DNA from: Ideonella sp. WA131b
Lineage (GTDB): Bacteria > Pseudomonadota > Gammaproteobacteria > Burkholderiales > Burkholderiaceae_C
Direction of reading: 5' to 3'
Assembly: GCA_023657425.1 (NCBI GenBank)
Contig: JAGTJW010000001.1
Coordinates: forward strand, 2,108,001 to 2,172,000
Length of the DNA stretch: 64,000 bases
The notes beneath the pieces were generated by a model. It was given only the letters and a program-made list of their open reading frames with translations. It did no database searches and was not told the origin of the DNA. Positions within the stretch are counted from its first letter, which is position 1, and every line of letters begins with the position of its first letter. Below are positions 1-64,000 of the stretch, in pieces. Position numbers and translations under genes: made by a program.

Positions 1-99
1 GAGCGCTTCTACGCCATCACCGCGGCCCGGCGCTTCCCGCACCCGCTGCTGAGGCTGCTGCTGCAGCCGGGTTTGGGACAATCGCCAGTGTCGCCCTGA
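1..99 (+). CDS. LysR-family regulator, C-terminal fragment (NhaR-like)
   Basis: The window starts inside this gene; only the last 32 codons and the TGA stop are present. The tail ERFYAITAARRFPHPLL resembles the C-terminal end of NhaR-type LysR regulators, whose effector domain closes with a similar F-x-x-I...R...HP segment (recalled from the family, not aligned). No helix-turn-helix can be seen because the 5' part lies outside. It runs in the same direction as parC, which begins 48 bases downstream. Another LysR member is possible. Confidence 0.55.
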   Translation, partial: ERFYAITAARRFPHPLLRLLLQPGLGQSPVSP

Positions 100-147
100 C
101 CGCTGCCCGGCCCAGGGCCCCGAGCCCGCGGCCCTGCCGCCGACCCC

Positions 148-2466
148 ATGCCCGATCTCTTCGACCTGCCGCCCACGACACCCCCCGAGCCCACCGACCA
201 CCTGCCGCTGGCCGACTACGCCCAGCGCGCTTACCTGGAGTACGCCCTCTCGGTGGTGAAGGGCCGCGCGTTGCCCGATGTGTGCGACGGCAACAAGCCG
301 GTGCAGCGGCGCATCCTGTACTCGATGCTGCGCATGGGCCTGGCGCCCGGTGCCAGCGGCGCGGCCAAGCCGGTGAAGAGCGCCCGTGTGGTGGGTGACG
401 TGCTCGGCAAGTACCACCCGCACGGCGACACCGCGGCCTACGATGCCATGGTGCGCATGGCGCAGGGATTCAGCCAGCGCTATCCGCTGGTCGACGGCCA
501 GGGCAACTTCGGCAGCCGCGACGGCGACGGCGCCGCGGCCATGCGCTACACCGAAGCGCGGCTTTCGCCGATCGCGCGGCTGCTGCTCGACGAGATCGAC
601 GAGGGGACGGTCGACTTCCAGCCCAACTACGACGGCAGCGAGCAGGAGCCGCGCCAGCTGCCGGCGCGGCTGCCCTTCGTGCTGCTCAACGGCGCCAGCG
701 GCATCGCCGTCGGTCTGGCCACCGAGGTGCCGAGCCACAACCTGCGCGAGGTGGCCGCGGCCGCCGTGGCGCTGCTGAAGAACGACAGGCTCAGCGACGC
801 CGAGCTGTTCGCGCTGCTGCCGGCGCCCGACTACCCCGGCGGCGGCCAGATCATCAGTTCCGAGGCCGACATCCGCGAGGCCTACAGCTCAGGCCGCGGC
901 AGCCTGAAGGTGCGCGCGCGCTGGGTCATCGAGGAGCTCGCCCGCGGCCAGTGGCAGCTCGTCGTCACCGAGCTGCCGCCGGGCACCAGCGCGCAGCGGG
1001 TGCTCGAGGAGATCGAGGAGCTCACCAACCCCAAGCTCAAGGCCGGCAAGAAGGCCTTGCTGCAGGAGCAGGTGCAGCTGAAGGCCGCGGTGCTCGCGGT
1101 GCTGGACGCCGTGCGCGACGAAAGCAGCAAGGACGCGCCCGTGCGCCTGGTGTTCGAGCCCAAGAGCCGGACGGTGGAGCAGCCGGAGCTCATCACCACG
1201 CTGCTGGCCCACACCAGCCTGGAGACCAGCGCGCCGCTGAACCTGACCATGGTGGGCGGCGACGGCCGGCCGATGCAGAAGAGCCTGCGCCAGGTGCTCG
1301 CGGAGTGGATCGCGTTCCGCCTGGCCACGGTGGAGCGGCGCACCCGCCACCGGCTGCAGAAGGTGCTGGACCGCATCCACGTGCTCGAGGGCCGGCAGCT
1401 CGTGCTGCTGAACATCGACGAGGTCATCCGCATCATCCGCAATGCCGACGAGCCCAAGCCGGCGCTGGTGGCGCGCTTCAGGCTCAGCGATCGCCAGGCG
1501 GAAGACATCCTGGAGCTTCGTTTGCGCCAGCTGGCGCGCCTGGAGGCCATCAAGATCGAGCAGGAGTTGAAGGAGCTGCGCGAGCAGCAGGCCAGGCTCG
1601 AGGAGATCCTCGCCAGCCCGGCCACGCTCAAGCGCACCGTGGTGCGCGAGATCGAGGCCGACGCCAAGCTCCACGGCGACGAGCGCCGCACGCTCGTGCG
1701 CTCCGAGAAGAGGGCCGTGGCCGAGATCAAGGTGCTCGACGAGCCGGTGAGCGTGGTCGTCAGCCTCAAGGGCTGGGTGCGCGCGCTCAAGGGACACGAG
1801 CTCGACCCCGCGGCGCTGGCCTTCAAGCCGGGGGATGCGCTTTACGGCTGTTTCCCATGCCGCAGCGTCGATGCGCTGCTGGTGTTCGGCAGCAATGGGC
1901 GTGTCTACAGAGTGCCGGCGAGCGTCTTGCCGGGCGGGCGGGGCGACGGTGTGCCGATCACCACGCTCATCGATCTGGAAGCCGGCACCCAGGTGGCGCA
2001 CTACTTCGCCGGTGGCCCAGAGACCCCGCTGCTGCTGGCCAGCACCGGCGGCTTCGGACTGGTGGCCAAGGCGGCCGACCTGGTCGGCCGCAACCGCGGC
2101 GGCAAGGCCTTCCTCTCGCTGGAGGCTGCCCACAAGCCACTCCCCCCGGCCGTGGTGGCCGTGGGCCACACCCGGGTGGCGGGCCTGGCGCTCGACGGCC
2201 GCCTCCTGGTGTTCGCGCTCGACGAGCTGAAGCTGCAGCCCAAGGGGGGCAAGGGTCTGACGCTGATGGACGTGGACGACCAGGCGCCGCTGGTGAGCGT
2301 GGCCACCTGCGCCGACGCGCTGCGCGTGCAGGGCCTGGGCCGCGGCGACAAGCCCAAGGACGAACTGCTGCGCGGCGCCGCCTTGACCGGCCATGCGGGC
2401 AAGCGCGCCCGCAAGGGCCACAAGGTCGAAGGGTTCAAGCGGCCGATGCGTGTGACCGCGGCGTGA
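148..2466 (+). CDS. parC: DNA topoisomerase IV subunit A
   Basis: 772 aa, the usual length for ParC. It forms the DNA-cleaving subunit of topoisomerase IV, which decatenates daughter chromosomes after replication, together with ParE. The breakage-reunion domain starts near residue 20 ([20 protein letters not shown]); the catalytic tyrosine is Tyr134 in [12 protein letters not shown]. The stretch [20 protein letters not shown] corresponds to the quinolone-determining region and carries Thr and Asp where E. coli ParC has Ser80 and Glu84; this may be natural for the lineage and is not a resistance call. A coiled coil covers roughly residues 390-510 and a beta-pinwheel C-terminal domain follows. 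GyrA was considered, but the short C-terminal domain and the lack of an obvious GyrA box favour ParC. Confidence 0.96.
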
Positions 2467-2520
2467 ACGCCTGCCCGGCCGCGGGTACCGGGCGCCGCCC
2501 CGGGCCGCGCAAGGCCGGGC

Positions 2521-3033
2521 TCAGCGCGGACGCCGGACGAGCCGCAGGGCCAGCACCGCCAGCAGCGCGAACAGCAACAGGCTGTAGAGCTCGTAGGGCA
2601 GCCCGACGAGCTTGACAGCGGCATCGGCGCAGCTGGCGTAGGCCGCGAACACCGCAGGCCACAGGCCATCCAGGCCCAGGCCGCCGACGATGCGGTCGGC
2701 CAGCGTCAGGTTGCAGCTCGTGCTGGCCGCGGCCACGAAGTGCTGCCACAGCGCTGCCGCCATGCCGGCGGTGGCCAGAAGCAGCGCGGCGGCGGCCAGG
2801 GGCCGCCGCAGCCAGGAACCCGGCACCGCCAGCGCCGGCAGCGACACCAGCGCGATCGCCAGGAACACCACCCGCTGGAGCACGCACCACGCGCAAGGCT
2901 GCATGTCGAACACGTGCTGAGACACGAGCGCCGCCCCCACCGCGGCCAGCGGCAGAACCACCATCACCACCCACAGCAGTGTGCGCGGCAGCCCGGCGCC
3001 ACGCGAGGCCAGGCCCAGGGAGAACGTGCTCAT
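2521..3033 (-). CDS. dsbB: Disulfide bond formation protein DsbB
   Basis: 170 aa inner-membrane protein with four hydrophobic segments. DsbB reoxidises periplasmic DsbA and passes electrons to quinone. The first redox pair is visible as CAWC in [11 protein letters not shown] after the first membrane segment; the second periplasmic pair is the two cysteines of STSCNL and YASCAD. The start [12 protein letters not shown] was chosen because its ATG overlaps the TGA of the upstream RidA-family gene by four bases (ATGA), a sign of translational coupling; a long open extension upstream has no family resemblance. Convergent with parC, 54 bases apart. Confidence 0.93.
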
Positions 3034-3491
3034 CCCAGCTCGGCGATCAGCTCGATCTCGACGCAGGCACCCATGGGCAGCTGCGCGACGCCGAAGGCGC
3101 TGCGCGCGTGGGCGCCGATCTCGAGGCCGAAGATCTCGCGCAGCAGCTCGCTGCAACCATTGGTGACGAGGTGGTGATCGGTGAAGGTCGACGTGCTGTT
3201 GACCAGGCTCAGCACCTTGACGATGCGCTTGACTCGGCCGAGGTCCCCGCCGACAGCGGCGCTGAGCGTGCCCAAGAGGTCCACCGCCACGGCGCGTGCG
3301 GCGGCCTGGCCTTCGGCCGTGTCCATCGTCAGGCCCAGCTGGCCCACCCAAGGCTTGCCATCGCGCTTGGCGATGTGGCCGGAGACGAACACCAGCGAGC
3401 CGGTCTGCACGAAGGGCACGTAGGCCGCGGCCGGCACCGCCACGGGCGGCAGCACGAGGCCGAGCGCTTGCAGGCGCTGCTGGGGAGTCAT
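3030..3491 (-). CDS. RidA/YjgF family protein
   Basis: 153 aa. RidA-family proteins deaminate reactive enamine/imine intermediates; many paralogues have unknown substrates. The family core is seen in GSLVFVSGHIAKRDGKPWVG near residue 35 and in the C-terminal stretch ending [15 protein letters not shown]. The start MTPQQRLQAL is preceded by AGGAAGGA, a strong ribosome binding site four bases ahead. This 150-residue form is longer than the 128-residue classic RidA, as in the YjgH/TdcF-like subgroup. It overlaps dsbB by four bases, so the two are probably cotranscribed. The link to DsbB is positional only. Confidence 0.88.
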   Translation of the reverse strand: MTPQQRLQALGLVLPPVAVPAAAYVPFVQTGSLVFVSGHIAKRDGKPWVGQLGLTMDTAEGQAAARAVAVDLLGTLSAAVGGDLGRVKRIVKVLSLVNSTSTFTDHHLVTNGCSELLREIFGLEIGAHARSAFGVAQLPMGACVEIELIAELG

Positions 3492-3608
3492 GGCAATCCT
3501 TCCTTGGTTGGACGCGGGCGGGGCCGGGCTGTCGCGCGCTGGAGGGCTCCCGTGCGGCCCTCGCAAGAGGGGCAGCGCCGGGGCGGGCAAATCCTACACT
3601 GGCCCTGC

Positions 3609-6059
3609 ATGGCCCACCCCGCCGCCCAAGCCGTGCCTGCCGCGCCGATGCCATCCGCCGCACGGTGCATGGCGGTGGCGGCTGCCGCGGCGCTGGCCTG
3701 GGTGGCGGGCTGTGCCGGGCAGTTGCAGTTGGCGGCTTTGTGGCCCGGCTGGGTGGTGGCAACGCTGGGCGCGTTGGGTCTGGGCCTGGCGGGTCTGGGA
3801 CTGGCCCGGCGGCGGCGCGCGTTCAGGGCTGTCGCGCTGGTCCTGGGCTGTGCCTTGCTGGGTTTCGTCTCCACGCACCACCGCGCAGGGCTGCGCTTGG
3901 CCGACGCACTGCCCCCGGCGCTGGAGGGCCAGGACCTGCTGCTGCGCGGCACGGTGGCCGAGTTGCCCCGCGAGCGACTGCAGGGCGTGCGGTTCGAGTT
4001 CGTGGTCGAGGCGGCGTGGCACCGCGGGCAGCCGGTGCGCGTGCCGCGCCGGGTTTCCCTGGGCTGGTGGCGCGGCATCGAGGCCGACGCCATGCTGGCG
4101 GGCCCGCCGCGCCCGGTGCGCGCCGGCCAGCGCTGGGAGTTCACGGCGCGCCTGGCGCAGCCCCACGGCGCGATGAACCCGCACGGTTTCGATCTCGAGT
4201 TGTGGATGTTCGAGCAGGATCTGCGGGCCACCGGCAGTGTGCGCGACACGCGCGGCGCGGCGCCCCCCGTCCTGCTGGATGCCGCTGCGGCGCACCCCGT
4301 GCAGCGGCTGCGCCAGGCGGTGCGCGACGCCATCGCGGCGCGTGTCTCCGATGCCGGTGCGGCGGGTGTGCTGGCGGCGCTGGCGGTGGGCGATCAGGCG
4401 GCAATCGATCGCGCCGACTGGGCCTTGTTCCGCGACACCGGTGTGGCCCACCTGATGAGCATTTCAGGCCTGCACGTGACGATGTTCGCGTGGCTGGCCG
4501 CAGCCGTGGTGTCCGCGCTGTGGCGCCAGCACCCACGGGCGCCGCGCCGGCTGCCTGCCCCCGTGGCCGGCCGCTGGGCCGGGCTGGTGCTGGCCGTCGC
4601 CTACGCGCTGCTGGCGGGCTGGGGCGTACCGGCGCAGCGCACGGTGGCGATGATCGCCGTCGTGGTGCTGCTGCGCCAGGCCGGCCGCCGCTGGCCGCTG
4701 CCGGCGGTGCTGGGCGCGGCCGGCTTCGTGGTGGTGCTGCGCGACCCCTGGGCGCTGATGCAGCCCGGCTTCTGGCTGAGCTTCGTGGCCGTGGGCCTGC
4801 TCGCCGCCAGCGGGCCGGTCCGCCCCATCGAACAAGGCGGGCTGCGGCAGCGCTGGCCCTGGCTGCGTGCCGCGCTGCAGCAGCAGGCCGTGGCCACCGT
4901 CGGCCTGGCGCCCTTGTCGCTGATCTTCTTTCAGCAGATCTCGGTGGTGGGCTTTGCCGCCAACCTGATGGCCATCCCCTTGGTCACGCTGCTCATCACC
5001 CCGCTGGCGCTGCTGGGGGTCCTGCTGCCGCCCCTCTGGGCGCTGGCGGCCGGCGTGGTGTCGCTGCTCGAAGCCGTGCTGGCCTTGCTGGCCGCGTCGC
5101 CCTGGGCCGTCTGGCACGCCGCCGCTGCACCGCCGTGGGCCGTGGCCGCCGGGCTCTTGGGTGCCGTGGTGGCGGTGTTGCCCTGGCCCTGGCGGCTGCG
5201 CGTGCTGGCCTTGCCGCTCATGCTGCCTTTGCTGGCGCCGCCGGTGGCGCGGCCGGCGCCGGGCCATCTGGAGCTGCTGGGCGCCGACATCGGCCAGGGC
5301 ACGGCCGTGCTGCTGCGCACCGCCAGGCACACCTTGCTGTTCGACAGCGGCCCGGCCTGGGGCACGCCCGGCGTCGACGCGGGCGAACGTGTGCTGGTGC
5401 CGCTGCTGCGCGCCTTGGGAGAGCGTCATCTCGACGAGCTCGTGTTGAGCCACCGCGACACCGACCACACTGGCGGCGCGGCCTCGCTGGCCCGGACGCT
5501 GCCAGTGCGGGCGCTGCGCTCGTCGCTCGAAGCAGGGCACCCCTTGCGCGGCCTGGCGCCGCACACCCCGTGCGAGGCCGGCCAGCGCTGGCAGTGGGAC
5601 GGCGTGGAGTTCGAGGTGCTGCACCCGAGCGCCACCGCGCTCGCCTCAGCCACACCGGCCACGCGCGCCAACACACTGAGCTGTGTGCTCCGGGTGCAGG
5701 GCGGTGGCGTGAGCGTGCTGCTCACCGGCGACATCGAAGCGGCGCAGGAGGCCACGCTCGTGCGCGAGGCCGCCTCACGTCTGCCCAGCACCGTGCTGTG
5801 GGTGCCGCACCATGGCAGCCGCACGTCGTCGACGGCGGACTTCATCGCGGCCGTGGCGCCCCAGGTGGCCGTCGTGCAGGCCGCCCATCGCAGCCGCTTC
5901 GGCCATCCGTCGCCGGCCGTGCTGGCGCGTTACGCCGAGGCCGGCGTGCCGGTGGTCAGCTCGGCCCGCTGCGGCGCCTGGCGTCTGGCGTCCGAGGGGC
6001 CGTCGATGGCCTGCATGCGCTCCGAACGGCGCCGCTACTGGCACCACCCGGGGCCCTGA
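3609..6059 (+). CDS. comEC: DNA internalisation competence protein ComEC/Rec2
   Basis: 816 aa polytopic inner-membrane protein that forms the channel for single-stranded DNA during natural transformation. Order: N-terminal hydrophobic hairpin and OB-like DUF4131 region (about 20-190), the competence membrane domain (about 250-540, with LMSISGLHVTMFAW near residue 282), and a C-terminal metallo-beta-lactamase-like domain (about 550-800) with SHRDTDHTGG (His615) and LWVPHHGSRTS. The ATG at 3609 is the first start inside the gap after the divergent RidA gene; an alternative ATG lies at 3648. Whether the cell is transformable cannot be told from this gene alone. Confidence 0.92.
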   Translation: MAHPAAQAVPAAPMPSAARCMAVAAAAALAWVAGCAGQLQLAALWPGWVVATLGALGLGLAGLGLARRRRAFRAVALVLGCALLGFVSTHHRAGLRLADALPPALEGQDLLLRGTVAELPRERLQGVRFEFVVEAAWHRGQPVRVPRRVSLGWWRGIEADAMLAGPPRPVRAGQRWEFTARLAQPHGAMNPHGFDLELWMFEQDLRATGSVRDTRGAAPPVLLDAAAAHPVQRLRQAVRDAIAARVSDAGAAGVLAALAVGDQAAIDRADWALFRDTGVAHLMSISGLHVTMFAWLAAAVVSALWRQHPRAPRRLPAPVAGRWAGLVLAVAYALLAGWGVPAQRTVAMIAVVVLLRQAGRRWPLPAVLGAAGFVVVLRDPWALMQPGFWLSFVAVGLLAASGPVRPIEQGGLRQRWPWLRAALQQQAVATVGLAPLSLIFFQQISVVGFAANLMAIPLVTLLITPLALLGVLLPPLWALAAGVVSLLEAVLALLAASPWAVWHAAAAPPWAVAAGLLGAVVAVLPWPWRLRVLALPLMLPLLAPPVARPAPGHLELLGADIGQGTAVLLRTARHTLLFDSGPAWGTPGVDAGERVLVPLLRALGERHLDELVLSHRDTDHTGGAASLARTLPVRALRSSLEAGHPLRGLAPHTPCEAGQRWQWDGVEFEVLHPSATALASATPATRANTLSCVLRVQGGGVSVLLTGDIEAAQEATLVREAASRLPSTVLWVPHHGSRTSSTADFIAAVAPQVAVVQAAHRSRFGHPSPAVLARYAEAGVPVVSSARCGAWRLASEGPSMACMRSERRRYWHHPGP

Positions 6060-6208
6060 GCGCCTGTGAAGGCATGAATCGCACCCGCGCTCCCGAGAGG
6101 CTCGACACGGGCCCAACAACCCTCCGGTGCACTTGGCCACCGGTGGCGCGCCAGCGCGCCGCGACGGGCTCTGGCATCTTGCGGCCTTTAGCCGTCAGGA
6201 ACGCTGCC

Positions 6209-6313
6209 ATGCTGCCGTCCTTTGCAAGTCTCGCGGATCGCCTCGATCGCCTCTTTGCCATCCTCGAGAAGGCCACGCTGGCGCGCCGCCGGCCCGACAG
6301 CCCGCGCCGGTAG
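6209..6313 (+). CDS. Possible 34-aa small protein
   Basis: A short frame lies in the 289-base gap between comEC and the convergent SRAP gene. It begins with ATG eight bases after AGGAA and would encode a peptide with an amphipathic helix (FASLADRLDRLFAILEKA) followed by an arginine-rich tail. Helix-like periodicity and the acceptable ribosome binding site are the only support; chance frames are common at this base composition. The rest of the gap shows no other recognisable feature. No family is recognised. Confidence 0.22.
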   Translation: MLPSFASLADRLDRLFAILEKATLARRRPDSPRR

Positions 6314-6348
6314 GCGCGTACGCGACAGAGATCTCGCCCGCGCCTTGT

Positions 6349-7008
6349 TCAGGCGGCGGGTCTGGCGTCGAAGCGCTCTTCGGGTGCCAGCCGCACCAGC
6401 GCCGCGGCCTCGGGCAGCGGCGCGTACAGCCAGGTGTCCACATCCTCGGGCTCGATCGGCACGACGCTGCGCTTGTCCTGCCGGTCGGGCGGCCGCTGGG
6501 GATCGGGCTTGTGCATGCGCCGCATCAGCGGGTGTGCGTCGGCGTTCAGGGTCAGCATCGTGTAGCTCTCGACAATTTCGCCGCTGGACTTGTCGACCCA
6601 GGTGTTCCACAGCCCGGCCAGGCCCCAGGGCAGGCCGTCGGCGCGGCGAAAGCGCCAGGGTACGTGGCGTCCACTCTCCCAGTGGGGCTCGAAGAAGCTC
6701 TCGGCCGGAATGATGCAGCGCTGCCCGCGCGCCCACGGCAGCTTGTAGCTGGCCTTGTGGGCGATCTCCTCGAAGCGGGCGTTGACCGTCAGGTAAGGCA
6801 GCCTGGCCGTGGTGGCGAACCACGGCACCAGGGCCCACTGGCCAACGACGAGTTCGCGCTCCGGGCTGGCGGCGTGCCGGGCCGGCCGGATGAAGGGGCC
6901 GCGGTAGCGCGGAAACAGCTCACGCGACCAGGGGCTGGGCGTGCGAGCGCCAAGCTGCCAGTGGCGCTCGATGTCGCCGGCCTCGGGGCTGATGTAGCGC
7001 GTGCACAT
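6349..7008 (-). CDS. SRAP domain protein (HMCES/YedK family)
   Basis: 219 aa, normal for the family. SRAP proteins crosslink to abasic sites in single-stranded DNA through the amino group and thiol of Cys2, forming a thiazolidine that shields the lesion. The start MCTRYI exposes Cys2 after methionine removal and fixes the start codon; a long open extension upstream is ignored for this reason. Other family landmarks are GQWALVPWF, NARFEEIAHKASYK (conserved Asn) and CIIPAESFFEPHW (conserved Glu), followed by the LNADAHPLMRRMHK segment with its conserved His. No LexA-box was identified upstream by eye. Confidence 0.93.
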   Translation of the reverse strand: MCTRYISPEAGDIERHWQLGARTPSPWSRELFPRYRGPFIRPARHAASPERELVVGQWALVPWFATTARLPYLTVNARFEEIAHKASYKLPWARGQRCIIPAESFFEPHWESGRHVPWRFRRADGLPWGLAGLWNTWVDKSSGEIVESYTMLTLNADAHPLMRRMHKPDPQRPPDRQDKRSVVPIEPEDVDTWLYAPLPEAAALVRLAPEERFDARPAA

Positions 7009-7063
7009 GCGACGCCCACTGTAAGGGCCACCCCGGGGCGAGGCACGATGACGGGGCGGCACA

Positions 7064-8008
7064 ATGCGCGCCACCATGCATGCGTCCTCCCTCCGGTATC
7101 GCGACAGCCGGGCGCTCGCGCTCGCCCTGACCGCGGCGCTGGGGCTGGCCGGATGCGCCTCGCGCTCGGTCGACATCGCGCCGGCACCCGCGAACCCGGC
7201 CGACTTCATCGCCTGGAGCTGCGAACGCCTCGTCGACGAGCAGGACCGCGTCCAACTGCGCGCCACCGACATGGCCTACACGGTGGACGAGCGCGCCGGC
7301 AACAACATCCTGGCCCTGGGCCTGGGGGTCAGCGTGTTCTGGCCCGCGCTGCTGGCGGCTCGCCCTGTGGGTGCAGAGGCCGCCGAGCTGGCAAGATTGA
7401 AGGGCCGCTACGAGGCCCTGCAGGTGGCGGCCCGCGGCAAGCAGTGCCCCTCCGCCGGGCCCGAGCTGCCGGTGTCGCGTGCCGCCGTGCTGCCGGTGGC
7501 CCAAGGCGAGCGCTTGGTCTACGAGGACCGGCGCGATGCACGGCGCCCGCCGGTGGAGACGGTGCTGACCCTGACGGCATTGCGCCGCGAGGCCACCGAG
7601 TTGTCGGATGCCCTGGGCGCAACCTGGCGCACCGACCCCGCCGGCAACCTGGTGGCCGCGCCCGTCGGGGCCCTGCTGTGGCCGCGGCTGCTGCGGCCGG
7701 AGCTCGAACTGGGCGGCATCACGGCCGGTGACCTGCTGCTTGCCGGTGATCCCCTTCTGCGCGCGCGGCTGCGTGGTCAGGTCGTGGCCACCGGGCCGCA
7801 GATGGTGGGTGGCCGGCGCTTCGATGCCGCGGTGGTGGAGCTGTTCGGCGACGCGCAGCGCGGCGACGCGAGCACGCGGCTGGAGGGCGCCATCGTCATC
7901 GACCGCGCCAGCGGCCTGCTGCTGCGGCTGGACCTGCGCAGCGCCGATCCGGCGTTTTCGCTGCAGCGGCGGCTGCTGCGCATCGAGCCGGCGGGCGTGA
8001 CGCGCTGA
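7064..8008 (+). CDS. Hypothetical lipoprotein
   Basis: 314 aa with a lipoprotein signal: a basic start, a hydrophobic segment and a lipobox ending LGLAGC, with Cys31 as the lipidation site (Cys27 if the ATG at 7076 is used). The short mature N-terminal part (to about residue 120) contains a hydrophobic stretch NNILALGLGVSVFWPALLAA and the segment ELARLKGRYEALQVAA seen in small YMGG/bacteriocin-like lipoproteins, suggesting membrane insertion. The remaining 190 residues are beta-rich with no recognised domain. Divergent from the SRAP gene, 55 bases between starts. Function unknown. Confidence 0.8.
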   Translation: MRATMHASSLRYRDSRALALALTAALGLAGCASRSVDIAPAPANPADFIAWSCERLVDEQDRVQLRATDMAYTVDERAGNNILALGLGVSVFWPALLAARPVGAEAAELARLKGRYEALQVAARGKQCPSAGPELPVSRAAVLPVAQGERLVYEDRRDARRPPVETVLTLTALRREATELSDALGATWRTDPAGNLVAAPVGALLWPRLLRPELELGGITAGDLLLAGDPLLRARLRGQVVATGPQMVGGRRFDAAVVELFGDAQRGDASTRLEGAIVIDRASGLLLRLDLRSADPAFSLQRRLLRIEPAGVTR

Positions 8009-8110
8009 GAGCCGCGCGAACGATTCTTTACCTGCCGCGCACGGCGCCGACATGCCGGCTGCGCACAGTGGCCCCATCGACAACGCGCCACCCCGGCGCA
8101 GGAGCCCCTG

Positions 8111-8689
8111 ATGAGCACAAGCCCCGCCTTCCGCACGCCCACCCCGCGCCCGGCCTTCGTGGCGCGCCTCGCCGCCGTCGCGGCCGCAGCGGCCTTCTCG
8201 CTGCCGGCGCTTTCCATGCCGGGTGGGCCTGGGGCCGCCCAGGATGCCGGCATGCACGGCAGGCACGGTGACCTGCACGGCGGCATGGGTGAGGGGATGG
8301 CCATGCCCTTCGGCCACCCGCGCAGGGCCGGCCGCCTGCTCGACGCGGTCGACGCCACGCCCGAGCAGCGCACGCAGATCCGGGCCCTGGTGGATGCCGC
8401 GCAGCGTGAACTGCGCGCCGAGCGAGAGTCCGGCCGCGGCCTGCGCGAGCAGGCGATGGCGCTGTTCGCCCAGCCCACCGTCGACGCCCGTGCTGCTGAA
8501 GCGCTGCGCCAGCAGATGCTGGCCCGCCACGACAGCGCCAGCAAGCGCATGACGCAGCTGATGCTCGATGTGAGCCGCGTGCTCACCCCGCAGCAGCGCC
8601 AGAAGCTGGCCGAGCGCATGGCGCAGCGCCGCGACCTGATGGAGCGCCACCAGCGCGAGCGGCGCCAGCTGGAGCGCCCGCAGGGCTGA
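8111..8689 (+). CDS. Spy/CpxP-like periplasmic protein (LTXXQ motif)
   Basis: 192 aa with an N-terminal export signal (hydrophobic segment about residues 17-35), then a His/Gly/Met-rich linker (HGRHGDLHGGMGEGMAM) and an all-helical domain. Two LTXXQ-type repeats appear as ATPEQRTQ (about residue 82) and LTPQQRQK (about residue 158). Spy and CpxP are ATP-independent periplasmic chaperones; CpxP also damps its sensor kinase. AGGAG sits seven bases ahead of the ATG. A response regulator and sensor kinase follow on the same strand, as in cpxP-cpxRA arrangements, though a terminator-like hairpin lies between. The His/Met-rich linker could bind metal; this is inference. Confidence 0.82.
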   Translation: MSTSPAFRTPTPRPAFVARLAAVAAAAAFSLPALSMPGGPGAAQDAGMHGRHGDLHGGMGEGMAMPFGHPRRAGRLLDAVDATPEQRTQIRALVDAAQRELRAERESGRGLREQAMALFAQPTVDARAAEALRQQMLARHDSASKRMTQLMLDVSRVLTPQQRQKLAERMAQRRDLMERHQRERRQLERPQG

Positions 8690-8743
8690 CGGCTGCCGTT
8701 ATCGTTGATTCCTCGTACGGGGCGACCTCTTCCCGGCCCGTTT

Positions 8744-8773
8744 GCCCCGGCGTTCGCGCGCCGGGGCTTTCTC
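8744..8773 (+). terminator. Rho-independent terminator/attenuator after the Spy-like gene
   Basis: GCCCCGGCG at 8744-8752 pairs with CGCCGGGGC at 8759-8767 across a six-base loop, followed by TTTCTC. This nine-pair G+C stem with a T-rich tail lies between the Spy-like gene and the response regulator start at 8803. It probably lowers read-through so that the chaperone is made in excess over the two regulatory proteins. Confidence 0.72.
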
Positions 8774-8802
8774 GTGAGAGCCCGCGAACGCCGCACGCAC
8801 CG

Positions 8803-9510
8803 ATGACCCCGCGACTGCTGTTGATCGACGACGACCTGCGCCTGTCCGACATGGTGGGCGGGTACCTGCGTTCCAACGGCCTCGAGGTTGACACCGCCGG
8901 CTCGCTGGCGGCCGGCCGCCAGCGCCTGAAGCAGGGCGCCTACGACGCGCTGGTGCTGGACCTGATGCTGCCCGATGGCGACGGTCTGGCGTTCACGCGC
9001 GAACTGCGCGCCGACCGCCGCACGCGCCGCCTGCCGCTGCTGATGCTCACGGCCCGCGGAGAACCCACCGACCGCATCGTCGGCCTGGAGCTGGGCGCTG
9101 ACGACTACCTCGGCAAGCCCTTCGAGCCCCGCGAACTGCTGGCGCGCGTGAAGGCGCTGCTGCGCCGCGCCGCGCCCGAACCGGGCGATGACGAGGTGCT
9201 GCGCTTCGGCCGCCTTGAGGTCGACATGGGCGCGCGCCTGGCCCGGCTCGACGGCCAGCCCTGCGACCTGACCAGCCACCAGTTCGAGCTGCTGACGGTG
9301 CTGGCCCGCGCGCCGGGCCGCGTGCTCAGCCGCGACCAGATCATGGACGCGCTCAAGGGCCACCCGCTGGACGCCTACGACCGCAGCATCGACGTGCACA
9401 TCTCGCGCATCCGTGCCGTCATCGAAGACGACCCCAAGAACCCGCGCCGCGTGCTGACCGTCCGGGGCGCCGGCTATCTGTTCGCCCGCAAGCAGGACAC
9501 CGAGACATGA
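8803..9510 (+). CDS. OmpR-family response regulator (CpxR/RstA-like)
   Basis: 235 aa. The receiver domain covers about residues 1-120 with the acidic pair DDD near the start, phosphoacceptor Asp53 in LVLDLMLPDGDG, Thr in LMLTARGEP and Lys in LGKPFEPREL. A winged-helix DNA-binding domain fills the C-terminal half (LTSHQFELLTVLARAPGRVL and VLTVRGAGYLF). It would be phosphorylated by the kinase encoded 95 bases downstream. Likely targets include the Spy-like gene upstream, by analogy with CpxR and cpxP; the sequence alone does not prove this. Confidence 0.93.
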   Translation: MTPRLLLIDDDLRLSDMVGGYLRSNGLEVDTAGSLAAGRQRLKQGAYDALVLDLMLPDGDGLAFTRELRADRRTRRLPLLMLTARGEPTDRIVGLELGADDYLGKPFEPRELLARVKALLRRAAPEPGDDEVLRFGRLEVDMGARLARLDGQPCDLTSHQFELLTVLARAPGRVLSRDQIMDALKGHPLDAYDRSIDVHISRIRAVIEDDPKNPRRVLTVRGAGYLFARKQDTET

Positions 9511-9605
9511 GCCCTATGGCTCGGGTCGCTCGCCGCCTTCTGCTGGGATTGGCGTGCCCGGCAGAGCCGGTTCACCCTGGCCGGGGAACGGGCTGACGCA
9601 CCGCG

Positions 9606-10949
9606 ATGCGCTCGCTGTACCTCCGCATCTGGCTCACGGTGGTGGCCGCGCTGGCGCTGTTCGCGCTGGTCTCGGGCTGGCTGGTGCAGCGCCACCTTGA
9701 GGAGCAGCGCGAGCGCAACGAACGCATCGTGCAGGAGCGCGTGGCGGCCTGGGCCGACCTGCTGCAGTCCACGCTGCCCGCAGCCGATGCCCCGGTCGCC
9801 GAGCAGGCGCGGGCCCTGGAGGAGTGGGCGCTGAAGCTGCGCCGGCCGCTGGCGCTGGACGCGCCCGACGGCAGCCGCATCGCCGTCACCGAGGCTTTCC
9901 TGCGCCGGGGCCTCGACCGCCCCGAGGCGCGCGAGCGGCTTCGTGCCGTGCGGCTGGACGACGGCCGCACGCTCTGGGTGCCCCAGCCGCGCGCGCGCAT
10001 CGTGCTCAAGGGCATGGGGCCGCCGCTGTCGCAGCCGCCGGGCTGGCTGCCCGGCGGGCGCGGGCCGTGGCCCGACGGTCTCGGCCTCGTGGCCCTGCTG
10101 GCCGTGCTGTTTGCCGCCGTGGCCGCGGGCGCCTGGCCCGTGGTGCGCCGTCTGACGCGGCGGCTTGAGGCGCTGCAGGCCGGCGTCGAGGCCTTCGGCG
10201 CCGGGCAGCTCAACCGCCGCGTCGACGAGGGCGGGCGTGACGAGGTTGCGGCCGTGGCCGGCAGCTTCAACCGGGCCGCGGCGCGCATCGAGGCCCTGTT
10301 GCGATCGCACCAGAACCTGCTGGCCAACGCCAGCCACGAATTGCGCAGTCCCCTGGCGCGGCTGAAGATGGCGATGGCCCTGCTCGACGAGGCGCCGCCC
10401 GCCGAACGGGCGCGCCTGAAGCGCGAGATCGACGCCAACATCGCCGAGCTCGACACGCTGGTCGAGGAGGTGCTGTTGGCCAGCCGGCTCGACGCGCAGA
10501 CCACGGTCGACACCGCGCAGCCGGTGGCTCTGCTGGCGCTGGCCGTCGAGGAAGCGGCCCGCGTCGGTGCCAGCGCCGAAGGCGACGATCTGCTGCTGCG
10601 TGGCGACGAGCGGCTGCTGCGCCGTGCCTTGCGCAACCTGCTCGAGAACGCACGCCGCTACGCCGGGGCCGGCGTGGAGTTGCGTGTGGCACGCCGTGCC
10701 GACGGCGGCGCCGAGCTGACGGTGGCCGATCGCGGCCCCGGCGTGCCCGAGGCGCTGCGCGAGCGCATCTTCGAGCCCTTCTTCCGCATGCCCGGCCACG
10801 CCGAACGCGAGGGCGGCGTCGGCCTCGGCCTGGCGCTGGTGCGGCAGATTGCCGAGCGCCACGGCGGCGGCGCCCGCTGCGAGCCGCGCGAGGGCGGCGG
10901 CAGCCGCTTCGTGATCAGCCTGCCGGCGGTGCCGCCCGCGGCCGTCTGA
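9606..10949 (+). CDS. Sensor histidine kinase (CpxA/RstB-like)
   Basis: 447 aa inner-membrane kinase. Membrane segments lie at about residues 8-27 and 155-180, flanking a periplasmic sensor loop of roughly 125 residues. A HAMP linker follows, then the dimerisation box ANASHELRSPLARLK with phosphorylated His244, the N box LLENARRYAG, and the ATP-binding glycine boxes VADRGPGVPE and GVGLGLALVRQ. The start MRSLYLRIWLTVV follows a 95-base gap after the regulator. Its last 35 bases overlap the 3' end of the convergent MATE gene. Confidence 0.93.
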   Translation: MRSLYLRIWLTVVAALALFALVSGWLVQRHLEEQRERNERIVQERVAAWADLLQSTLPAADAPVAEQARALEEWALKLRRPLALDAPDGSRIAVTEAFLRRGLDRPEARERLRAVRLDDGRTLWVPQPRARIVLKGMGPPLSQPPGWLPGGRGPWPDGLGLVALLAVLFAAVAAGAWPVVRRLTRRLEALQAGVEAFGAGQLNRRVDEGGRDEVAAVAGSFNRAAARIEALLRSHQNLLANASHELRSPLARLKMAMALLDEAPPAERARLKREIDANIAELDTLVEEVLLASRLDAQTTVDTAQPVALLALAVEEAARVGASAEGDDLLLRGDERLLRRALRNLLENARRYAGAGVELRVARRADGGAELTVADRGPGVPEALRERIFEPFFRMPGHAEREGGVGLGLALVRQIAERHGGGARCEPREGGGSRFVISLPAVPPAAV

Positions 10950-12303
10950 GCACCCAGGCCAGCACGGCGCTGAGCGCCACGGCCGCCACCACCAGCCCCG
11001 CGGTCGACGCGAACCAGTAGCCGGGCGCGCCGCGCAGTGCCGGCGGGGTGTGACCGCCGACGTCGAAGGCCAGCCAGTAGCCGCCGCCCAGCCCCACGCC
11101 CCACAGCGCCGCGACATAGATGACCACCGAGACGACGGTGATCTTGTAGGCCCGCAGCACGAAGGCGGCGATGGTCTGTGCCGCGTCGGCGGCGTGGAAC
11201 ACCGCCAGCCAGGCCACCAGCGGCAACGCAGCCGCCAGCACGGCGGCGTCGCCCGTGTAAAGACCCAGCACCGGGCGACGCAGCACGAACACCAGCAGCC
11301 CCAAAGCCAGGGCCAGCAGCGTGCCCATCGTCAGCGCGTGCCAGCCCAGTCGCGCCGCCTCGTCGTGCCGGCCGGCGCCCACGGCCTGCGCCACCAGCGT
11401 GCTGCTGGCGTTGCCGATGGCCAGCGGCAGCATGAACATCAGGCTCACCAGGTTGACGGCCAGCTGGTGCCCGGCCACGGCGGTGGTGCCCAGCCGTGCG
11501 ATGAACAGCGCCATGAAGGCGAAGCCCGTCACCTCCACCAGGATCGACAGGCCCAGCGGCACGCCCAGCCGCAGCTGCGCCGCCAGCGGCGCGCGCGCCG
11601 GGCGGTCCAGGCTGCGGCCCCAGATCGCGTAGCGGTCGTAGAAGGCGTCGTGCCGCAGCACGCGCCAGGCCAGCAGCACCTGCAGCCACATGGCGATGGC
11701 GGTGGCGATGCCGCAGCCCACCACGCCGAGCGCCGGCACGCCCAGCGCCGGCACGCCGAACACCAGCGCCGCCGACAGCGGCACCTTGGCCGCCAGGCCG
11801 CCGAGCTGGATGGCCATCACCACCTTGGGCCGCGACACCGCCGTGTTGAAGGCGCGGAACAGGGTGAACAGCAGCGAGGCCGGCAGCGAGAAGGCCAGTG
11901 CCAGCAGGTAGCCGCGCACGCGCTCGGCCACCTCGGGCGTGGCGCGCGCCAGCGCCAGGAAGGGCGCGGGGAGGGCCAGCAGCGCGCTGCCCAGCAGCGC
12001 CAGCGCGGCGCCCAGCCACAGCGCCTGGTGCAGTTGCCGGCCGGCCTCGGCGTGGCGGCCGGCACCGTGCAACTGGCCGACGATGGGCGACAGCGCCATC
12101 AGCACGCCCATGAAGCCGATGAACACCGTGATGTAGGCCGCCGCACCGACGGCCAGCGCGGCCAGGTCGCCGGCCGTGTAGCGGGCGACGAAGAGGGTGT
12201 CGATGGTGCCGAAGGCGAGCACCGAGATCTGGCCCACGAACACCGGCCAGGCCAGGGGCACGATGCGGCGCGCGCTGTCGCGCCAGCCCTCGATGCCGCT
12301 CAA
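10915..12303 (-). CDS. MATE family multidrug efflux transporter
   Basis: 462 aa, about 12 transmembrane helices, matching NorM-type MATE exporters that expel cationic compounds in exchange for Na+ or H+. Family landmarks include LAWPVFVGQISVLAFGTIDT at the N-terminus, GFMGVLMALSPIVGQLHGAG and the second-half repeat LARLGTTAVAGHQLAVNL-like region. No ATG fits the conserved N-terminus: the gene starts with TTG (LSGIEGWRDS), and that TTG overlaps the TGA of the upstream gene (TTGA), indicating coupled translation. The 3' end overlaps the convergent kinase gene by 35 bases. Substrate unknown. Confidence 0.9.
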   Translation of the reverse strand: MSGIEGWRDSARRIVPLAWPVFVGQISVLAFGTIDTLFVARYTAGDLAALAVGAAAYITVFIGFMGVLMALSPIVGQLHGAGRHAEAGRQLHQALWLGAALALLGSALLALPAPFLALARATPEVAERVRGYLLALAFSLPASLLFTLFRAFNTAVSRPKVVMAIQLGGLAAKVPLSAALVFGVPALGVPALGVVGCGIATAIAMWLQVLLAWRVLRHDAFYDRYAIWGRSLDRPARAPLAAQLRLGVPLGLSILVEVTGFAFMALFIARLGTTAVAGHQLAVNLVSLMFMLPLAIGNASSTLVAQAVGAGRHDEAARLGWHALTMGTLLALALGLLVFVLRRPVLGLYTGDAAVLAAALPLVAWLAVFHAADAAQTIAAFVLRAYKITVVSVVIYVAALWGVGLGGGYWLAFDVGGHTPPALRGAPGYWFASTAGLVVAAVALSAVLAWVLRRPRAAPPAG

Positions 12304-12791
12304 GGTGCGGCTTCCGGGGCCCGGAAGCGTCGCGGGTCGGGGTGATCCTCGCCGCTGGCCTGGCGGGCGCGCTCGGCGTAGCGGTTGAAGCGCCAGGCCG
12401 TGCCCTCCTGCGTGATGCGGCGCCACACGGCACGTTTCTGGCCCGGCGTGTAGGCCGGCCAGTGCTGCACCTCGGCGAAGCGCCGCCCGCAGCCCTTGCA
12501 GGTGTCGTCGCCCTGGCTGGTGGAGCAGATGGCGATGCAGGGCGCGTCGGGCGTGGTGGTGTACCAGGCCAGCCACGCCTCCTGCGCCTTGCGCGGCATG
12601 GTGCGCTCGTCGGCCAGCACCTCGCGGTGCCAGACGAGCAGGCCGTAGACCTCGGCCAGGGCGCGCACCTCGGGGCTGAGGCTCACGCCGTCGGGCGAGG
12701 GCGAGCGCTCGCGCCACCAGTTGATGGCGGCCTCGATGTCGGTGATGTGGATGGCCCTCTCGGGGCCATCGGCGGGCGCGGCGTCAGGCAT
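12300..12791 (-). CDS. DUF3717-DUF1289 two-domain protein
   Basis: 163 aa. The N-terminal part (about 14-75, IHITDIEAAINWWRERSP) matches the DUF3717 type seen in betaproteobacteria. The C-terminal part has a cysteine cluster CIAICSTSQGDDTCKGC followed by an R...W...R pattern, the hallmark of DUF1289 (YdhL-like), a predicted Fe-S or zinc binding module. Molecular function is unknown. It precedes the MATE gene with a four-base overlap, so the two are very likely cotranscribed. Confidence 0.82.
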   Translation of the reverse strand: MPDAAPADGPERAIHITDIEAAINWWRERSPSPDGVSLSPEVRALAEVYGLLVWHREVLADERTMPRKAQEAWLAWYTTTPDAPCIAICSTSQGDDTCKGCGRRFAEVQHWPAYTPGQKRAVWRRITQEGTAWRFNRYAERARQASGEDHPDPRRFRAPEAAP

Positions 12792-12827
12792 GGGGGCGCG
12801 AAGTGTAGCCAGCGCGCTCCGCTGGGC

Positions 12828-13022
12828 TCAGGCCGGGGCGTAGCCGGCCTCGGCCAGCGCCGCCGCCACGGCCTCGCGCGGGAGCGTGGAGCTCACCTCC
12901 ACCTGGCGGGTGGCGGGATCGGCTTTCACCTGGCTGGCGGGGTCGGCGGCCTTCACGGCCTCGGTGACGGCGCGCACGCAGTGGCCGCAAGACAGGCTGG
13001 GAACCGAGAACGTGTAAGTCAT
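12828..13022 (-). CDS. copZ: Heavy-metal-associated domain protein (CopZ-like copper chaperone)
   Basis: 64 aa, a single ferredoxin-like HMA fold. The metal site is CGHC in VPSLSCGHCVRAV, matching the M-x-C-x-x-C class with a serine-leucine variant ahead of it. It probably carries Cu(I) to the divergently encoded ATPase. Start MTYTFSVPSL was preferred over an upstream in-frame ATG at 13061 because it aligns with the usual HMA beginning and because the upstream start would overlap the first codons of copA. Only 32 bases separate the two start codons. Confidence 0.88.
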   Translation of the reverse strand: MTYTFSVPSLSCGHCVRAVTEAVKAADPASQVKADPATRQVEVSSTLPREAVAAALAEAGYAPA

Positions 13023-13054
13023 GATCCAAGGTCGACTGGGACAATGAGGCCACT

Positions 13055-15508
13055 GTGCCACCGACCCCGACCCCCGAGGCTGATGCGGCGCAAGCCTTGG
13101 CGCTGCACTTCCCCGTTGCGGGCATGAGCTGCGCCTCGTGCAGCACGCGCGTCGAGCGGGCCGCGCTCGGCGTGCCCGGGGTGGCCGAGGCCACCGTCAA
13201 CCTGGCCACCGAGACGCTGCAGGTGCGGCCCGTCCTCGGCTTCGACGCGCTGGCGCTGGAGCGCGCCGTCGAGCAGGCCGGCTACGCGCTGCCCACGCAC
13301 ACGCTGCTGCTGGCCGTGCACGACATGACCTGCGCCAGCTGCGTGGGCCGCGTCGAGCAGGCGCTGCGCGGCGTGCCGGGCGTGGTCGAGGCCAGCGTCA
13401 ACCTGGCCACCGAGACGGCGCAGGTGCGCGTGGCCGGTGCCGCCGCCGCGCCCGACACCGACGCCGCCCTGCTGCAGGCCGTGCGCGCGGCGGGCTATGG
13501 CGCCGAGCGCGACACCGCCGCGGCCCTGCGGCCTGCGGCGGGGCGGCGCCTGGGCGAGGGCTGGCGCGTGCTCGCCGCGGCGCTGCTGAGCGCGCCGCTG
13601 CTGGCGCCCATGCTGCTGTGGCCGCTGGCCGGCGAAGGCGCCATGCACGCCGCCATGCTGCCGGCCTGGCTGCAGTGGCTGCTGGCCACGCCGGTGCAGT
13701 TCGTGCTCGGCGCGCGCTTCTACCGCGCCGGCTGGGCGGCGCTGCGCGCCGGCACCGGCAACATGGACCTGCTCGTGAGCCTGGGCACCAGCGCCGCCTA
13801 CGGCCTGAGCCTGTGGCAGTGGCGGGTGGTGGGCGACGAGCACGCGCTGTACTTCGAGAGTTCGGCCGTGGTCATCACGCTGGTGCTGCTGGGCAAGTGG
13901 CTGGAGGCCCGCGCGCGCCGCCGCACCACCGCGGCGCTGCAGGCCCTGCGCGCACTGCGGCCTGAGGTGGCGCGCGTGCGGCGCGACGGCGCGGAGCGCG
14001 ACGTGCCGGTGGCCGAGCTCGTGCGCGGCGACCTGGTCGTGGTGCGCGCCGGTGAACGCGTGCCGGCCGACGGCGTCGTGATCGAGGGCGTGAGCGCCGT
14101 CGACGAGAGCCTGCTCACCGGCGAGAGCCTGCCCGTGCCGCGTGGCCTGGGCGACCGCGTCGCCGGCGGCAGCCTCAACGGCGAGGGCCTGCTGCTGCTG
14201 CGCGCCACCGCGCTGGGCGCCGAGAGCCTGCTGTCGCGCATCGTGCGGCTGGTCGAGAACGCCCAGGGCCGCAAGGCGCCCATCCAGCGCCTGGTGGACC
14301 GCGTCAGCGCCGTGTTCGTGCCGGTGGTGGTGGCCGTGGCGCTGCTGACGCTGCTGGGCTGGGGCCTGCTGGGCGGCGACTGGACGGCCGGCGTGCTCAA
14401 CGCGGTGAGTGTGCTCGTCATCGCCTGCCCCTGCGCGCTGGGGCTGGCCACCCCGGCAGCCATCATGGCCGGCACCGGCGTGGCGGCGCGGCGCGGTGTG
14501 CTCGTGAAGGACGCCGAGGCGCTGGAGCGCGCGCACGCCGTGCGCGTGGTGGCCTGGGACAAGACCGGCACGCTCACCGAAGGCCGGCCGCGCGTGGTGG
14601 CGCGCGGCGTGGTGCAGGGTGACGAGGCCGCCGTGCTGGCCGCTGCGGCGGCCTTGCAGGCGGCCAGCACGCACCCGCTGGCGCGCGCGGTGATCGAGGC
14701 CGCGCCGGGGCCGGTGGCCGCCGCGGAGGGCGTGAAGGTGGTGCCCGGCCGCGGCGTGGAAGGGCTCATCGGGGGCCGCCGGGCCTGCCTGGGCAGCGAG
14801 CGCTGGATGCGCGAGCTGGGCGTGCCGATCGACGCGCTGGTGCCCGCGCTGCAGGCGCAGCAGGCGCAGGGGCGCAGCGCCTCGCTGCTGGCGTTGGAGG
14901 ACGGCGGCACGCTGCGGCTGGCCGGCTGGCTGGCCTTCGGCGACCGTGCCAAGCCCGGCGCTGCCGAGGCCGTGGCCACGCTGGCCCGCCAGGGCGTGCG
15001 GTCGGTGCTCATCAGCGGCGACAACGCCGGGGCGGCGAACCATCTCGCGGCCGAGCTCGGCATCGCCGAGGTGCATGCCGAGGTGCTGCCGGCCGACAAG
15101 GCGCGCCAGCTGGCTGCGCTGCGGACGGGGCTGCCCCAGGGCGCCGCCGTGGCCATGGTGGGCGACGGCGTGAACGACGCACCGGCGCTGGCCGCGGCCG
15201 ACGTCGGCATCGCGATGGCGCCGGCCGAGGGCGGCGGTAGCGACGTGGCACTGCACGCCGCCGGCATCACCTTGCTGCGCGGCGATCCGCGCGCCGTGGC
15301 CGACGCCATCGACGTGAGCCGCCGCACGCACGCCAAGATCCGCCAGAACCTGTTCTGGGCCTTCGCCTTCAACGCCGTGGGCATCCCGGCGGCGGCGCTG
15401 GGCCACCTGAGCCCGGTGATTGCCGGCGGGGCGATGGCGATGAGCAGCGTGCTGGTGGTGAGCAACGCCCTGTGGCTGTCGCGCTGGCGCGGCGCCAGGC
15501 GCGCCTGA
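13055..15508 (+). CDS. copA: Copper-translocating P1B-type ATPase
   Basis: 817 aa inner-membrane Cu(I) exporter. Two N-terminal HMA domains carry GMSCASC (Cys26, Cys29) and DMTCASC (Cys93, Cys96). The membrane metal site is CPC at residues 458-460 in [13 protein letters not shown], the phosphorylated Asp502 is in DKTGTLTEG, and the hinge is [12 protein letters not shown]. The actuator loop [12 protein letters not shown] is also present. The CPC motif and paired C-terminal NAVG...MAMSS segments support the Cu+/Ag+ class. The start codon is GTG with GAGG five bases ahead. No CueR-type regulator gene is adjacent. Confidence 0.95.
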
Positions 15509-15615
15509 ACGTGGCGATGCCCGACGGCAAGGCCATGCCGACGCCCCGGTGGGCAAGCTCAGCAGGACAGGCAAGCCGGTGACAGGCGCTGCTGGGCACA
15601 GCGCATCGGGCTGCT

Positions 15616-18255
15616 TCAGGGCAATGTGATCACGGGGCTGGCGCTCCACAGCTTGGGCGCCTTCGGGTCGCCACCGCCGACGATGAAGCTGCCGGCCTCG
15701 AGCGCCAGCGGTCGCCAGGTGCCGTCCCAGTCCCAGGTGCTCACGAACACGCGGGCGCCGCTCAGGCTGGCCGGGTCGCCCAGCGCTTCGCTGGGGATGG
15801 TGAAGCGCACGGTGCGCGTGGCGGCGTCTGTGCTGATCTTGGCGGCGGGGGTGATGCTGCGGCCGTCGGCACGGGCGTCGGCACCTTCGGGCCCGAAGAG
15901 CGCGTTGCTCCAGCCGTGCGCGCGCAGCCGCAGGTGCCAGCGCATGCCCTCAGGCAGCTCGGCATCCTGGCCCGGCATCGCGCGCTCGCCATCGCTGCGG
16001 CCGGGCAGTTCGACGAAGACAGAAAAAGCCACGTGGTCGAAGCCGTTGGCCGGGCCCCAGACGCGCGTGAGGTCGGCCATCTCCAGCTCGAGGCGCAGCG
16101 CGCCACCGGCCGACAGCACACGCGTGCGCCGCAGGTCCATCTGGCGGGTGTAGCTCTCGTGCGTGGGGTAGACGTAGCGGCCTTGCGGGCCGCCGCCGCC
16201 CGTCATCGGGGGCTGCGGCACGTCGGCCCGCACGCGCCAGGGCAGCGCCACGCGGAAGGTGGTGGCCTCGCTCACGCTGGCATCCAGCGGCGTGCCGCTG
16301 CCGGCTGCGCGCAGCACCAGGCGGTGCAGCTGGGCCGGGTCGGTCATGCGGCGGGTGTCGATGCGGGCGCTGAAGCGGCCGTCGGCTGCGGCCACCACGC
16401 GCTGGGCGCGGGCGGCATCGCCGTCGACGACCACGTCCAGCAGCGCGCCGGGCTCGGCGCGGCCGGTGACGCTGAAGTCACCCTGCGCCGCCTCGGCGGG
16501 CAGGGCGTCGAGCGTCGGGCGCTGGGCGATGGTGGGCCCTGCTGGTGCCGGGGCGGCTTCCACGGCCCACACCGTGCCGCTGCGCGGCGGCAGGCTCAGG
16601 TGCAAGCGGCCCTGGGCATCGGCCTGCAGTTCCGACGGCAGCGCTGCGGGCGTGTCGGCGTGGATGTCGAACAGCCGCCGCAGCCGCGCCTGGGGCGCGC
16701 CGACCTCCAGGTTGTCGGCGAAACGCGGCGCATCCGCCGTGTTGAACAGCACGATGCGTGACTGCCCCTCGTGCACGTTGCGCCAGGCCAGCACGCCCGG
16801 CCCGGCGCTGCCGGCCTGCAGCGGCTGCGGCAGCGCGCGCGAGAAGCCGCGGTTGGCCTTGCGCAGCGCCACCGCCGCCTGCGTGTAGCGGAACAGCGGG
16901 GCCTGCGTGTCGAAGCGGTCGCGCCCGCCCGAGCCCCAGCCGGCCGCGAACATCGAGGCGCGCTGCGCCACCAGTCCCTGCTCGGTGCCGTAGTACAGCA
17001 CCGGGATGCCGGGCAGCGTCATCAGGGCCAAAAGGGCCTGCTTCATGGCGGGCTCGCCACTCACGGCCAGCCAGCGGTCGACGTCGTGGTTGTCGATGAA
17101 GCTGGGCAGGCGCCGAGGGTCGATGCCGCGCACATCGGCGGCCACCATGTCCTGCACGCGGCGCTGCAGCTCGGCCGGCGCGCGCCCGCGCGCGAACACG
17201 TCCACGAGGCCCGCGTAGAGCGGGAAGTTGAGCATGCCGCCCAGGCGCTGGCGGCCGTCCTCGCCGCGGATGTAGCTCTCCAGCTTGCGCTGGTAGCGGG
17301 TCTCGCCGGGGCCGTCGATGCCGAAGCCTTCGCCGAAAGCGAAGAAGTCCTGGCGCCCGGTGCGCCGCGCCACGTGCGCCACGCCCGGGGCCTTCGGGTC
17401 GGTGGCGTAGAGAAAGTCCTCGAAGAACCCGGGCGGCACGTGGTAGGCGGTGTCGATGCGGAAGGCGTCCACGCCCACCTCGCGCACCCAGAAGCCGAAG
17501 CTGTCGCGCAGGGCGCGCCGCACGCGCGGGTTCTCGGTGTTCAGGTCGTCCAGGCCCGAGGTCTGGAAGTTCATCTCCTCGTCGCGCACCGTCACGTCGC
17601 GGATGTCGGGCGTCCAGTGGTAGATGCCGGCGCGGCGGTCCTCGGCACGCCGTGGGTCGTTCAGGTGGAAGGGGGCCTGCAGCGGCCGCAGCATCGGACG
17701 CGAGCCGGTGTTGGGCCGGAAGTCGGCCGTGGGGTCATCGGCACGCCAGCCGGGCCCATAACTGAAGAAGTTGCCGGTGTGGTTGACCACCACGTCCTGC
17801 ACCAGGACCATACCCCGGCGGTGCAGCGCATCCGACAGGCGCTGGTAGTCGGCCAGCGTGCCCATGTGCGGATCCATGCGCTTGAAGTGGCTGGCCCAGT
17901 AGCCGTGGTAGCCCCAGTAGCCGTGCGTGCGGTCGTGCCACTGGTTCAGCACGGGTGGCGTCAGCCACACGCCCGTGGCGCCCAGGGCCTGGATGTAGTC
18001 GAGCCGGCGGCGGATGCCGTCGATGTCACCGCCGCTGTACTTGTTGCCGTCGCGCGCGTCGTGCTCGCCCAGGCCCTGCTCGTTGTTGCGCGGGTTGCCG
18101 TCGTCGAAGCGGTCGGTGAGCACGAAGTAGATGACCTGGTCGCGCCAGTCGGGCGAAGGCACGTGCAGTTTCAGGCCACGCGGCTGCGCTGCCGCGGGCA
18201 GCACCGCGGCCGCCAGCAGGGCCCCGGCGAGAAGGGCTTGCCAATGCTTGTTCAT
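15616..18255 (-). CDS. Secreted GH13 alpha-amylase with glucodextranase-type C-terminal domain
   Basis: 879 aa. A signal peptide ends near AAAQPRG, so the enzyme is exported. The catalytic barrel (about 35-500) shows the four GH13 regions: VVVNHTG, VDAFRIDTAYH with nucleophile Asp268, FAFGEGFG with acid/base Glu309, and FIDNHDVDR with Asp391. It hydrolyses alpha-1,4-glucans or related dextrins. The last 230 residues (from about 640) have RVFVSTWDWDG and FIVGGGDPKAPK, matching the C-terminal domain of glucodextranases and some amylopullulanases, a presumed carbohydrate or cell-wall binding module. Its ATG overlaps the GH92 stop (ATGA). It is the last gene of the glycan operon. Confidence 0.92.
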   Translation of the reverse strand: MNKHWQALLAGALLAAAVLPAAAQPRGLKLHVPSPDWRDQVIYFVLTDRFDDGNPRNNEQGLGEHDARDGNKYSGGDIDGIRRRLDYIQALGATGVWLTPPVLNQWHDRTHGYWGYHGYWASHFKRMDPHMGTLADYQRLSDALHRRGMVLVQDVVVNHTGNFFSYGPGWRADDPTADFRPNTGSRPMLRPLQAPFHLNDPRRAEDRRAGIYHWTPDIRDVTVRDEEMNFQTSGLDDLNTENPRVRRALRDSFGFWVREVGVDAFRIDTAYHVPPGFFEDFLYATDPKAPGVAHVARRTGRQDFFAFGEGFGIDGPGETRYQRKLESYIRGEDGRQRLGGMLNFPLYAGLVDVFARGRAPAELQRRVQDMVAADVRGIDPRRLPSFIDNHDVDRWLAVSGEPAMKQALLALMTLPGIPVLYYGTEQGLVAQRASMFAAGWGSGGRDRFDTQAPLFRYTQAAVALRKANRGFSRALPQPLQAGSAGPGVLAWRNVHEGQSRIVLFNTADAPRFADNLEVGAPQARLRRLFDIHADTPAALPSELQADAQGRLHLSLPPRSGTVWAVEAAPAPAGPTIAQRPTLDALPAEAAQGDFSVTGRAEPGALLDVVVDGDAARAQRVVAAADGRFSARIDTRRMTDPAQLHRLVLRAAGSGTPLDASVSEATTFRVALPWRVRADVPQPPMTGGGGPQGRYVYPTHESYTRQMDLRRTRVLSAGGALRLELEMADLTRVWGPANGFDHVAFSVFVELPGRSDGERAMPGQDAELPEGMRWHLRLRAHGWSNALFGPEGADARADGRSITPAAKISTDAATRTVRFTIPSEALGDPASLSGARVFVSTWDWDGTWRPLALEAGSFIVGGGDPKAPKLWSASPVITLP

Positions 18256-20444
18256 CGTGCGGCTCCCACTTCCAGTTGGCGCGCCTGCAGCAGCGCGGCG
18301 TGCGGCAGGGCTTTCGGATCCATGCGCTGCCCGTCCAGCCACACGCCGGGGCGCCGGCCGGGCACGATGGTGAGCCGCGTGCCATCGGCCCGCGCCAGCG
18401 TGGCGCGACGCACCAGCACCGCACCCGCCACGTAGCTGCCCGAGGCTGGCACCACCGGGTAGAAGCCCAGCGTGGACAGCACCAGCCACGCGCTCATCTG
18501 CCCGCAGTCGTCGTTGCCGATGATGCCGTCGGGCCCGCTGCCGTAGAAGCTGCGTACGATGCGGCGGATCAGCGCGGCGCCCTTCTCGGGCGCGGCCGTC
18601 CAGGCATAGAGGTAGGCGATGTGATGGCTGGGCTCGTTGCCGTGGGCGTACTGGCCGATCAGGGCCTCCTGGCCCAGGTGCTTGTTGACGCCGGGAGCCT
18701 GCACGCTGAAGAAGCGGTCCAGCCAGGCCTCGAAGGCCGCCGCGCCGCCCATCTGCGCCACGAGGCCGTCGGGGTCGTGCAGCGCCGGGGTCAGCGTGTA
18801 CTGCCAGGCGTTGGCCTCGGTGTAGTCGCCGGGGTTGTTCATCGGGCTCGTGGGCACCAGCGGGTCGAAGGGCTCGCGCCAGCGGCCGGCGCTGTCCTTG
18901 CCGCGCATCATCTGCGTCTGTGCGTCCCACAGCTGGCGCCAGCCCTGGGCGCGGCGCGCAAAGCGCTCGGCCACCTCGGGCTGGCCTGCGGCGCGCGCCA
19001 CGCGGGCCACGGCGTCGTCGCCGATGCCGAGTTCGAGCGTCTTGCTCACCGATTCGTTGCTGATCTTGTCCAGAGGGATGTAGCCGAACTGCTCGTAGGC
19101 GCCCCAGTCGCGCTGCGCCCAGGCGGGCGCGTTCGGCCGCGGCCGCGTGGAGGTCTCAACCATCGCCCGCAGCGCGGCCTGCAGGTCGAAACTTGTGCCC
19201 TGGCGGTGCAAGCCCTTGGCCACCGCGTCGGCGATGACGGGCAGCGCCGGGTTGCCGATCATCGTGTGCGTTTCGCGGCCCCAGGCTGTCCACAACGGCA
19301 GGTAGCCCATCGCGCGCTGGTGGGCCAGCATCGTGTTGACGAAGCCGGGCACGCGCTCGGGCACCAGCAGCGTGAGGAGCGGGTGCACGCCGCGGAAGGT
19401 GTCCCACAGGCTGAGGGTGCTGTAGTACACGCCGCCCGGCGCGGCCATCACCTGGCCCGTGGGGCCGCGCACGCGGCCGTCGGCGTCGGCGATGTCGCTG
19501 GGGTGCAGCAGCGTGCGGTACAGCGCCGAGTAGAAGATGGTCTTGAAGTGCGGGTCGGCATCGATCTCGATGCGCGACAGCAGCGCCTGCCACTGCGCAT
19601 GGGTGGCGGCGCGCACGGCGTCGAAGGGCTGGGCCTCGTCCACCGCCAGGTTGCGGCGCGCGCCGGCCACGTCCACCGTGGACAGCGCCACGCGGGCGTG
19701 CAGCACGCGGCCCGCCGCGAGGTCGAAGTCGAGCACATAACGCGCGGCCTTGTCGCCAGCGCGCGGCGGCAGCGTGGTCACGCGCGCGATGGGCCGGTCG
19801 AAGCGCACGATGAACGAGGCCTCGCGCTCGACCCAGTTCTTCGCGTGCGTGGTGCCGGTGAGCTCACCACGCGCTTCATCCACGCTGGACGTGGCCTGTG
19901 TGACGCGCGGGCCGTCACCGAACAGCAGCCCGTGCTGCAGGTCCACCAGCACTTGCACGCGGCCGCCCTGCGTGAAGGTGTAGCGGTGCACGGCCACGCG
20001 CTGCGTGGCGGTGAGTTCCACGCGCACACCGTGGCCCGGCAGCGTGACGCGGTAGACGCCGGGCTTCGCGCTTTCCGTCTTCTTGTCGGGGGCGGCCGAG
20101 AAGTCGGTGCTTTGCGCCGACCAGCGCGTGCCGGCGGCGGGCATCAGCAGCACGTCGCCCAGCTCGGGAATGCCGGCGCCGCTGATGTGCGTGTTGGAGA
20201 ATCCCAGGATGCGCGGCGCGCGGTATTGGTAGCCGCTGCTGTAGCTCCAGCCGCGGTCGGTGTTGTCGGGGCCGGGGGCCACCATGCCGAAGGGCACCAT
20301 CGCGGCCGGCGTGACGTGGCCGGTGCCGTCGGTGCCGATGAAGGGGTTGACGTGGCGCGTGAGCTCCCCGCGGCCGGCGGCAGCGCTGGCGGTGGCGACC
20401 AAGGCCAGCGCCAGGGCCAGCAGATTCAGCGCCAACGGCTTCAT
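18252..20444 (-). CDS. GH92 family glycosidase (alpha-mannosidase type)
   Basis: 730 aa with an N-terminal signal peptide ending around TASAAAG. Typical GH92 segments run through the protein: VNPFIGTDGTGHVTPAAMV, SLWDTFRGVHPLLTLLVPE, GYLPLWTAWGRETHTMIGNP and GIIGNDDCGQMSAWLVLSTL. Glu604 in GNEPSHHIAYLY is at the position of the catalytic acid of calcium-dependent, inverting exo-alpha-mannosidases. Most characterised members act on mannosides, so mannose-containing glycans are the likely substrate, but specificity is not visible from sequence. It overlaps its upstream and downstream neighbours by four bases each. Confidence 0.92.
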   Translation of the reverse strand: MKPLALNLLALALALVATASAAAGRGELTRHVNPFIGTDGTGHVTPAAMVPFGMVAPGPDNTDRGWSYSSGYQYRAPRILGFSNTHISGAGIPELGDVLLMPAAGTRWSAQSTDFSAAPDKKTESAKPGVYRVTLPGHGVRVELTATQRVAVHRYTFTQGGRVQVLVDLQHGLLFGDGPRVTQATSSVDEARGELTGTTHAKNWVEREASFIVRFDRPIARVTTLPPRAGDKAARYVLDFDLAAGRVLHARVALSTVDVAGARRNLAVDEAQPFDAVRAATHAQWQALLSRIEIDADPHFKTIFYSALYRTLLHPSDIADADGRVRGPTGQVMAAPGGVYYSTLSLWDTFRGVHPLLTLLVPERVPGFVNTMLAHQRAMGYLPLWTAWGRETHTMIGNPALPVIADAVAKGLHRQGTSFDLQAALRAMVETSTRPRPNAPAWAQRDWGAYEQFGYIPLDKISNESVSKTLELGIGDDAVARVARAAGQPEVAERFARRAQGWRQLWDAQTQMMRGKDSAGRWREPFDPLVPTSPMNNPGDYTEANAWQYTLTPALHDPDGLVAQMGGAAAFEAWLDRFFSVQAPGVNKHLGQEALIGQYAHGNEPSHHIAYLYAWTAAPEKGAALIRRIVRSFYGSGPDGIIGNDDCGQMSAWLVLSTLGFYPVVPASGSYVAGAVLVRRATLARADGTRLTIVPGRRPGVWLDGQRMDPKALPHAALLQARQLEVGAAR

Positions 20445-21256
20445 GGTGTCGGGTTCCGGTTCGTGAGGGTGCGGCCGAAGAAGCGCAGCGTGTCTTCGAG
20501 GTGCTGCGCCCAGTAGGCCCAGCCGTGGCCGCCGTCGTGCTCGGCGTAGTCGTGCGCGATGCCGGCGGCCTGCAGTTCGGCGTGCAGCTGGCGGTTGGCG
20601 GCGATGAAGGGGTCGTCGCGCCCGCAGTCGAAGCGCAAGGCGGGCAGCGGCGCGTCGGCACAGCGGAGCGAGGCGATGACGCTGCGGTCTGCGGGCGCCG
20701 CGGCCCAGCCGCTGCGAGATTCCACCATCAGTGCGTCGAGTTGCCCTGCTTCGGTCACCGACGAGTGCCCGGCCGCTGCCACGAAGCGCTGCGGGTGCCG
20801 GCCGGCCAGCCTCAGCGCGCCGAAGCCACCCATGCTCAGGCCCGCGATACACAGCGGCGAAGCCACGGTGCACGCGCTGCTGGCGGCGCGTGCTACGGCC
20901 GGCACCTCGTCGACGATCCAGCGTTCGAAGTCTTGCTCGGCATGGCACACGTAGCCCGAGCCATCGCCCCACAGCCCGTCGCTGGGCATGGCCAGCACCA
21001 TCGGCGGGATCTCGCCCGCGTCGATGAGCCGCTGCGCCGTGAGGTGCGCGCCACCCTGGAAGGCCCAGGCCCAGTGCGAGCCGTGCACGCCGTGCAGCAG
21101 CAGCACCAGCGGCACGCCCTGCAGCGCAGCGGCCTGCGGCGGCACGAACAGCAGCACATCGGCCCGCTGGCCCAGCGCCGCACTCTTGACGGTGACGAAG
21201 CGCAGGCCGGGTGGCGCCAGGGCCGGGTCCGAGACTTCGAGGGTGCGGAACATCAT
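20441..21256 (-). CDS. Alpha/beta-hydrolase esterase (CE1/esterase D-like)
   Basis: 271 aa. The oxyanion region LVLLLHGVHGSHWAW and the nucleophile elbow AGLSMGGFGAL with Ser141 define an alpha/beta hydrolase of the esterase-D/CE1 group; Asp in DCGRDDPF and His in DGGHGWAYW complete a plausible triad. No signal peptide is visible, so it probably acts in the cytoplasm on imported oligosaccharides, for example removing acyl groups. It overlaps the GH92 start by four bases and follows the PhyH gene by 95 bases. Acyl substrate unknown. Confidence 0.85.
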   Translation of the reverse strand: MMFRTLEVSDPALAPPGLRFVTVKSAALGQRADVLLFVPPQAAALQGVPLVLLLHGVHGSHWAWAFQGGAHLTAQRLIDAGEIPPMVLAMPSDGLWGDGSGYVCHAEQDFERWIVDEVPAVARAASSACTVASPLCIAGLSMGGFGALRLAGRHPQRFVAAAGHSSVTEAGQLDALMVESRSGWAAAPADRSVIASLRCADAPLPALRFDCGRDDPFIAANRQLHAELQAAGIAHDYAEHDGGHGWAYWAQHLEDTLRFFGRTLTNRNPTP

Positions 21257-21351
21257 GGGTCAGGTCGCTGCACCGGCGCCAGGTTGATGGCCGCGCCCGT
21301 CGCCGATGTCGGCGGCACCCACCCATGCAAACGTGGCCACAGGCTGGCTGC

Positions 21352-22173
21352 TCAGCGCGACCAGATCACCGGGTTCTTGCGCGTGGCGATGACCTCGCCC
21401 TCGCGCGCCCCGGGGCACCACTGGTCGCGGTCGTTGGCCTGGATGGCGTTGAGCGCGGGCACGAGGCGCATGTCGGCGTCCATGTAGATGACCGTCATCA
21501 CCGAACGCGGCCGGTCGCTGACGTTCGGCCCGGCCTTGTGGAAGGTCCAGCCCAGGTGGAAGCTCACCTCGCCCAGGTCGAAGGGCCCCACCTCGAAGGG
21601 GAAGCCGTGGCGGGCCATGTTCTCGCTGATTCTGGCCTCGCTCTCGTCGCTGATGCCCAGGTCGCGCCCGAAGGCCACGCCCTGGCTGCCGGCGTAGAAG
21701 CCCAGCGGGCCCATCTCGGTGGGCACCGCCTGCAGGGGGATCCAGGCGGTGATGGTGCGGTCGCTGGCCAGCGGCCAGTAGTACTGGTCGGCATGCGCGG
21801 GCGTGATGCCGCCGCCGGGCTCTTTGTACAGGCTCTGGTCGTGGTACAGGCGCACGCCGCGCACCGCCAGCAGATCGGCCGCGATGCGCGCCAGCCGCTG
21901 GCCCATCACGAAGCGGGCCACCAGCGCGCTCTTCTCCCACAGGTTCATCACCTGCAGGAAGGCCCGGTCGTAGGTGCTGCGCTCGGCCAGCGGGCGGCTC
22001 TCGGTGTTGAGGTCGATGGTCAGCCGCGTGATCTCGGCCCCGAAGTGCGCCAGCGTGTCGGGCGCGAGCACCTGCTTGAGCTTGATGCAGCCGTCGCGGC
22101 GGAAGCTGTCGATCTTTGCGGGCTGCAGCGCGTACGGGCTGTCGAGATCGGGCCAGAGGGCGGTGTGATTCAT
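21352..22173 (-). CDS. Phytanoyl-CoA dioxygenase (PhyH) family protein
   Basis: 273 aa from MNHTALWPDL; an in-frame ATG seven codons upstream (22194) is an alternative, and neither has a clear ribosome binding site. PhyH-family enzymes are Fe(II)/2-oxoglutarate oxygenases. The iron site is visible as PAHADQYYW (HxD) and the distal His in GWTFHKAGPN, with an Arg nearby (SDRPRS) suited to bind 2-oxoglutarate. Its position between two glycosidase genes suggests a role in sugar or secondary-metabolite oxidation rather than lipid metabolism; substrate unknown. It lies 43 bases after the upstream GH13 gene. Confidence 0.85.
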   Translation of the reverse strand: MNHTALWPDLDSPYALQPAKIDSFRRDGCIKLKQVLAPDTLAHFGAEITRLTIDLNTESRPLAERSTYDRAFLQVMNLWEKSALVARFVMGQRLARIAADLLAVRGVRLYHDQSLYKEPGGGITPAHADQYYWPLASDRTITAWIPLQAVPTEMGPLGFYAGSQGVAFGRDLGISDESEARISENMARHGFPFEVGPFDLGEVSFHLGWTFHKAGPNVSDRPRSVMTVIYMDADMRLVPALNAIQANDRDQWCPGAREGEVIATRKNPVIWSR

Positions 22174-22216
22174 GGTGGCGAGTGAGGAGGTCATGACGAG
22201 GCAAATGGGCAAGGGC

Positions 22217-23902
22217 TCAGGCCAGCGGCGCGACCATCACCGCGCCCGGGGGCAGGTGCAGCTGCGCGCCGCGCAGCGCGGCGCCGCCGTGCACGAACAG
22301 CGGCTTGGTACCGGGGGCCACGGCGGCCGGCAAGGGCAGCATGGCCGAGCTGGCACCCAGGTTGAAGGCCAGCCACAGCGCGTCGGTGCCGCGGGCATCG
22401 GTGTGCTGGCGGCGCAGCACCAGCACGTCGCCGTCGGTCACCAGGGCGTCGATCTCGCCCAGGCGCATCGCAGGGTGGGCGCGCCGCAAGGCCAGCAGGC
22501 GCCGCGTGGCGTGCAGGGTCGACGCCTGGTCGGCCTCCTGGCGGTCCACGGCCAGCGGCACGTGGGCCGGGTCCACCGGCAGCCAGGTGCGAGCCGCGCT
22601 GCTGAAGCCGTGCTGGGGTGCCTCGGCCTGCCAGGGAAATGGCGTGCGGCAGCCATCGCGGCCCGGGTTCAGCGGCCAGTTCGCCAGGCCGTAGGGATCG
22701 CGAATGTCGTCGAAGGCCAGGGTGCTCTGCGGCAAGCCCAGCTCTTCGCCCTGGTACAGGAAGACCGTGCCGCGCAAGGCCAGCAGCAGCGCCAGCCAGG
22801 TGACGGGCGTGGCCCCGGTGGCCGCAGGCCCGGCTTCGGCGCCACCACCAAAGGCGAAGGCCCCCGCCGCGCCGCGGCCCCAGCGCGAGGCCACGCGCGG
22901 CGCGTCGTGGTTCGAGAAGGCCCAGCTCGGCCAGGCTTGCCGGCCCGCGCCTTCGGTCCAGGGCGCCAGGCAGCGCAGCACCTGCGCGGCATCGGGCCGG
23001 TCACCCAGGAAGGCAAACGAGTAGGCGGTGTGCAGCCGCTGCGCGCCCTGCGTGTAGGCCACCATGGTGGGCAGGGGCTCGGCGCCGCCGATCTCGGCCA
23101 CGGCCATGCGGCTTTCGCCGCCTGCGCCATAGCCGTCCATCAACGCACGCAGCCGCTCGAAGAAGGCCGGTGCCTCGGGCTGGTCGGCGTTGTGCAGGTG
23201 CTGCTGCATCAGCACCGGCGCATCGCCGCGCTGGCCTTCGGGGCCGTACGGCATCGGCGGGTTGTCGTGCAGGCCGCGGCTGTGGAAGTACAGGTTCGCG
23301 GTGTCCAGCCGGAAGCCGTCGACGCCGCGGTCCAGCCAGTGCCGGGCGACATCCAGCACCGCGTCCTGCACCGCCGCGCAGTGGAAGTTCAGGTCGGGCA
23401 TCTGCGGCAGGAAGTTGTGCAGGTGGTACTGCTGCCGCCGCGGCTCCCAGCGCCAGGCCGGGCCGCCCATCCAGCTTTGCCAGTTGTTGGGCGGGCTGCC
23501 GTCGGCTTTGGCATCGGCCCACACGTACCAGTCGGCCTTGGGGTTGTCGCGGCTGGCGCGGCTTTCCTGGAACCAGGGGTGCTCGGCGGCGGTGTGGCTC
23601 CAGACCTGGTCGATCACCACCTTCAGGCCCAGCCGGTGGGCCTCGGCCAGCAGGGCGTCGAAGTCGGCACCGGTGCCGAACATCGGGTCGACGCCCAGGT
23701 GGTCGGCCACGTCGTAGCCGAAGTCGCGCATGGGGCTCGGGAAGAAGGGCGAGAGCCAGATGCCGTCGACGCCCAGGCTCGCCACGTACGGCAGCCTCGC
23801 CGTCACGCCGGCCAGGTCGCCCACGCCGTCGCCGTTGGCGTCGGCGTAGCTGCGCGGGTAGATCTGGTAGAGGGTGGCGCCGCGCCACCAGTCGCTGCTC
23901 AT
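22217..23902 (-). CDS. GH13 alpha-glucosidase (oligo-1,6-glucosidase/maltase type)
   Basis: 561 aa, no signal peptide, so cytoplasmic. It begins WWRGATLYQIYPRSYADANG, the standard opening of GH13 alpha-glucosidases. Catalytic residues are Asp200 in GFRLDTANLY, Glu270 in AVAEIGG and Asp333 in FSNHDAPR. QVWSHT in place of the more usual DLVVNHTS/VVNH region I resembles family members from alpha- and betaproteobacteria annotated as alpha-glucosidase. It would release glucose from short imported alpha-glucosides. The start MSSDWWRG was chosen by family alignment; an upstream extension lacks similarity. It is the first gene of the minus-strand operon, divergent from the AraC regulator. Confidence 0.92.
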   Translation of the reverse strand: MSSDWWRGATLYQIYPRSYADANGDGVGDLAGVTARLPYVASLGVDGIWLSPFFPSPMRDFGYDVADHLGVDPMFGTGADFDALLAEAHRLGLKVVIDQVWSHTAAEHPWFQESRASRDNPKADWYVWADAKADGSPPNNWQSWMGGPAWRWEPRRQQYHLHNFLPQMPDLNFHCAAVQDAVLDVARHWLDRGVDGFRLDTANLYFHSRGLHDNPPMPYGPEGQRGDAPVLMQQHLHNADQPEAPAFFERLRALMDGYGAGGESRMAVAEIGGAEPLPTMVAYTQGAQRLHTAYSFAFLGDRPDAAQVLRCLAPWTEGAGRQAWPSWAFSNHDAPRVASRWGRGAAGAFAFGGGAEAGPAATGATPVTWLALLLALRGTVFLYQGEELGLPQSTLAFDDIRDPYGLANWPLNPGRDGCRTPFPWQAEAPQHGFSSAARTWLPVDPAHVPLAVDRQEADQASTLHATRRLLALRRAHPAMRLGEIDALVTDGDVLVLRRQHTDARGTDALWLAFNLGASSAMLPLPAAVAPGTKPLFVHGGAALRGAQLHLPPGAVMVAPLA

Positions 23903-23918
23903 CGGCGGTGATCCCGGA

Positions 23919-23989
23919 TGAAAACCGGTAGTCTCGCGGCGACGGGCGCCCATTTCAGCCTGATCTCGGGCCCTGAATGACGGTTTTCA
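23919..23989. promoter_or_regulatory. Paired inverted 9-base sites between the glycan operon and its AraC regulator
   Basis: TGAAAACCG at 23919-23927 is matched exactly by its reverse complement CGGTTTTCA at 23981-23989. The site centres are 62 bases apart, close to six helical turns. Both lie in the 138-base gap between the GH13 start (23902) and the AraC-family start (24041). They are good candidates for regulator sites controlling both divergent promoters; binding itself is inferred. Confidence 0.5.
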
Positions 23990-24040
23990 AACTCTGTGGA
24001 TCGGGGTAAGCCCGGTTCTCTTCCAGACCCTGGCCCAACC

Positions 24041-24907
24041 ATGAGGATCGCCCGCGAGCCGATACACCACGCCGAGGAATCGCTGCGTTGCATGCACCTG
24101 GCGCTGCCCCTGTTCAGCGGCGGCCTGCACCGCCATGGGCACTTCGAGCTGACCTGGATCGAGCGTGGTCAGGGTCTGCGCTGGGTGGGCGACAGCGTGG
24201 AGCCCTTCTTCGATGGCGACCTGGTGCTGGTGGGCAGCGAAACGCCCCACCTGTGGGCCAGTCGGGGCGTGCGGTCGGCTGAAGGGTGCGCCGCCACGGT
24301 GCTGCAGTTCCCGCCCGACTGGCCGTTGCGCTGCGGTCTGCCGGAGCTCAAGGCCGTGGCCCCGCTGCTGGCGCAGGCCGCACCCGGCGTGGAGGTGCTG
24401 GGCGCCACGCGCATCGAGGTGCAAGGCCTGCTGGCCCGGTTGCCCGGGTCGACGGCCCAGCGCCGCGTGGCCGTGCTCATCGAGGTGCTGGGCTGTCTGC
24501 TGGCCGGCGCCGCTGATCTGCGGGCCTTGTCGACAAGCCTGCCCCCGTCCCCTGGGGCAGCCGTGCGGGCCGGCCCGAGCCCGCAGCGCATGGACCGCGT
24601 GCTCAACTGGATCGAGTCGCATCTGGCCGACGAACTGTCTGTGGACGAGGCCGCCGCGGTGGCGCATGTCAGCCCCGCGGCCTTCGGGCGTTTCTTCCGG
24701 CGCGAGGTGGGCAAGAGCTTCACCACCTACGTGAACGATGCCCGCTGCGGCTGGGCGGCCCTGCGGCTGATTCAGGGCACCGAACCGATCGCGCACATCG
24801 CGCAGGCCTGCGGCTTCCCCACACTCTCCAACTTCGGCGAACAGTTCCGGCGGCGCTACGGGATGGCTCCGCGCGACTTTCGCGCAGGCCGTGTGGACTT
24901 GCCTTGA
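24041..24907 (+). CDS. AraC-family transcriptional regulator
   Basis: 288 aa. The N-terminal half is a cupin-like sensor domain (GGLHRHGHFELTWIERGQGL, about 25-90). The C-terminal 100 residues hold two helix-turn-helix motifs (LSVDEAAAVAHVSPAAFGRF and IAHIAQACGFPTLSNFGEQF) and end with the usual YGMAPRDFR. Start MRIAREPIHH was taken as the first ATG that aligns with the cupin domain. It is divergent from the glycan operon and probably regulates it in response to a sugar. Confidence 0.92.
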   Translation: MRIAREPIHHAEESLRCMHLALPLFSGGLHRHGHFELTWIERGQGLRWVGDSVEPFFDGDLVLVGSETPHLWASRGVRSAEGCAATVLQFPPDWPLRCGLPELKAVAPLLAQAAPGVEVLGATRIEVQGLLARLPGSTAQRRVAVLIEVLGCLLAGAADLRALSTSLPPSPGAAVRAGPSPQRMDRVLNWIESHLADELSVDEAAAVAHVSPAAFGRFFRREVGKSFTTYVNDARCGWAALRLIQGTEPIAHIAQACGFPTLSNFGEQFRRRYGMAPRDFRAGRVDLP

Positions 24908-24965
24908 GGCCGCCAAGCGCTTGCGATTCAATGGCTAAAAGAGCCAGCAACTGCCGGAGCTCAAC

Positions 24966-25094
24966 ATGCGCGTCACCGCCACCGAGGCCAAGAACCGGTT
25001 TGGCAGCCTCTGCGCCCAGGCCAAGCGCGAACCGGTGTTCGTCGAGAAGGCGGGGCAGATCGACACGGTGATCCTGTCTGCCGAGCAGTACCTA
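24966..25094 (+). pseudogene. Truncated Phd/YefM-type antitoxin remnant
   Basis: The first 43 codons read as the DNA-binding N-terminal part of a Phd/YefM antitoxin (MRVTATEAKNRFGSLC, REPVFVEKAG, VILSAEQYL). Just after SAEQYL the frame enters the reverse complement of the histidine-kinase gene whose stop lies at 25092-25094, and the residues lose all family likeness although the frame stays open to 25379. The antitoxin's toxin-binding tail and any toxin gene are missing. GGAG lies six bases ahead of the ATG, and TGGCT/AGCCA arms (24932-24946) precede it. This is most simply a deletion junction. Confidence 0.7.
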
Positions 25095-26432
25095 TGCCCC
25101 GCGCTCCACCCGACGCGGCGTCCACACCATCGCCACCTCGAGCCCCGGCCCGGCGTTGCGGATGCGCAGCTCGCCGCCGTGCGCCTGCGCCACCTGGCGA
25201 CACAGGTGCAGGCCCAGGCCCACGCCACCGGCGCTGCGCGTGCGCGCGGCGTCCGGCCGGTGGAAGGGCTCGCCCAGTCGCGCGAGCTGGTCGAAGGCCA
25301 CGCCGGGGCCGTGGTCGCGCAGGCCGAGCGCCCAGCGTCCGTCGGCCAGGGCGCGCAGAAAGAGCTGCGGCGGCTGTAGCGCACCCGCCGCGTGGCGGCG
25401 CGCGTTGGCCAGCAGGTTGCGCAGCATCAGCCGCACGCGTGTTTCGTCCACCTCGGCCTCCGCGGGTGTGATGGCGATGTCCAGCGCCGCGCCGCCTTCG
25501 GCGGCCAGCTCGCGCAGCAGCGCCGCCAGGTCCAGCGGCGCGGCCTGCAGCGCAGCGTGGCCCTGCTGCAGGCGTTCGCTCTCGAGCAGCGTCGCCACGA
25601 GGTCGCGCATCTCGGCCAGGTCACCCAGCAGCGCGGTGCGCTCGGGGGTGTCATCGAGCAGCTCGGCGTTCAGCCGCGCGCGCGTGAGCGGACTGCGCAG
25701 CTCGTGGCTGATGGCCAGCAGCAGCGTGCGCTTGGCCTCCAGCATGCCGGCCAGGCTTGCGGCCATGCCATCGATGCGGGTGGCCAAGGCGCCGAGCTCG
25801 TCGTCGCGCAGCCGGCCGTTGCGGGCATAAGGCGCGAAGGCGGCGATGGGCCGGTCGAACCGGCCTGCGGTGTAGGCCGCCACGCCCGCCCCGATGGCGT
25901 CCAGCGGCCGCAGCAAGCGGCGCATCGCCATGAAAGCCAGCGCGGTGATGAAGACCAGCGCGCCCAGCGCGATCCAGCCCAGGCGGCGCGGCCGCTGTTC
26001 GTCGGGCGGGGCCAGGAGGCTGAAGCGCAGCACATGGCCGTCGGCCAGCGTGCGCGTGAGGCCCCAGCGGCCCCGGCCGTGGCGCTCGTCGGCGTCGTCG
26101 TCGCGGGGGTCGTGGTCGAGGCCCTGTTCGGGGTGGCTGTCGAAGCGCAAGGCCGGGCCCTCGATGCGCACGCGCACCGGCAGCCGCGTGGCGATGGCCC
26201 GGGCGCGGGCCAGGTCGGGCGGCGTGCCGATCTCCGCGGCCAAGTGGTCCACGTAGTCGGCCACCAACGGCTGGGCGTAGCTCTGCCAACTGCCCTGCAG
26301 CGCGCGCTGCAAGGTGCCGATCAGCAGCACGCCCAGCACCAGCGCCAGCAGCAGGAACAGGGCCAGCAGCCGCAGCTTCAGGCTGTGGCGGAAGCGGTGC
26401 GCGGCCTGGCGCAGCGCAGCCAAGGCGGCCAT
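25092..26432 (-). CDS. Sensor histidine kinase (second Spy-linked system)
   Basis: 446 aa. Membrane segments at about 21-41 and 150-170 enclose a roughly 110-residue periplasmic loop. HAMP and dimerisation regions follow, with LLLAISHELRSPLTRAR carrying His243, N box LRNLLANARRHAAG, and glycine boxes RDHGPGVAFD and GVGLGLHLCRQ. The start MAALAALRQA overlaps the regulator's stop (TGATG), so the pair is translationally coupled. The product is distinct from the kinase at 9.6-10.9 kb although the gene set is the same. The stop codon coincides with the junction to an antitoxin remnant, but the kinase end looks intact. Confidence 0.93.
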   Translation of the reverse strand: MAALAALRQAAHRFRHSLKLRLLALFLLLALVLGVLLIGTLQRALQGSWQSYAQPLVADYVDHLAAEIGTPPDLARARAIATRLPVRVRIEGPALRFDSHPEQGLDHDPRDDDADERHGRGRWGLTRTLADGHVLRFSLLAPPDEQRPRRLGWIALGALVFITALAFMAMRRLLRPLDAIGAGVAAYTAGRFDRPIAAFAPYARNGRLRDDELGALATRIDGMAASLAGMLEAKRTLLLAISHELRSPLTRARLNAELLDDTPERTALLGDLAEMRDLVATLLESERLQQGHAALQAAPLDLAALLRELAAEGGAALDIAITPAEAEVDETRVRLMLRNLLANARRHAAGALQPPQLFLRALADGRWALGLRDHGPGVAFDQLARLGEPFHRPDAARTRSAGGVGLGLHLCRQVAQAHGGELRIRNAGPGLEVAMVWTPRRVERGA

Positions 26433-27169
26433 CAGACCCGCACGCCCGCAAACAGGTAGCCGGCGTTGCGCAGCGTGTGGATCAGGTCCAGCGGCTCCAG
26501 CTTCTTGCGCAGCCGGCTCACCAGCAGGTCGACGGCGCGACTCTGGATGTCCTCGGCGGCGTGGCCGCGCAGGCGGCTGAGGATGTCGTCGCGGCTGAAC
26601 ACGCGGCCGGGCACGGCGGCCAGCATCAGCAGCAGCTCGAACTCGGTGCCGGTGAGCTCGACCGCCTGGCCGTCGAGCTGCACGCTGCGGCGGGCGGGGT
26701 CGATGACGAGCCGCTCGAAGCACAGGGGCGCGGGTGCGCCGGGCGTCGCCGCGGCGGTGGAGGCGCTTGCGGCGCTTCGCCGCCACACCGTCTGCAGCCG
26801 CGCCAGCAGCTCGCGCGGTTCGAAGGGCTTGGGCAGGTAGTCGTCGGCACCGAGCTCCAGGCCGACCACGCGGTCCATCACGTCGCCGCGCGCGGTGAGC
26901 ATCACGATAGGCAACGCGCCCAGCGGCGGCGGCTCGCGCCGCAGCACCCGGCACAGCTCGAAGCCGTCCATCTCGGGCAGCATCACGTCCAGCAGCGCGG
27001 CGTCGAAGCGGTCCGCGCCGCCGGTGCGCAGCAGGGCCAGCGCGTCGCTGGGGCGCGTGGCCTGCTGCAGCTCGATGCCGTGGCGGCGGAAGAACGCCGC
27101 CAGCGGCGCGCCCAGCGCCCCGTCGTCGTCGACGAGCAGCAGCCGGCGGGTCGCGGGCGGGGGCGTCAT
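26432..27169 (-). CDS. OmpR-family response regulator (second Spy-linked system)
   Basis: 245 aa. Receiver domain about 8-125 with LLVDDD, phosphoacceptor Asp61 in LLDVMLPEMDG, Thr in VMLTARGDV and Lys in LPKPFEPREL. An alanine-rich linker leads to a winged-helix domain (LTGTEFELLLMLAAVPGRVF and TLRNAGYLFAG). It lies 23 bases downstream of the second Spy-like gene and overlaps the kinase start, so one operon is likely. Confidence 0.94.
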   Translation of the reverse strand: MTPPPATRRLLLVDDDGALGAPLAAFFRRHGIELQQATRPSDALALLRTGGADRFDAALLDVMLPEMDGFELCRVLRREPPPLGALPIVMLTARGDVMDRVVGLELGADDYLPKPFEPRELLARLQTVWRRSAASASTAAATPGAPAPLCFERLVIDPARRSVQLDGQAVELTGTEFELLLMLAAVPGRVFSRDDILSRLRGHAAEDIQSRAVDLLVSRLRKKLEPLDLIHTLRNAGYLFAGVRV

Positions 27170-27192
27170 GGCGCGATGCTACGGCCCGGCGT

Positions 27193-27699
27193 TCAGCCGC
27201 CGCTGTGGCGACCGTGCTCGCCGCCCTCGTCGCGCCGGTCCAGCATCTCGCGCAACTCGGCCTGTTGCGCCGGGCGCAGGCTGTCGTAGAAGTCGGCCGC
27301 GGCGTTGATGAGCGCCGGGCTCTGCGCGCCGGCCGTCGCCAGCTGCGCCTGCACCAGCGTGTTGACGCGGCCGCGGTCGAAGCTGGTCCCGGCGATGGCG
27401 GCCCTGAACTCCCCGCGCGGGTCGGCACTGCTGGCCACCAGGGCGTTGCGCGTCTCGCGCAGGCGCTCGGTCAGCGTCGCGAGCTTGGCCTTCTGCGCTG
27501 CATCGAGCTCGAGCTTGCGGGCCGCGCGCTCGATCAGCCGGCCCTGCAGCGGCGCGGCCTCGGCGGCCGAGACAGCCTTCCAGCTGGCCATCGCGCCGAA
27601 GTGGCGGCCCTGCTCGCGGTGGGCGTAGGCGGCGAATCCGCCGAGCAGGGTGGCGGCAACGGCCACGCCGATGAGGCTGCGCTTGATCCAGGTCTTCAT
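27193..27699 (-). CDS. Spy/CpxP-like periplasmic protein (second copy)
   Basis: 168 aa with an N-terminal membrane/export segment (MKTWIKRSLIGVAVAATLLG). The remainder is helical with LTXXQ-like spacing (LELDAAQKAKLATLTERLRE and LRPAQQAELREML) and a His/Gly-rich end (EGGEHGRHSGG). It heads an operon with a response regulator and kinase on the minus strand. Little direct identity with the Spy-like protein at 8.1 kb is visible beyond the motif pattern. Probably a periplasmic chaperone or stress sensor partner. Confidence 0.8.
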   Translation of the reverse strand: MKTWIKRSLIGVAVAATLLGGFAAYAHREQGRHFGAMASWKAVSAAEAAPLQGRLIERAARKLELDAAQKAKLATLTERLRETRNALVASSADPRGEFRAAIAGTSFDRGRVNTLVQAQLATAGAQSPALINAAADFYDSLRPAQQAELREMLDRRDEGGEHGRHSGG

Positions 27700-27769
27700 G
27701 GGGAACTCCGGGGTGGGTGTAAGGTGTGCCCATGGTCGGCGGCAGGGCGCGCGGCGTCCTGTCGGCGCG

Positions 27770-27785
27770 GTATCGCTGCGTATCG
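27770..27785. promoter_or_regulatory. Tandem GTATCG direct repeat upstream of the second Spy-like gene
   Basis: GTATCG occurs at 27770-27775 and again at 27780-27785, a ten-base period, in the 162-base gap between the Spy-like gene (start 27699) and the divergent dehydrogenase (start 27862). Direct repeats about 10-11 bases apart are the usual form of OmpR-family regulator sites. Assignment to the adjacent regulator is inferred. Confidence 0.35.
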
Positions 27786-27861
27786 TTTCTTGTCAGGGCG
27801 GGTGTCCGGTGGCCGGTGGAACAATCGCGCCAGCCCCTTTTTGGACACGGAGATCCCCCGC

Positions 27862-28635
27862 ATGAACCTCACCGGCAAGACCGCCCTCGTCACCGGCAGC
27901 ACCAGCGGCATCGGCCTGGGCATCGCGCTCGCCCTGGCGCGCCAGGGCGCGACCCTGGTGCTCAACGGCTTCGGCGACGTTGACGGCGCCACGGCCCGCG
28001 TGGCGGCGCTGGGCGTGCCTGTGCACTACCACGGCGCCGACATGAGCCGGCCGGCCGAGATCGAGGCGATGATGGCCCACGCAGCGCAAGCTGCGGGTGG
28101 CGTCGACATCCTGGTCAACAACGCCGGCATCCAGCATGTGGCCAAGGTGGAGGACTTTCCGGTTGAACGCTGGGACGCGATCCTTGCCATCAACCTCTCG
28201 AGCGCCTTCCACACCAGCCGCCTGGCCATCCCGGGCATGCGCGCGCGCAACTGGGGCCGCATCATCAACATCGCCAGCGCGCACGGCCTGGTGGCCAGCG
28301 CCGCCAAGAGCGCCTACGTGGCCGCCAAGCACGGCATCGTCGGCCTCACCAAGGCCAGCGCGCTGGAGCTCGCCACCACCGGCGTGACGGTCAACGCCAT
28401 CTGCCCGGGCTGGGTGCTGACGCCGCTGGTGCAGAAGCAGATCGATGCGCGCGCCGAGCGCGAGGGCATCAGCCTCGACGCCGCGCGCGTGGCGCTGCTG
28501 GGCGAGAAGCAGCCCTCGCTGCAGTTCACCACGCCCGAGCAGCTGGGCGAGCTGGCGGTGTTCCTGTGCACCGAGGCCGCCGCCAACGTGCGCGGCGTGG
28601 CCTGGGCGGTGGACGGCGGCTGGACCGCCCAATAG
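27862..28635 (+). CDS. bdhA: 3-hydroxybutyrate dehydrogenase (SDR family)
   Basis: 257 aa classical short-chain dehydrogenase that interconverts D-3-hydroxybutyrate and acetoacetate with NAD(H), linked to use of polyhydroxybutyrate. Cofactor motif GSTSGIGLG near residue 13, NNAG at about 90, and catalytic Ser139, Tyr152 and Lys156 (INIASAHGLVAS, YVAAKHG). The loop PGWVLTPLVQKQIDARA is characteristic of 3-hydroxybutyrate dehydrogenases. GGAG precedes the ATG. It is convergent with the Bug-family gene downstream, with a hairpin between. Confidence 0.92.
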   Translation: MNLTGKTALVTGSTSGIGLGIALALARQGATLVLNGFGDVDGATARVAALGVPVHYHGADMSRPAEIEAMMAHAAQAAGGVDILVNNAGIQHVAKVEDFPVERWDAILAINLSSAFHTSRLAIPGMRARNWGRIINIASAHGLVASAAKSAYVAAKHGIVGLTKASALELATTGVTVNAICPGWVLTPLVQKQIDARAEREGISLDAARVALLGEKQPSLQFTTPEQLGELAVFLCTEAAANVRGVAWAVDGGWTAQ

Positions 28636-28716
28636 CCTCCAGAAAGCGGCAGGCCGCCAGGCCCCGCCGCCCCATCAAGCGGCCGCCACGGATCGGGCTC
28701 CGCCCGGCCGCAGGCG

Positions 28717-28736
28717 GCGCCCCCCTGGGGGGGCGC
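28717..28736. terminator. G/C hairpin between convergent genes, part of a repeat-like element
   Basis: GCGCCCCCC at 28717-28725 pairs with GGGGGGCGC at 28728-28736. The hairpin sits in a 124-base gap with further G-rich sequence, including nine consecutive Gs at 28751-28759 just before the Bug gene's stop. There is no T tract on either strand. It resembles the C/G-hairpin intergenic elements found repeatedly in Comamonadaceae-type genomes and could serve as a bidirectional terminator; both points are from memory and inference. Confidence 0.45.
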
Positions 28737-28759
28737 GCCGAAGGCGCTGCGGGGGGGGG

Positions 28760-29758
28760 TCAACTCTCTGCGGTGAACCCGATGCGCTTGACCAGCGGCC
28801 CCCAGCGCTCGAGCTCGGCGCGCTGGCTGCGCGCCATCTCGTCGATGGTGCTGCCCTGGGCGATGAGGCCCACGACGCCGATGCCGTCGATCACCGCCTT
28901 GTCGCGCAGCGCCGCGTTGATGGCCTGGTTGGCGGCCTGCACCACGGCCATCGGCGTGCGCGCCGGAGCGTGGAAGCCGAACCACTCCTCGGTGGTGAGC
29001 TCGCCGAAGCCCTGCTCGGCGAAGGTGGGCACCTCGGGTGCGAAGGGCAGGCGCGTGCGGCCCGAGAAGGCCAGGATGCGCAGCTTGCCGGCGCGGTGGT
29101 TGGCCAGGAAGTCGCCGCCGGGCGTGAACATGCAGGCGATCTGGCCGCCCACCACGTCGGTGATGCCCGGCACGCTGCCGCGGTAGGGGATGTGCTTGAA
29201 CTCGAAGTTCTGGCTCAGCCCGAGCAGCGCGCCCAGGAAGTGCGGCGTGCTGCCGGCGGCGGGGCTGCCGTAGTTGGCCTTGTCGGGGTTGGCCTTGGCC
29301 CAGGCGATGAAGCCGCGCACGTCCTTCACGCTGTCGGGCACCACAGGGCCCACCGCGAAGCCGTGGTGGATGATGGCCGTGGTGGACACCGGCTGGAAGT
29401 CCACCGTCGGGTCGTAGCTGAGTTTGCGGTACACGTGCGGGTAGATCGACACCGTGCTGTACGGGCCCATGCACAGCACCGAGCCGTCGCTGGGCGAGGC
29501 CTTCAGCGTGTCCAGCGCGATGCGGCCGCCGGCACCGGGCTTGTTCTCCACGATGGCGGCGTTCTTGGCATACGGCGTGCCGGCCACACGCTCGGCGATG
29601 CGGCGGCAGACGATGTCGCCGGCACTGCCGGCCGGAAAGCCGTACAGGAACTTCGGCTGATCGAACGGCAGTCCCGGGGCCTGCGCGGTGGCGCGGCCGG
29701 CCACTCCGGTGGCCGCCAGCGCGCCGAGGGCGAGGGTCTGTCGACGGGTGAGGCTCAT
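28760..29758 (-). CDS. Bug-family (TctC-like) periplasmic substrate-binding protein
   Basis: 332 aa with an export signal starting MSLTRRQTLALGALA, which has a twin-arginine-like pair. Bug proteins bind carboxylates or aromatic acids for tripartite tricarboxylate transporters. Family landmarks are FPAGSAGDIVCRRIAE, VENKPGAGGRIALD and YGSPAAGSTPHFLG. No TctA/TctB membrane genes are nearby, as is common for this expanded family in Burkholderiales. It is the last gene of the CoA-ligase cluster, so its ligand may be an aromatic acid used by that pathway. Confidence 0.92.
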   Translation of the reverse strand: MSLTRRQTLALGALAATGVAGRATAQAPGLPFDQPKFLYGFPAGSAGDIVCRRIAERVAGTPYAKNAAIVENKPGAGGRIALDTLKASPSDGSVLCMGPYSTVSIYPHVYRKLSYDPTVDFQPVSTTAIIHHGFAVGPVVPDSVKDVRGFIAWAKANPDKANYGSPAAGSTPHFLGALLGLSQNFEFKHIPYRGSVPGITDVVGGQIACMFTPGGDFLANHRAGKLRILAFSGRTRLPFAPEVPTFAEQGFGELTTEEWFGFHAPARTPMAVVQAANQAINAALRDKAVIDGIGVVGLIAQGSTIDEMARSQRAELERWGPLVKRIGFTAES

Positions 29759-29798
29759 CGTGTGTCTCCTGGGGTCGTGGGCGTGGGGGAACAGGGAT

Positions 29799-30245
29799 TC
29801 AGCGGCACATCGCCACGATGTCCTCGGGCGGCGGGATGGCCTTCAGGCGCGACGGGTCGTCGGGGTGGTGCACGACGAAGGCGCGCACCTCGGTGCCTTC
29901 GCAGAGCAGCAAGTCGCCGCGCATCACCTGGTGGCGATGGCGGAAGACCTTGCGCTCCCAGGCCGTGACGCTGGTGTGCACCTCCAGCGTCTCGCCGTAA
30001 GTGGCCGGGTTGATGAAGCGCGTGTGCGTCTCCAGCACCGGCGTGCCGACGATGCCGCGGGTGGCCGTGAGCTCGCGCCACGGCGGCAGCCCCATGGCCA
30101 TGAAGTAGGCCAGCGAGGCCTGGTCCATCCAGCGCGCGAAGTTCGGGAAGAAGACGATGCCCGCCGGGTCGCAGTCGCCGAAGTGCACCTGCACGCGGTG
30201 CACGTACACGCGCGGCGTGCCGGTGGCGTCGGCGCCTTCGTTCAT
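29799..30245 (-). CDS. Acyl-CoA thioesterase (4-hydroxybenzoyl-CoA thioesterase type)
   Basis: 148 aa hot-dog fold enzyme. HFGDCDPAGIVFFPNFARW near residue 21 is the 4HBT signature with the catalytic aspartate in DCDPAG. It would release free acid from an aryl- or acyl-CoA. Its ATG overlaps the crotonase stop by four bases (ATGA), and the Bug gene follows 40 bases later, so it belongs to the CoA-ligase operon. Exact substrate unknown. Confidence 0.88.
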   Translation of the reverse strand: MNEGADATGTPRVYVHRVQVHFGDCDPAGIVFFPNFARWMDQASLAYFMAMGLPPWRELTATRGIVGTPVLETHTRFINPATYGETLEVHTSVTAWERKVFRHRHQVMRGDLLLCEGTEVRAFVVHHPDDPSRLKAIPPPEDIVAMCR

Positions 30246-31069
30246 GACGGCCGGCTCACCTTGGCGGCGCGCTTTTCCAGGAAAGCGCGCACGCGCTCCT
30301 TGGCCGCCTCGTCGCCCTGCGCGATGCTGGACATCAGGCTCTCGACGAACAAGCCATCGGCGGCCGGCAGGTCGGCGATGCGTGGCAGCGCCTGCGTGAT
30401 GGCGTAGTTGGACAGCGGCGCGTTCTGCGCGATCTTCAGGCCCAGCCCCATCGCCTGGGCCAGGCCCTGGCCGTTGCCGACGCGGTAGTTGCTCAGGCCG
30501 AAGGCCTGGCCTTCGTCGGCATCGAAGCTGCGGCCGGTGAGCATCATGTCCGTCATGCGCGAGCTGCCCAGGAGGCGCGGGATGCGCACCGAGCCGCCGC
30601 CGCCCACGAAGATGCCGCGCGTGCCCTCGGGCAGGGCGTAGAAGGTGCCGTCCTCGGCCACGCGCAGGTGGGCCGAGGCCGCCAGTTCCAGGCCGCCGCC
30701 CACCACGGCGCCGTGCAGCACGGCGATCACCGGCACCGGCCCGTACTGCAGGGCGTCGAAGCAGGCATGCCAGGCGCGCGAGTGCTGCATGCCCTCGGCC
30801 ACGGTGCGCTCGCTCACCTCCGACAGATCCAGCCCGGCGCAGAAGTGCTCGCCCTCGCCGCTGAGCACGAGCGCGCGCACGTCCTTGGGCAGGTTGACGA
30901 TGACGGTGTGGATCTGCGCCAGGAGCCCGTCGGAGATGCTGTTGCGCTTGGCCGGGCGGTTCAGGCGCAGGTGGAACACGGGGCCGGCGCGCTGCAGCAC
31001 GAGCAGGTCGAGCGCGGCGAACACGCCCGTGGCGGGCACGGGATCGAAGGAGGGGAGGGGAGTTGTCAT
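30242..31069 (-). CDS. Crotonase/enoyl-CoA hydratase family protein
   Basis: 275 aa. The crotonase oxyanion hole segments are GEGEHFCAGLDLSEV (about 72) and LHGAVVGGGLELAASAHLRV (about 120); a conserved glutamate is present in LPEGTRGIFVGGGG. In a cluster with a feruloyl-CoA synthase-like ligase it may hydrate or cleave the side chain of an aryl-propenoyl-CoA. A typical p-hydroxycinnamoyl-CoA hydratase/lyase would usually have an aldehyde dehydrogenase gene next to it, which is absent here, so the reaction is uncertain. Twelve bases separate it from the ligase stop. Confidence 0.9.
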   Translation of the reverse strand: MTTPLPSFDPVPATGVFAALDLLVLQRAGPVFHLRLNRPAKRNSISDGLLAQIHTVIVNLPKDVRALVLSGEGEHFCAGLDLSEVSERTVAEGMQHSRAWHACFDALQYGPVPVIAVLHGAVVGGGLELAASAHLRVAEDGTFYALPEGTRGIFVGGGGSVRIPRLLGSSRMTDMMLTGRSFDADEGQAFGLSNYRVGNGQGLAQAMGLGLKIAQNAPLSNYAITQALPRIADLPAADGLFVESLMSSIAQGDEAAKERVRAFLEKRAAKVSRPS

Positions 31070-31081
31070 ACAGGGGAGAGG

Positions 31082-32884
31082 TCAGCGGCGCACCGTGCGG
31101 GCGTCCGGGGTGTCTGCGTGCAGCGCGGCCACTTCGGCGGCGCGGCGTGTGAGCGCGATGCGCTGGTTGAGGTAGCCCTTGTCGGTGATCTCGCCGCTGG
31201 CGGCATCGGGCAGGCCGTCCAGCCAGCGCAGGCGAGTGGGCACCTGCGACGAGCCGCCGCCCTCGGCGGCCAGCCGAACCAGGCCCTCGTGCAGCCGCTT
31301 GGCACGCTCGGCCTCGGGCAGCGCGCGGCCGGCTTCGCTGAGGAACAGCAAGGCACCCAGCTCGCCGCGGTCGTGCCCGGTGATCACGGCATCGGCCACC
31401 CAGGGCGACAGCGCCGAGACGAGCTTGACACGCAGCGTGCCCACGCTGACCCAGGTGCCGCTGGTGAGCTTGAAGTCCTCGGCCACGCGGCCGTCGAAGA
31501 CGATGCCCTGCAAGGGGTCGGCCTCGTCGCGCAGCAGGCCGGCGTCACCGATGCGGTAGTAGCCGTCCTCGTCGAAGGCGGCGGCCGTGGCCTCGGGGTT
31601 GTGGCGGTAGCCGGGCGTGACGTTGTCGCCGCGGATGCGCAGCTCCAGCTTGCCGCCCCCGGCCGGCACGAACTTCACCTCGGCACCCGGCATGGGCAGG
31701 CCGATGACGCCAGGGCGGTCGAGCCGCCAGTTGGCAAAGGTCACGGCCGGGGCCGTCTCGGTGCTGCCCCAGCTGGTGGTCATCCACAGCGGCTGCTCGC
31801 GCACCTTTGTTGCCAAGGCCTCCAGGCGCTGCCAGGTGGCCGGCGGCATGCCGGCCCCGGCGTAGAACAGCATGCGCAGGCGGCCGAGCAGACGGTGGGC
31901 GAGGTCGAGGTCGGCCTCCAGCGCCGGCAGCATCATCTCGTAGCCGCGCGGCACGTTGAAGTACACGGTGGGCTGCACCGTCTTCAGGTGGGCCAGCGTG
32001 CGGGCCACCAGTGCCGGCAGCGGGCGGCCGTCGTCGATGTACAGCGTGCCGCCGTGGCGCAGCGCCATGTTCAGGTTGTGGTTGCTGCCGAAGGTGTGGC
32101 TCCAGGGCAGCCAGTCCAGGAGCACGGGCTTTTCGTGCGCCAGGAAGCGCAGCGTCTGCGCCAGCATCTGCTGGTTGGCGCACAGCATGCGCTGGGTGTT
32201 GATCACGACCTTGGGCGTGCCGGTGGAGCCGCTGGTCAGCAGGTACTTGGCGTGGGTGTCGGGCGTGACGCGCGCATAGGCCTCGGCGACGGCGCCCGTT
32301 TCAGGCGTGTCCAGCAGCCGTGCGAACGGCAGGGCGCCGGGCACCGAGCCGGCCCCCTGCGAAAAAACCAGCGGCACGCCCAGCTTCGCGCCGGCCACGG
32401 CCGGCGCATAGACCTCGGCATCGCTGGCGTACACCAGCGCCGGCTGCAGGGCCTCGAAGATGGCATGCAGGCGCGAGAAGTCGGGCCCGGCGAGCCGGCT
32501 GTAGCCGCTGGAGACGGTGCAGGCGGGCCGGCCCACGTGCATGGCGGCCAGCATCAGCACGGCGTGGTCGAGCGCGTTGTCCGACAGCACCACCACCGGG
32601 CCTTCGGGCAACGCCAGGTCGAGCAGGGCCTGGCCCACGGCGCCGATGCGCTGGCGCAGCGCGCCCCAGGGCAGCACCGTCCAGCCGCCAGCGCCGTCGG
32701 GCTCGGCCAGCGCGGCGGCGTCGGGCGTTGTGCGGGCCCAGTGTTCGATCCACTCACCCACGCAGCGGGCGTAGGGCTGCAGCGGCTCGGGGTGGCGCAG
32801 CAGGTAGGCGCCGCCACCGAGATTGATGCGCTCGGTGCGCCGCGGCGCCAGCTGCGCGGGATCGTCGAAGAACGCGGCGGACAT
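31082..32884 (-). CDS. Feruloyl-CoA synthase-like AMP-forming ligase
   Basis: 600 aa ANL-superfamily enzyme that activates a carboxylic acid as acyl-AMP and then CoA ester. The phosphate loop is LLTSGSTGTPKVV (about 215), with WGSTETAPAVTFANW for the A5 motif and YYRIGDAG for the A7 region; the hinge is at FDGRVAEDFKLTSG. The EDFKLTSGTWV hinge and the N-terminal PLQPYARCVGEWIEHWA match feruloyl-CoA synthases. Start MSAAFFDDPA was chosen; an ATG nine codons upstream is possible. A palindrome 24 bases upstream of the start, shared with the divergent TetR gene, suggests repression by that regulator. Confidence 0.88.
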   Translation of the reverse strand: MSAAFFDDPAQLAPRRTERINLGGGAYLLRHPEPLQPYARCVGEWIEHWARTTPDAAALAEPDGAGGWTVLPWGALRQRIGAVGQALLDLALPEGPVVVLSDNALDHAVLMLAAMHVGRPACTVSSGYSRLAGPDFSRLHAIFEALQPALVYASDAEVYAPAVAGAKLGVPLVFSQGAGSVPGALPFARLLDTPETGAVAEAYARVTPDTHAKYLLTSGSTGTPKVVINTQRMLCANQQMLAQTLRFLAHEKPVLLDWLPWSHTFGSNHNLNMALRHGGTLYIDDGRPLPALVARTLAHLKTVQPTVYFNVPRGYEMMLPALEADLDLAHRLLGRLRMLFYAGAGMPPATWQRLEALATKVREQPLWMTTSWGSTETAPAVTFANWRLDRPGVIGLPMPGAEVKFVPAGGGKLELRIRGDNVTPGYRHNPEATAAAFDEDGYYRIGDAGLLRDEADPLQGIVFDGRVAEDFKLTSGTWVSVGTLRVKLVSALSPWVADAVITGHDRGELGALLFLSEAGRALPEAERAKRLHEGLVRLAAEGGGSSQVPTRLRWLDGLPDAASGEITDKGYLNQRIALTRRAAEVAALHADTPDARTVRR

Positions 32885-32907
32885 CGGGTCTCCAGTCTCG
32901 CTCGAAT

Positions 32908-32925
32908 CCATACAGTGGTGTATGG
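32908..32925. promoter_or_regulatory. Perfect palindromic operator before the CoA-ligase operon
   Basis: CCATACA and TGTATGG form seven-base arms around the spacer GTGG, 24 bases upstream of the ligase start codon. A near-identical copy lies 80 bases away, centre to centre, next to the TetR-family start. The arms and position fit a TetR-dimer operator. Confidence 0.72.
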
Positions 32926-32987
32926 CTTGTGGCGCGATGCTAGGGCGTGACCCCGTTGCCGACATTGGGGAACACCATGATGGGAGT

Positions 32988-33005
32988 CCATACAGTGATG
33001 TATGT
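32988..33005. promoter_or_regulatory. Second palindromic operator before the TetR gene
   Basis: CCATACA-GTGA-TGTATGT repeats the first operator with one mismatch in the outermost pair and one in the spacer. It ends 29 bases before the TetR-family ATG, so the regulator probably represses itself as well as the divergent operon. Confidence 0.7.
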
Positions 33006-33034
33006 CGCCAGGCTGTCGATGGCATCATGTCGGC

Positions 33035-33679
33035 ATGAGCACACCCCCGGTCCGGCCCCTTCCTGCCGCGCGCCCCGCGCGCAGCCGCAAGCCCGCGGCA
33101 CGCGCAGCCAAGGCGGTGCTGGGGCCCGAGGACTGGGTGCGCGCTGCCACCGAGGTGCTGGTGGACCACGGCATCGACCACGTGCGCGTCGATGTGCTGG
33201 CCGGTGAGCTGGGCGTCACGCGCGGCAGCTTCTACTGGCACTTCCGTGACCGCGAGGACCTGCTGCGCCGCGTGCTGCAGGCCTGGCGCGAAGAGGCCAC
33301 CGTGCAGCTGACGCGCCGGCTGGCGGTGGCGCGCAGCGATCCGCGCGAACTGCTGTCCGACGTGATCACGCTGCCCTTCCGGGGCCGTGCGGCCGCGCGG
33401 GCCGCGCGCATCGAGCTGGCCATCCGGGCCTGGGCGCGGCGCGACCCGATGGCCCGCCAGGCGCTGGACGAGGCCGACGCCGCCCGTATGGGCTACCACG
33501 AGGCGCTGTTCCAGGCGCTGGGCTTTGCGCACGATGAAGCTCAGCACCGTGCCTTCCTGCTCTATGGCTACGAGGTTGCCGAGTCCTTGATGCCTGGCCA
33601 GGGCGGCGCCGAGCGGCGCGACGCCCGGCGCCGTTTTGTGCTGCAGCTGGTGCAGCAGCCGCTGGCCGGGCGGCGTTGA
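33035..33679 (+). CDS. TetR-family transcriptional regulator
   Basis: 214 aa. A basic Ala/Pro/Arg-rich leader of about 30 residues precedes the TetR DNA-binding domain, with helix-turn-helix VDVLAGELGVTRGSFYWHF around residue 62. The helical C-terminal half is the ligand and dimerisation domain. It is divergent from the feruloyl-CoA synthase-like operon, and two copies of an 18-base palindrome lie in the shared gap, one before each gene. An aromatic acyl-CoA or acid is a plausible ligand; this is inference. Confidence 0.92.
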   Translation: MSTPPVRPLPAARPARSRKPAARAAKAVLGPEDWVRAATEVLVDHGIDHVRVDVLAGELGVTRGSFYWHFRDREDLLRRVLQAWREEATVQLTRRLAVARSDPRELLSDVITLPFRGRAAARAARIELAIRAWARRDPMARQALDEADAARMGYHEALFQALGFAHDEAQHRAFLLYGYEVAESLMPGQGGAERRDARRRFVLQLVQQPLAGRR

Positions 33680-34077
33680 GCGCTGCTCGTGGCCGAGCCC
33701 CCAGCGGCAAGCGGGGGTGCGCCCGCTCGCCGGGTCGCGTGTTGTCTTGAGGCAACGTTTCTCGCCCATCGGGGGGTGTCTGTTTCGCCCTGGATCCGCA
33801 CCCGGGCACCGGCGCGCCGTCGTGGCCTGTCGGGTCTGCGACGAGCAGGGCACCCTCGCTGCGGGCCGACATCGCGGTGCACCGATGCAGCCCATTGGCT
33901 ATTGAGGATGCGGCTGGGTACCGGTGATTTCCCTAGGGCGCGGAGTTTGGCAAGCCCTCGTTCGCAACAGGCAAAGCGTCAATAAACTGTGGCAATCCTG
34001 GCTTGATCGGCGCACTGCATCCTCCCTTTGGGTGAGGGCAGCGCCCTGAGCCCGCCCCTACTTTCTGGAGTGATTTC
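33680..34077. other. 398-base intergenic region with the TonB receptor leader
   Basis: I see no convincing gene here. Just after the TetR stop, CCCCC (33698-33702) and GGGGG (33713-33717) could form a weak bulged hairpin without a T tract. Near the right end TTCGCA (33961-33966) and TAAACT (33983-33988), 16 bases apart, make a tolerable sigma-70 promoter for the TonB-dependent receptor, and GGAG lies nine bases before its ATG. Confidence 0.4.
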
Positions 34078-37000
34078 ATGCAAAGACAACAACTGCGAGG
34101 GATCCGTCCGACCCCCGTCTGCGTGGCCGTGTGGGCCGTCCTGATGGCGCCGTTGGCCTGGGCGCAGACGGCGCCCGCCGCTCCGCCTGCCGCCACGGCC
34201 CCCGGGGCGCCGGCAGCCCAGGCAACCCAGGCAACCCAGGCAACCCAGGCAACCCAGGCAACCCAGGCAGCGCCGGCAGCGCCGGCAGCCCCCGCGGCGC
34301 AAGGCGCGACGCAGTCGCTCGTGATCTCGGGCTCGCGGATCCGCCGCGACAACTTCGACACCCCGGCGCCGGTGCAGATCATCCGGTTCGAGGATTCGGT
34401 GGTCGCCGGCTTCGTCAGCACGACCGACGTGCTTCAGGGCAACCAGGTCACGGGCGGGCAGGCCCAGATCAACAACGCCTACGGCGGTTTTGTCACCGAT
34501 GGCGGCCCGGGCGCCAACACCATCGGCTTGCGCGGCTTCGCGCCGACCCGCACGCTGATCCTCCTGAACGGCCGCCGTCTCGCCCCGTCGGGCACCCGCG
34601 GCTCGGTGGGCGCCGCCGACCTGAACGTGCTGCCCTCGACCATCGTCGACCGCATCGAGATCCTCAAGGACGGCTCGTCCTCGATCTATGGCTCCGATGC
34701 CGTGGCCGGTGTGATCAACATCGTCACCAAGCGCAACCTCACGGGCATCACCGCCGAGGCGCGCGTGACGGCCCCGACCGAGGGTGGCGGCGAGGAGCAG
34801 CGCTTCGCGCTGATCGGTGGCCATGTCGGTGACCGGTCCTACCTCACCGCCTCGTACGAGTACTTCAAGCGTCAGGACCTCACCCTGGGCGACCGCAGCT
34901 GGACGCAGTGCAACACCGACTACCGCCGCACCAGCGCCAACGGCGTCGTCGGTGCCTGGGGCAGTTTCGACTTCGTCGATCCGGCGACTGGCAAGCCCAA
35001 GTGCTACCCGATCAGCGGCACGGGCTCGAACGGCGTCACCATCAACACCTTGGGCACGAGCAACTTCACCGGTGTCGGCGCCCCCGGCTCGGTGGGCACG
35101 GCGTTCAACCGCTGGCGTCCCAACGCCAACGTCACGACGGGCCTGGTGGGTTTCGAGGGCGTGGGGGGTGGTGCCAACAGCCTGAACGTGCGCGACACCT
35201 TCGACCCGCGCATGCTGAAGCGCTCGCTGATCTCGCCCGTCGAGACGCACAATGTGTTCGTCCAGGGCGGCATGGATCTCGCCTCTGCCGGTGCCGCCGA
35301 GCTCTACTTCGAGCTGCTGTACAACCGCCGCGAGTCCAGCCAGGTGGGCTACCGCCAGCTGACGCTCGACTACATGCGCTTCAGCCCGCTGATCCCGGCC
35401 AACCTGGCCTTCAGCAACTTCCTGCCGCCGCAGTCCACCACCAACGGCGTCAATGTCGGCGTGCGCGCCTTCGTCGGCTTCGGCAACGACACCTCCTCGC
35501 AGACGGTGGACGTGGGCCGCGCGGTCGTCGGTGTCCGCGGCAACCTGGGGGCCACCGGCTGGGAGTACGACGTCTATGCGACCCAGCACAACAGCAAGGG
35601 TGAGTACACCTTCCAGTCCTTCCTGACGGACCGCCTTGCAAAGAGTTCAGACGTCGTCGTGGCGGGAGCCGGCTTTGCGTGCAAGGACAGCACCGCCGTC
35701 GGCTGCGTGGCGGCCCCTGCGCTCACGCCCGCCGTGATCGGCGGCCAGCTGCCTGCCGATTGGGTGAACTACGTGTTCCGGCCCGTCACCGGCACGAGCA
35801 AGTACAAGGAAAGCGTGGTCTCCGCCTCGATGACCGGCCCGCTGTTCAAGCTGCCGGCCGGCAGCGTGAAGGCAGCTGTGGGCGTCGAGACCCGGCGCTT
35901 CGAGATCGATGACACGCCGGCGCTCGACTCGCAGAACGGCAACCTCTACGGCCTGACCTCGTCGGCGATCACCCGCGGCACCGACAGCGCGAACGACGTG
36001 TTCGCCGAGATCGAGGTGCCGCTGCTGGCCAAGGTGCCCGGTGCCGAGCAGCTCACCGCCAGCCTTTCCAGCCGCAAGGCCGACTACAAGTCCTACGGAC
36101 CCGGCTCCACCTACAAGGCGGGCCTGGTCTGGTCGCCCGCCAAGTGGCTGACGCTGCGGGCCACCAGCGGCACCTCCTACCGGGCACCGGCGCTGTACGA
36201 GCAGTTCCTGGGCGCGACGACCGGCTTCGTGTCGCAACAGAACGATCCCTGCAACAACTGGGACTCGCCGACCAACGCGGACACCCCCCGCGCGGCCAAT
36301 TGCGCCTCCGAGAACCTGCCGGCGGGCTTCACGAACAACCAGAGCATCACGGTGGTCAGCTCGGGGGGGCGGGCCTCAGGCCTGAAGGCCGAGACCTCGG
36401 AGAACAACACCTTCGGCATCATCCTGCAGCCCGCGCTGCCCACCGGCTGGGGCGACCTCTCGGTGGCGCTGGACCGTTTCGACATCAAGGTCGAAAACGG
36501 CGTGGCCCGTGCCGGCGGCGTCGCCATCCTCAACCGCTGCTACGACGATCCGGCGTTCCGCGCCGGTGGTGGGCTTTGCCGGCTGGTGTCCGCCCGCACG
36601 TCCTCCAACGCCCTGACGGTGAACGACAGCTACGTCAACCTGGCCACGGACGTCGTCCGCGGGCTGGACCTGACGGTGCGCTACACCAACAACGTCTGGA
36701 TCGGCCGTCTGCGCGTGAACCTCAACCTCACGAGGTACGCCTTCCAGGCCAGCAAGCTGTTTGCCGATGATGAACTCGACAACGTCAACGGTTCGCTCAA
36801 CAACCCGTCGCGCACGGGCGCGCTCGAGTTCAACTACGAGGTGAAGGACTGGCGCTTCTACTTCGGCACCGAATACATCGGCGAGATGTCGTCGTACGAG
36901 TACCTGGGCCAGGATCCTGACACCAGCACCTTCCTGCTGAAGGTTCCGAGCTACCTCACGCACCAGGCGTCGGTGGGCTATCGGGCCGACAAGTGGCGCT

Positions 37001-37149
37001 TGACGGTGGGTGTGCGCAACCTGACCAACAAGGAGCCGCCGGTGATCTCGGCGCAGGCGGGCTACAACCGCGTGGGCAACGCGCCGCTGTTCAGCGGCTA
37101 CGATTACATCGGCCGGCGTGTGTTCGTGACCGGCTCGCGATCGTTCTGA
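34078..37149 (+). CDS. TonB-dependent outer-membrane receptor
   Basis: 1023 aa. A signal peptide ends near AWAQTAP and is followed by a low-complexity Ala/Pro/Gln/Thr region (about 30-78). The plug domain runs about 80-210 (VISGSRIRRDNFDTPAPVQI, NTIGLRGFAPTRTLILLNGR, IEILKDGSSSIYGSDAVAG). A 22-strand barrel follows and ends in the usual aromatic residue (VTGSRSF). The no-TonB-box, SGSRI-type plug resembles receptors abundant in Xanthomonadales, Sphingomonadales and Caulobacterales. An S9 peptidase gene follows, so imported peptides are a reasonable substrate guess. No siderophore genes are nearby. Confidence 0.93.
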   Translation: MQRQQLRGIRPTPVCVAVWAVLMAPLAWAQTAPAAPPAATAPGAPAAQATQATQATQATQATQAAPAAPAAPAAQGATQSLVISGSRIRRDNFDTPAPVQIIRFEDSVVAGFVSTTDVLQGNQVTGGQAQINNAYGGFVTDGGPGANTIGLRGFAPTRTLILLNGRRLAPSGTRGSVGAADLNVLPSTIVDRIEILKDGSSSIYGSDAVAGVINIVTKRNLTGITAEARVTAPTEGGGEEQRFALIGGHVGDRSYLTASYEYFKRQDLTLGDRSWTQCNTDYRRTSANGVVGAWGSFDFVDPATGKPKCYPISGTGSNGVTINTLGTSNFTGVGAPGSVGTAFNRWRPNANVTTGLVGFEGVGGGANSLNVRDTFDPRMLKRSLISPVETHNVFVQGGMDLASAGAAELYFELLYNRRESSQVGYRQLTLDYMRFSPLIPANLAFSNFLPPQSTTNGVNVGVRAFVGFGNDTSSQTVDVGRAVVGVRGNLGATGWEYDVYATQHNSKGEYTFQSFLTDRLAKSSDVVVAGAGFACKDSTAVGCVAAPALTPAVIGGQLPADWVNYVFRPVTGTSKYKESVVSASMTGPLFKLPAGSVKAAVGVETRRFEIDDTPALDSQNGNLYGLTSSAITRGTDSANDVFAEIEVPLLAKVPGAEQLTASLSSRKADYKSYGPGSTYKAGLVWSPAKWLTLRATSGTSYRAPALYEQFLGATTGFVSQQNDPCNNWDSPTNADTPRAANCASENLPAGFTNNQSITVVSSGGRASGLKAETSENNTFGIILQPALPTGWGDLSVALDRFDIKVENGVARAGGVAILNRCYDDPAFRAGGGLCRLVSARTSSNALTVNDSYVNLATDVVRGLDLTVRYTNNVWIGRLRVNLNLTRYAFQASKLFADDELDNVNGSLNNPSRTGALEFNYEVKDWRFYFGTEYIGEMSSYEYLGQDPDTSTFLLKVPSYLTHQASVGYRADKWRLTVGVRNLTNKEPPVISAQAGYNRVGNAPLFSGYDYIGRRVFVTGSRSF
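34219..34269 (+). repeat. Nine-base tandem repeat encoding Gln-Ala-Thr
   Basis: CAGGCAACC is repeated five times without change (34219-34263) and followed by a partial sixth unit. It encodes (QAT)5-QA at residues 48-64 of the TonB receptor, between the signal peptide and the plug. Two GCGCCGGCA units follow. The identical units suggest slippage; changes in copy number would keep the frame. Confidence 0.92.
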
Positions 37150-37158
37150 TGCGCAGGT

Positions 37159-37190
37159 GCGGAGCGCCGGCCCTCGGGCCCGCGCTCCGC
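37159..37190 (+). other. Stable hairpin between the TonB receptor and S9 peptidase
   Basis: GCGGAGCG (37159-37166) pairs with CGCTCCGC (37183-37190), and inside it GGCCC (37169-37173) pairs with GGGCC (37176-37180). It begins nine bases after the receptor stop. No T tract follows, so it may protect the receptor transcript's 3' end or reduce read-through rather than act as a full terminator. Confidence 0.45.
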
Positions 37191-37274
37191 GACGGCGCCT
37201 GCAGCCACCCAGGTTGCACCCGACCTCTGCCGCGGGACGGCGGCGAGGGCTCTTCTCTCAGGCAAGTTCTCATC

Positions 37275-39357
37275 ATGAAGTTCTCCTCGACCGCCACCGC
37301 CCTGGCCTTGCCGCTGATCACGGCCGCGCTGCTGAGCCCGGCGGCCAAGGCCCAGGCGCCGGCTGCGAATGCCCAGCCCGTGCGCGTGCCCACGATCGAG
37401 CAGCTGGCGCAGTTCCCCCGCATGACGGGCTTTACGCTGTCGCCCGACGGCCAGCACCTGGCGGCCATCGAAAGCCAGGGCGACACCCGCAGCGTGCTGG
37501 TCTGGAAAACCGCCGACACGGCGAGCCGGCCTACGGTGATCGGCGCCAGCAACATGCAGATCCAGGGCGTCAGCTTCGTCAAGAACGACATGCTGGCCGT
37601 GCGCATGTCGCAGCCGGTGGACATCCGATTCGGCGGCGTGCTCACCAAGACTTTTGTCGGCAAGCTGCTGATCACGGACCTGGAGGGCAAGACCTGGAAA
37701 GAGCCGTTGGAGTCGGCCGGCATCAACCGCTCCGAGAGCGATCAGCAGGCGCGCGAGATCACGGCGCCCGTTGTGCGCAGCCGCATGCTGAAGGACCCCG
37801 ACCACATCATTTTGGAAGGGGCCGCCATCGGCGCGCGCGACCTGTTCCGCTACAACGTGCGCACGGGCGTGGCGACGCGGCTGATGCGGCTGTCGGAGAA
37901 CGACGACGAGGTCGTCGTCGACTCTCAGGGCCGCCCCCGCGCCAAACGGCGCATTGGATTCCAGGGCTCGGACATCTTCGTCGCCACCGACATCCGCAAC
38001 CTCGAGACCGGTACCTGGGAGGAGCATTTCCGAACCCTGGTGAAGGACCGGGATGTCACCACGGTGCTGGGCCCTGGCACGAAGCCGGGCACCATGATCG
38101 TGCGCAGCAACCGTGGGCGCGAGCGGGCGGCGCTCTACGAGTATGACGTGGCCAGGCGCCAGCTCTCCGAGCCGCTGTTTGATCACCGTTTCTTCGAGGC
38201 CTTGCGCCCGCTGCGCCTAGAAGGGGACAAGGCCGACGATGAGGCGCCCTACGATGGCTTCACGTACGAGGGGCCCTTTGGCAACGACGTGCACTGGGTC
38301 AACCCGCAGTTCGAGTCCCTGATCCAGGGCCTGGCGCAGGCGCTGGGCATCAAGGAGGCCGAGCAGACGCTGGTGGACCCGGCCACCGGGGCCCGTGCCA
38401 CCGCCCGGATGCGGGATGGCGTGAACATCACCATCCTCTCGCAGCACGCCCCGAAGGACCAGCCGGCGACCCATGTGTTCCGGGTTTCGGGCGCCAACTA
38501 CCCCCCCGAGTTCTACATGCTGCGGGGCCAGCGGCTCACGCTGCTGGCGCGGGCCTACCCGGAACTGGACCGCCGGGCCCTGGGCAGCACGCGGCTGGTG
38601 TACTACGCGGCGCGTGACGGGATGCAGATTCCCGCCTACTTGACGATGCCCCATCCGCAGCTCTGCGGCCCGGGGCCCTACTCGGCCGTGGTCCATCCAC
38701 ACGGCGGCCCCTGGGCGCGAGACACGCAGGACTTCGACGCCTCGGGCTGGCTGCCGTTGATGGTGTCGCGCTGCCACGTGGTGCTGCAGCCGCAGTTCCG
38801 CGGCTCCGACGGCTGGGGGCGCACGCTCTGGAAGGCGGGTGACGCCGAGTGGGGCCAGAAGATGCAGGACGACAAGGACGACGGCGCCCAGTGGCTGGCC
38901 GCGCAGAAGCTCGTCGATCCGGCGCGGGTGGCGATGTTCGGCTACTCGTACGGCGGTTACGCGGCCATGGCGGCCGCGGTGCGGCCCAACGGCCTGTACA
39001 AGTGCGCGATCGCCGGGGCGGGCGTGTCCGACATCGAGAAAATCGGGACTCGCTTGCTACACGAACCCCTTCTTCCGCGCGGCCCAGGAGCCCACGGTGC
39101 GGGGCCTGAGCCCGGCGAAGCAGGCGGACAAGATCAAGATCCCGATCATGGTGTTCCACGGCGACCGCGACACCATCGTGCCCTTGATCCAGTCGGACGA
39201 GTTCGTGAAGAACGGGCGCAGTTCGGGCCAGCCGGTGGAGTTCCACGTCCAGGTGGACACCGCCCACGGCCCGGTGTGGCGGCGCAGCGAAAAAACGCGC
39301 GAGCTGCGGCTGATCGCCGACTACCTGGCCAAGGGCTGCGGCGGCTCGGGGCTCTGA
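37275..39357 (+). pseudogene. S9-family (prolyl oligopeptidase-type) peptidase, frameshifted
   Basis: About 694 codons if restored. A signal peptide ends near AAKAQAP; a beta-propeller-like region covers about 35-410; the catalytic alpha/beta-hydrolase domain begins near residue 450 (YSAVVHPHGGPWARD). Nucleophile Ser558 sits in FGYSYGGYAAM in the first frame. After GVSDIEKIGTR the first frame loses all likeness, while the next frame resumes with CYTNPFFRAAQEPTVRG and contains HGDRDTIVP (Asp), VDTAHGP (His) and the family's end GCGGSGL at 39357. The shift lies at 39051-39060 (CGCTTGCTAC, one base too many). It separates Ser from Asp and His, so the product would be inactive unless the base is a sequencing error. 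Confidence 0.85.
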
Positions 39358-39475
39358 CCCTGGGGAGCGTGGGCGGCGGCCGGCCCAGGCGCTGCTGGCA
39401 TGATCGCGCCGCGGCGGGCCCGGAGATTGCATGCAGATCCTGGCGCCCCGCCGGCTGTCCAGGAGCTTGCTGCCC

Positions 39476-42400
39476 GTGTCCATCCATGTCGCGCTGAACC
39501 ACGTCACCCACTACCGCTACGACCGGCGCGTGGGGCTGTCGCCGCAGGTCGTGCGCCTGCGGCCGGCGCCGCACTGCCGCACGCGCATCCTCAGCTACTC
39601 GCTGCGGGTGGAGCCCGGCCAGCACTTCATCAACTGGCAGCAGGACCCGTTCGCCAACCACCTGGCGCGGCTGGTGTTCCCCGAGAAGACGCGCGAGTTC
39701 AAGGTCACGGTCGACCTCGTGGCCGAGATGTCGGTGCTCAACCCGTTCGACTTCTTCCTGGAGCCGCACGCCGAGAACTGCCCCTTCGAGTACGACGCTG
39801 ACAGCCGCCAGGAGCTGCTGCCCTACCTGGCCCGGGGCGAGCTCACGCCGCGCTTCAAGGCCTTTGTCGAGAGCATCCCGCGCCATCACGGGAAAGACCG
39901 GATCCGCACCATCGACTTCCTCGTGGCGCTGAACCAGCGTCTGCAGAAGGACATCCGCTACCTCATCCGCATGGAGCCCGGCGTGCAGACGCCGGAGGTC
40001 ACGCTCACCAACGGCAGCGGCTCCTGCCGCGACAGCGGCTGGCTGCTGGTGCAGACGCTGCGCCACCTGGGGCTGGCGGCGCGTTTCGTCAGTGGTTACC
40101 TGATCCAGTTGAAGCCCGACGTGATGGCGCTCGACGGCCCGAGCGGCAGCGAGACCGACTTCACCGACCTGCACGCCTGGTGCGAGGTGTTCCTGCCGGG
40201 CGCCGGGTGGATCGGCCTCGATCCCACCAGCGGCCTGCTGGCCGGCGAGGGCCACATCCCCGTGGCCTGCACGCCCGAGCCCGGCAGCGCTGCGCCCGTG
40301 AGCGGCGCGGTCGACGAGTGCGAGGTGAGTTTCGGCCACCACATGCAGGTCACGCGCATCCACGAGAGCCCGCGCGTGACGCTGCCCTACACCGATGCGC
40401 AGTGGTCGAAGATCGTCGCGCTGGGCCACGAGGTCGACCAGCGCCTGACGGACGGCGACGTGCGCCTGACGATGGGCGGCGAGCCCACCTTCGTGGCCGT
40501 GGGCGACCGCGACGCCGCGGAGTGGAACACCGACGCCCTCGGCCCCACCAAGCGCGGCCTGGCCACCGAGCTGGTGCACCGTCTGCGCGAGCGCTACGGC
40601 CGCGGCGGCTTCCTGCACTTCGGCCAGGGCAAGTGGTACCCAGGCGAGCAGCTGCCGCGCTGGGCGCTCAGCATCTGCTGGCGCGCCGACGGCCAGCCCT
40701 GCTGGGGCGATCCCTCGCTCTTTGCCGACGAGCGCGACACCCACCGCTACACCGCAGCCGACGCTGAAGCCTTCATCCGCACGCTCACCAGGAAGCTGGG
40801 CCTGGCCGACGAGCACCTGCTGCCCGGCCACGAGGACACCTGGTACTACCTCTGGCGCGAGCGCCGGCTGCCCGTGAACGTGGACCCGTTCGACGCGCGG
40901 CTGGACGACGAGCTCGAGCGCGCCCGCCTGCGCCGGGTGTTCCAGCAGGGGCTGGACGCCACCGTGGGCTGGCTGCTGCCGCTCAAGCGCGAGTGGCGCG
41001 TGGGCACGGCCGGCCCGCAGTGGGTGACCGGGCCCTGGTTCCTGCGCGACGAGCGCCTGTACCTGATCCCGGGTGATTCGCCCATGGGCTACCGCCTGCC
41101 GCTGGACAGCCTGCCCTGGGCCGCCCAGGGCGACCAGCCCTGGACGCTGGCGCAGGACCCGTTCGCGCCGCAGCCCCCTCTGCCGGTGGCGGCGGCGGTG
41201 AGATCGCAGTTCGCGGCCGCGGGCGGCATGGCCGGCAGCCCGGCGGCGCTGGCGGCTGCCGCGGGCGCCGATGGCGGGCTGGACCACGACGGCTTCCACG
41301 CGGACGGCACCGCGGCCTTAGCCGGTGCGGCAGGTGTCGACCGCATGGCGTTTGTGCCAGGCGCGGGCAGCCGCGGCGGGGCCACCGAGCACACGCCCGA
41401 GCACGCCTTCCCACGCGATGCGGCCACCGTGCCGCCGCGCTTCGTCTCGGCCGGCGAGGTCACGCGCACGGCGCTGTGCGTGGAGGTGCGCGACCCGCAG
41501 CGCGGCAACGGCCCGAAGGCCGAACGCTGGGCCGAAAAGCAGCAAGGCGGCAAGCGCGGCGTGCTCTGCGTCTTCATGCCGCCGCTGCGCTTTCTGGAGG
41601 ACTATCTCGAGCTGCTCGCCGCCATCGAGGCCACGGCCGCCGAGCGCGGCGTGAAGATCGTGCTCGAGGGCTACCCGCCGCCGCGCGACCCGCGCCTGAA
41701 GCTGCTGCAGGTCACGCCCGACCCCGGCGTCATCGAGGTCAACATCCACCCCGCGCACGACTGGGCCGAGCTGGTCGACCACACCGAGTTCCTCTACGAG
41801 GCCGCGCACCACAGCCGCTTGAGCGCCGAGAAGTTCATGCTCGATGGCCGCCACACCGGCACCGGCGGCGGGAACCACTTCGTGCTGGGCGGCGCCACGC
41901 CGGCCGACAGCCCCTTTCTGCGCAGGCCCGAGCTGCTCACCAGCCTCATCACCTATTGGCAGAACCACCCGAGCCTGAGCTACCTGTTCAGCGGCCTGTT
42001 CATCGGCCCCACGAGCCAGCACCCGCGGTTCGACGAGGCGCGCGGGGATCAGGTCTACGAGGTCGAGATCGCGCTGGCCGAGATCGAGCGCCAGGTGGGG
42101 CTGCACGGCCAGGTTCCGCCGTGGCTCATCGACCGCACGCTGCGCAACCTGATGGTCGATGCCACGGGCAACACCCACCGCACCGAGTTCAGCATCGACA
42201 AGCTCTACTCGCCCGACGGCCCAGCGGGGCGGCTGGGCCTGCTGGAGCTGCGCGCCTTCGAGATGCCGCCGCACGCGCGCATGAGCCTGGCGCAGCAGCT
42301 GCTGATGCGCACCCTGGTGGCCTGGTTCTGGCAAGAGCCCTACCGTGGCCGCGGCGCCACGCGCCTGACGCGCTGGGGCACCGGCCTGCACGACCGCTTC

Positions 42401-43048
42401 ATGCTGCCCACTTTCGTGCAGCAGGACTTCGAGGATGTGATCGCCGACCTGCAGGCCGCCGGCTTCGCCTTCGACGCGGCGTGGTTCGCGCCGCACCTGG
42501 GCTTCCGGTTCCCGCTCATCGGCGATGTGCAGGTGGCGGGCATCGAGCTGACGCTGCGCCATGCGCTCGAGCCCTGGCACGTGATGGGCGAGGAGGGCGC
42601 ACCGGGTGGCACGGTGCGCTACGTCGACTCGTCGCTGGAGCGGCTGGAGGTGAAGGCCACGGGCCTGAACGGCAACCGGCATGTCGTCACCGTCAACGGC
42701 CGTGCGCTGCCGCTGCAGCCCACCGGCCGCGTCGGCGAGGCCGTCTGCGGCGTGCGCTACCGCGCCTGGAACCCGCCGTCGGCGCTGCACCCCACCATCG
42801 GCGTGCACGCGCCGCTCACCTTCGACATCGTCGACACCTGGGTGGGCCGCAGTCTCGGTGGCTGCCGCTACCACGTGGCGCACCCGGGCGGCCGCAACCA
42901 CGATGCGTTCCCGGTCAACGCCTACGAGGCCGAGAGCCGGCGCCTGGCGCGCTTCTTCCGCATGGGCCACACGCCGGGCCCGATGAGCGTGCAGCGTGCC
43001 GCCCCGAGCCTGGAGCTGCCGTTCACGCTGGATCTCCGCGCCGCCTGA
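39476..43048 (+). CDS. Transglutaminase-like and DUF2126 fusion protein
   Basis: 1190 aa. The N-terminal transglutaminase-like domain has an alpha-lytic-style N-terminal region (VSIHVALNHVTHYRYDR) and a papain-fold triad Cys184 (GSCRDSGWLL), His233 (DLHAWCEVF) and Asp249 (GLDPTSG). The rest, from about 310, is DUF2126, with GGEPTFVAVGDRD, GGGNHFVLGGATPADSPF and LRNLMVDATGNTHRTEFS; comparative studies have grouped it with carboxylate-amine ligases of the glutamine-synthetase type (recalled, not checked). GTG at 39476 is preferred to ATG at 39431 because the family starts with SIH and AGGAG lies ten bases ahead. First gene of a five-gene operon. A low-complexity Ala/Gly linker lies at about 560-650. 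Confidence 0.88.
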   Translation: MSIHVALNHVTHYRYDRRVGLSPQVVRLRPAPHCRTRILSYSLRVEPGQHFINWQQDPFANHLARLVFPEKTREFKVTVDLVAEMSVLNPFDFFLEPHAENCPFEYDADSRQELLPYLARGELTPRFKAFVESIPRHHGKDRIRTIDFLVALNQRLQKDIRYLIRMEPGVQTPEVTLTNGSGSCRDSGWLLVQTLRHLGLAARFVSGYLIQLKPDVMALDGPSGSETDFTDLHAWCEVFLPGAGWIGLDPTSGLLAGEGHIPVACTPEPGSAAPVSGAVDECEVSFGHHMQVTRIHESPRVTLPYTDAQWSKIVALGHEVDQRLTDGDVRLTMGGEPTFVAVGDRDAAEWNTDALGPTKRGLATELVHRLRERYGRGGFLHFGQGKWYPGEQLPRWALSICWRADGQPCWGDPSLFADERDTHRYTAADAEAFIRTLTRKLGLADEHLLPGHEDTWYYLWRERRLPVNVDPFDARLDDELERARLRRVFQQGLDATVGWLLPLKREWRVGTAGPQWVTGPWFLRDERLYLIPGDSPMGYRLPLDSLPWAAQGDQPWTLAQDPFAPQPPLPVAAAVRSQFAAAGGMAGSPAALAAAAGADGGLDHDGFHADGTAALAGAAGVDRMAFVPGAGSRGGATEHTPEHAFPRDAATVPPRFVSAGEVTRTALCVEVRDPQRGNGPKAERWAEKQQGGKRGVLCVFMPPLRFLEDYLELLAAIEATAAERGVKIVLEGYPPPRDPRLKLLQVTPDPGVIEVNIHPAHDWAELVDHTEFLYEAAHHSRLSAEKFMLDGRHTGTGGGNHFVLGGATPADSPFLRRPELLTSLITYWQNHPSLSYLFSGLFIGPTSQHPRFDEARGDQVYEVEIALAEIERQVGLHGQVPPWLIDRTLRNLMVDATGNTHRTEFSIDKLYSPDGPAGRLGLLELRAFEMPPHARMSLAQQLLMRTLVAWFWQEPYRGRGATRLTRWGTGLHDRFMLPTFVQQDFEDVIADLQAAGFAFDAAWFAPHLGFRFPLIGDVQVAGIELTLRHALEPWHVMGEEGAPGGTVRYVDSSLERLEVKATGLNGNRHVVTVNGRALPLQPTGRVGEAVCGVRYRAWNPPSALHPTIGVHAPLTFDIVDTWVGRSLGGCRYHVAHPGGRNHDAFPVNAYEAESRRLARFFRMGHTPGPMSVQRAAPSLELPFTLDLRAA

Positions 43049-43054
43049 TCGTCG

Positions 43055-45709
43055 ATGTCGGCCATGCCCACGCCCGGCCAGGAGTCGCTGCCCTTCGACG
43101 GCGGTGCCCCGGCTGCGGGTGCGGCGGCGCACGCCTTCTCCGCGCACGCGCTGCCGCCGGAGCCCGGCGTGTGGGACGAGCTGCGCGGCGGCGGCACGCT
43201 GCGCCCGGCCTGGCAGCGTTTCGTGGCCGCGGTGCCGGCGCCTGCCGGCGGCCTTTCGACGGCCGAGGATCTGGACCGCCGTGTGGCGCAGGTGGAGCAG
43301 CGCATCCAGCTCGACGGCGTCACGCACAACGTGTTCGCCGATGCGGGGCCGGGCGCCACGACGGGTGGTGTCTCGGCGCGGCCGTGGTCGCTGCAACTGC
43401 TGCCGTTGATCATCGAAGCGGCCGACTGGGCCGCCATCGAGGCCGGCGTGGTGCAGCGCGCGGAACTGCTGGAACGCATGCTGGCGGATCTCTACGGCCC
43501 GCAGACGCTGCTGCACGAAGGCCTGCTGCCACCGGCGCTGCTGCTGCGCCATCCGGGCTGGCTGCGGCCGATGATCGGCGTGCCGCCGGCCGGCGGGCAG
43601 CGCCTGTTCATCGCCGCCTTCGACCTGGCCCGCGGCCCCGACGGGCGCTGGTGGCTGGTGGCGCAGCGCACGCAGGGTCCGTCGGGCCTGGGTTACGTGC
43701 TGCACAACCGGCTCGTCATCTCGCTGCAGTTCCCGGAGGCCTTCGCACAGTTGCGCGTGCAGCGCATCGCCAGCAGCTACCGGCTGCTGCTCGACGCCCT
43801 GGAGCAGCGCGCGCAGCAGGTGGCCGGGCACGCCAGCCCGCGCGTGGTGCTGCTGACGCCCGGGCCCTACAGCGAGACCTATTTCGAGCACGCCTACCTC
43901 GCGCGCTATCTGGGCCTGCCGCTGGTGGAGGGTGGCGACCTGACGGTGCGCGGCGGGCGCCTTTACCTCAAGACGGTGGACGGACTGGAGCCCGTGCACG
44001 GCGTGATGCGCCGGCTGGACGACGACTGGTGCGATCCACTGGAGCTGCGCCCCGACAGCGCCCTGGGCGTGCCCGGCCTGCTGCAGGCCGCTCGGGCCGG
44101 CACCGTGGTGATGGCCAACGCGCTGGGCAGCGCCTTCCTGGAGACGCCGGCCATCCAGGGCTTCCTGCCCGGCATCGCCGAGCGCTTGCTCGGCGAGCCG
44201 CTGGCCCTGCCGAGCCTGCCGACCTGGTGGTGCGGCGAGGCCGCGGCCTGGACCGACGTGCGCGACACGCTGGCCGACAAGGTGGTGCGCAGCACCTTCC
44301 CGCGCGGCGGGCGGACCTCACAAGCCTACAACCTGGGGTTGGCCTACCCCCCGGACGTTGAGCGCAGCGCCGTTCCCGTGCACGAAGACCCCGACGCCTG
44401 GACGGTCCAGGGCCGCCTGCGCTTCTCGCGGGCGCCCATCTGGGGCGACGGCGTGGTCACGCCGCGCCCGGCCATGGTGCGTGTGTACGCCATCGCCGAC
44501 GGCCGCGAGGGCCGGCCGCGCTGGCATGTGCTGCCCGGCGGCATGACACGCGTGGCCCGCCGCGAAGACGCCAGCATCAGCATGCAGCGCGGTGGCACCA
44601 GCCTCGACACCTGGGTCATGACCGAGGGGCCGGTGGACGCCTTCAGCATGCTGCCGCAGCGCCTGCGCGTCGATGACCTTGCCGCCCACCAGCGCCCGGT
44701 GAGCAGCCGCACCGGCGAAAACCTGTTCTGGCTCGGGCGCTACACCGAGCGCACCGAGCAGCTGGTGCGGCTCGCCCGCAGCACGCTGATGCGCATCGAC
44801 GCCGACGCCGAGATGGACGCCCCGCTGCGCAGCGCGCTGTCGCAGCTTGCGGTGAGCACGGGCCTGGCACCGCCCGGCGTGCCCACGCTGTCGCAGAGCC
44901 CGCTTCACTTCGAGCGCGCGGTGCTGGCGGCGCTTGGCGACGCACGCGGCATCACCAGCGTCGCCTACAACCTGCAGGCGCTGGAGCGCACGGCCCTGGC
45001 GCTGCGCGAGCGGCTGGCTCCCGAGCAGTGGAGCCTGGTGCGGCAGATGAGCGAGGGTTTCTGCAGCGCGCTGGAGACGCTGCACGGCGAGCTGCCGCCG
45101 CCCGCGCAGGTGTTGCCGGCGCTGGACCGGCTGGCCCTGCAACTGGCCGCGGCCACCGGCGCGCAGACCGACCGCATGACACGCGACCACGGCTGGCGGC
45201 TGCTCACCGTCGGCCGGCTGCTGGAGCGGCTGCAGGGGCTGGCGCTGCGGCTGCTGGCCTTTCTCGGGCCGGCCGACGCCGGGCCGCCCCTGGGCGCCTT
45301 GGGCCACGTGGCCGGCGTCGAGATGCTGCTGGAGCAGTTCGACAGCGTCATCACCTTCCGCGCGCGCTACCAGCGCCATGAAGACCTGCTCGCGCTGACC
45401 GAGGTGCTGGTGCTGGACAGCACGAACCCGCGCGCCTTTGCCGGCGTGCTGCGCCGACTGCGCACCGAGCTCGGCAAGCTGCCGGGACCGCCGGAGTCGC
45501 ACGGGCCGCTGCTGGCGCTGCTGCCGGCCGAGGGCGCGGGACTGTCCTGGGCAAGGCTGCGCGGACTCGAAGACGAGCCCGTGGCCGCCACGGCCGCAGC
45601 GCTGCGCATGTTGTCGGCCGATCTGCTGCAGGCTGGCCACACGTTGGCCGACCGCATCGCCGAGCGCTACTTCACGCTGGCCCACGGCAGCGACCAGCGC
45701 ATCGGCTGA
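43055..45709 (+). CDS. Circularly permuted ATP-grasp fused to alpha-E domain
   Basis: 884 aa. Residues about 60-500 form a circularly permuted type 2 ATP-grasp (DUF404/DUF407-like; LLTPGPYSETYFEHAYLAR, VMRRLDDDWCDPLELR). Residues about 549-880 are an alpha-E domain (ENLFWLGRYTERTEQLVRLA). The later genes at 46740 and 48206 encode the same two parts separately. At the glycine-rich loop this copy has VVRSTFPRGGRT (Arg412) where the stand-alone ATP-grasp has VVKEVHGAGGYG (Lys375), so nucleotide binding may differ. Only six bases follow the previous stop. Predicted to form or modify amide bonds; no reaction is established. Confidence 0.85.
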   Translation: MSAMPTPGQESLPFDGGAPAAGAAAHAFSAHALPPEPGVWDELRGGGTLRPAWQRFVAAVPAPAGGLSTAEDLDRRVAQVEQRIQLDGVTHNVFADAGPGATTGGVSARPWSLQLLPLIIEAADWAAIEAGVVQRAELLERMLADLYGPQTLLHEGLLPPALLLRHPGWLRPMIGVPPAGGQRLFIAAFDLARGPDGRWWLVAQRTQGPSGLGYVLHNRLVISLQFPEAFAQLRVQRIASSYRLLLDALEQRAQQVAGHASPRVVLLTPGPYSETYFEHAYLARYLGLPLVEGGDLTVRGGRLYLKTVDGLEPVHGVMRRLDDDWCDPLELRPDSALGVPGLLQAARAGTVVMANALGSAFLETPAIQGFLPGIAERLLGEPLALPSLPTWWCGEAAAWTDVRDTLADKVVRSTFPRGGRTSQAYNLGLAYPPDVERSAVPVHEDPDAWTVQGRLRFSRAPIWGDGVVTPRPAMVRVYAIADGREGRPRWHVLPGGMTRVARREDASISMQRGGTSLDTWVMTEGPVDAFSMLPQRLRVDDLAAHQRPVSSRTGENLFWLGRYTERTEQLVRLARSTLMRIDADAEMDAPLRSALSQLAVSTGLAPPGVPTLSQSPLHFERAVLAALGDARGITSVAYNLQALERTALALRERLAPEQWSLVRQMSEGFCSALETLHGELPPPAQVLPALDRLALQLAAATGAQTDRMTRDHGWRLLTVGRLLERLQGLALRLLAFLGPADAGPPLGALGHVAGVEMLLEQFDSVITFRARYQRHEDLLALTEVLVLDSTNPRAFAGVLRRLRTELGKLPGPPESHGPLLALLPAEGAGLSWARLRGLEDEPVAATAAALRMLSADLLQAGHTLADRIAERYFTLAHGSDQRIG

Positions 45710-45720
45710 GGGAGCGCACC

Positions 45721-46743
45721 ATGCCGGCCACCGCCCCGATGCTGCTGGAAGTGCGCCACGAGACGCGCTACGCCTACTCGGCGCCGGTGACGCTGGCGCA
45801 CCACCTGGTGCACCTGCAGCCGCTGGTCGACACGCACCAGCGCTTGCACCACTTCGCGCTCGACGTGAGCCCCGAGCCTGCCCAGGCCCGCGACAGCACC
45901 GATGCCTGGGGCAACGCGCAGCGCCACTTCGGCCTGGTGCAGCCGCACGACCGCCTCACGGTGCTGGCCACCAGCCGAGTGGCCGTGTGGCCGCGCTTTT
46001 CGGCGCTGCGGCCCGAGGCCTCACCGACCTGGGGCGAACTCGCCGCGCGCGTGCGTTACGTGGCCCGCGCGCCGTTCGTGGCGGCGGCCGAGTTCGCGCT
46101 GCCTTCGCCCTACGTGCCGCGCCTGCCGGCGCTGCGCGAGCTGGGCGCGGGCCTGTTCACGCCCGGCCGCCCGGTGGCCGAGGCGGTGCTGGCGCTGATG
46201 CACCGGTTGCACGCGGAGTTCAGCTATGAGAGCCGCAGCACCGAGGTGGACACGCCCTTGCAGCAGGTGCTGCTGCAGCGGCGCGGGGTGTGCCAGGACT
46301 TCGCCCACCTGCTGGCCGGTGTGCTGCGCGCCTGGGGGCTGCCGGCGCGCTATGTGAGCGGCTACCTGCTCACGCACGCCCCCGCCGCTGCCGGCCCGGG
46401 CGAGGCCCACGCCGGCACCGCGATGCTGGGCGCCGACGCCTCGCACGCCTGGGTGCAGGTGTGGTGCCCGGGTACGCCCGGTGTACCCGCCGGCCCCGGC
46501 GGCGCCGACGACGCCTGGCTCGATCTCGATCCCACCAACGACTGCGTGCCCGGCAGCGGCCACGTGCGGGTGGCCGTGGGCCGAGACTTCGGCGACGTCA
46601 CACCGCTGCGCGGCGTGATCCGCGGCGGCGGCCACCACACCCTGGCCGTGGGCGTGACGACGCGGCGGCTCGATCGCTTCGGCCACGCCCAGCAGGCCCA
46701 CGCGTTGCTCTCCCCGACACCGATGGAGAACACCGGATCATGA
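45721..46743 (+). CDS. Transglutaminase-like cysteine protease-fold protein
   Basis: 340 aa, no signal peptide. The N-terminal bacterial transglutaminase-like region (LEVRHETRYAYSAPVTLAHH) is followed by the catalytic core with Cys191 (RGVCQDFAHL), His242 (ASHAWVQVW) and Asp270 (DLDPTND). Such proteins are predicted peptidases or amidases rather than true crosslinkers. A ribosome binding site GGGAG lies six bases ahead. The stop overlaps the next ATG (ATGA). It is the second transglutaminase-like protein of the operon. Confidence 0.9.
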   Translation: MPATAPMLLEVRHETRYAYSAPVTLAHHLVHLQPLVDTHQRLHHFALDVSPEPAQARDSTDAWGNAQRHFGLVQPHDRLTVLATSRVAVWPRFSALRPEASPTWGELAARVRYVARAPFVAAAEFALPSPYVPRLPALRELGAGLFTPGRPVAEAVLALMHRLHAEFSYESRSTEVDTPLQQVLLQRRGVCQDFAHLLAGVLRAWGLPARYVSGYLLTHAPAAAGPGEAHAGTAMLGADASHAWVQVWCPGTPGVPAGPGGADDAWLDLDPTNDCVPGSGHVRVAVGRDFGDVTPLRGVIRGGGHHTLAVGVTTRRLDRFGHAQQAHALLSPTPMENTGS

Positions 46744-48188
46744 AACCGGCCTTCGACGAGATGAACACCGCCGCTGGCGCTGTACGGCCGCAGTACGAGG
46801 TCTACGCCGGGTGGCTCAAGCGCCAGCCGGCCGAGGCCATGCGCTCGCGGCGTGCCGAGGCCGAGATGATCTTCCGCCGTGTCGGCATCACCTTCGCCGT
46901 CTACGGCGCGAAGGACGAAGACGCCCACTCGGAGTTCGGGGGCACCGAGCGCCTGATCCCTTTTGACCTCATCCCGCGCGTGATCCCCGGCGCCGAGTGG
47001 AAGCGCATGGAGGCCGGCCTGCGCCAGCGTGTGACGGCGCTCAACCGCTTCATCGACGATGTCTACCACGGGCAGGAGATCCTCAAGGCCGGTGTCGTGC
47101 CGGCCGAGCAGGTGCTGAACAACGCGCAGTTCCGCAAAGAGATGATGGGCGTGGCGGTGCCCGGCGGCGTGTACTCGCACATCAGCGGCATCGACATCGT
47201 GCGCGCCGACACGGGGCAGGGCGGCCAGTACTACGTGCTGGAAGACAACCTGCGCGTGCCCAGCGGCGTGAGCTACATGCTCGAGAACCGCAAGATGATG
47301 ATGCGGCTGTTCCCCGAGCTGTTCAGCATGCACCGCGTCGAGCCGGTGGCGCACTACCCCGACCTGCTGCTGGAGACGCTGCGCGCCGTCTCGCCCAGCG
47401 GCGTCAACGAGCCCACGGTGGTGGTGCTCACGCCCGGCATGTACAACAGTGCGTACTTCGAGCACGCCTTCCTGGCGCAGCAGATGGGCGTGGAGCTGGT
47501 GGAGGGGCAGGACCTGTTCGTGAAGGACGGCTTCGTCTACATGCGCACGACGCAGGGCCCCAAGCGCGTGGACGTGATCTACCGCCGCGTCGACGACGAC
47601 TTCCTCGACCCCCGGGCCTTCCGCGCCGACAGCACGCTGGGCTGTGCCGGGCTGCTGGACGTGTACCGCGACGGAAACATCACGCTGGCCAATGCCATCG
47701 GCACCGGCATCGCCGACGACAAGAGCATCTATCCCTACGTACCCAAGATGGTGGAGTTCTACCTGGGCGAGAAGCCCATCCTGAACAACGTGCCCACCCA
47801 CCTGTGCCGCGAGAAGGACGACCTCGCCTACGTGCTGGCCCACCTGCATGAGCTGGTGGTGAAGGAGGTGCACGGCGCCGGGGGCTACGGCATGCTGGTG
47901 GGGCCGGCGGCGAGCAAGGCCGAGATCGCCGGCTTCCGCGCCGTGCTCGAGGCCAACCCGGCCAACTACATCGCGCAGCCCACGCTGGCGCTGTCCACCT
48001 GCCCCACCTTCGTGGATGCCGGCTTTGCGCCGCGGCACATCGACCTGCGCCCCTACGTGCTGAGCTCGGGCAAGACCGTGCAGACGGTGCCGGGCGGCCT
48101 CACGCGCGTGGCGCTGAAGGAGGGTTCGCTGGTGGTCAACTCGTCGCAGGGCGGGGGCACGAAAGACACCTGGGTTCTGGAAGACTGA
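46740..48188 (+). CDS. Circularly permuted type 2 ATP-grasp protein
   Basis: 482 aa, the full length of the stand-alone family (DUF404 plus DUF407). Landmarks are RVGITFAVYG, FDLIPRVIPGAEWKRMEAGL, YYVLEDNLRVPSGVSYMLEN, LTPGMYNSAYFEHAFLAQQM and VVKEVHGAGGYGMLVG with candidate ATP-binding Lys375. ATP-grasp enzymes join a carboxylate to an amine through an acyl-phosphate; substrates of this family are not established. It is coupled to the transglutaminase-like gene by a four-base overlap and to the alpha-E gene 17 bases downstream. Confidence 0.93.
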   Translation: MKPAFDEMNTAAGAVRPQYEVYAGWLKRQPAEAMRSRRAEAEMIFRRVGITFAVYGAKDEDAHSEFGGTERLIPFDLIPRVIPGAEWKRMEAGLRQRVTALNRFIDDVYHGQEILKAGVVPAEQVLNNAQFRKEMMGVAVPGGVYSHISGIDIVRADTGQGGQYYVLEDNLRVPSGVSYMLENRKMMMRLFPELFSMHRVEPVAHYPDLLLETLRAVSPSGVNEPTVVVLTPGMYNSAYFEHAFLAQQMGVELVEGQDLFVKDGFVYMRTTQGPKRVDVIYRRVDDDFLDPRAFRADSTLGCAGLLDVYRDGNITLANAIGTGIADDKSIYPYVPKMVEFYLGEKPILNNVPTHLCREKDDLAYVLAHLHELVVKEVHGAGGYGMLVGPAASKAEIAGFRAVLEANPANYIAQPTLALSTCPTFVDAGFAPRHIDLRPYVLSSGKTVQTVPGGLTRVALKEGSLVVNSSQGGGTKDTWVLED

Positions 48189-48205
48189 CCTCGAGGAGCA
48201 CGACG

Positions 48206-49171
48206 ATGCTGTCCCGCACCGCCGACCACCTGTTCTGGATGGCGCGCTACATGGAGCGCGCCGAGAACACCGCGCGCATGCTCGACGTGAACTACCAGAC
48301 CTCGCTGCTGCCGCAGAGCGCCGACACGGCCCTGGCCGGCTGGAGCGGGCTGCTGAGCATCAGCGAGCTGACCTGGGCCTTCAACCAGCAGCATCGGCAG
48401 ATCGACGCCCGCAGCGTCATGGACTTCATGGTGCGCGACGAGGGCAACCTCTCCAGCATCTGGAACTGCCTGCGCGCGGCGCGCGAGAACGCGCGTGCGG
48501 TACGCGGCGCGCTGACGACCGAGGTGTGGGAGACGCAGAACCAGACCTGGCTCGAGTTCAACCGCATGCTCAAGGCCGGCGAGTTCGAGCGCGACCCAGG
48601 TGCCTTCTTCGAGTGGGTGAAGTTCCGCAGCCACCTGAGCCGCGGGGTCACGGTGGGCACGATGCTGCAGGACGAGGCGCTGCACTTCCTGCGCATCGGC
48701 ACCTTCCTGGAGCGCGCCGACAACACCGCGCGGCTGCTCGACGTGAAGTTCCAGGCCCTGGCCGGCGAGGACTATTTCGGCCCGGACGGCAGCAAGGAGC
48801 AGCAGGAGGTGGACTTCTACCACTGGAGCGCGATCCTGCGGTCGGTGTCCGGCTTCGAGATCTACCGCAAGGTCTACCGCAACGTGATCCGCCCCGAGAA
48901 GGTGGCCGAGCTGCTCATCCTGCGCCCCGACATGCCGCGCTCGCTGGCGGCCTGCATGAACGATGCTGTGGCCAACCTGCGGCTGGTGGCCAACCAGCAC
49001 AGCGATGAGACGCTGCGCCGTGCCGGCCGGCTGCAGAGCGATCTGCGCTACGGCCGCATCGACGAGATCCTGGCCACGGGCCTGCACGCCTACCTGACGC
49101 AGTTCCTCGACCGTGTGGGCGACCTTGGCGTGGGCATCAGCCGCGACTTCCTGGTGCCGATGGCGGCTTGA
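48206..49171 (+). CDS. Alpha-E domain protein (DUF403)
   Basis: 321 aa, entirely helical, starting MLSRTADHLFWMARYMERAE, the signature opening of alpha-E proteins. It has no known enzymatic residues and is thought to work with the ATP-grasp partner encoded just upstream. GAGG precedes the ATG. It is the last gene of the operon; argH follows convergently with 65 bases between. Confidence 0.93.
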   Translation: MLSRTADHLFWMARYMERAENTARMLDVNYQTSLLPQSADTALAGWSGLLSISELTWAFNQQHRQIDARSVMDFMVRDEGNLSSIWNCLRAARENARAVRGALTTEVWETQNQTWLEFNRMLKAGEFERDPGAFFEWVKFRSHLSRGVTVGTMLQDEALHFLRIGTFLERADNTARLLDVKFQALAGEDYFGPDGSKEQQEVDFYHWSAILRSVSGFEIYRKVYRNVIRPEKVAELLILRPDMPRSLAACMNDAVANLRLVANQHSDETLRRAGRLQSDLRYGRIDEILATGLHAYLTQFLDRVGDLGVGISRDFLVPMAA

Positions 49172-49236
49172 GGCTGTTCACGGGCCGCTCCGGGCCGATT
49201 GTGGTCCACGACCGATTGGGGGCCGACCGCAGCAGT

Positions 49237-50634
<1,398 letters not shown>

Positions 50635-50700
50635 CGACACGGTGGGTGCTCGGTGGAAGAGGGCTTCGCATTATCCCGGCCACCCCGATCGCGCCCACCC

Positions 50701-50991
50701 ATGTCCGACCCCGGCGCCCGCTCCGCCGCGTTCGACCCCTGCCACCCGGCGCTGGCCCTGCGCGTGGTGCTGCTGGTGCAGGCCGCGTTGGCCGTGCTGG
50801 CGCTGGCCGGCGCGGCCGATGCGGCGCACGGGTGGCAGCGGCGATCGATGCGTCGCTGGGCGCGATGGCGACCCTGCTCACCTCTGCGGGGCTGGTCGCC
50901 GTTGACTTGGAGGCGGGTGGCGCCTGGCAGGGCGCGGCGGCGGCTGTCGGCGGTGCGGGCGGCGTTGGAGGCCGGCGGCGCCACGGACTGA
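50701..50991 (+). pseudogene. AlgZ/LytS-type histidine kinase remnant
   Basis: The first 45 codons (FDPCHPALALRVVLLVQAAL, then VLALAGAADAAHGW) resemble the start of AlgZ-like LytS-family kinases that sit next to argH in many Burkholderiales. The frame then becomes Arg/Trp-rich and unlike the family, while the neighbouring frame keeps a hydrophobic stretch (SLGAMATLLTSAGLVAVDL), suggesting a frameshift near 50830. The stop comes at 50991, and neither the kinase domain nor an AlgR-type regulator gene is present before ppc. The family assignment rests on recalled similarity. Confidence 0.5.
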
Positions 50992-51004
50992 TCGGGTGCA
51001 CCGA

Positions 51005-53878
<2,874 letters not shown>

Positions 53879-53895
53879 GAGTGTCTCCAGGTGAT

Positions 53896-53908
53896 GTAAC
53901 CGGGTTAC
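53896..53908. promoter_or_regulatory. Palindrome GTAACC-G-GGTTAC between ppc and hemC
   Basis: Perfect six-base arms flank one central base, midway between the divergent starts of ppc (53878) and hemC (53950). Its position would let one protein control both genes. No regulator gene is adjacent, and the length is within reach of chance, so it is a candidate only. Confidence 0.4.
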
Positions 53909-53949
53909 CCATTCTGCTGCAGTCCGTGCGCCTGCCTATGATCCGACGC

Positions 53950-54882
53950 ATGAACGCACCAACCATCATCGCCACGCGCGAGAGCCGCCTGGCCCTGTGG
54001 CAGGCCGAACACGTCAAGGCCGCGCTGCAGCAGCGCTTCGGCCTGGCGGTCGAACTGCTTGGCATGACGACCCGCGGCGACCAGATCCTCGACCGCGCGC
54101 TGTCCAAGGTGGGCGGCAAGGGCCTGTTCGTCAAGGAACTCGAGACGGCGCTCGAGCGCGGCGAGGCTCACCTGGCGGTGCATTCGCTGAAGGACGTGCC
54201 GATGGAGCTGCCCGAGGGCTTCGCGCTGGCCGCCATCTGGGAGCGCGAGGACCCGCGAGACGCCTTCGTCTCCAACCGCTGGGCCGGCGTCGACGAGCTG
54301 CCCGAGGGCGCCGTCGTCGGCACCAGCAGCCTGCGCCGCGTGGTGCAGCTGCTGGCGCGCCGGCCTGACCTGAAGATCGAGCCCCTGCGAGGCAACCTCG
54401 ACACGCGGCTGCGCAAGCTCGACGAAGGCGGCTTCGACGCCATCGTGCTGGCTGCCGCCGGCTTGGTGAGGCTGGGGCTGGGCGAGCGCATCCGAGCTCG
54501 CTTCGACCCCGCGGTGATGATCCCCGCAGCCGGGCAGGGCGCGCTCGGCATCGAGGTGCGCAGCGACGCCGTGGCGCTGAAGGCGCTGCTGGCGCAGACC
54601 ATCCACCCGCCCACCTTCCTGGCCTGCCAGGCCGAACGTGCCGTCTCGCGCGGGGTGGGCGGCAGCTGCAGCCTGCCGCTGGCGGCGCACGCCACCCTGT
54701 CTGCCGACGGCACCATGACGCTCGACGCCGCTCTGGGCCATGCCGAGGAGCTGACGCGCCCGCTGCTGAAGGTGCGCGTGGCCGCGACTGTGGCCGACGA
54801 GTCCGCGGCGCGTGCGCTGGGCGCCCGCGCCGTGTCCGAGCTGCGCGCAGCCGGCGCCGCCGCCTACCTGCCGGCCGCCTGA
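53950..54882 (+). CDS. hemC: Porphobilinogen deaminase (hydroxymethylbilane synthase)
   Basis: 310 aa. Joins four porphobilinogens into hydroxymethylbilane for heme synthesis. Cys240 in [12 protein letters not shown] anchors the dipyrromethane cofactor; other landmarks are [31 protein letters not shown] and [13 protein letters not shown] at 53950 aligns with the family start; earlier in-frame ATGs give an unrelated leader. First gene of hemCDXY. Confidence 0.97.
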
Positions 54883-54917
54883 GCGCGCCTGATCGCGCCG
54901 GACGTGCACACCGGGTG

Positions 54918-55697
54918 ATGGCACGCCGGCTCCTCGTCACGCGGCCGCTGGCACAGGCCAGGCCCTGGGTGGAGGCGCTGCGCGTGCGCGGTGTCGACGC
55001 GGTGTCGCTGCCGCTGATCGGCATTGAGCCGGTGGCCGACCCCGCCGAGGTGCACGCCGCCTGGGCGCGCCTGCCGACGCAGGACTGGGTGATGTTCGTC
55101 AGCGCCAACGCGGTGGAGCGCTTCTTTGCCGCTAGCCCGCCGGGTGCTGCCTGGCCGCCCGCGCTGCGCGCTGGCGCGCCAGGCCCGGGCACGCGCGCGG
55201 CGCTTCAGGCCGCCGGGGTGGCTGCCATCGACGAGCCCGTGCCCGGCCGCGCCGACAGCGAAGGCCTTTGGGCCCGCGTGGCCGCGCGCGGCTGGGCCGG
55301 GCGCCGGGTGCTGGTGGTGCGGGGCGAAGACGGCCGCGACTGGCTCGCCGACCGCCTGCGCACCGAGGGCGCTGACGTGGCCCACGTGGCCGCCTACCGG
55401 CGCGCGCCGCCGCAGCCCGGCGCCGACGGTCAGGCGCTGCTCGACGCCGCCGTGGCGGCGCCAGCGCGGCACGCCTTCGTCTTCGGCAGCAGTGAGGCTT
55501 TGACCCACCTGCGCACGCTGTGCCCTCAGGCCGACTGGGCAGCGGCAGCGGCCTTTGCCGGCCACCCGCGCATCGGCGAGGCGGCGCGTGCCGCAGGCTT
55601 CGGCACCGTGTGCGTGCTGCCTCCACAGGACGACGTGCCGGCGGGCGCGGCGGCTCTGGCTCTGGCGCTGGCCGGCCTCGACGGTGACGAAACCTAG
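54918..55697 (+). CDS. hemD: Uroporphyrinogen-III synthase
   Basis: 259 aa. Cyclises hydroxymethylbilane with ring D inversion. Sequence is weakly conserved in this family, but MARRLLVTRPLAQARPWVEA, DWVMFVSANAVERFF and VLVVRGEDGRDWLADRL fit, and the place after hemC supports it. A GTG directly before the ATG could also serve. It ends 12 bases before hemX. Confidence 0.92.
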   Translation: MARRLLVTRPLAQARPWVEALRVRGVDAVSLPLIGIEPVADPAEVHAAWARLPTQDWVMFVSANAVERFFAASPPGAAWPPALRAGAPGPGTRAALQAAGVAAIDEPVPGRADSEGLWARVAARGWAGRRVLVVRGEDGRDWLADRLRTEGADVAHVAAYRRAPPQPGADGQALLDAAVAAPARHAFVFGSSEALTHLRTLCPQADWAAAAAFAGHPRIGEAARAAGFGTVCVLPPQDDVPAGAAALALALAGLDGDET

Positions 55698-55709
55698 AAT
55701 CATCCTGCT

Positions 55710-56840
55710 GTGACCGACACTGCCGTTTCTCCCGACACCCCTGCCGAGCCCGCAGCGCCGCCAAGCCTGGTGCCTGGCGCGACCGCGCCAGGGTCGGTGG
55801 CGGGGGCCGCGGGCCTGCGGGCCAGGCGCCGCTGGGCCAGCTGGGGCGCGGCCGCTCTGGCCGCGCTGTCTGCCGCGGCCCTGGTGTTCGCGTACACCAC
55901 GCTCCAGAGGGTGGCCTCGCTTGAGGCCGAGCTCGTCAAGCGCCAGGCCGACAGCGGCACGCAGGCTGCCGAGGCGCGGCTTCTGGCGCGCCAGGCTGAG
56001 CAGGCCAGCCGCGAGACGGCGGCCAAGCTGGCGCTTCTGGAGGCCCGCCTCGCCGAGACCGCGCTCCAGCGCACGCAGATCGAACAGCTGATGCAGGGCC
56101 TGGCCCGCTCGCGTGACGAGAACGTGCTGGCCGACATCGACAACGCGCTGCGCGTGGCCTTGCAACAGAGTGCCATCACGGGCAGTGCCGAGCCGCTGGT
56201 GACCACCTTGCGCCAGGCCGACGAGCGGCTGGCCCGCTTCGACCAGCCGCGGCTCGAGCGTGTGCGCCGAGCCGTGGCGGCTGACCTCGAGCGCGTGCGC
56301 AGCGCCGGCCTGACCGACTTTGCCGGCCTGGCCATCCGCATCGACGAGCTGATCCGCCAGGTCGACGAGCTGCCGATGCTCGCCACGCCCCAGCAACGGG
56401 GCGCGCCACGCGCGGCCCCGCCTTCAGCCCCGGTGGCAGCCGGCAGTGCCGGCAGCGGCGATCTCGCGGCGCGCTGGCGGCAGTTCAGCGAGGCTGTATG
56501 GGTTGAGGCACGGGGCCTCGTGCGCGTGACGCGCGTCGACACCGCCGAGGCGGCGCTGCTGGCCCCCGAGCAGGCGCTTTTCCTGCGCGAGAACCTGAAG
56601 CTGCGGCTGCTGAACGCCAGGCTGTCGCTGCTGTCGCGCCAATTCGACCTGGCGGCCGCGGACCTGCACGAGGCCCAGGCCCTGATCGACCGCTGGTTCG
56701 ACCGCGGTGCGCGCCGGGTCGTCGTGGCCGGAGAGACCTTGCGCCAGGTGGCGGCGCAGTCTCGCCAGGTGGTGGTGCCGCGGCCGGACGCGACTCTGGC
56801 GGCCATCGCAACGCTCAGCGCCGTGCCGGCGCCGCGCTGA
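55710..56840 (+). CDS. hemX: HemX-like uroporphyrinogen-III C-methyltransferase family protein
   Basis: 376 aa, starting with GTG. A cytoplasmic Pro/Ala-rich leader precedes one membrane helix (about 35-58, WGAAALAALSAAALVFAYTT), then a coiled coil (about 60-110) and a helical periplasmic domain. HemX proteins are named for sequence relation to SUMT annotation but lack a methyltransferase fold; their role in heme supply is unsettled. Gene order hemD-hemX-hemY supports the call. Confidence 0.88.
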   Translation: MTDTAVSPDTPAEPAAPPSLVPGATAPGSVAGAAGLRARRRWASWGAAALAALSAAALVFAYTTLQRVASLEAELVKRQADSGTQAAEARLLARQAEQASRETAAKLALLEARLAETALQRTQIEQLMQGLARSRDENVLADIDNALRVALQQSAITGSAEPLVTTLRQADERLARFDQPRLERVRRAVAADLERVRSAGLTDFAGLAIRIDELIRQVDELPMLATPQQRGAPRAAPPSAPVAAGSAGSGDLAARWRQFSEAVWVEARGLVRVTRVDTAEAALLAPEQALFLRENLKLRLLNARLSLLSRQFDLAAADLHEAQALIDRWFDRGARRVVVAGETLRQVAAQSRQVVVPRPDATLAAIATLSAVPAPR

Positions 56841-56852
56841 GAGCCGGGGTCC

Positions 56853-58103
56853 ATGGGCGGCGTTATCTGGCTGTTGCTTCTGGCCGTCGTGGCCGTCGTG
56901 GCGGCATCGATCTTGGGGCCCAATGACGGCCTTGTGAGCCTTTATTGGGGAGGATGGCGCACCGACCTGTCGCTGAACCTTGCGGTGCTGCTGCTGGTGG
57001 GCTTGGGCACGGCCTTGCTGCTTGTCGTGCAGGCGATCAACTCGCTCGTCAGTCTGCCGCGGCGGGCCAGCCAGTGGCGCGCGTTGAGGCGCGAGCGCGC
57101 GGCCGAGTCGGCGCTGCGCGAGGCGCAGGCGGAGTACTTCGCGGGCCGTTACGGCCGTGCGCAGAAGGCAGCGCAGCGTGCGTTGGTGCTGCAGGAGGAG
57201 GCCGAGGCGCTGGCCGGCGACGCCCGCTTTCGACTGCTTGCGTTGCTGCTTGCCGGTGGCAGCCTGCACCGGCTGCAGGACCGCAAGCGGCGCGACGGTA
57301 TGGTCGCGCGCGCGCTGGACGTGCGGGCCGGCAGCGCAGCCGCCACCACGGCCGGTGACGACGCGGCGCGGCTGCTGGCGGCCGAGTGGGCGCTGGAAGA
57401 CCGCGACGCCGGCCGGGCGCTGGAGCTGCTGGATGCGTTGCCCCCAGGTGCAGCCCGACGCACCCAGGCCCTGCGACTGCGCCTGCAGGCGGCGCGGCTG
57501 GCGCGCCAGCCGGTCGAGGCGCTGCGTACAGCACGGCTGCTGGCCAACCATCAGGCGTTTTCGCCGCTGGTCGCGCAGGCCTTGCTCCGCTCGCTGGCCG
57601 CTGACGTGATCGACACGGCCCACGACATGCAGCAGTTGCGCCGTCTGTGGAGCCAGTTCGACGCCAGCGACCGGCGCGATCCCCAGGTGGTGGCCCGTGC
57701 CGTGCAACGCGCCGCGCTGCTGGGCGGCGCCGACGACGCGCGACTGTGGCTGCGGCCGTTCTGGGACCGCTTGGCCGATCTGTCGAGGGAAGACCGCGAT
57801 AGCCTGGCGCTGGCGCTGACCCTAGCCTGTGATGGCATCGGCAGCGACTGGCTGCCGCGGCTGGATCTGGCCGTGCAGGCCTTCGGCCACGAGCCGGCCG
57901 TGGCGGCGGCGGTGGGTCTGGCGCTTGCCGAGCGCCAGCTGTGGGGCAAGGCGCGCGCGCTGCTCGAACAGGCCGCGGCAAGCCCGGGCCTGGCCGCTGC
58001 GCAACGCCGCCGTGCCTGCCGCGTGCTCGCCGCCATCGCGCGCAGCGAAGGCGACGAGGCCCGCGCCCAGGGTCACGACCGCGCGGCGGCCGCGCTCGAC
58101 TGA
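56853..58103 (+). CDS. hemY: HemY-like membrane protein with TPR repeats
   Basis: 416 aa. Two membrane helices at about 4-22 and 42-62 enclose the family signature GWRTDLSLNL. The rest is helical TPR-like repeats in the periplasm. It belongs to the proteobacterial HemY family, not to protoporphyrinogen oxidase of the same name. It lies 12 bases after hemX and ends 24 bases before a tRNA gene. Confidence 0.9.
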   Translation: MGGVIWLLLLAVVAVVAASILGPNDGLVSLYWGGWRTDLSLNLAVLLLVGLGTALLLVVQAINSLVSLPRRASQWRALRRERAAESALREAQAEYFAGRYGRAQKAAQRALVLQEEAEALAGDARFRLLALLLAGGSLHRLQDRKRRDGMVARALDVRAGSAAATTAGDDAARLLAAEWALEDRDAGRALELLDALPPGAARRTQALRLRLQAARLARQPVEALRTARLLANHQAFSPLVAQALLRSLAADVIDTAHDMQQLRRLWSQFDASDRRDPQVVARAVQRAALLGGADDARLWLRPFWDRLADLSREDRDSLALALTLACDGIGSDWLPRLDLAVQAFGHEPAVAAAVGLALAERQLWGKARALLEQAAASPGLAAAQRRRACRVLAAIARSEGDEARAQGHDRAAAALD

Positions 58104-58127
58104 CGGCATGCTACACTTGTGGGCTAC

Positions 58128-58204
58128 GCGGCTGTAGCTCAGTTGGATAGAGTACTTGGCTACGAACCAAGGGGTCGTGGGTTCGAATCCTGCCAGCCGC
58201 GCCA
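58128..58204 (+). tRNA. tRNA-Arg (anticodon ACG)
   Basis: Acceptor stem GCGGCTG pairs with CAGCCGC; D arm GCTCAGTTGGATAGAGT; anticodon stem CTTGG/CCAAG with loop CTACGAA giving anticodon ACG; T arm GTGGGTTCGAATCCTGC. CCA is encoded (58202-58204). The ACG anticodon is normally edited to ICG to read CGU, CGC and CGA. No integrase or att duplicate is seen next to it. Confidence 0.96.
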
Positions 58205-58222
58205 GAGTTGCTGTTCTGGATC

Positions 58223-58254
58223 AACGGGCTAGAGGCCTCGGCTTCTAGCCCGTT
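58223..58254 (+). terminator. Hairpin terminator after tRNA-Arg
   Basis: AACGGGCTAGA (58223-58233) and TCTAGCCCGTT (58244-58254) form an eleven-pair perfect stem with a ten-base loop. GTTCGTTCC follows, a weak T-rich tail. It would stop hemCDXY-tRNA transcription and may also act on the converging MBL gene. Confidence 0.68.
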
Positions 58255-58341
58255 GTTCGTTCCCTGGGGGTTTGGCGCGCGCTGGCCGCGCGCTGCCCTG
58301 CCGCAGGCGGCGCTGGATTGTGCTCCGCCGCCGGGCCGGCC

Positions 58342-59280
58342 TCAAGCATCGGCCACAATGTGGCCGCGCCGTACAAGAGCGCCGCTGTCCACCAGCGACT
58401 GGGCGACCCGCAAGCCCCAGGTTCCCACCGAGCCTTCCGGGCTGCCCAGCCGCTGCCACACCTGGCCCAGCAACGGCGTCGCAGCGATCCAGTCCTGCAG
58501 CGCCGCTTCGTCCTGCTCGCGCACCTCCATCAGGTGGTACTTCAGGAGCACGCGCGCGCCGTGCTGCAGGTGCCGCACAGGCTCGGCGTGGAAGCTGGCG
58601 AGCCGTCGCCGCGCCCGGATCAGCGCCTCGGGCACGTCGTCGAAAGGCGCCCCGTGCCCGGGGATGACATGGCGCGGCGCAAGGCTTTGGATGAGATCGA
58701 GCACCGCGGCCACGTCGTCGAAGCCCGGCTCGCCGTCCAACTCGGGGAATACGACGCCGAAGCCGTTGCCCCACAGCGCGTCGGCGCTGATCAGCACGCC
58801 CTCGCGTTCGTCGAACAGCATCAAGGAATGCGGGTCATGCCCCGGCGCGGCCAGGGCCAGCCAACGACGCCCCCCCACGACCAGCCACTCCCCCGGCGCG
58901 AGCACCCCGTCGGGGATGAAGCGCTCGCAGGTCTGGCCAGTGCTGGCGTGGCTGAGCGCGTGCGCCTCCCAGGCCCGCGCCTCGCCGTGCAGCCCGGGCG
59001 GGATGTCGATGCGGCAGCCGTAGGCGCGCTGCAACGCCGCATTGCCACCGCAATGGTCTGAGTGCAGGTGCGTGTTCACAACGCGGGCGAGTCGCTCGCG
59101 GCCCAGCCCCGCGTGCAGCAAGGTCAGTGTCTGCGAGGCATGCAGCGTGTGGCTGGAGTCCACGAGCACGGCACCTTCGCCGGGCTCGCCGTGCAACAGC
59201 ACGTTGTTCGAAGACAGCCAGCCGCGTTCAAAGACCTGCAAGCCGTAACGCCAGCCGGGCGCTTGCGGGATGGTGGACAT
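58342..59280 (-). CDS. MBL-fold metallo-hydrolase
   Basis: 312 aa. The zinc-binding motif is THLHSDHCGG (about 70), with further ligands in APGHDPHSL and the C-terminal VIPGHGAPF. A helical C-terminal extension (about 220-300) resembles the LACTB2-like group. These enzymes hydrolyse thioesters, lactones or phosphodiesters, and the substrate cannot be read from sequence. It is transcribed toward the tRNA terminator. Confidence 0.9.
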   Translation of the reverse strand: MSTIPQAPGWRYGLQVFERGWLSSNNVLLHGEPGEGAVLVDSSHTLHASQTLTLLHAGLGRERLARVVNTHLHSDHCGGNAALQRAYGCRIDIPPGLHGEARAWEAHALSHASTGQTCERFIPDGVLAPGEWLVVGGRRWLALAAPGHDPHSLMLFDEREGVLISADALWGNGFGVVFPELDGEPGFDDVAAVLDLIQSLAPRHVIPGHGAPFDDVPEALIRARRRLASFHAEPVRHLQHGARVLLKYHLMEVREQDEAALQDWIAATPLLGQVWQRLGSPEGSVGTWGLRVAQSLVDSGALVRRGHIVADA

Positions 59281-59584
59281 GGTGACGGGATGTGCAGGGA
59301 TGGCTGCAAGCGCGGGCCGGTGTGGCCAGCGGCGTGGGGCCGAACACTAACACCCCGGACCGGTGCGCAGCGGCAATCGCCGTGCAGGCGCGACAGATCA
59401 AAGACGCTGTTGCGAGCGGATGCGCTGGTTGAACAGGGCGGTGTTGCAGCGGACGATGCCGAGGCTGCGCGGGCGCCCGCATGGACAGTTCAACCGATTG
59501 GCGGGCTCCAGAGGGGTTTCTCGTATGTTTGTCTTGGACAGAAAGGCCTACATTGTGAAGGTCTGCAACCCGTTGGAGGACCGC
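59281..59584. other. 304-base intergenic region
   Basis: This divergent gap lies between the MBL gene and the small membrane protein. I see no gene or stable hairpin. An in-frame extension of the membrane protein from 59363 or 59525 is open but has no ribosome binding site as good as the GGAGGA at 59575-59580. No clear promoter hexamers were found by eye. Confidence 0.35.
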
Positions 59585-59947
59585 ATGCCCCAATACCTGC
59601 CGGCCTACGAACCGCCGGATCACCGCCGCGCTGCCCTGGCCGTGGGGGTGGCGCCCATCGCCGTGCTGCTCGCGTTCACGGGCATCGTCATGGGCTGGGT
59701 TGCTGTCGACATCGGCCTGGCGGTCCTGCTGGCCTGCACGCTTTGGGTGGCGCACGAGATGCACGCTTACCAGCGCGCGGTCGACGCCTACAACGCCGAC
59801 TACGTGCAGCGCCACCTGCAGTGGCGATGCAACGAGACCATCGCCGAGCTCATCGACAGATCTTCAATCGACGAGCCCGCCCGGGCCTTCGCGGCGCGCT
59901 TCCTGGCCGCGGGCCGGGCGTTGCTGCCCGATGGCCGATTGCCCTGA
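59585..59947 (+). CDS. Small two-helix membrane protein
   Basis: 120 aa. Start MPQYLPAYEPP is preceded by GGAGGA four bases ahead, which decides it over longer frames. Two adjacent hydrophobic helices (about 20-60, LAVGVAPIAVLLAFTGIVMG and AVDIGLAVLLACTLWVAHEM) are followed by a soluble helical tail (60-120) with two cysteines avoided except one at WRCNE. No family recognised. It is 84 bases ahead of greB and may share its transcript. Confidence 0.65.
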   Translation: MPQYLPAYEPPDHRRAALAVGVAPIAVLLAFTGIVMGWVAVDIGLAVLLACTLWVAHEMHAYQRAVDAYNADYVQRHLQWRCNETIAELIDRSSIDEPARAFAARFLAAGRALLPDGRLP

Positions 59948-60031
59948 CCGCCCTCGTGGGCTGGCGCTGGGTATGCCGGCGCTGCTTGAACACGTCGGCC
60001 ACCCCGGGCGCTGCCCCAGGGGCTCGCGCCT

Positions 60032-60589
60032 GTGAACAAGGCCTTCGTCAGGGAGACTGCGGGCGAGGACGACGACGAAGCCACGGGCCCGCCTGCGTGG
60101 CCCTCTGGCGCACGCAACTACCTCACGCCGCAGGGCTACGCGCAGCTTCGCGAAGAACTGGTCGGGCTGATCGAGCGCGAGCGGCCCAAGGTGGTGGAGG
60201 TTGTTTCCTGGGCCGCCAAAAACGGTGACCGGAGCGAGAACGGCGACTACCTCTATGGCAAGAAGCGCCTGCGCGAAATCGACCGCCGAATCCGCTTCTT
60301 GAGCCAGCGGCTGGACATCGCCGAAGTGGCTGACCCCAGCCAGCACCACGGCAACGATCAGGTCTTCTTCGGCGCAACCGTCACCTACGCGACCGCGCGG
60401 GGCGAGCAACGCATCATCACCATCAAGGGCATCGACGAGGCCGACAGCCTCAAGGGTGAGGTGAGCTGGATCGCGCCGATCGCGCGCGCGCTCATCAAGG
60501 CGCGCGAAGGCGACGAGGTACAAGTCGTCACGCCCGGCGGGCGCGAGACGATCGAGGTGCTGAAGATCGAGTACCCGCCGCCGCGATGA
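60032..60589 (+). CDS. greB: Transcription elongation factor GreB
   Basis: 185 aa. GreB rescues backtracked RNA polymerase by stimulating transcript cleavage. The coiled-coil tip carries the acidic pair in DRSENGDYLYGKKRLREID, typical of Gre factors, and the C-terminal FKBP-like domain includes SWIAPIARALIKAREGDEV. Length with an acidic N-terminal extension and the sequence YLYGKKRLREIDRRIRFL support GreB over GreA. GTG start with AGGGG eight bases ahead. Convergent with spoT, six bases apart. Confidence 0.93.
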   Translation: MNKAFVRETAGEDDDEATGPPAWPSGARNYLTPQGYAQLREELVGLIERERPKVVEVVSWAAKNGDRSENGDYLYGKKRLREIDRRIRFLSQRLDIAEVADPSQHHGNDQVFFGATVTYATARGEQRIITIKGIDEADSLKGEVSWIAPIARALIKAREGDEVQVVTPGGRETIEVLKIEYPPPR

Positions 60590-60595
60590 AGACGG

Positions 60596-62890
60596 TCAAG
60601 CCTGCCGATAGCGCGACACCCGGCTGACGACGGCTGCGCGCCGCAGCGTGCGCATCACGTCGGCCAGGTGCACGCGGTCGCGCACGCTGACGATCAGCCG
60701 CAGCTCGATCTGCTCCGCGGCAGGTTCCGGGTCCATGCCGATGTGCACGATGTCGGCCTCGGCGCTGCTGACCGCCGAGGCCACCTGAGCCAGCACGCCC
60801 TTGCCGTTCTGCACCAGAACGAACAGGCTGGTGTCGAAGACGCGCGTCAGCTCCTCGGCCCACTCCACCTGCATCCAGCGCTCGCTGTCGCGCTCGTAAA
60901 GGCGCCTGCCGCTCGGGCAGTCGGCCGTGTGCACCACCAGGCCCTCGCCGCGGCCGAGGTAGCCCACGACAGAATCGCCGGGGATCGGCCGACAGCAGGA
61001 CGCGAACTGGATCGAGTTGCCCTCGCCGCCGTCGATGAACACCACCCCCTGCGCCGGGGCCTCTTCGGCCGAGAAGCGCGTCAGACTCAAGGTCACCGCA
61101 TCGGGCTTGATGCCGGACTCGACCATGAGCTGCGCCAGTCGCTTCGCCACGATCACGGCGATCTTGCGGCCCAGGCCGACATCGCCCAGCAACTCGCTTC
61201 GGTTGCGGTTGCCGCCCCAGCGCGCAAGCTGCTGCCACAGCGCGGCGGCACTCTCGTCGGACGGGTCGGCGCTGGGCAACTGCAGGCCTTCGGCGCGCAA
61301 GGCCTGCCCGAGCAGCTTCTCGCCAAGCGCACGAGATTCGGCGCTCTCCAGCGTCTTGAGGTAGTGGCGAATCTTGCTGCGCGCGCGGCCAGTGCGCACC
61401 ATGCCCAGCCAGGCCGGGTTGGGCTTCGCACCGGGTGCGGTGATGATCTCGATCACGTCGCCGCTCTTGAGCTCGGTGCGCAGCGCCGACGGCTCGCCGT
61501 TGACCTTGGCGGCCACGGTGTGGTCGCCGACGTCGGAGTGGATGGCATACGCGAAGTCCACGGGCGTGGCGCCGCGCGGCAGCGCCAGGATCTTGCTGCG
61601 CGGCGTGAAGACGTACACCGCGTCAGGATAGAGATCAATCTTCACGTGCTCCAGGAACTCGGCGGCGTCGCGCGTCTCGTCCTGGATGTCGAGCAGGCTC
61701 TGCAGCCACATGGTGGACAGCCGGCCATCGGGGCCGGGGCTGCCCCGGCCGCCCTTGGAGTCGCCCACCTTGTAGAGCCAGTGCGCGGCCACGCCGGCCT
61801 CGGCCACTGCATGCATGGTCTCGGTGCGCATCTGGAACTCCACGGCCGTACCCAGCGGGCTGACGAGGGTGGTGTGCAGGCTCTGGTAGCCGTTGGCCTT
61901 GGGGATGGCGATGTAGTCCTTGAAACGGCCCGGAACCGGCTTGTACAGCTGGTGTAGCACGCCCAAGGAGATGTAGCAGTCCGTGAGCGTGGGCACGACA
62001 ATGCGGAAGCCGAAGATGTCCGACACCTGCGCAAAGCCGGCATGCTTCTCGCGCATCTTGCGGTAGATGCTGTAGACCGTCTTCTCTCGGCCCGAGACCT
62101 GGATCTTGAGCTTATGTGAAGAGAAGGCTGCTTCCACGTCGCGCTGCACGCGCTCGACGATGTCGCGGCGGTTGCCGCGGGCGCGCCGCACGGCCTTCGA
62201 CAGCGCCGCGTGACGCCACGGGTGCAGCATCTCGAAGCAAAGCTCCTGCAGCTCGCGGTACATTGCGTTCAGGCCCAGCCGGTGCGCGATCGGGGCGTAG
62301 ATCTCGAGCGTCTCGCGTGCGATGCGCTGGCGTTTGGCCGGTGCCATCGCGAGCATCGTCCGCATGTTGTGTAGCCGGTCTGCCAGCTTGATCAGGATAA
62401 CGCGCACGTCGCGCGCCATCGCCAGCAGCATCTTGCGGAAGCTCTCGGCCTGGCTCTCCTCGCGCGTGTTGAACTGCAGCTTGTCGAGCTTGGTCAGGCC
62501 ATCCACGAGTTCGGCCGTGGGAGCGCCGAACTTTTCAATCAGTTCTGACTTGGTGACCCCCCGGTCTTCGATCGTGTCGTGCATCAGCGCGGCCATGATG
62601 GCCTGGGCATCGAGCTTCCAGTCGGCGCACAGGCCGGCCACCGCGATCGGGTGCGTGATGTAGGGTTGGCCACTTGCGCGAAACTGACCGAGATGCGCCT
62701 CATCGGCGAACTTGTAGGCTTCGCGCACCTGCTTCAGGTCGGCCTTGCTCAGGTAACCCAGCTTGCCCTGAAGCGCGGCGAAGCTGATGGCCTCCGGGGC
62801 CTGCGTCAGGTCTGCCGGCACCAGCGGCGTGCGCTGCAGCCCCTGCAGTGCTGCGGGCAGCAGTTCGGCGGCGAGGGAGCGAAGACCCAT
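60596..62890 (-). CDS. spoT: Bifunctional (p)ppGpp synthetase/hydrolase (SpoT/Rel type)
   Basis: 764 aa. The N-terminal HD hydrolase domain is intact (QPYITHPIAVAGL and AALMHDTIEDRGVTK), the synthetase domain follows (FKDYIAIPKANGYQSLHTTL), then TGS (VFTPRSKILALPRGATPVDF), a zinc-finger-like CC region (FASCCRPIPGDSV) and a C-terminal ACT domain. The intact HD motif marks it as bifunctional rather than RelA-like. It sets the stringent-response alarmone level. rpoZ lies upstream on the same strand, separated by a terminator-like hairpin. Confidence 0.95.
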   Translation of the reverse strand: MGLRSLAAELLPAALQGLQRTPLVPADLTQAPEAISFAALQGKLGYLSKADLKQVREAYKFADEAHLGQFRASGQPYITHPIAVAGLCADWKLDAQAIMAALMHDTIEDRGVTKSELIEKFGAPTAELVDGLTKLDKLQFNTREESQAESFRKMLLAMARDVRVILIKLADRLHNMRTMLAMAPAKRQRIARETLEIYAPIAHRLGLNAMYRELQELCFEMLHPWRHAALSKAVRRARGNRRDIVERVQRDVEAAFSSHKLKIQVSGREKTVYSIYRKMREKHAGFAQVSDIFGFRIVVPTLTDCYISLGVLHQLYKPVPGRFKDYIAIPKANGYQSLHTTLVSPLGTAVEFQMRTETMHAVAEAGVAAHWLYKVGDSKGGRGSPGPDGRLSTMWLQSLLDIQDETRDAAEFLEHVKIDLYPDAVYVFTPRSKILALPRGATPVDFAYAIHSDVGDHTVAAKVNGEPSALRTELKSGDVIEIITAPGAKPNPAWLGMVRTGRARSKIRHYLKTLESAESRALGEKLLGQALRAEGLQLPSADPSDESAAALWQQLARWGGNRNRSELLGDVGLGRKIAVIVAKRLAQLMVESGIKPDAVTLSLTRFSAEEAPAQGVVFIDGGEGNSIQFASCCRPIPGDSVVGYLGRGEGLVVHTADCPSGRRLYERDSERWMQVEWAEELTRVFDTSLFVLVQNGKGVLAQVASAVSSAEADIVHIGMDPEPAAEQIELRLIVSVRDRVHLADVMRTLRRAAVVSRVSRYRQA

Positions 62891-62943
62891 GCCCCGAATT
62901 TAGCGCGGAAGCCCAAACCCACCCGAAGCGGGCCCAGAAATGA

Positions 62944-62968
62944 CGAGGGCGCCTCGCGGGCGCCCTCG
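62944..62968 (-). terminator. Hairpin terminator between rpoZ and spoT
   Basis: CGAGGGCGCC (62944-62953) pairs with GGCGCCCTCG (62959-62968) over a five-base loop. Reading on the minus strand, TCATTTCT follows the stem. It probably terminates part of the gmk-rpoZ transcript before spoT. Confidence 0.7.
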
Positions 62969-62988
62969 GAATCCGGGGTACGGCTGCC

Positions 62989-63192
62989 TCAGACAGGCAC
63001 CTTGCGCAACATCTCGATGCCGACTTCGCCGGCAGCGATCTCACGCAGCGCCGTCACGCCGGGCTTGTTCTTCGTCTCGATCTTGGGCGCGTGGCCCTGG
63101 CTGAGCATGCGGGCGCGGTAGGTCGCGGCCAGCACCAGCTGGAAGCGGTTGGGGATCTTTTCGAGGCAGTCTTCGACGGTGATGCGGGCCAT
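62989..63192 (-). CDS. rpoZ: RNA polymerase omega subunit
   Basis: 67 aa, standard length. [20 protein letters not shown] and YRARMLSQG are the conserved omega segments; it aids assembly of the beta-prime subunit and forms part of a ppGpp site in characterised polymerases. GGAAG precedes the ATG. It lies between gmk and spoT, the usual proteobacterial order. Confidence 0.97.
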
Positions 63193-63339
63193 GTGTTCTT
63201 CCGTAGGGGCAGGCGAGCGACCGCAAAGCGCAGGGGAGCGCGATCGCTTAGCCAGAAGCGATCATTCTAGCCGGGTCGTCCGCGCGGCCACCAGCCGTGC
63301 CGAAGGAGGCCCTCAGGCCCCGGGGCCTCAAGGGGTTGA

Positions 63340-63960
63340 TCAGGCCAGGCCCAGTCCAGCAAAAACCTGGGACTTCGCTCTCCGCTGCGCGGCGTACTTC
63401 AGTCGCTGCGAGTGCACGACGGTCTTCAGGTCAAAAAGGGCCGTTTCGAACAGGGCGTTGACGATCACGTAGTCGAAGTGCTGCGCCTGCGCGACCTCGG
63501 TGCGCGCATTGGCCATGCGCCGGGCGATGACCTCGAAAGCGTCTTCACCTCGGCGGTTCAGGCGCTGCATCAGCTCCTCCCAGCTTGGGGGCAAGATGAA
63601 GATCAGCACGGCGTGCGGAAACAGCCGCTTGATCTGCAGCGCGCCCTGCCAGTCGATCTCAAGCACGACGTCCTCCCCCCGCTCCAGCCGCTCCTGGATG
63701 GCCATACGGCTGGTACCGTACAGGTTGCCATGGACCTCGGCCCACTCGAAAAACTCACCGCGCGAGACCATGGCGCGGAACGTGGCCTCTTCGACAAAAT
63801 GGTACTCGCGGCCGCCGAGCTCCTGCCCCCGCGGCTGGCGGGTTGTGTGCGATACCGACACGGCCAGACGCGAGTCGAGTTCGAGCAGCGCCTTCACGAG
63901 GCTGGACTTGCCGGTGCCGCTGGGCGCCGCCACGCAGAACAGGTTGCCTGGAGTTTCCAT
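63340..63960 (-). CDS. gmk: Guanylate kinase
   Basis: 206 aa. Phosphorylates GMP to GDP with ATP. P-loop [10 protein letters not shown] near residue 12, GMP-binding [13 protein letters not shown] and [10 protein letters not shown], and [11 protein letters not shown] are present. ATG at 63960 gives the normal N-terminus; an in-frame TTG six codons upstream is less likely. The 40 bases beyond it to the window edge show no gene. Confidence 0.96.
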
Positions 63961-64000
63961 TCTCGGATTCTCGCCCAAGGTCCGCCTTGCGTAGGAACAC

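Follow-up and report, generated by a model that had tools for sequence, protein, structure and literature searches.

A five-gene ATP-grasp, alpha-E, transglutaminase and DUF2126 operon behind a candidate sigma54 promoter, with Anbu encoded elsewhere in the genome

The operon and its setting

Five genes on the plus strand, here called g1 to g5, occupy positions 39476-49171 of the window, the 64-kb stretch of DNA that was analyzed (C1:2108001-2172000). They are separated by intergenic gaps of 6, 11, -4 and 17 bases, the negative value being a 4-base overlap of g3 with g4 (Table 1). ORF positions and Pfam content bear out the first-pass annotation of this DNA, which had described five tightly spaced genes that pair ligase-type with peptidase-type domains; at E 0.001, none of the five operon proteins matches any NCBIfam model. 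Two known arrangements can be recognized within the set. A circularly permuted ATP-grasp gene adjoins an alpha-E gene in g4-g5, and transglutaminase-like genes lie inside the operon in the form of the g1 N-terminus and g3, both as in Anbu-type amidoligase operons. The g1-g2-g3 block, in turn, fits the DUF2126/COG4196 amidoligase set: a transglutaminase joined to DUF2126, an ATP-grasp joined to alpha-E, and a further transglutaminase. The genome search for Bact_transglu_N genes turned up g1 and g3 and no others.

Table 1. Genes and candidate promoter boxes of the locus (positions are those of the window)
Feature	Position	Strand	Description
sigma54-type -24/-12 promoter box GGGCCCGGAGATTGCA	39416..39431	+	score 14.5 of 16.5; ahead of g1
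g1	39476..43048	+	1190 aa; Pfam Bact_transglu_N + Transglut_core + DUF2126 (1317 bits); GTG start
g2	43055..45709	+	884 aa; Pfam CP_ATPgrasp_2 + Alpha-E fusion; putative metal/phosphate motif altered
g3	45721..46743	+	340 aa; Pfam Bact_transglu_N + Transglut_core; stand-alone transglutaminase-like cysteine protease
possible second, internal sigma54-type box AGGCCCACGCGTTGCT	46694..46709	+	score 13.5; inside end of g3
g4	46740..48188	+	482 aa; Pfam CP_ATPgrasp_2/1 (556/517 bits); stand-alone circularly permuted ATP-grasp ligase
g5	48206..49171	+	321 aa; Pfam Alpha-E (328 bits); stand-alone, all-helical, internally duplicated ER motif

The GTG start of g1 at 39476 falls in a start region that is kept across 14 aligned sequences, a few of which use TTG. 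An alternative, longer g1 ORF opens with an ATG at 39431, the final base of the sigma54-type box. Upstream of the operon lie a TonB receptor and an S9 peptidase, and downstream, both on the opposite strand, argH and ppc. Two 607-aa ORFs immediately downstream, 49168-50991 (+) and 49178-51001 (-), were considered as a sixth operon gene and rejected: neither has a Pfam match, and the minus-strand argH at 49237-50640 (Lyase_1 and ASL_C2) occupies the region of both.

Comparison of operon structure across Burkholderiales, proposed in the first-pass annotation, recovered the exact g1-g5 order in 20 of 80 related loci, and the same order with extra genes in 6 more; the relatives that bear a name are Rubrivivax, Aquabacterium, Sphaerotilus, and other Burkholderiales. 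The five-gene set is therefore not a chance juxtaposition. Another 13 of the 80 read g4 g5 g1 g2 g3, the remainder being variants or truncated loci, and the g1-g2-g3 block is thus a separate module that stands either before or after g4-g5. The Anbu operon (ATP-grasp, alpha-E, transglutaminase, Anbu) shares the g4-g5 module, its first two genes being homologous to g4 and g5. Among 14 Anbu-centered loci that hold genes of the set, identity is 51-71% to g4 and 28-65% to g5, and 10 of the 14 have the order g4, g5, a different transglutaminase (28-32% to g3), Anbu. The g1-g5 operon differs in that it lacks Anbu and the Anbu-type transglutaminase and in that DUF2126 and the g2 fusion have been added; the two systems have in common that Anbu is present in the window organism's genome and that induction by nitrogen limitation has been published for the Pseudomonas putida operon. 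The g1-g5 arrangement with an unlinked Anbu was not met in the open-licence papers searched.

Catalytic residues and folds

Loss of active sites throughout the operon, named in the first-pass annotation as a refuting condition, was not observed in residue alignments from which sequences with stops or under length limits were left out. The protease triads are invariant, C184/H233/D249 of g1 in 47 of 47 rows and C191/H242/D270 of g3, a relative of PDB 3isr, in 70 of 70. In g4, each residue of the EDNxR motif (E168, D169, N170, and R172), together with K375, is conserved at 1.00 in 85 rows. The DUF2126 domain of g1 is, weakly, predicted to be a glutamine synthetase (GS)-like amidoligase: all 50 of the Foldseek matches listed for its predicted model are GS or GS-like, the matches themselves being weak, and no sequence match in the PDB was found. 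It is a much larger domain than the ligases of the glutamine synthetase superfamily (GS, GmaS, and 1-naphthylamine GS). Residues E52, H517, E640, and R642, numbered in a 906-residue piece, are invariant and, as a tentative motif-level assignment, may correspond to the GS metal ligands.

The two ATP-grasp modules named in the first-pass annotation are both present according to Pfam; they are not equivalent, however, because the fused g2 has lost the putative metal/phosphate motif. Across 55 rows of g2, the position of g4 N170 is occupied by R in all 55 and that of R172 by Q in 52, the E168 position is mostly A, S, or N, and the K375 position is K in only 17. The GGYG loop is likewise not conserved, while D152, D285, D286, and D290 are retained. 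These changes make it likely that g2 has a modified ligase function or none. This altered motif was not met in the open-licence papers searched. The residue evidence thus marks g4 as the ATP-grasp protein to assay first and suggests that g2 may not work alone.

Over nearly its whole length, g4 has a close homologue in PDB 3n6x (E 2.1e-214), a putative glutathionylspermidine synthase whose function name is itself putative. To our knowledge, no reaction has so far been shown for that protein. Escherichia coli glutathionylspermidine synthetase/amidase (Gss), in which an ATP-grasp ligase is paired with a cysteine amidase, is comparable to the operon in how it works. Its E-x-N at 330-332 has the same spacing as E168-x-N170 of g4, a motif-level resemblance only; in Gss, these residues and lysine 533 bind Mg-ATP. 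Membership of g4 in the glutathionylspermidine synthetase family was not supported: g4 has no Gss-family Pfam match at E 0.001 and matches CP_ATPgrasp families, and hhalign of g4 against the single E. coli Gss sequence gave no usable alignment.

The AF2 model of g5 has a pLDDT of 88. Its two halves align with a score of 71, whereas none of 1000 shuffles exceeded 49, revealing an internal repeat; no clear fold match to this alpha-E protein was found.

Anbu in the genome and across the order

The first-pass annotation had described the system as lacking Anbu, the statement holding for the operon and the whole 64-kb window and failing for the genome. The whole-genome search that it recommended, performed with a profile built from 13 Anbu proteins of the same order, identified an intact, full-length, stop-free Anbu gene on another contig (C3:101739-102476, E 3.4e-104), and absence of Anbu is hence no property of the organism. 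The translation begins MTYCVGIRLNAGLVFLSDSRTNAG (also given as starting MTYCVGIRLNAG), holds FRKM, and, matched by eye to the residues named for Yersinia Anbu, retains the catalytic Thr, Asp, and Lys. A search of the genome with the Pfam Proteasome model had matched only HslV (C1:677976-678494, with HslU adjoining). The genome-wide absence of Anbu that this search implied is a false negative, because Anbu scores 19.5 bits against a cut-off of 22.4. HslV and Anbu, both outside the window, are the proteasome-family genes that these searches found.

The relation between Anbu and the alpha-E genes was surveyed in a sample of 150 genomes from the same order, including that of the window organism, with counts read by hand from match lists. 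Alpha-E was matched in 83 of these, marking the gene set as common, DUF2126 in 51, and Anbu in 79, one of the last being a weak and partial match (G044). A near-full-length Anbu match, in a few cases with one stop read through, accompanies alpha-E in 77 of the 83. Anbu lies no more than 20 kb from an alpha-E gene on one contig in 69 of these 77; in the other 8 (G000, G005, G048, G060, G090, G102, G113, and G127) the two are on separate contigs or more than 200 kb apart, some of these separations perhaps arising from contig breaks. All four sampled genomes of the window organism's family, its own included, fall among these 8, and Anbu is nearby in 0 of the 80 related loci, many of which are short. 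Anbu is therefore unlinked in this lineage, not lost. That DUF2126 replaces Anbu was considered and rejected as a rule, as Anbu is also present in 46 of the 51 DUF2126 genomes. The five DUF2126 genomes without Anbu are G003, G066, G100, G108, and G120, and the sixth alpha-E genome without it, G107, lacks DUF2126 and matches alpha-E only partially.

Sigma54-type promoter boxes

The strongest clue to function, absent from the first-pass annotation, is a link to sigma54 and NtrC. Each box score is a weighted match of 16 bases to the sigma54 -24/-12 consensus, with GG and GC required. The score of the box ahead of g1 is reached by 0.2% of 5000 random 150-nt stretches of the window. Among 14 aligned upstream regions, this box sits in a conserved block, with consensus TGGCCCGGAGCTTGCA, of an otherwise variable region.

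Promoter statistics were gathered at a threshold score of 14 from the 150 nt ahead of each gene in loci L004-L083, leaving out upstream regions shorter than 150 nt and matches starting more than 15 residues into the query. In L033 and L070, a transglutaminase precedes g1, which was accordingly not taken as leading. Of 150-nt stretches drawn at random from the loci, 1.9% score at least 14 and 0.8% at least 14.5. Leading genes mostly have a box, g1 in 18 of 24 loci and g4 in 34 of 39, as does an internal g4 following g3, in 25 of 29. Ahead of internal g1, g2, g3, and g5 genes, it occurs once in 174 (g1 after g5 or g3, 0/24; g2, 0/20; g3, 1/56; g5 after g4, 0/74); four g5 genes without a preceding g4 were kept out of this count, and none of them has a box. 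Comparing leading g1 and g4 with internal g1, g2, g3, and g5 gives a Fisher p value of 3e-40, which ignores common descent and leaves out internal g4. Since g1 carries the box when it leads and lacks it when internal, the g1 box tracks the promoter position, not the gene. The box ahead of g4, by its presence in both leading and internal positions, suggests a second start. In the window, the corresponding candidate is AGGCCCACGCGTTGCT, a possible sigma54-type promoter that is weak taken alone, because 4.4% of random loci stretches reach 13.5. In other families of the order, a box scoring at least 14 precedes a leading g4 in 9 of 13 loci, two of them with the full consensus (e.g., TGGCACGCGGCTTGCT); in these loci, neither of the two leading g1 genes has one, nor does the single g4 that follows g3. 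This family-wide promoter pattern was not met in the open-licence papers searched.

Both RpoN and NtrC are encoded in the genome, NtrC scoring 673 bits together with a neighboring piece (cut-off 558.6). An NtrC enhancer palindrome was not found upstream in the window, where the best match covers 6 of 10 positions. The NtrC-site signal among relatives is mixed: sites matching at least 9 of 10 positions occur ahead of 8 of 39 leading g4, 1 of 22 leading g1, and 3 of 24 internal g1 genes, compared with 0.66% at random.

Nitrogen control of related systems

One documented counterpart is Burkholderia cenocepacia H111 I35_5080-5083, comprising DUF404/407, DUF403, transglutaminase, and large transglutaminase genes and reported, in the accessible part of the source, as sigma54 and NtrC dependent. 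These genes appear there among the targets shared by sigma54 and NtrC, with levels reduced 6.0- to 9.4-fold in an ntrC mutant (PMC5491218). They number four, and the accessible part names no ATP-grasp/alpha-E fusion. For P. putida, excerpts of three papers bear on the question. With nitrate versus ammonium, PP_2685 (Anbu) is higher by log2 4.44 and PP_2688 (ATP-grasp) by 3.99, or about 22- and 16-fold (PMC8050072), and PP_2685-2687 are up under nitrogen limitation (PMC3325844). In the third, PP_2686-2688 are up under nitrogen limitation in all three strains, one of which is an rpoN mutant, which argues against strict sigma54 dependence in that case; Anbu PP_2685 hardly changes across the same strains (1.12, 4.81, and 1.45; PMC7801951). 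Elsewhere, again as far as the sources could be consulted, the domains of the set are associated in marine metagenomes with those of urea metabolism (PMC3597751), and a Bradyrhizobium table of RpoN motif matches contains a CP_ATPgrasp_1 gene with TGGCCCGGCCCTTGC at -113 (PMC13207237). Nitrogen-limitation control, published species by species, is extended by the promoter evidence to a large part of the family in the order, with and without linked Anbu; this evidence also points to a growth condition for experiments.

The operon belongs to an amidoligase family that was predicted in 2009, has been partly studied, and is now more testable. The open-licence papers searched contain no complete reaction for such gene sets, upholding within that literature the earlier statement that no product or reaction is established. 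The nearest known reaction is the release of phosphate from ATP by a Yersinia ATP-grasp homologue, described in the available portion of PMC6376114.

Proposed function and alternatives

On balance, and by a modest lean, the operon probably encodes a sigma54/NtrC-controlled, nitrogen-starvation-induced amide ligase/amidase set of the ATP-grasp/alpha-E/transglutaminase/DUF2126 amidoligase family. Promoter conservation and the behavior of homologues support its putative regulation; the chemistry we infer from families and folds. Under nitrogen shortage, phosphorylated NtrC and RpoN would drive transcription of the operon, perhaps from an additional start before g4 as well. The g4 protein would use ATP to activate a carboxylate and join it to an amine, with the alpha-E protein g5 as partner, and the GS-like DUF2126 domain of g1 would form another amide, for which a gamma-glutamyl carboxylate is a plausible site. 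The fused g2 would serve as a catalytically altered or regulatory partner, while the transglutaminase-like domains of g1 and g3 would hydrolyze or transfer the same kind of amide. The unlinked Anbu may act on the product or on its carrier. The net effect would be that amine nitrogen is captured, stored, or released. A more specific version, speculative and on the whole unlikely, is a nitrogen-starvation gamma-glutamyl-amide cycle, in which the GS-like DUF2126 and g4, scaffolded by alpha-E and the altered g2, would build a pool of amine- or peptide-amides that the g1 and g3 amidases release, Anbu being an unlinked downstream hydrolase. If true, this cycle would buffer nitrogen by a route other than cyanophycin, polyamine gamma-glutamylation, or pupylation.

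Competing explanations assign the same domains to different ends. The ligases g4, g2, and DUF2126 might put a peptide or amino-acid tag on proteins, to be taken off by the transglutaminase-like proteases, with Anbu degrading what is tagged. Such a tagging hypothesis is attributed to Iyer et al. (2009), as reported in the accessible parts of PMC6376114 and PMC5666114, and accords with the sharing of one operon by ligase and peptidase domains and with the occurrence of Anbu in the same genome and in nearly all alpha-E genomes of the survey. The operon itself, to which the search for a tag gene was limited, leaves no space for one, because the gaps between the five genes do not exceed 17 bases. 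Moreover, the portions consulted report neither activity nor a complex for Yersinia Anbu (PMC6376114) and no AAA unfoldase linked to Anbu (PMC5666114). Tagging is accordingly given a minor share of the probability. A somewhat smaller share falls to biosynthesis of a small peptide, whereby the operon's product would be a metabolite for secretion or storage that contains several amide bonds, its synthesis being merely triggered by nitrogen control. Two ligase folds and paralogous ATP-grasp/alpha-E modules are suggestive of such stepwise synthesis; against it, the operon contains no exporter, carrier protein, or precursor peptide, and its flanking genes are the TonB receptor, S9 peptidase, argH, and ppc described above.

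Least probable of the three, and quite doubtful, is a reading in which the cysteine proteases carry out ordinary proteolysis or scavenge nitrogen and the ATP-grasp and alpha-E proteins serve purely as regulators. The invariant protease triads would suit this role, as would the nitrogen-starvation control of homologues documented in the excerpts cited above. It is opposed by the apparently complete ATP-grasp motif that g4 keeps in all 85 rows and by the phosphate release from ATP reported for the Yersinia homologue in the available portion of PMC6376114.

Detection of Anbu

The Pfam Proteasome model scores the genome's own copy of the proteasome-like peptidase Anbu, which lies on another contig (C3:101739-102476), at only 19.5 bits, below its cut-off of 22.4, and Pfam-based surveys may for this reason undercount Anbu. 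Three loci (L121, L124 and L129) gave weak Proteasome-family matches; their products start with MTTC or MTTI, and we take them to resemble the bacterial proteasome homologue BPH, not Anbu. In the family members G048, G090 and G127 (loci L135-L137), the stretch preceding Anbu ends in what resembles a MutS C-terminus.

Surroundings of the operon

The GH92 glycosidase and the TonB-dependent receptor share the window with the operon, and no connection between them and it was seen. The S9 peptidase gene is split over two reading frames, with profile positions 9-104 matched in one and 129-209 in the other; either the gene is broken or the sequence contains an error. The conserved block is present in most of the 14 aligned regions upstream of g1, the first operon gene.

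Features of the window outside the operon
Feature	Window position	Location	Basis
GH92 glycosidase	18252-21326		
TonB-dependent receptor	34078-37149		
S9 (prolyl oligopeptidase-type) peptidase gene	38757-39357	directly upstream of operon	profile matches
Second conserved upstream block, TACTGGCATCATCG	39395-39406	ahead of sigma54 box	alignment A2
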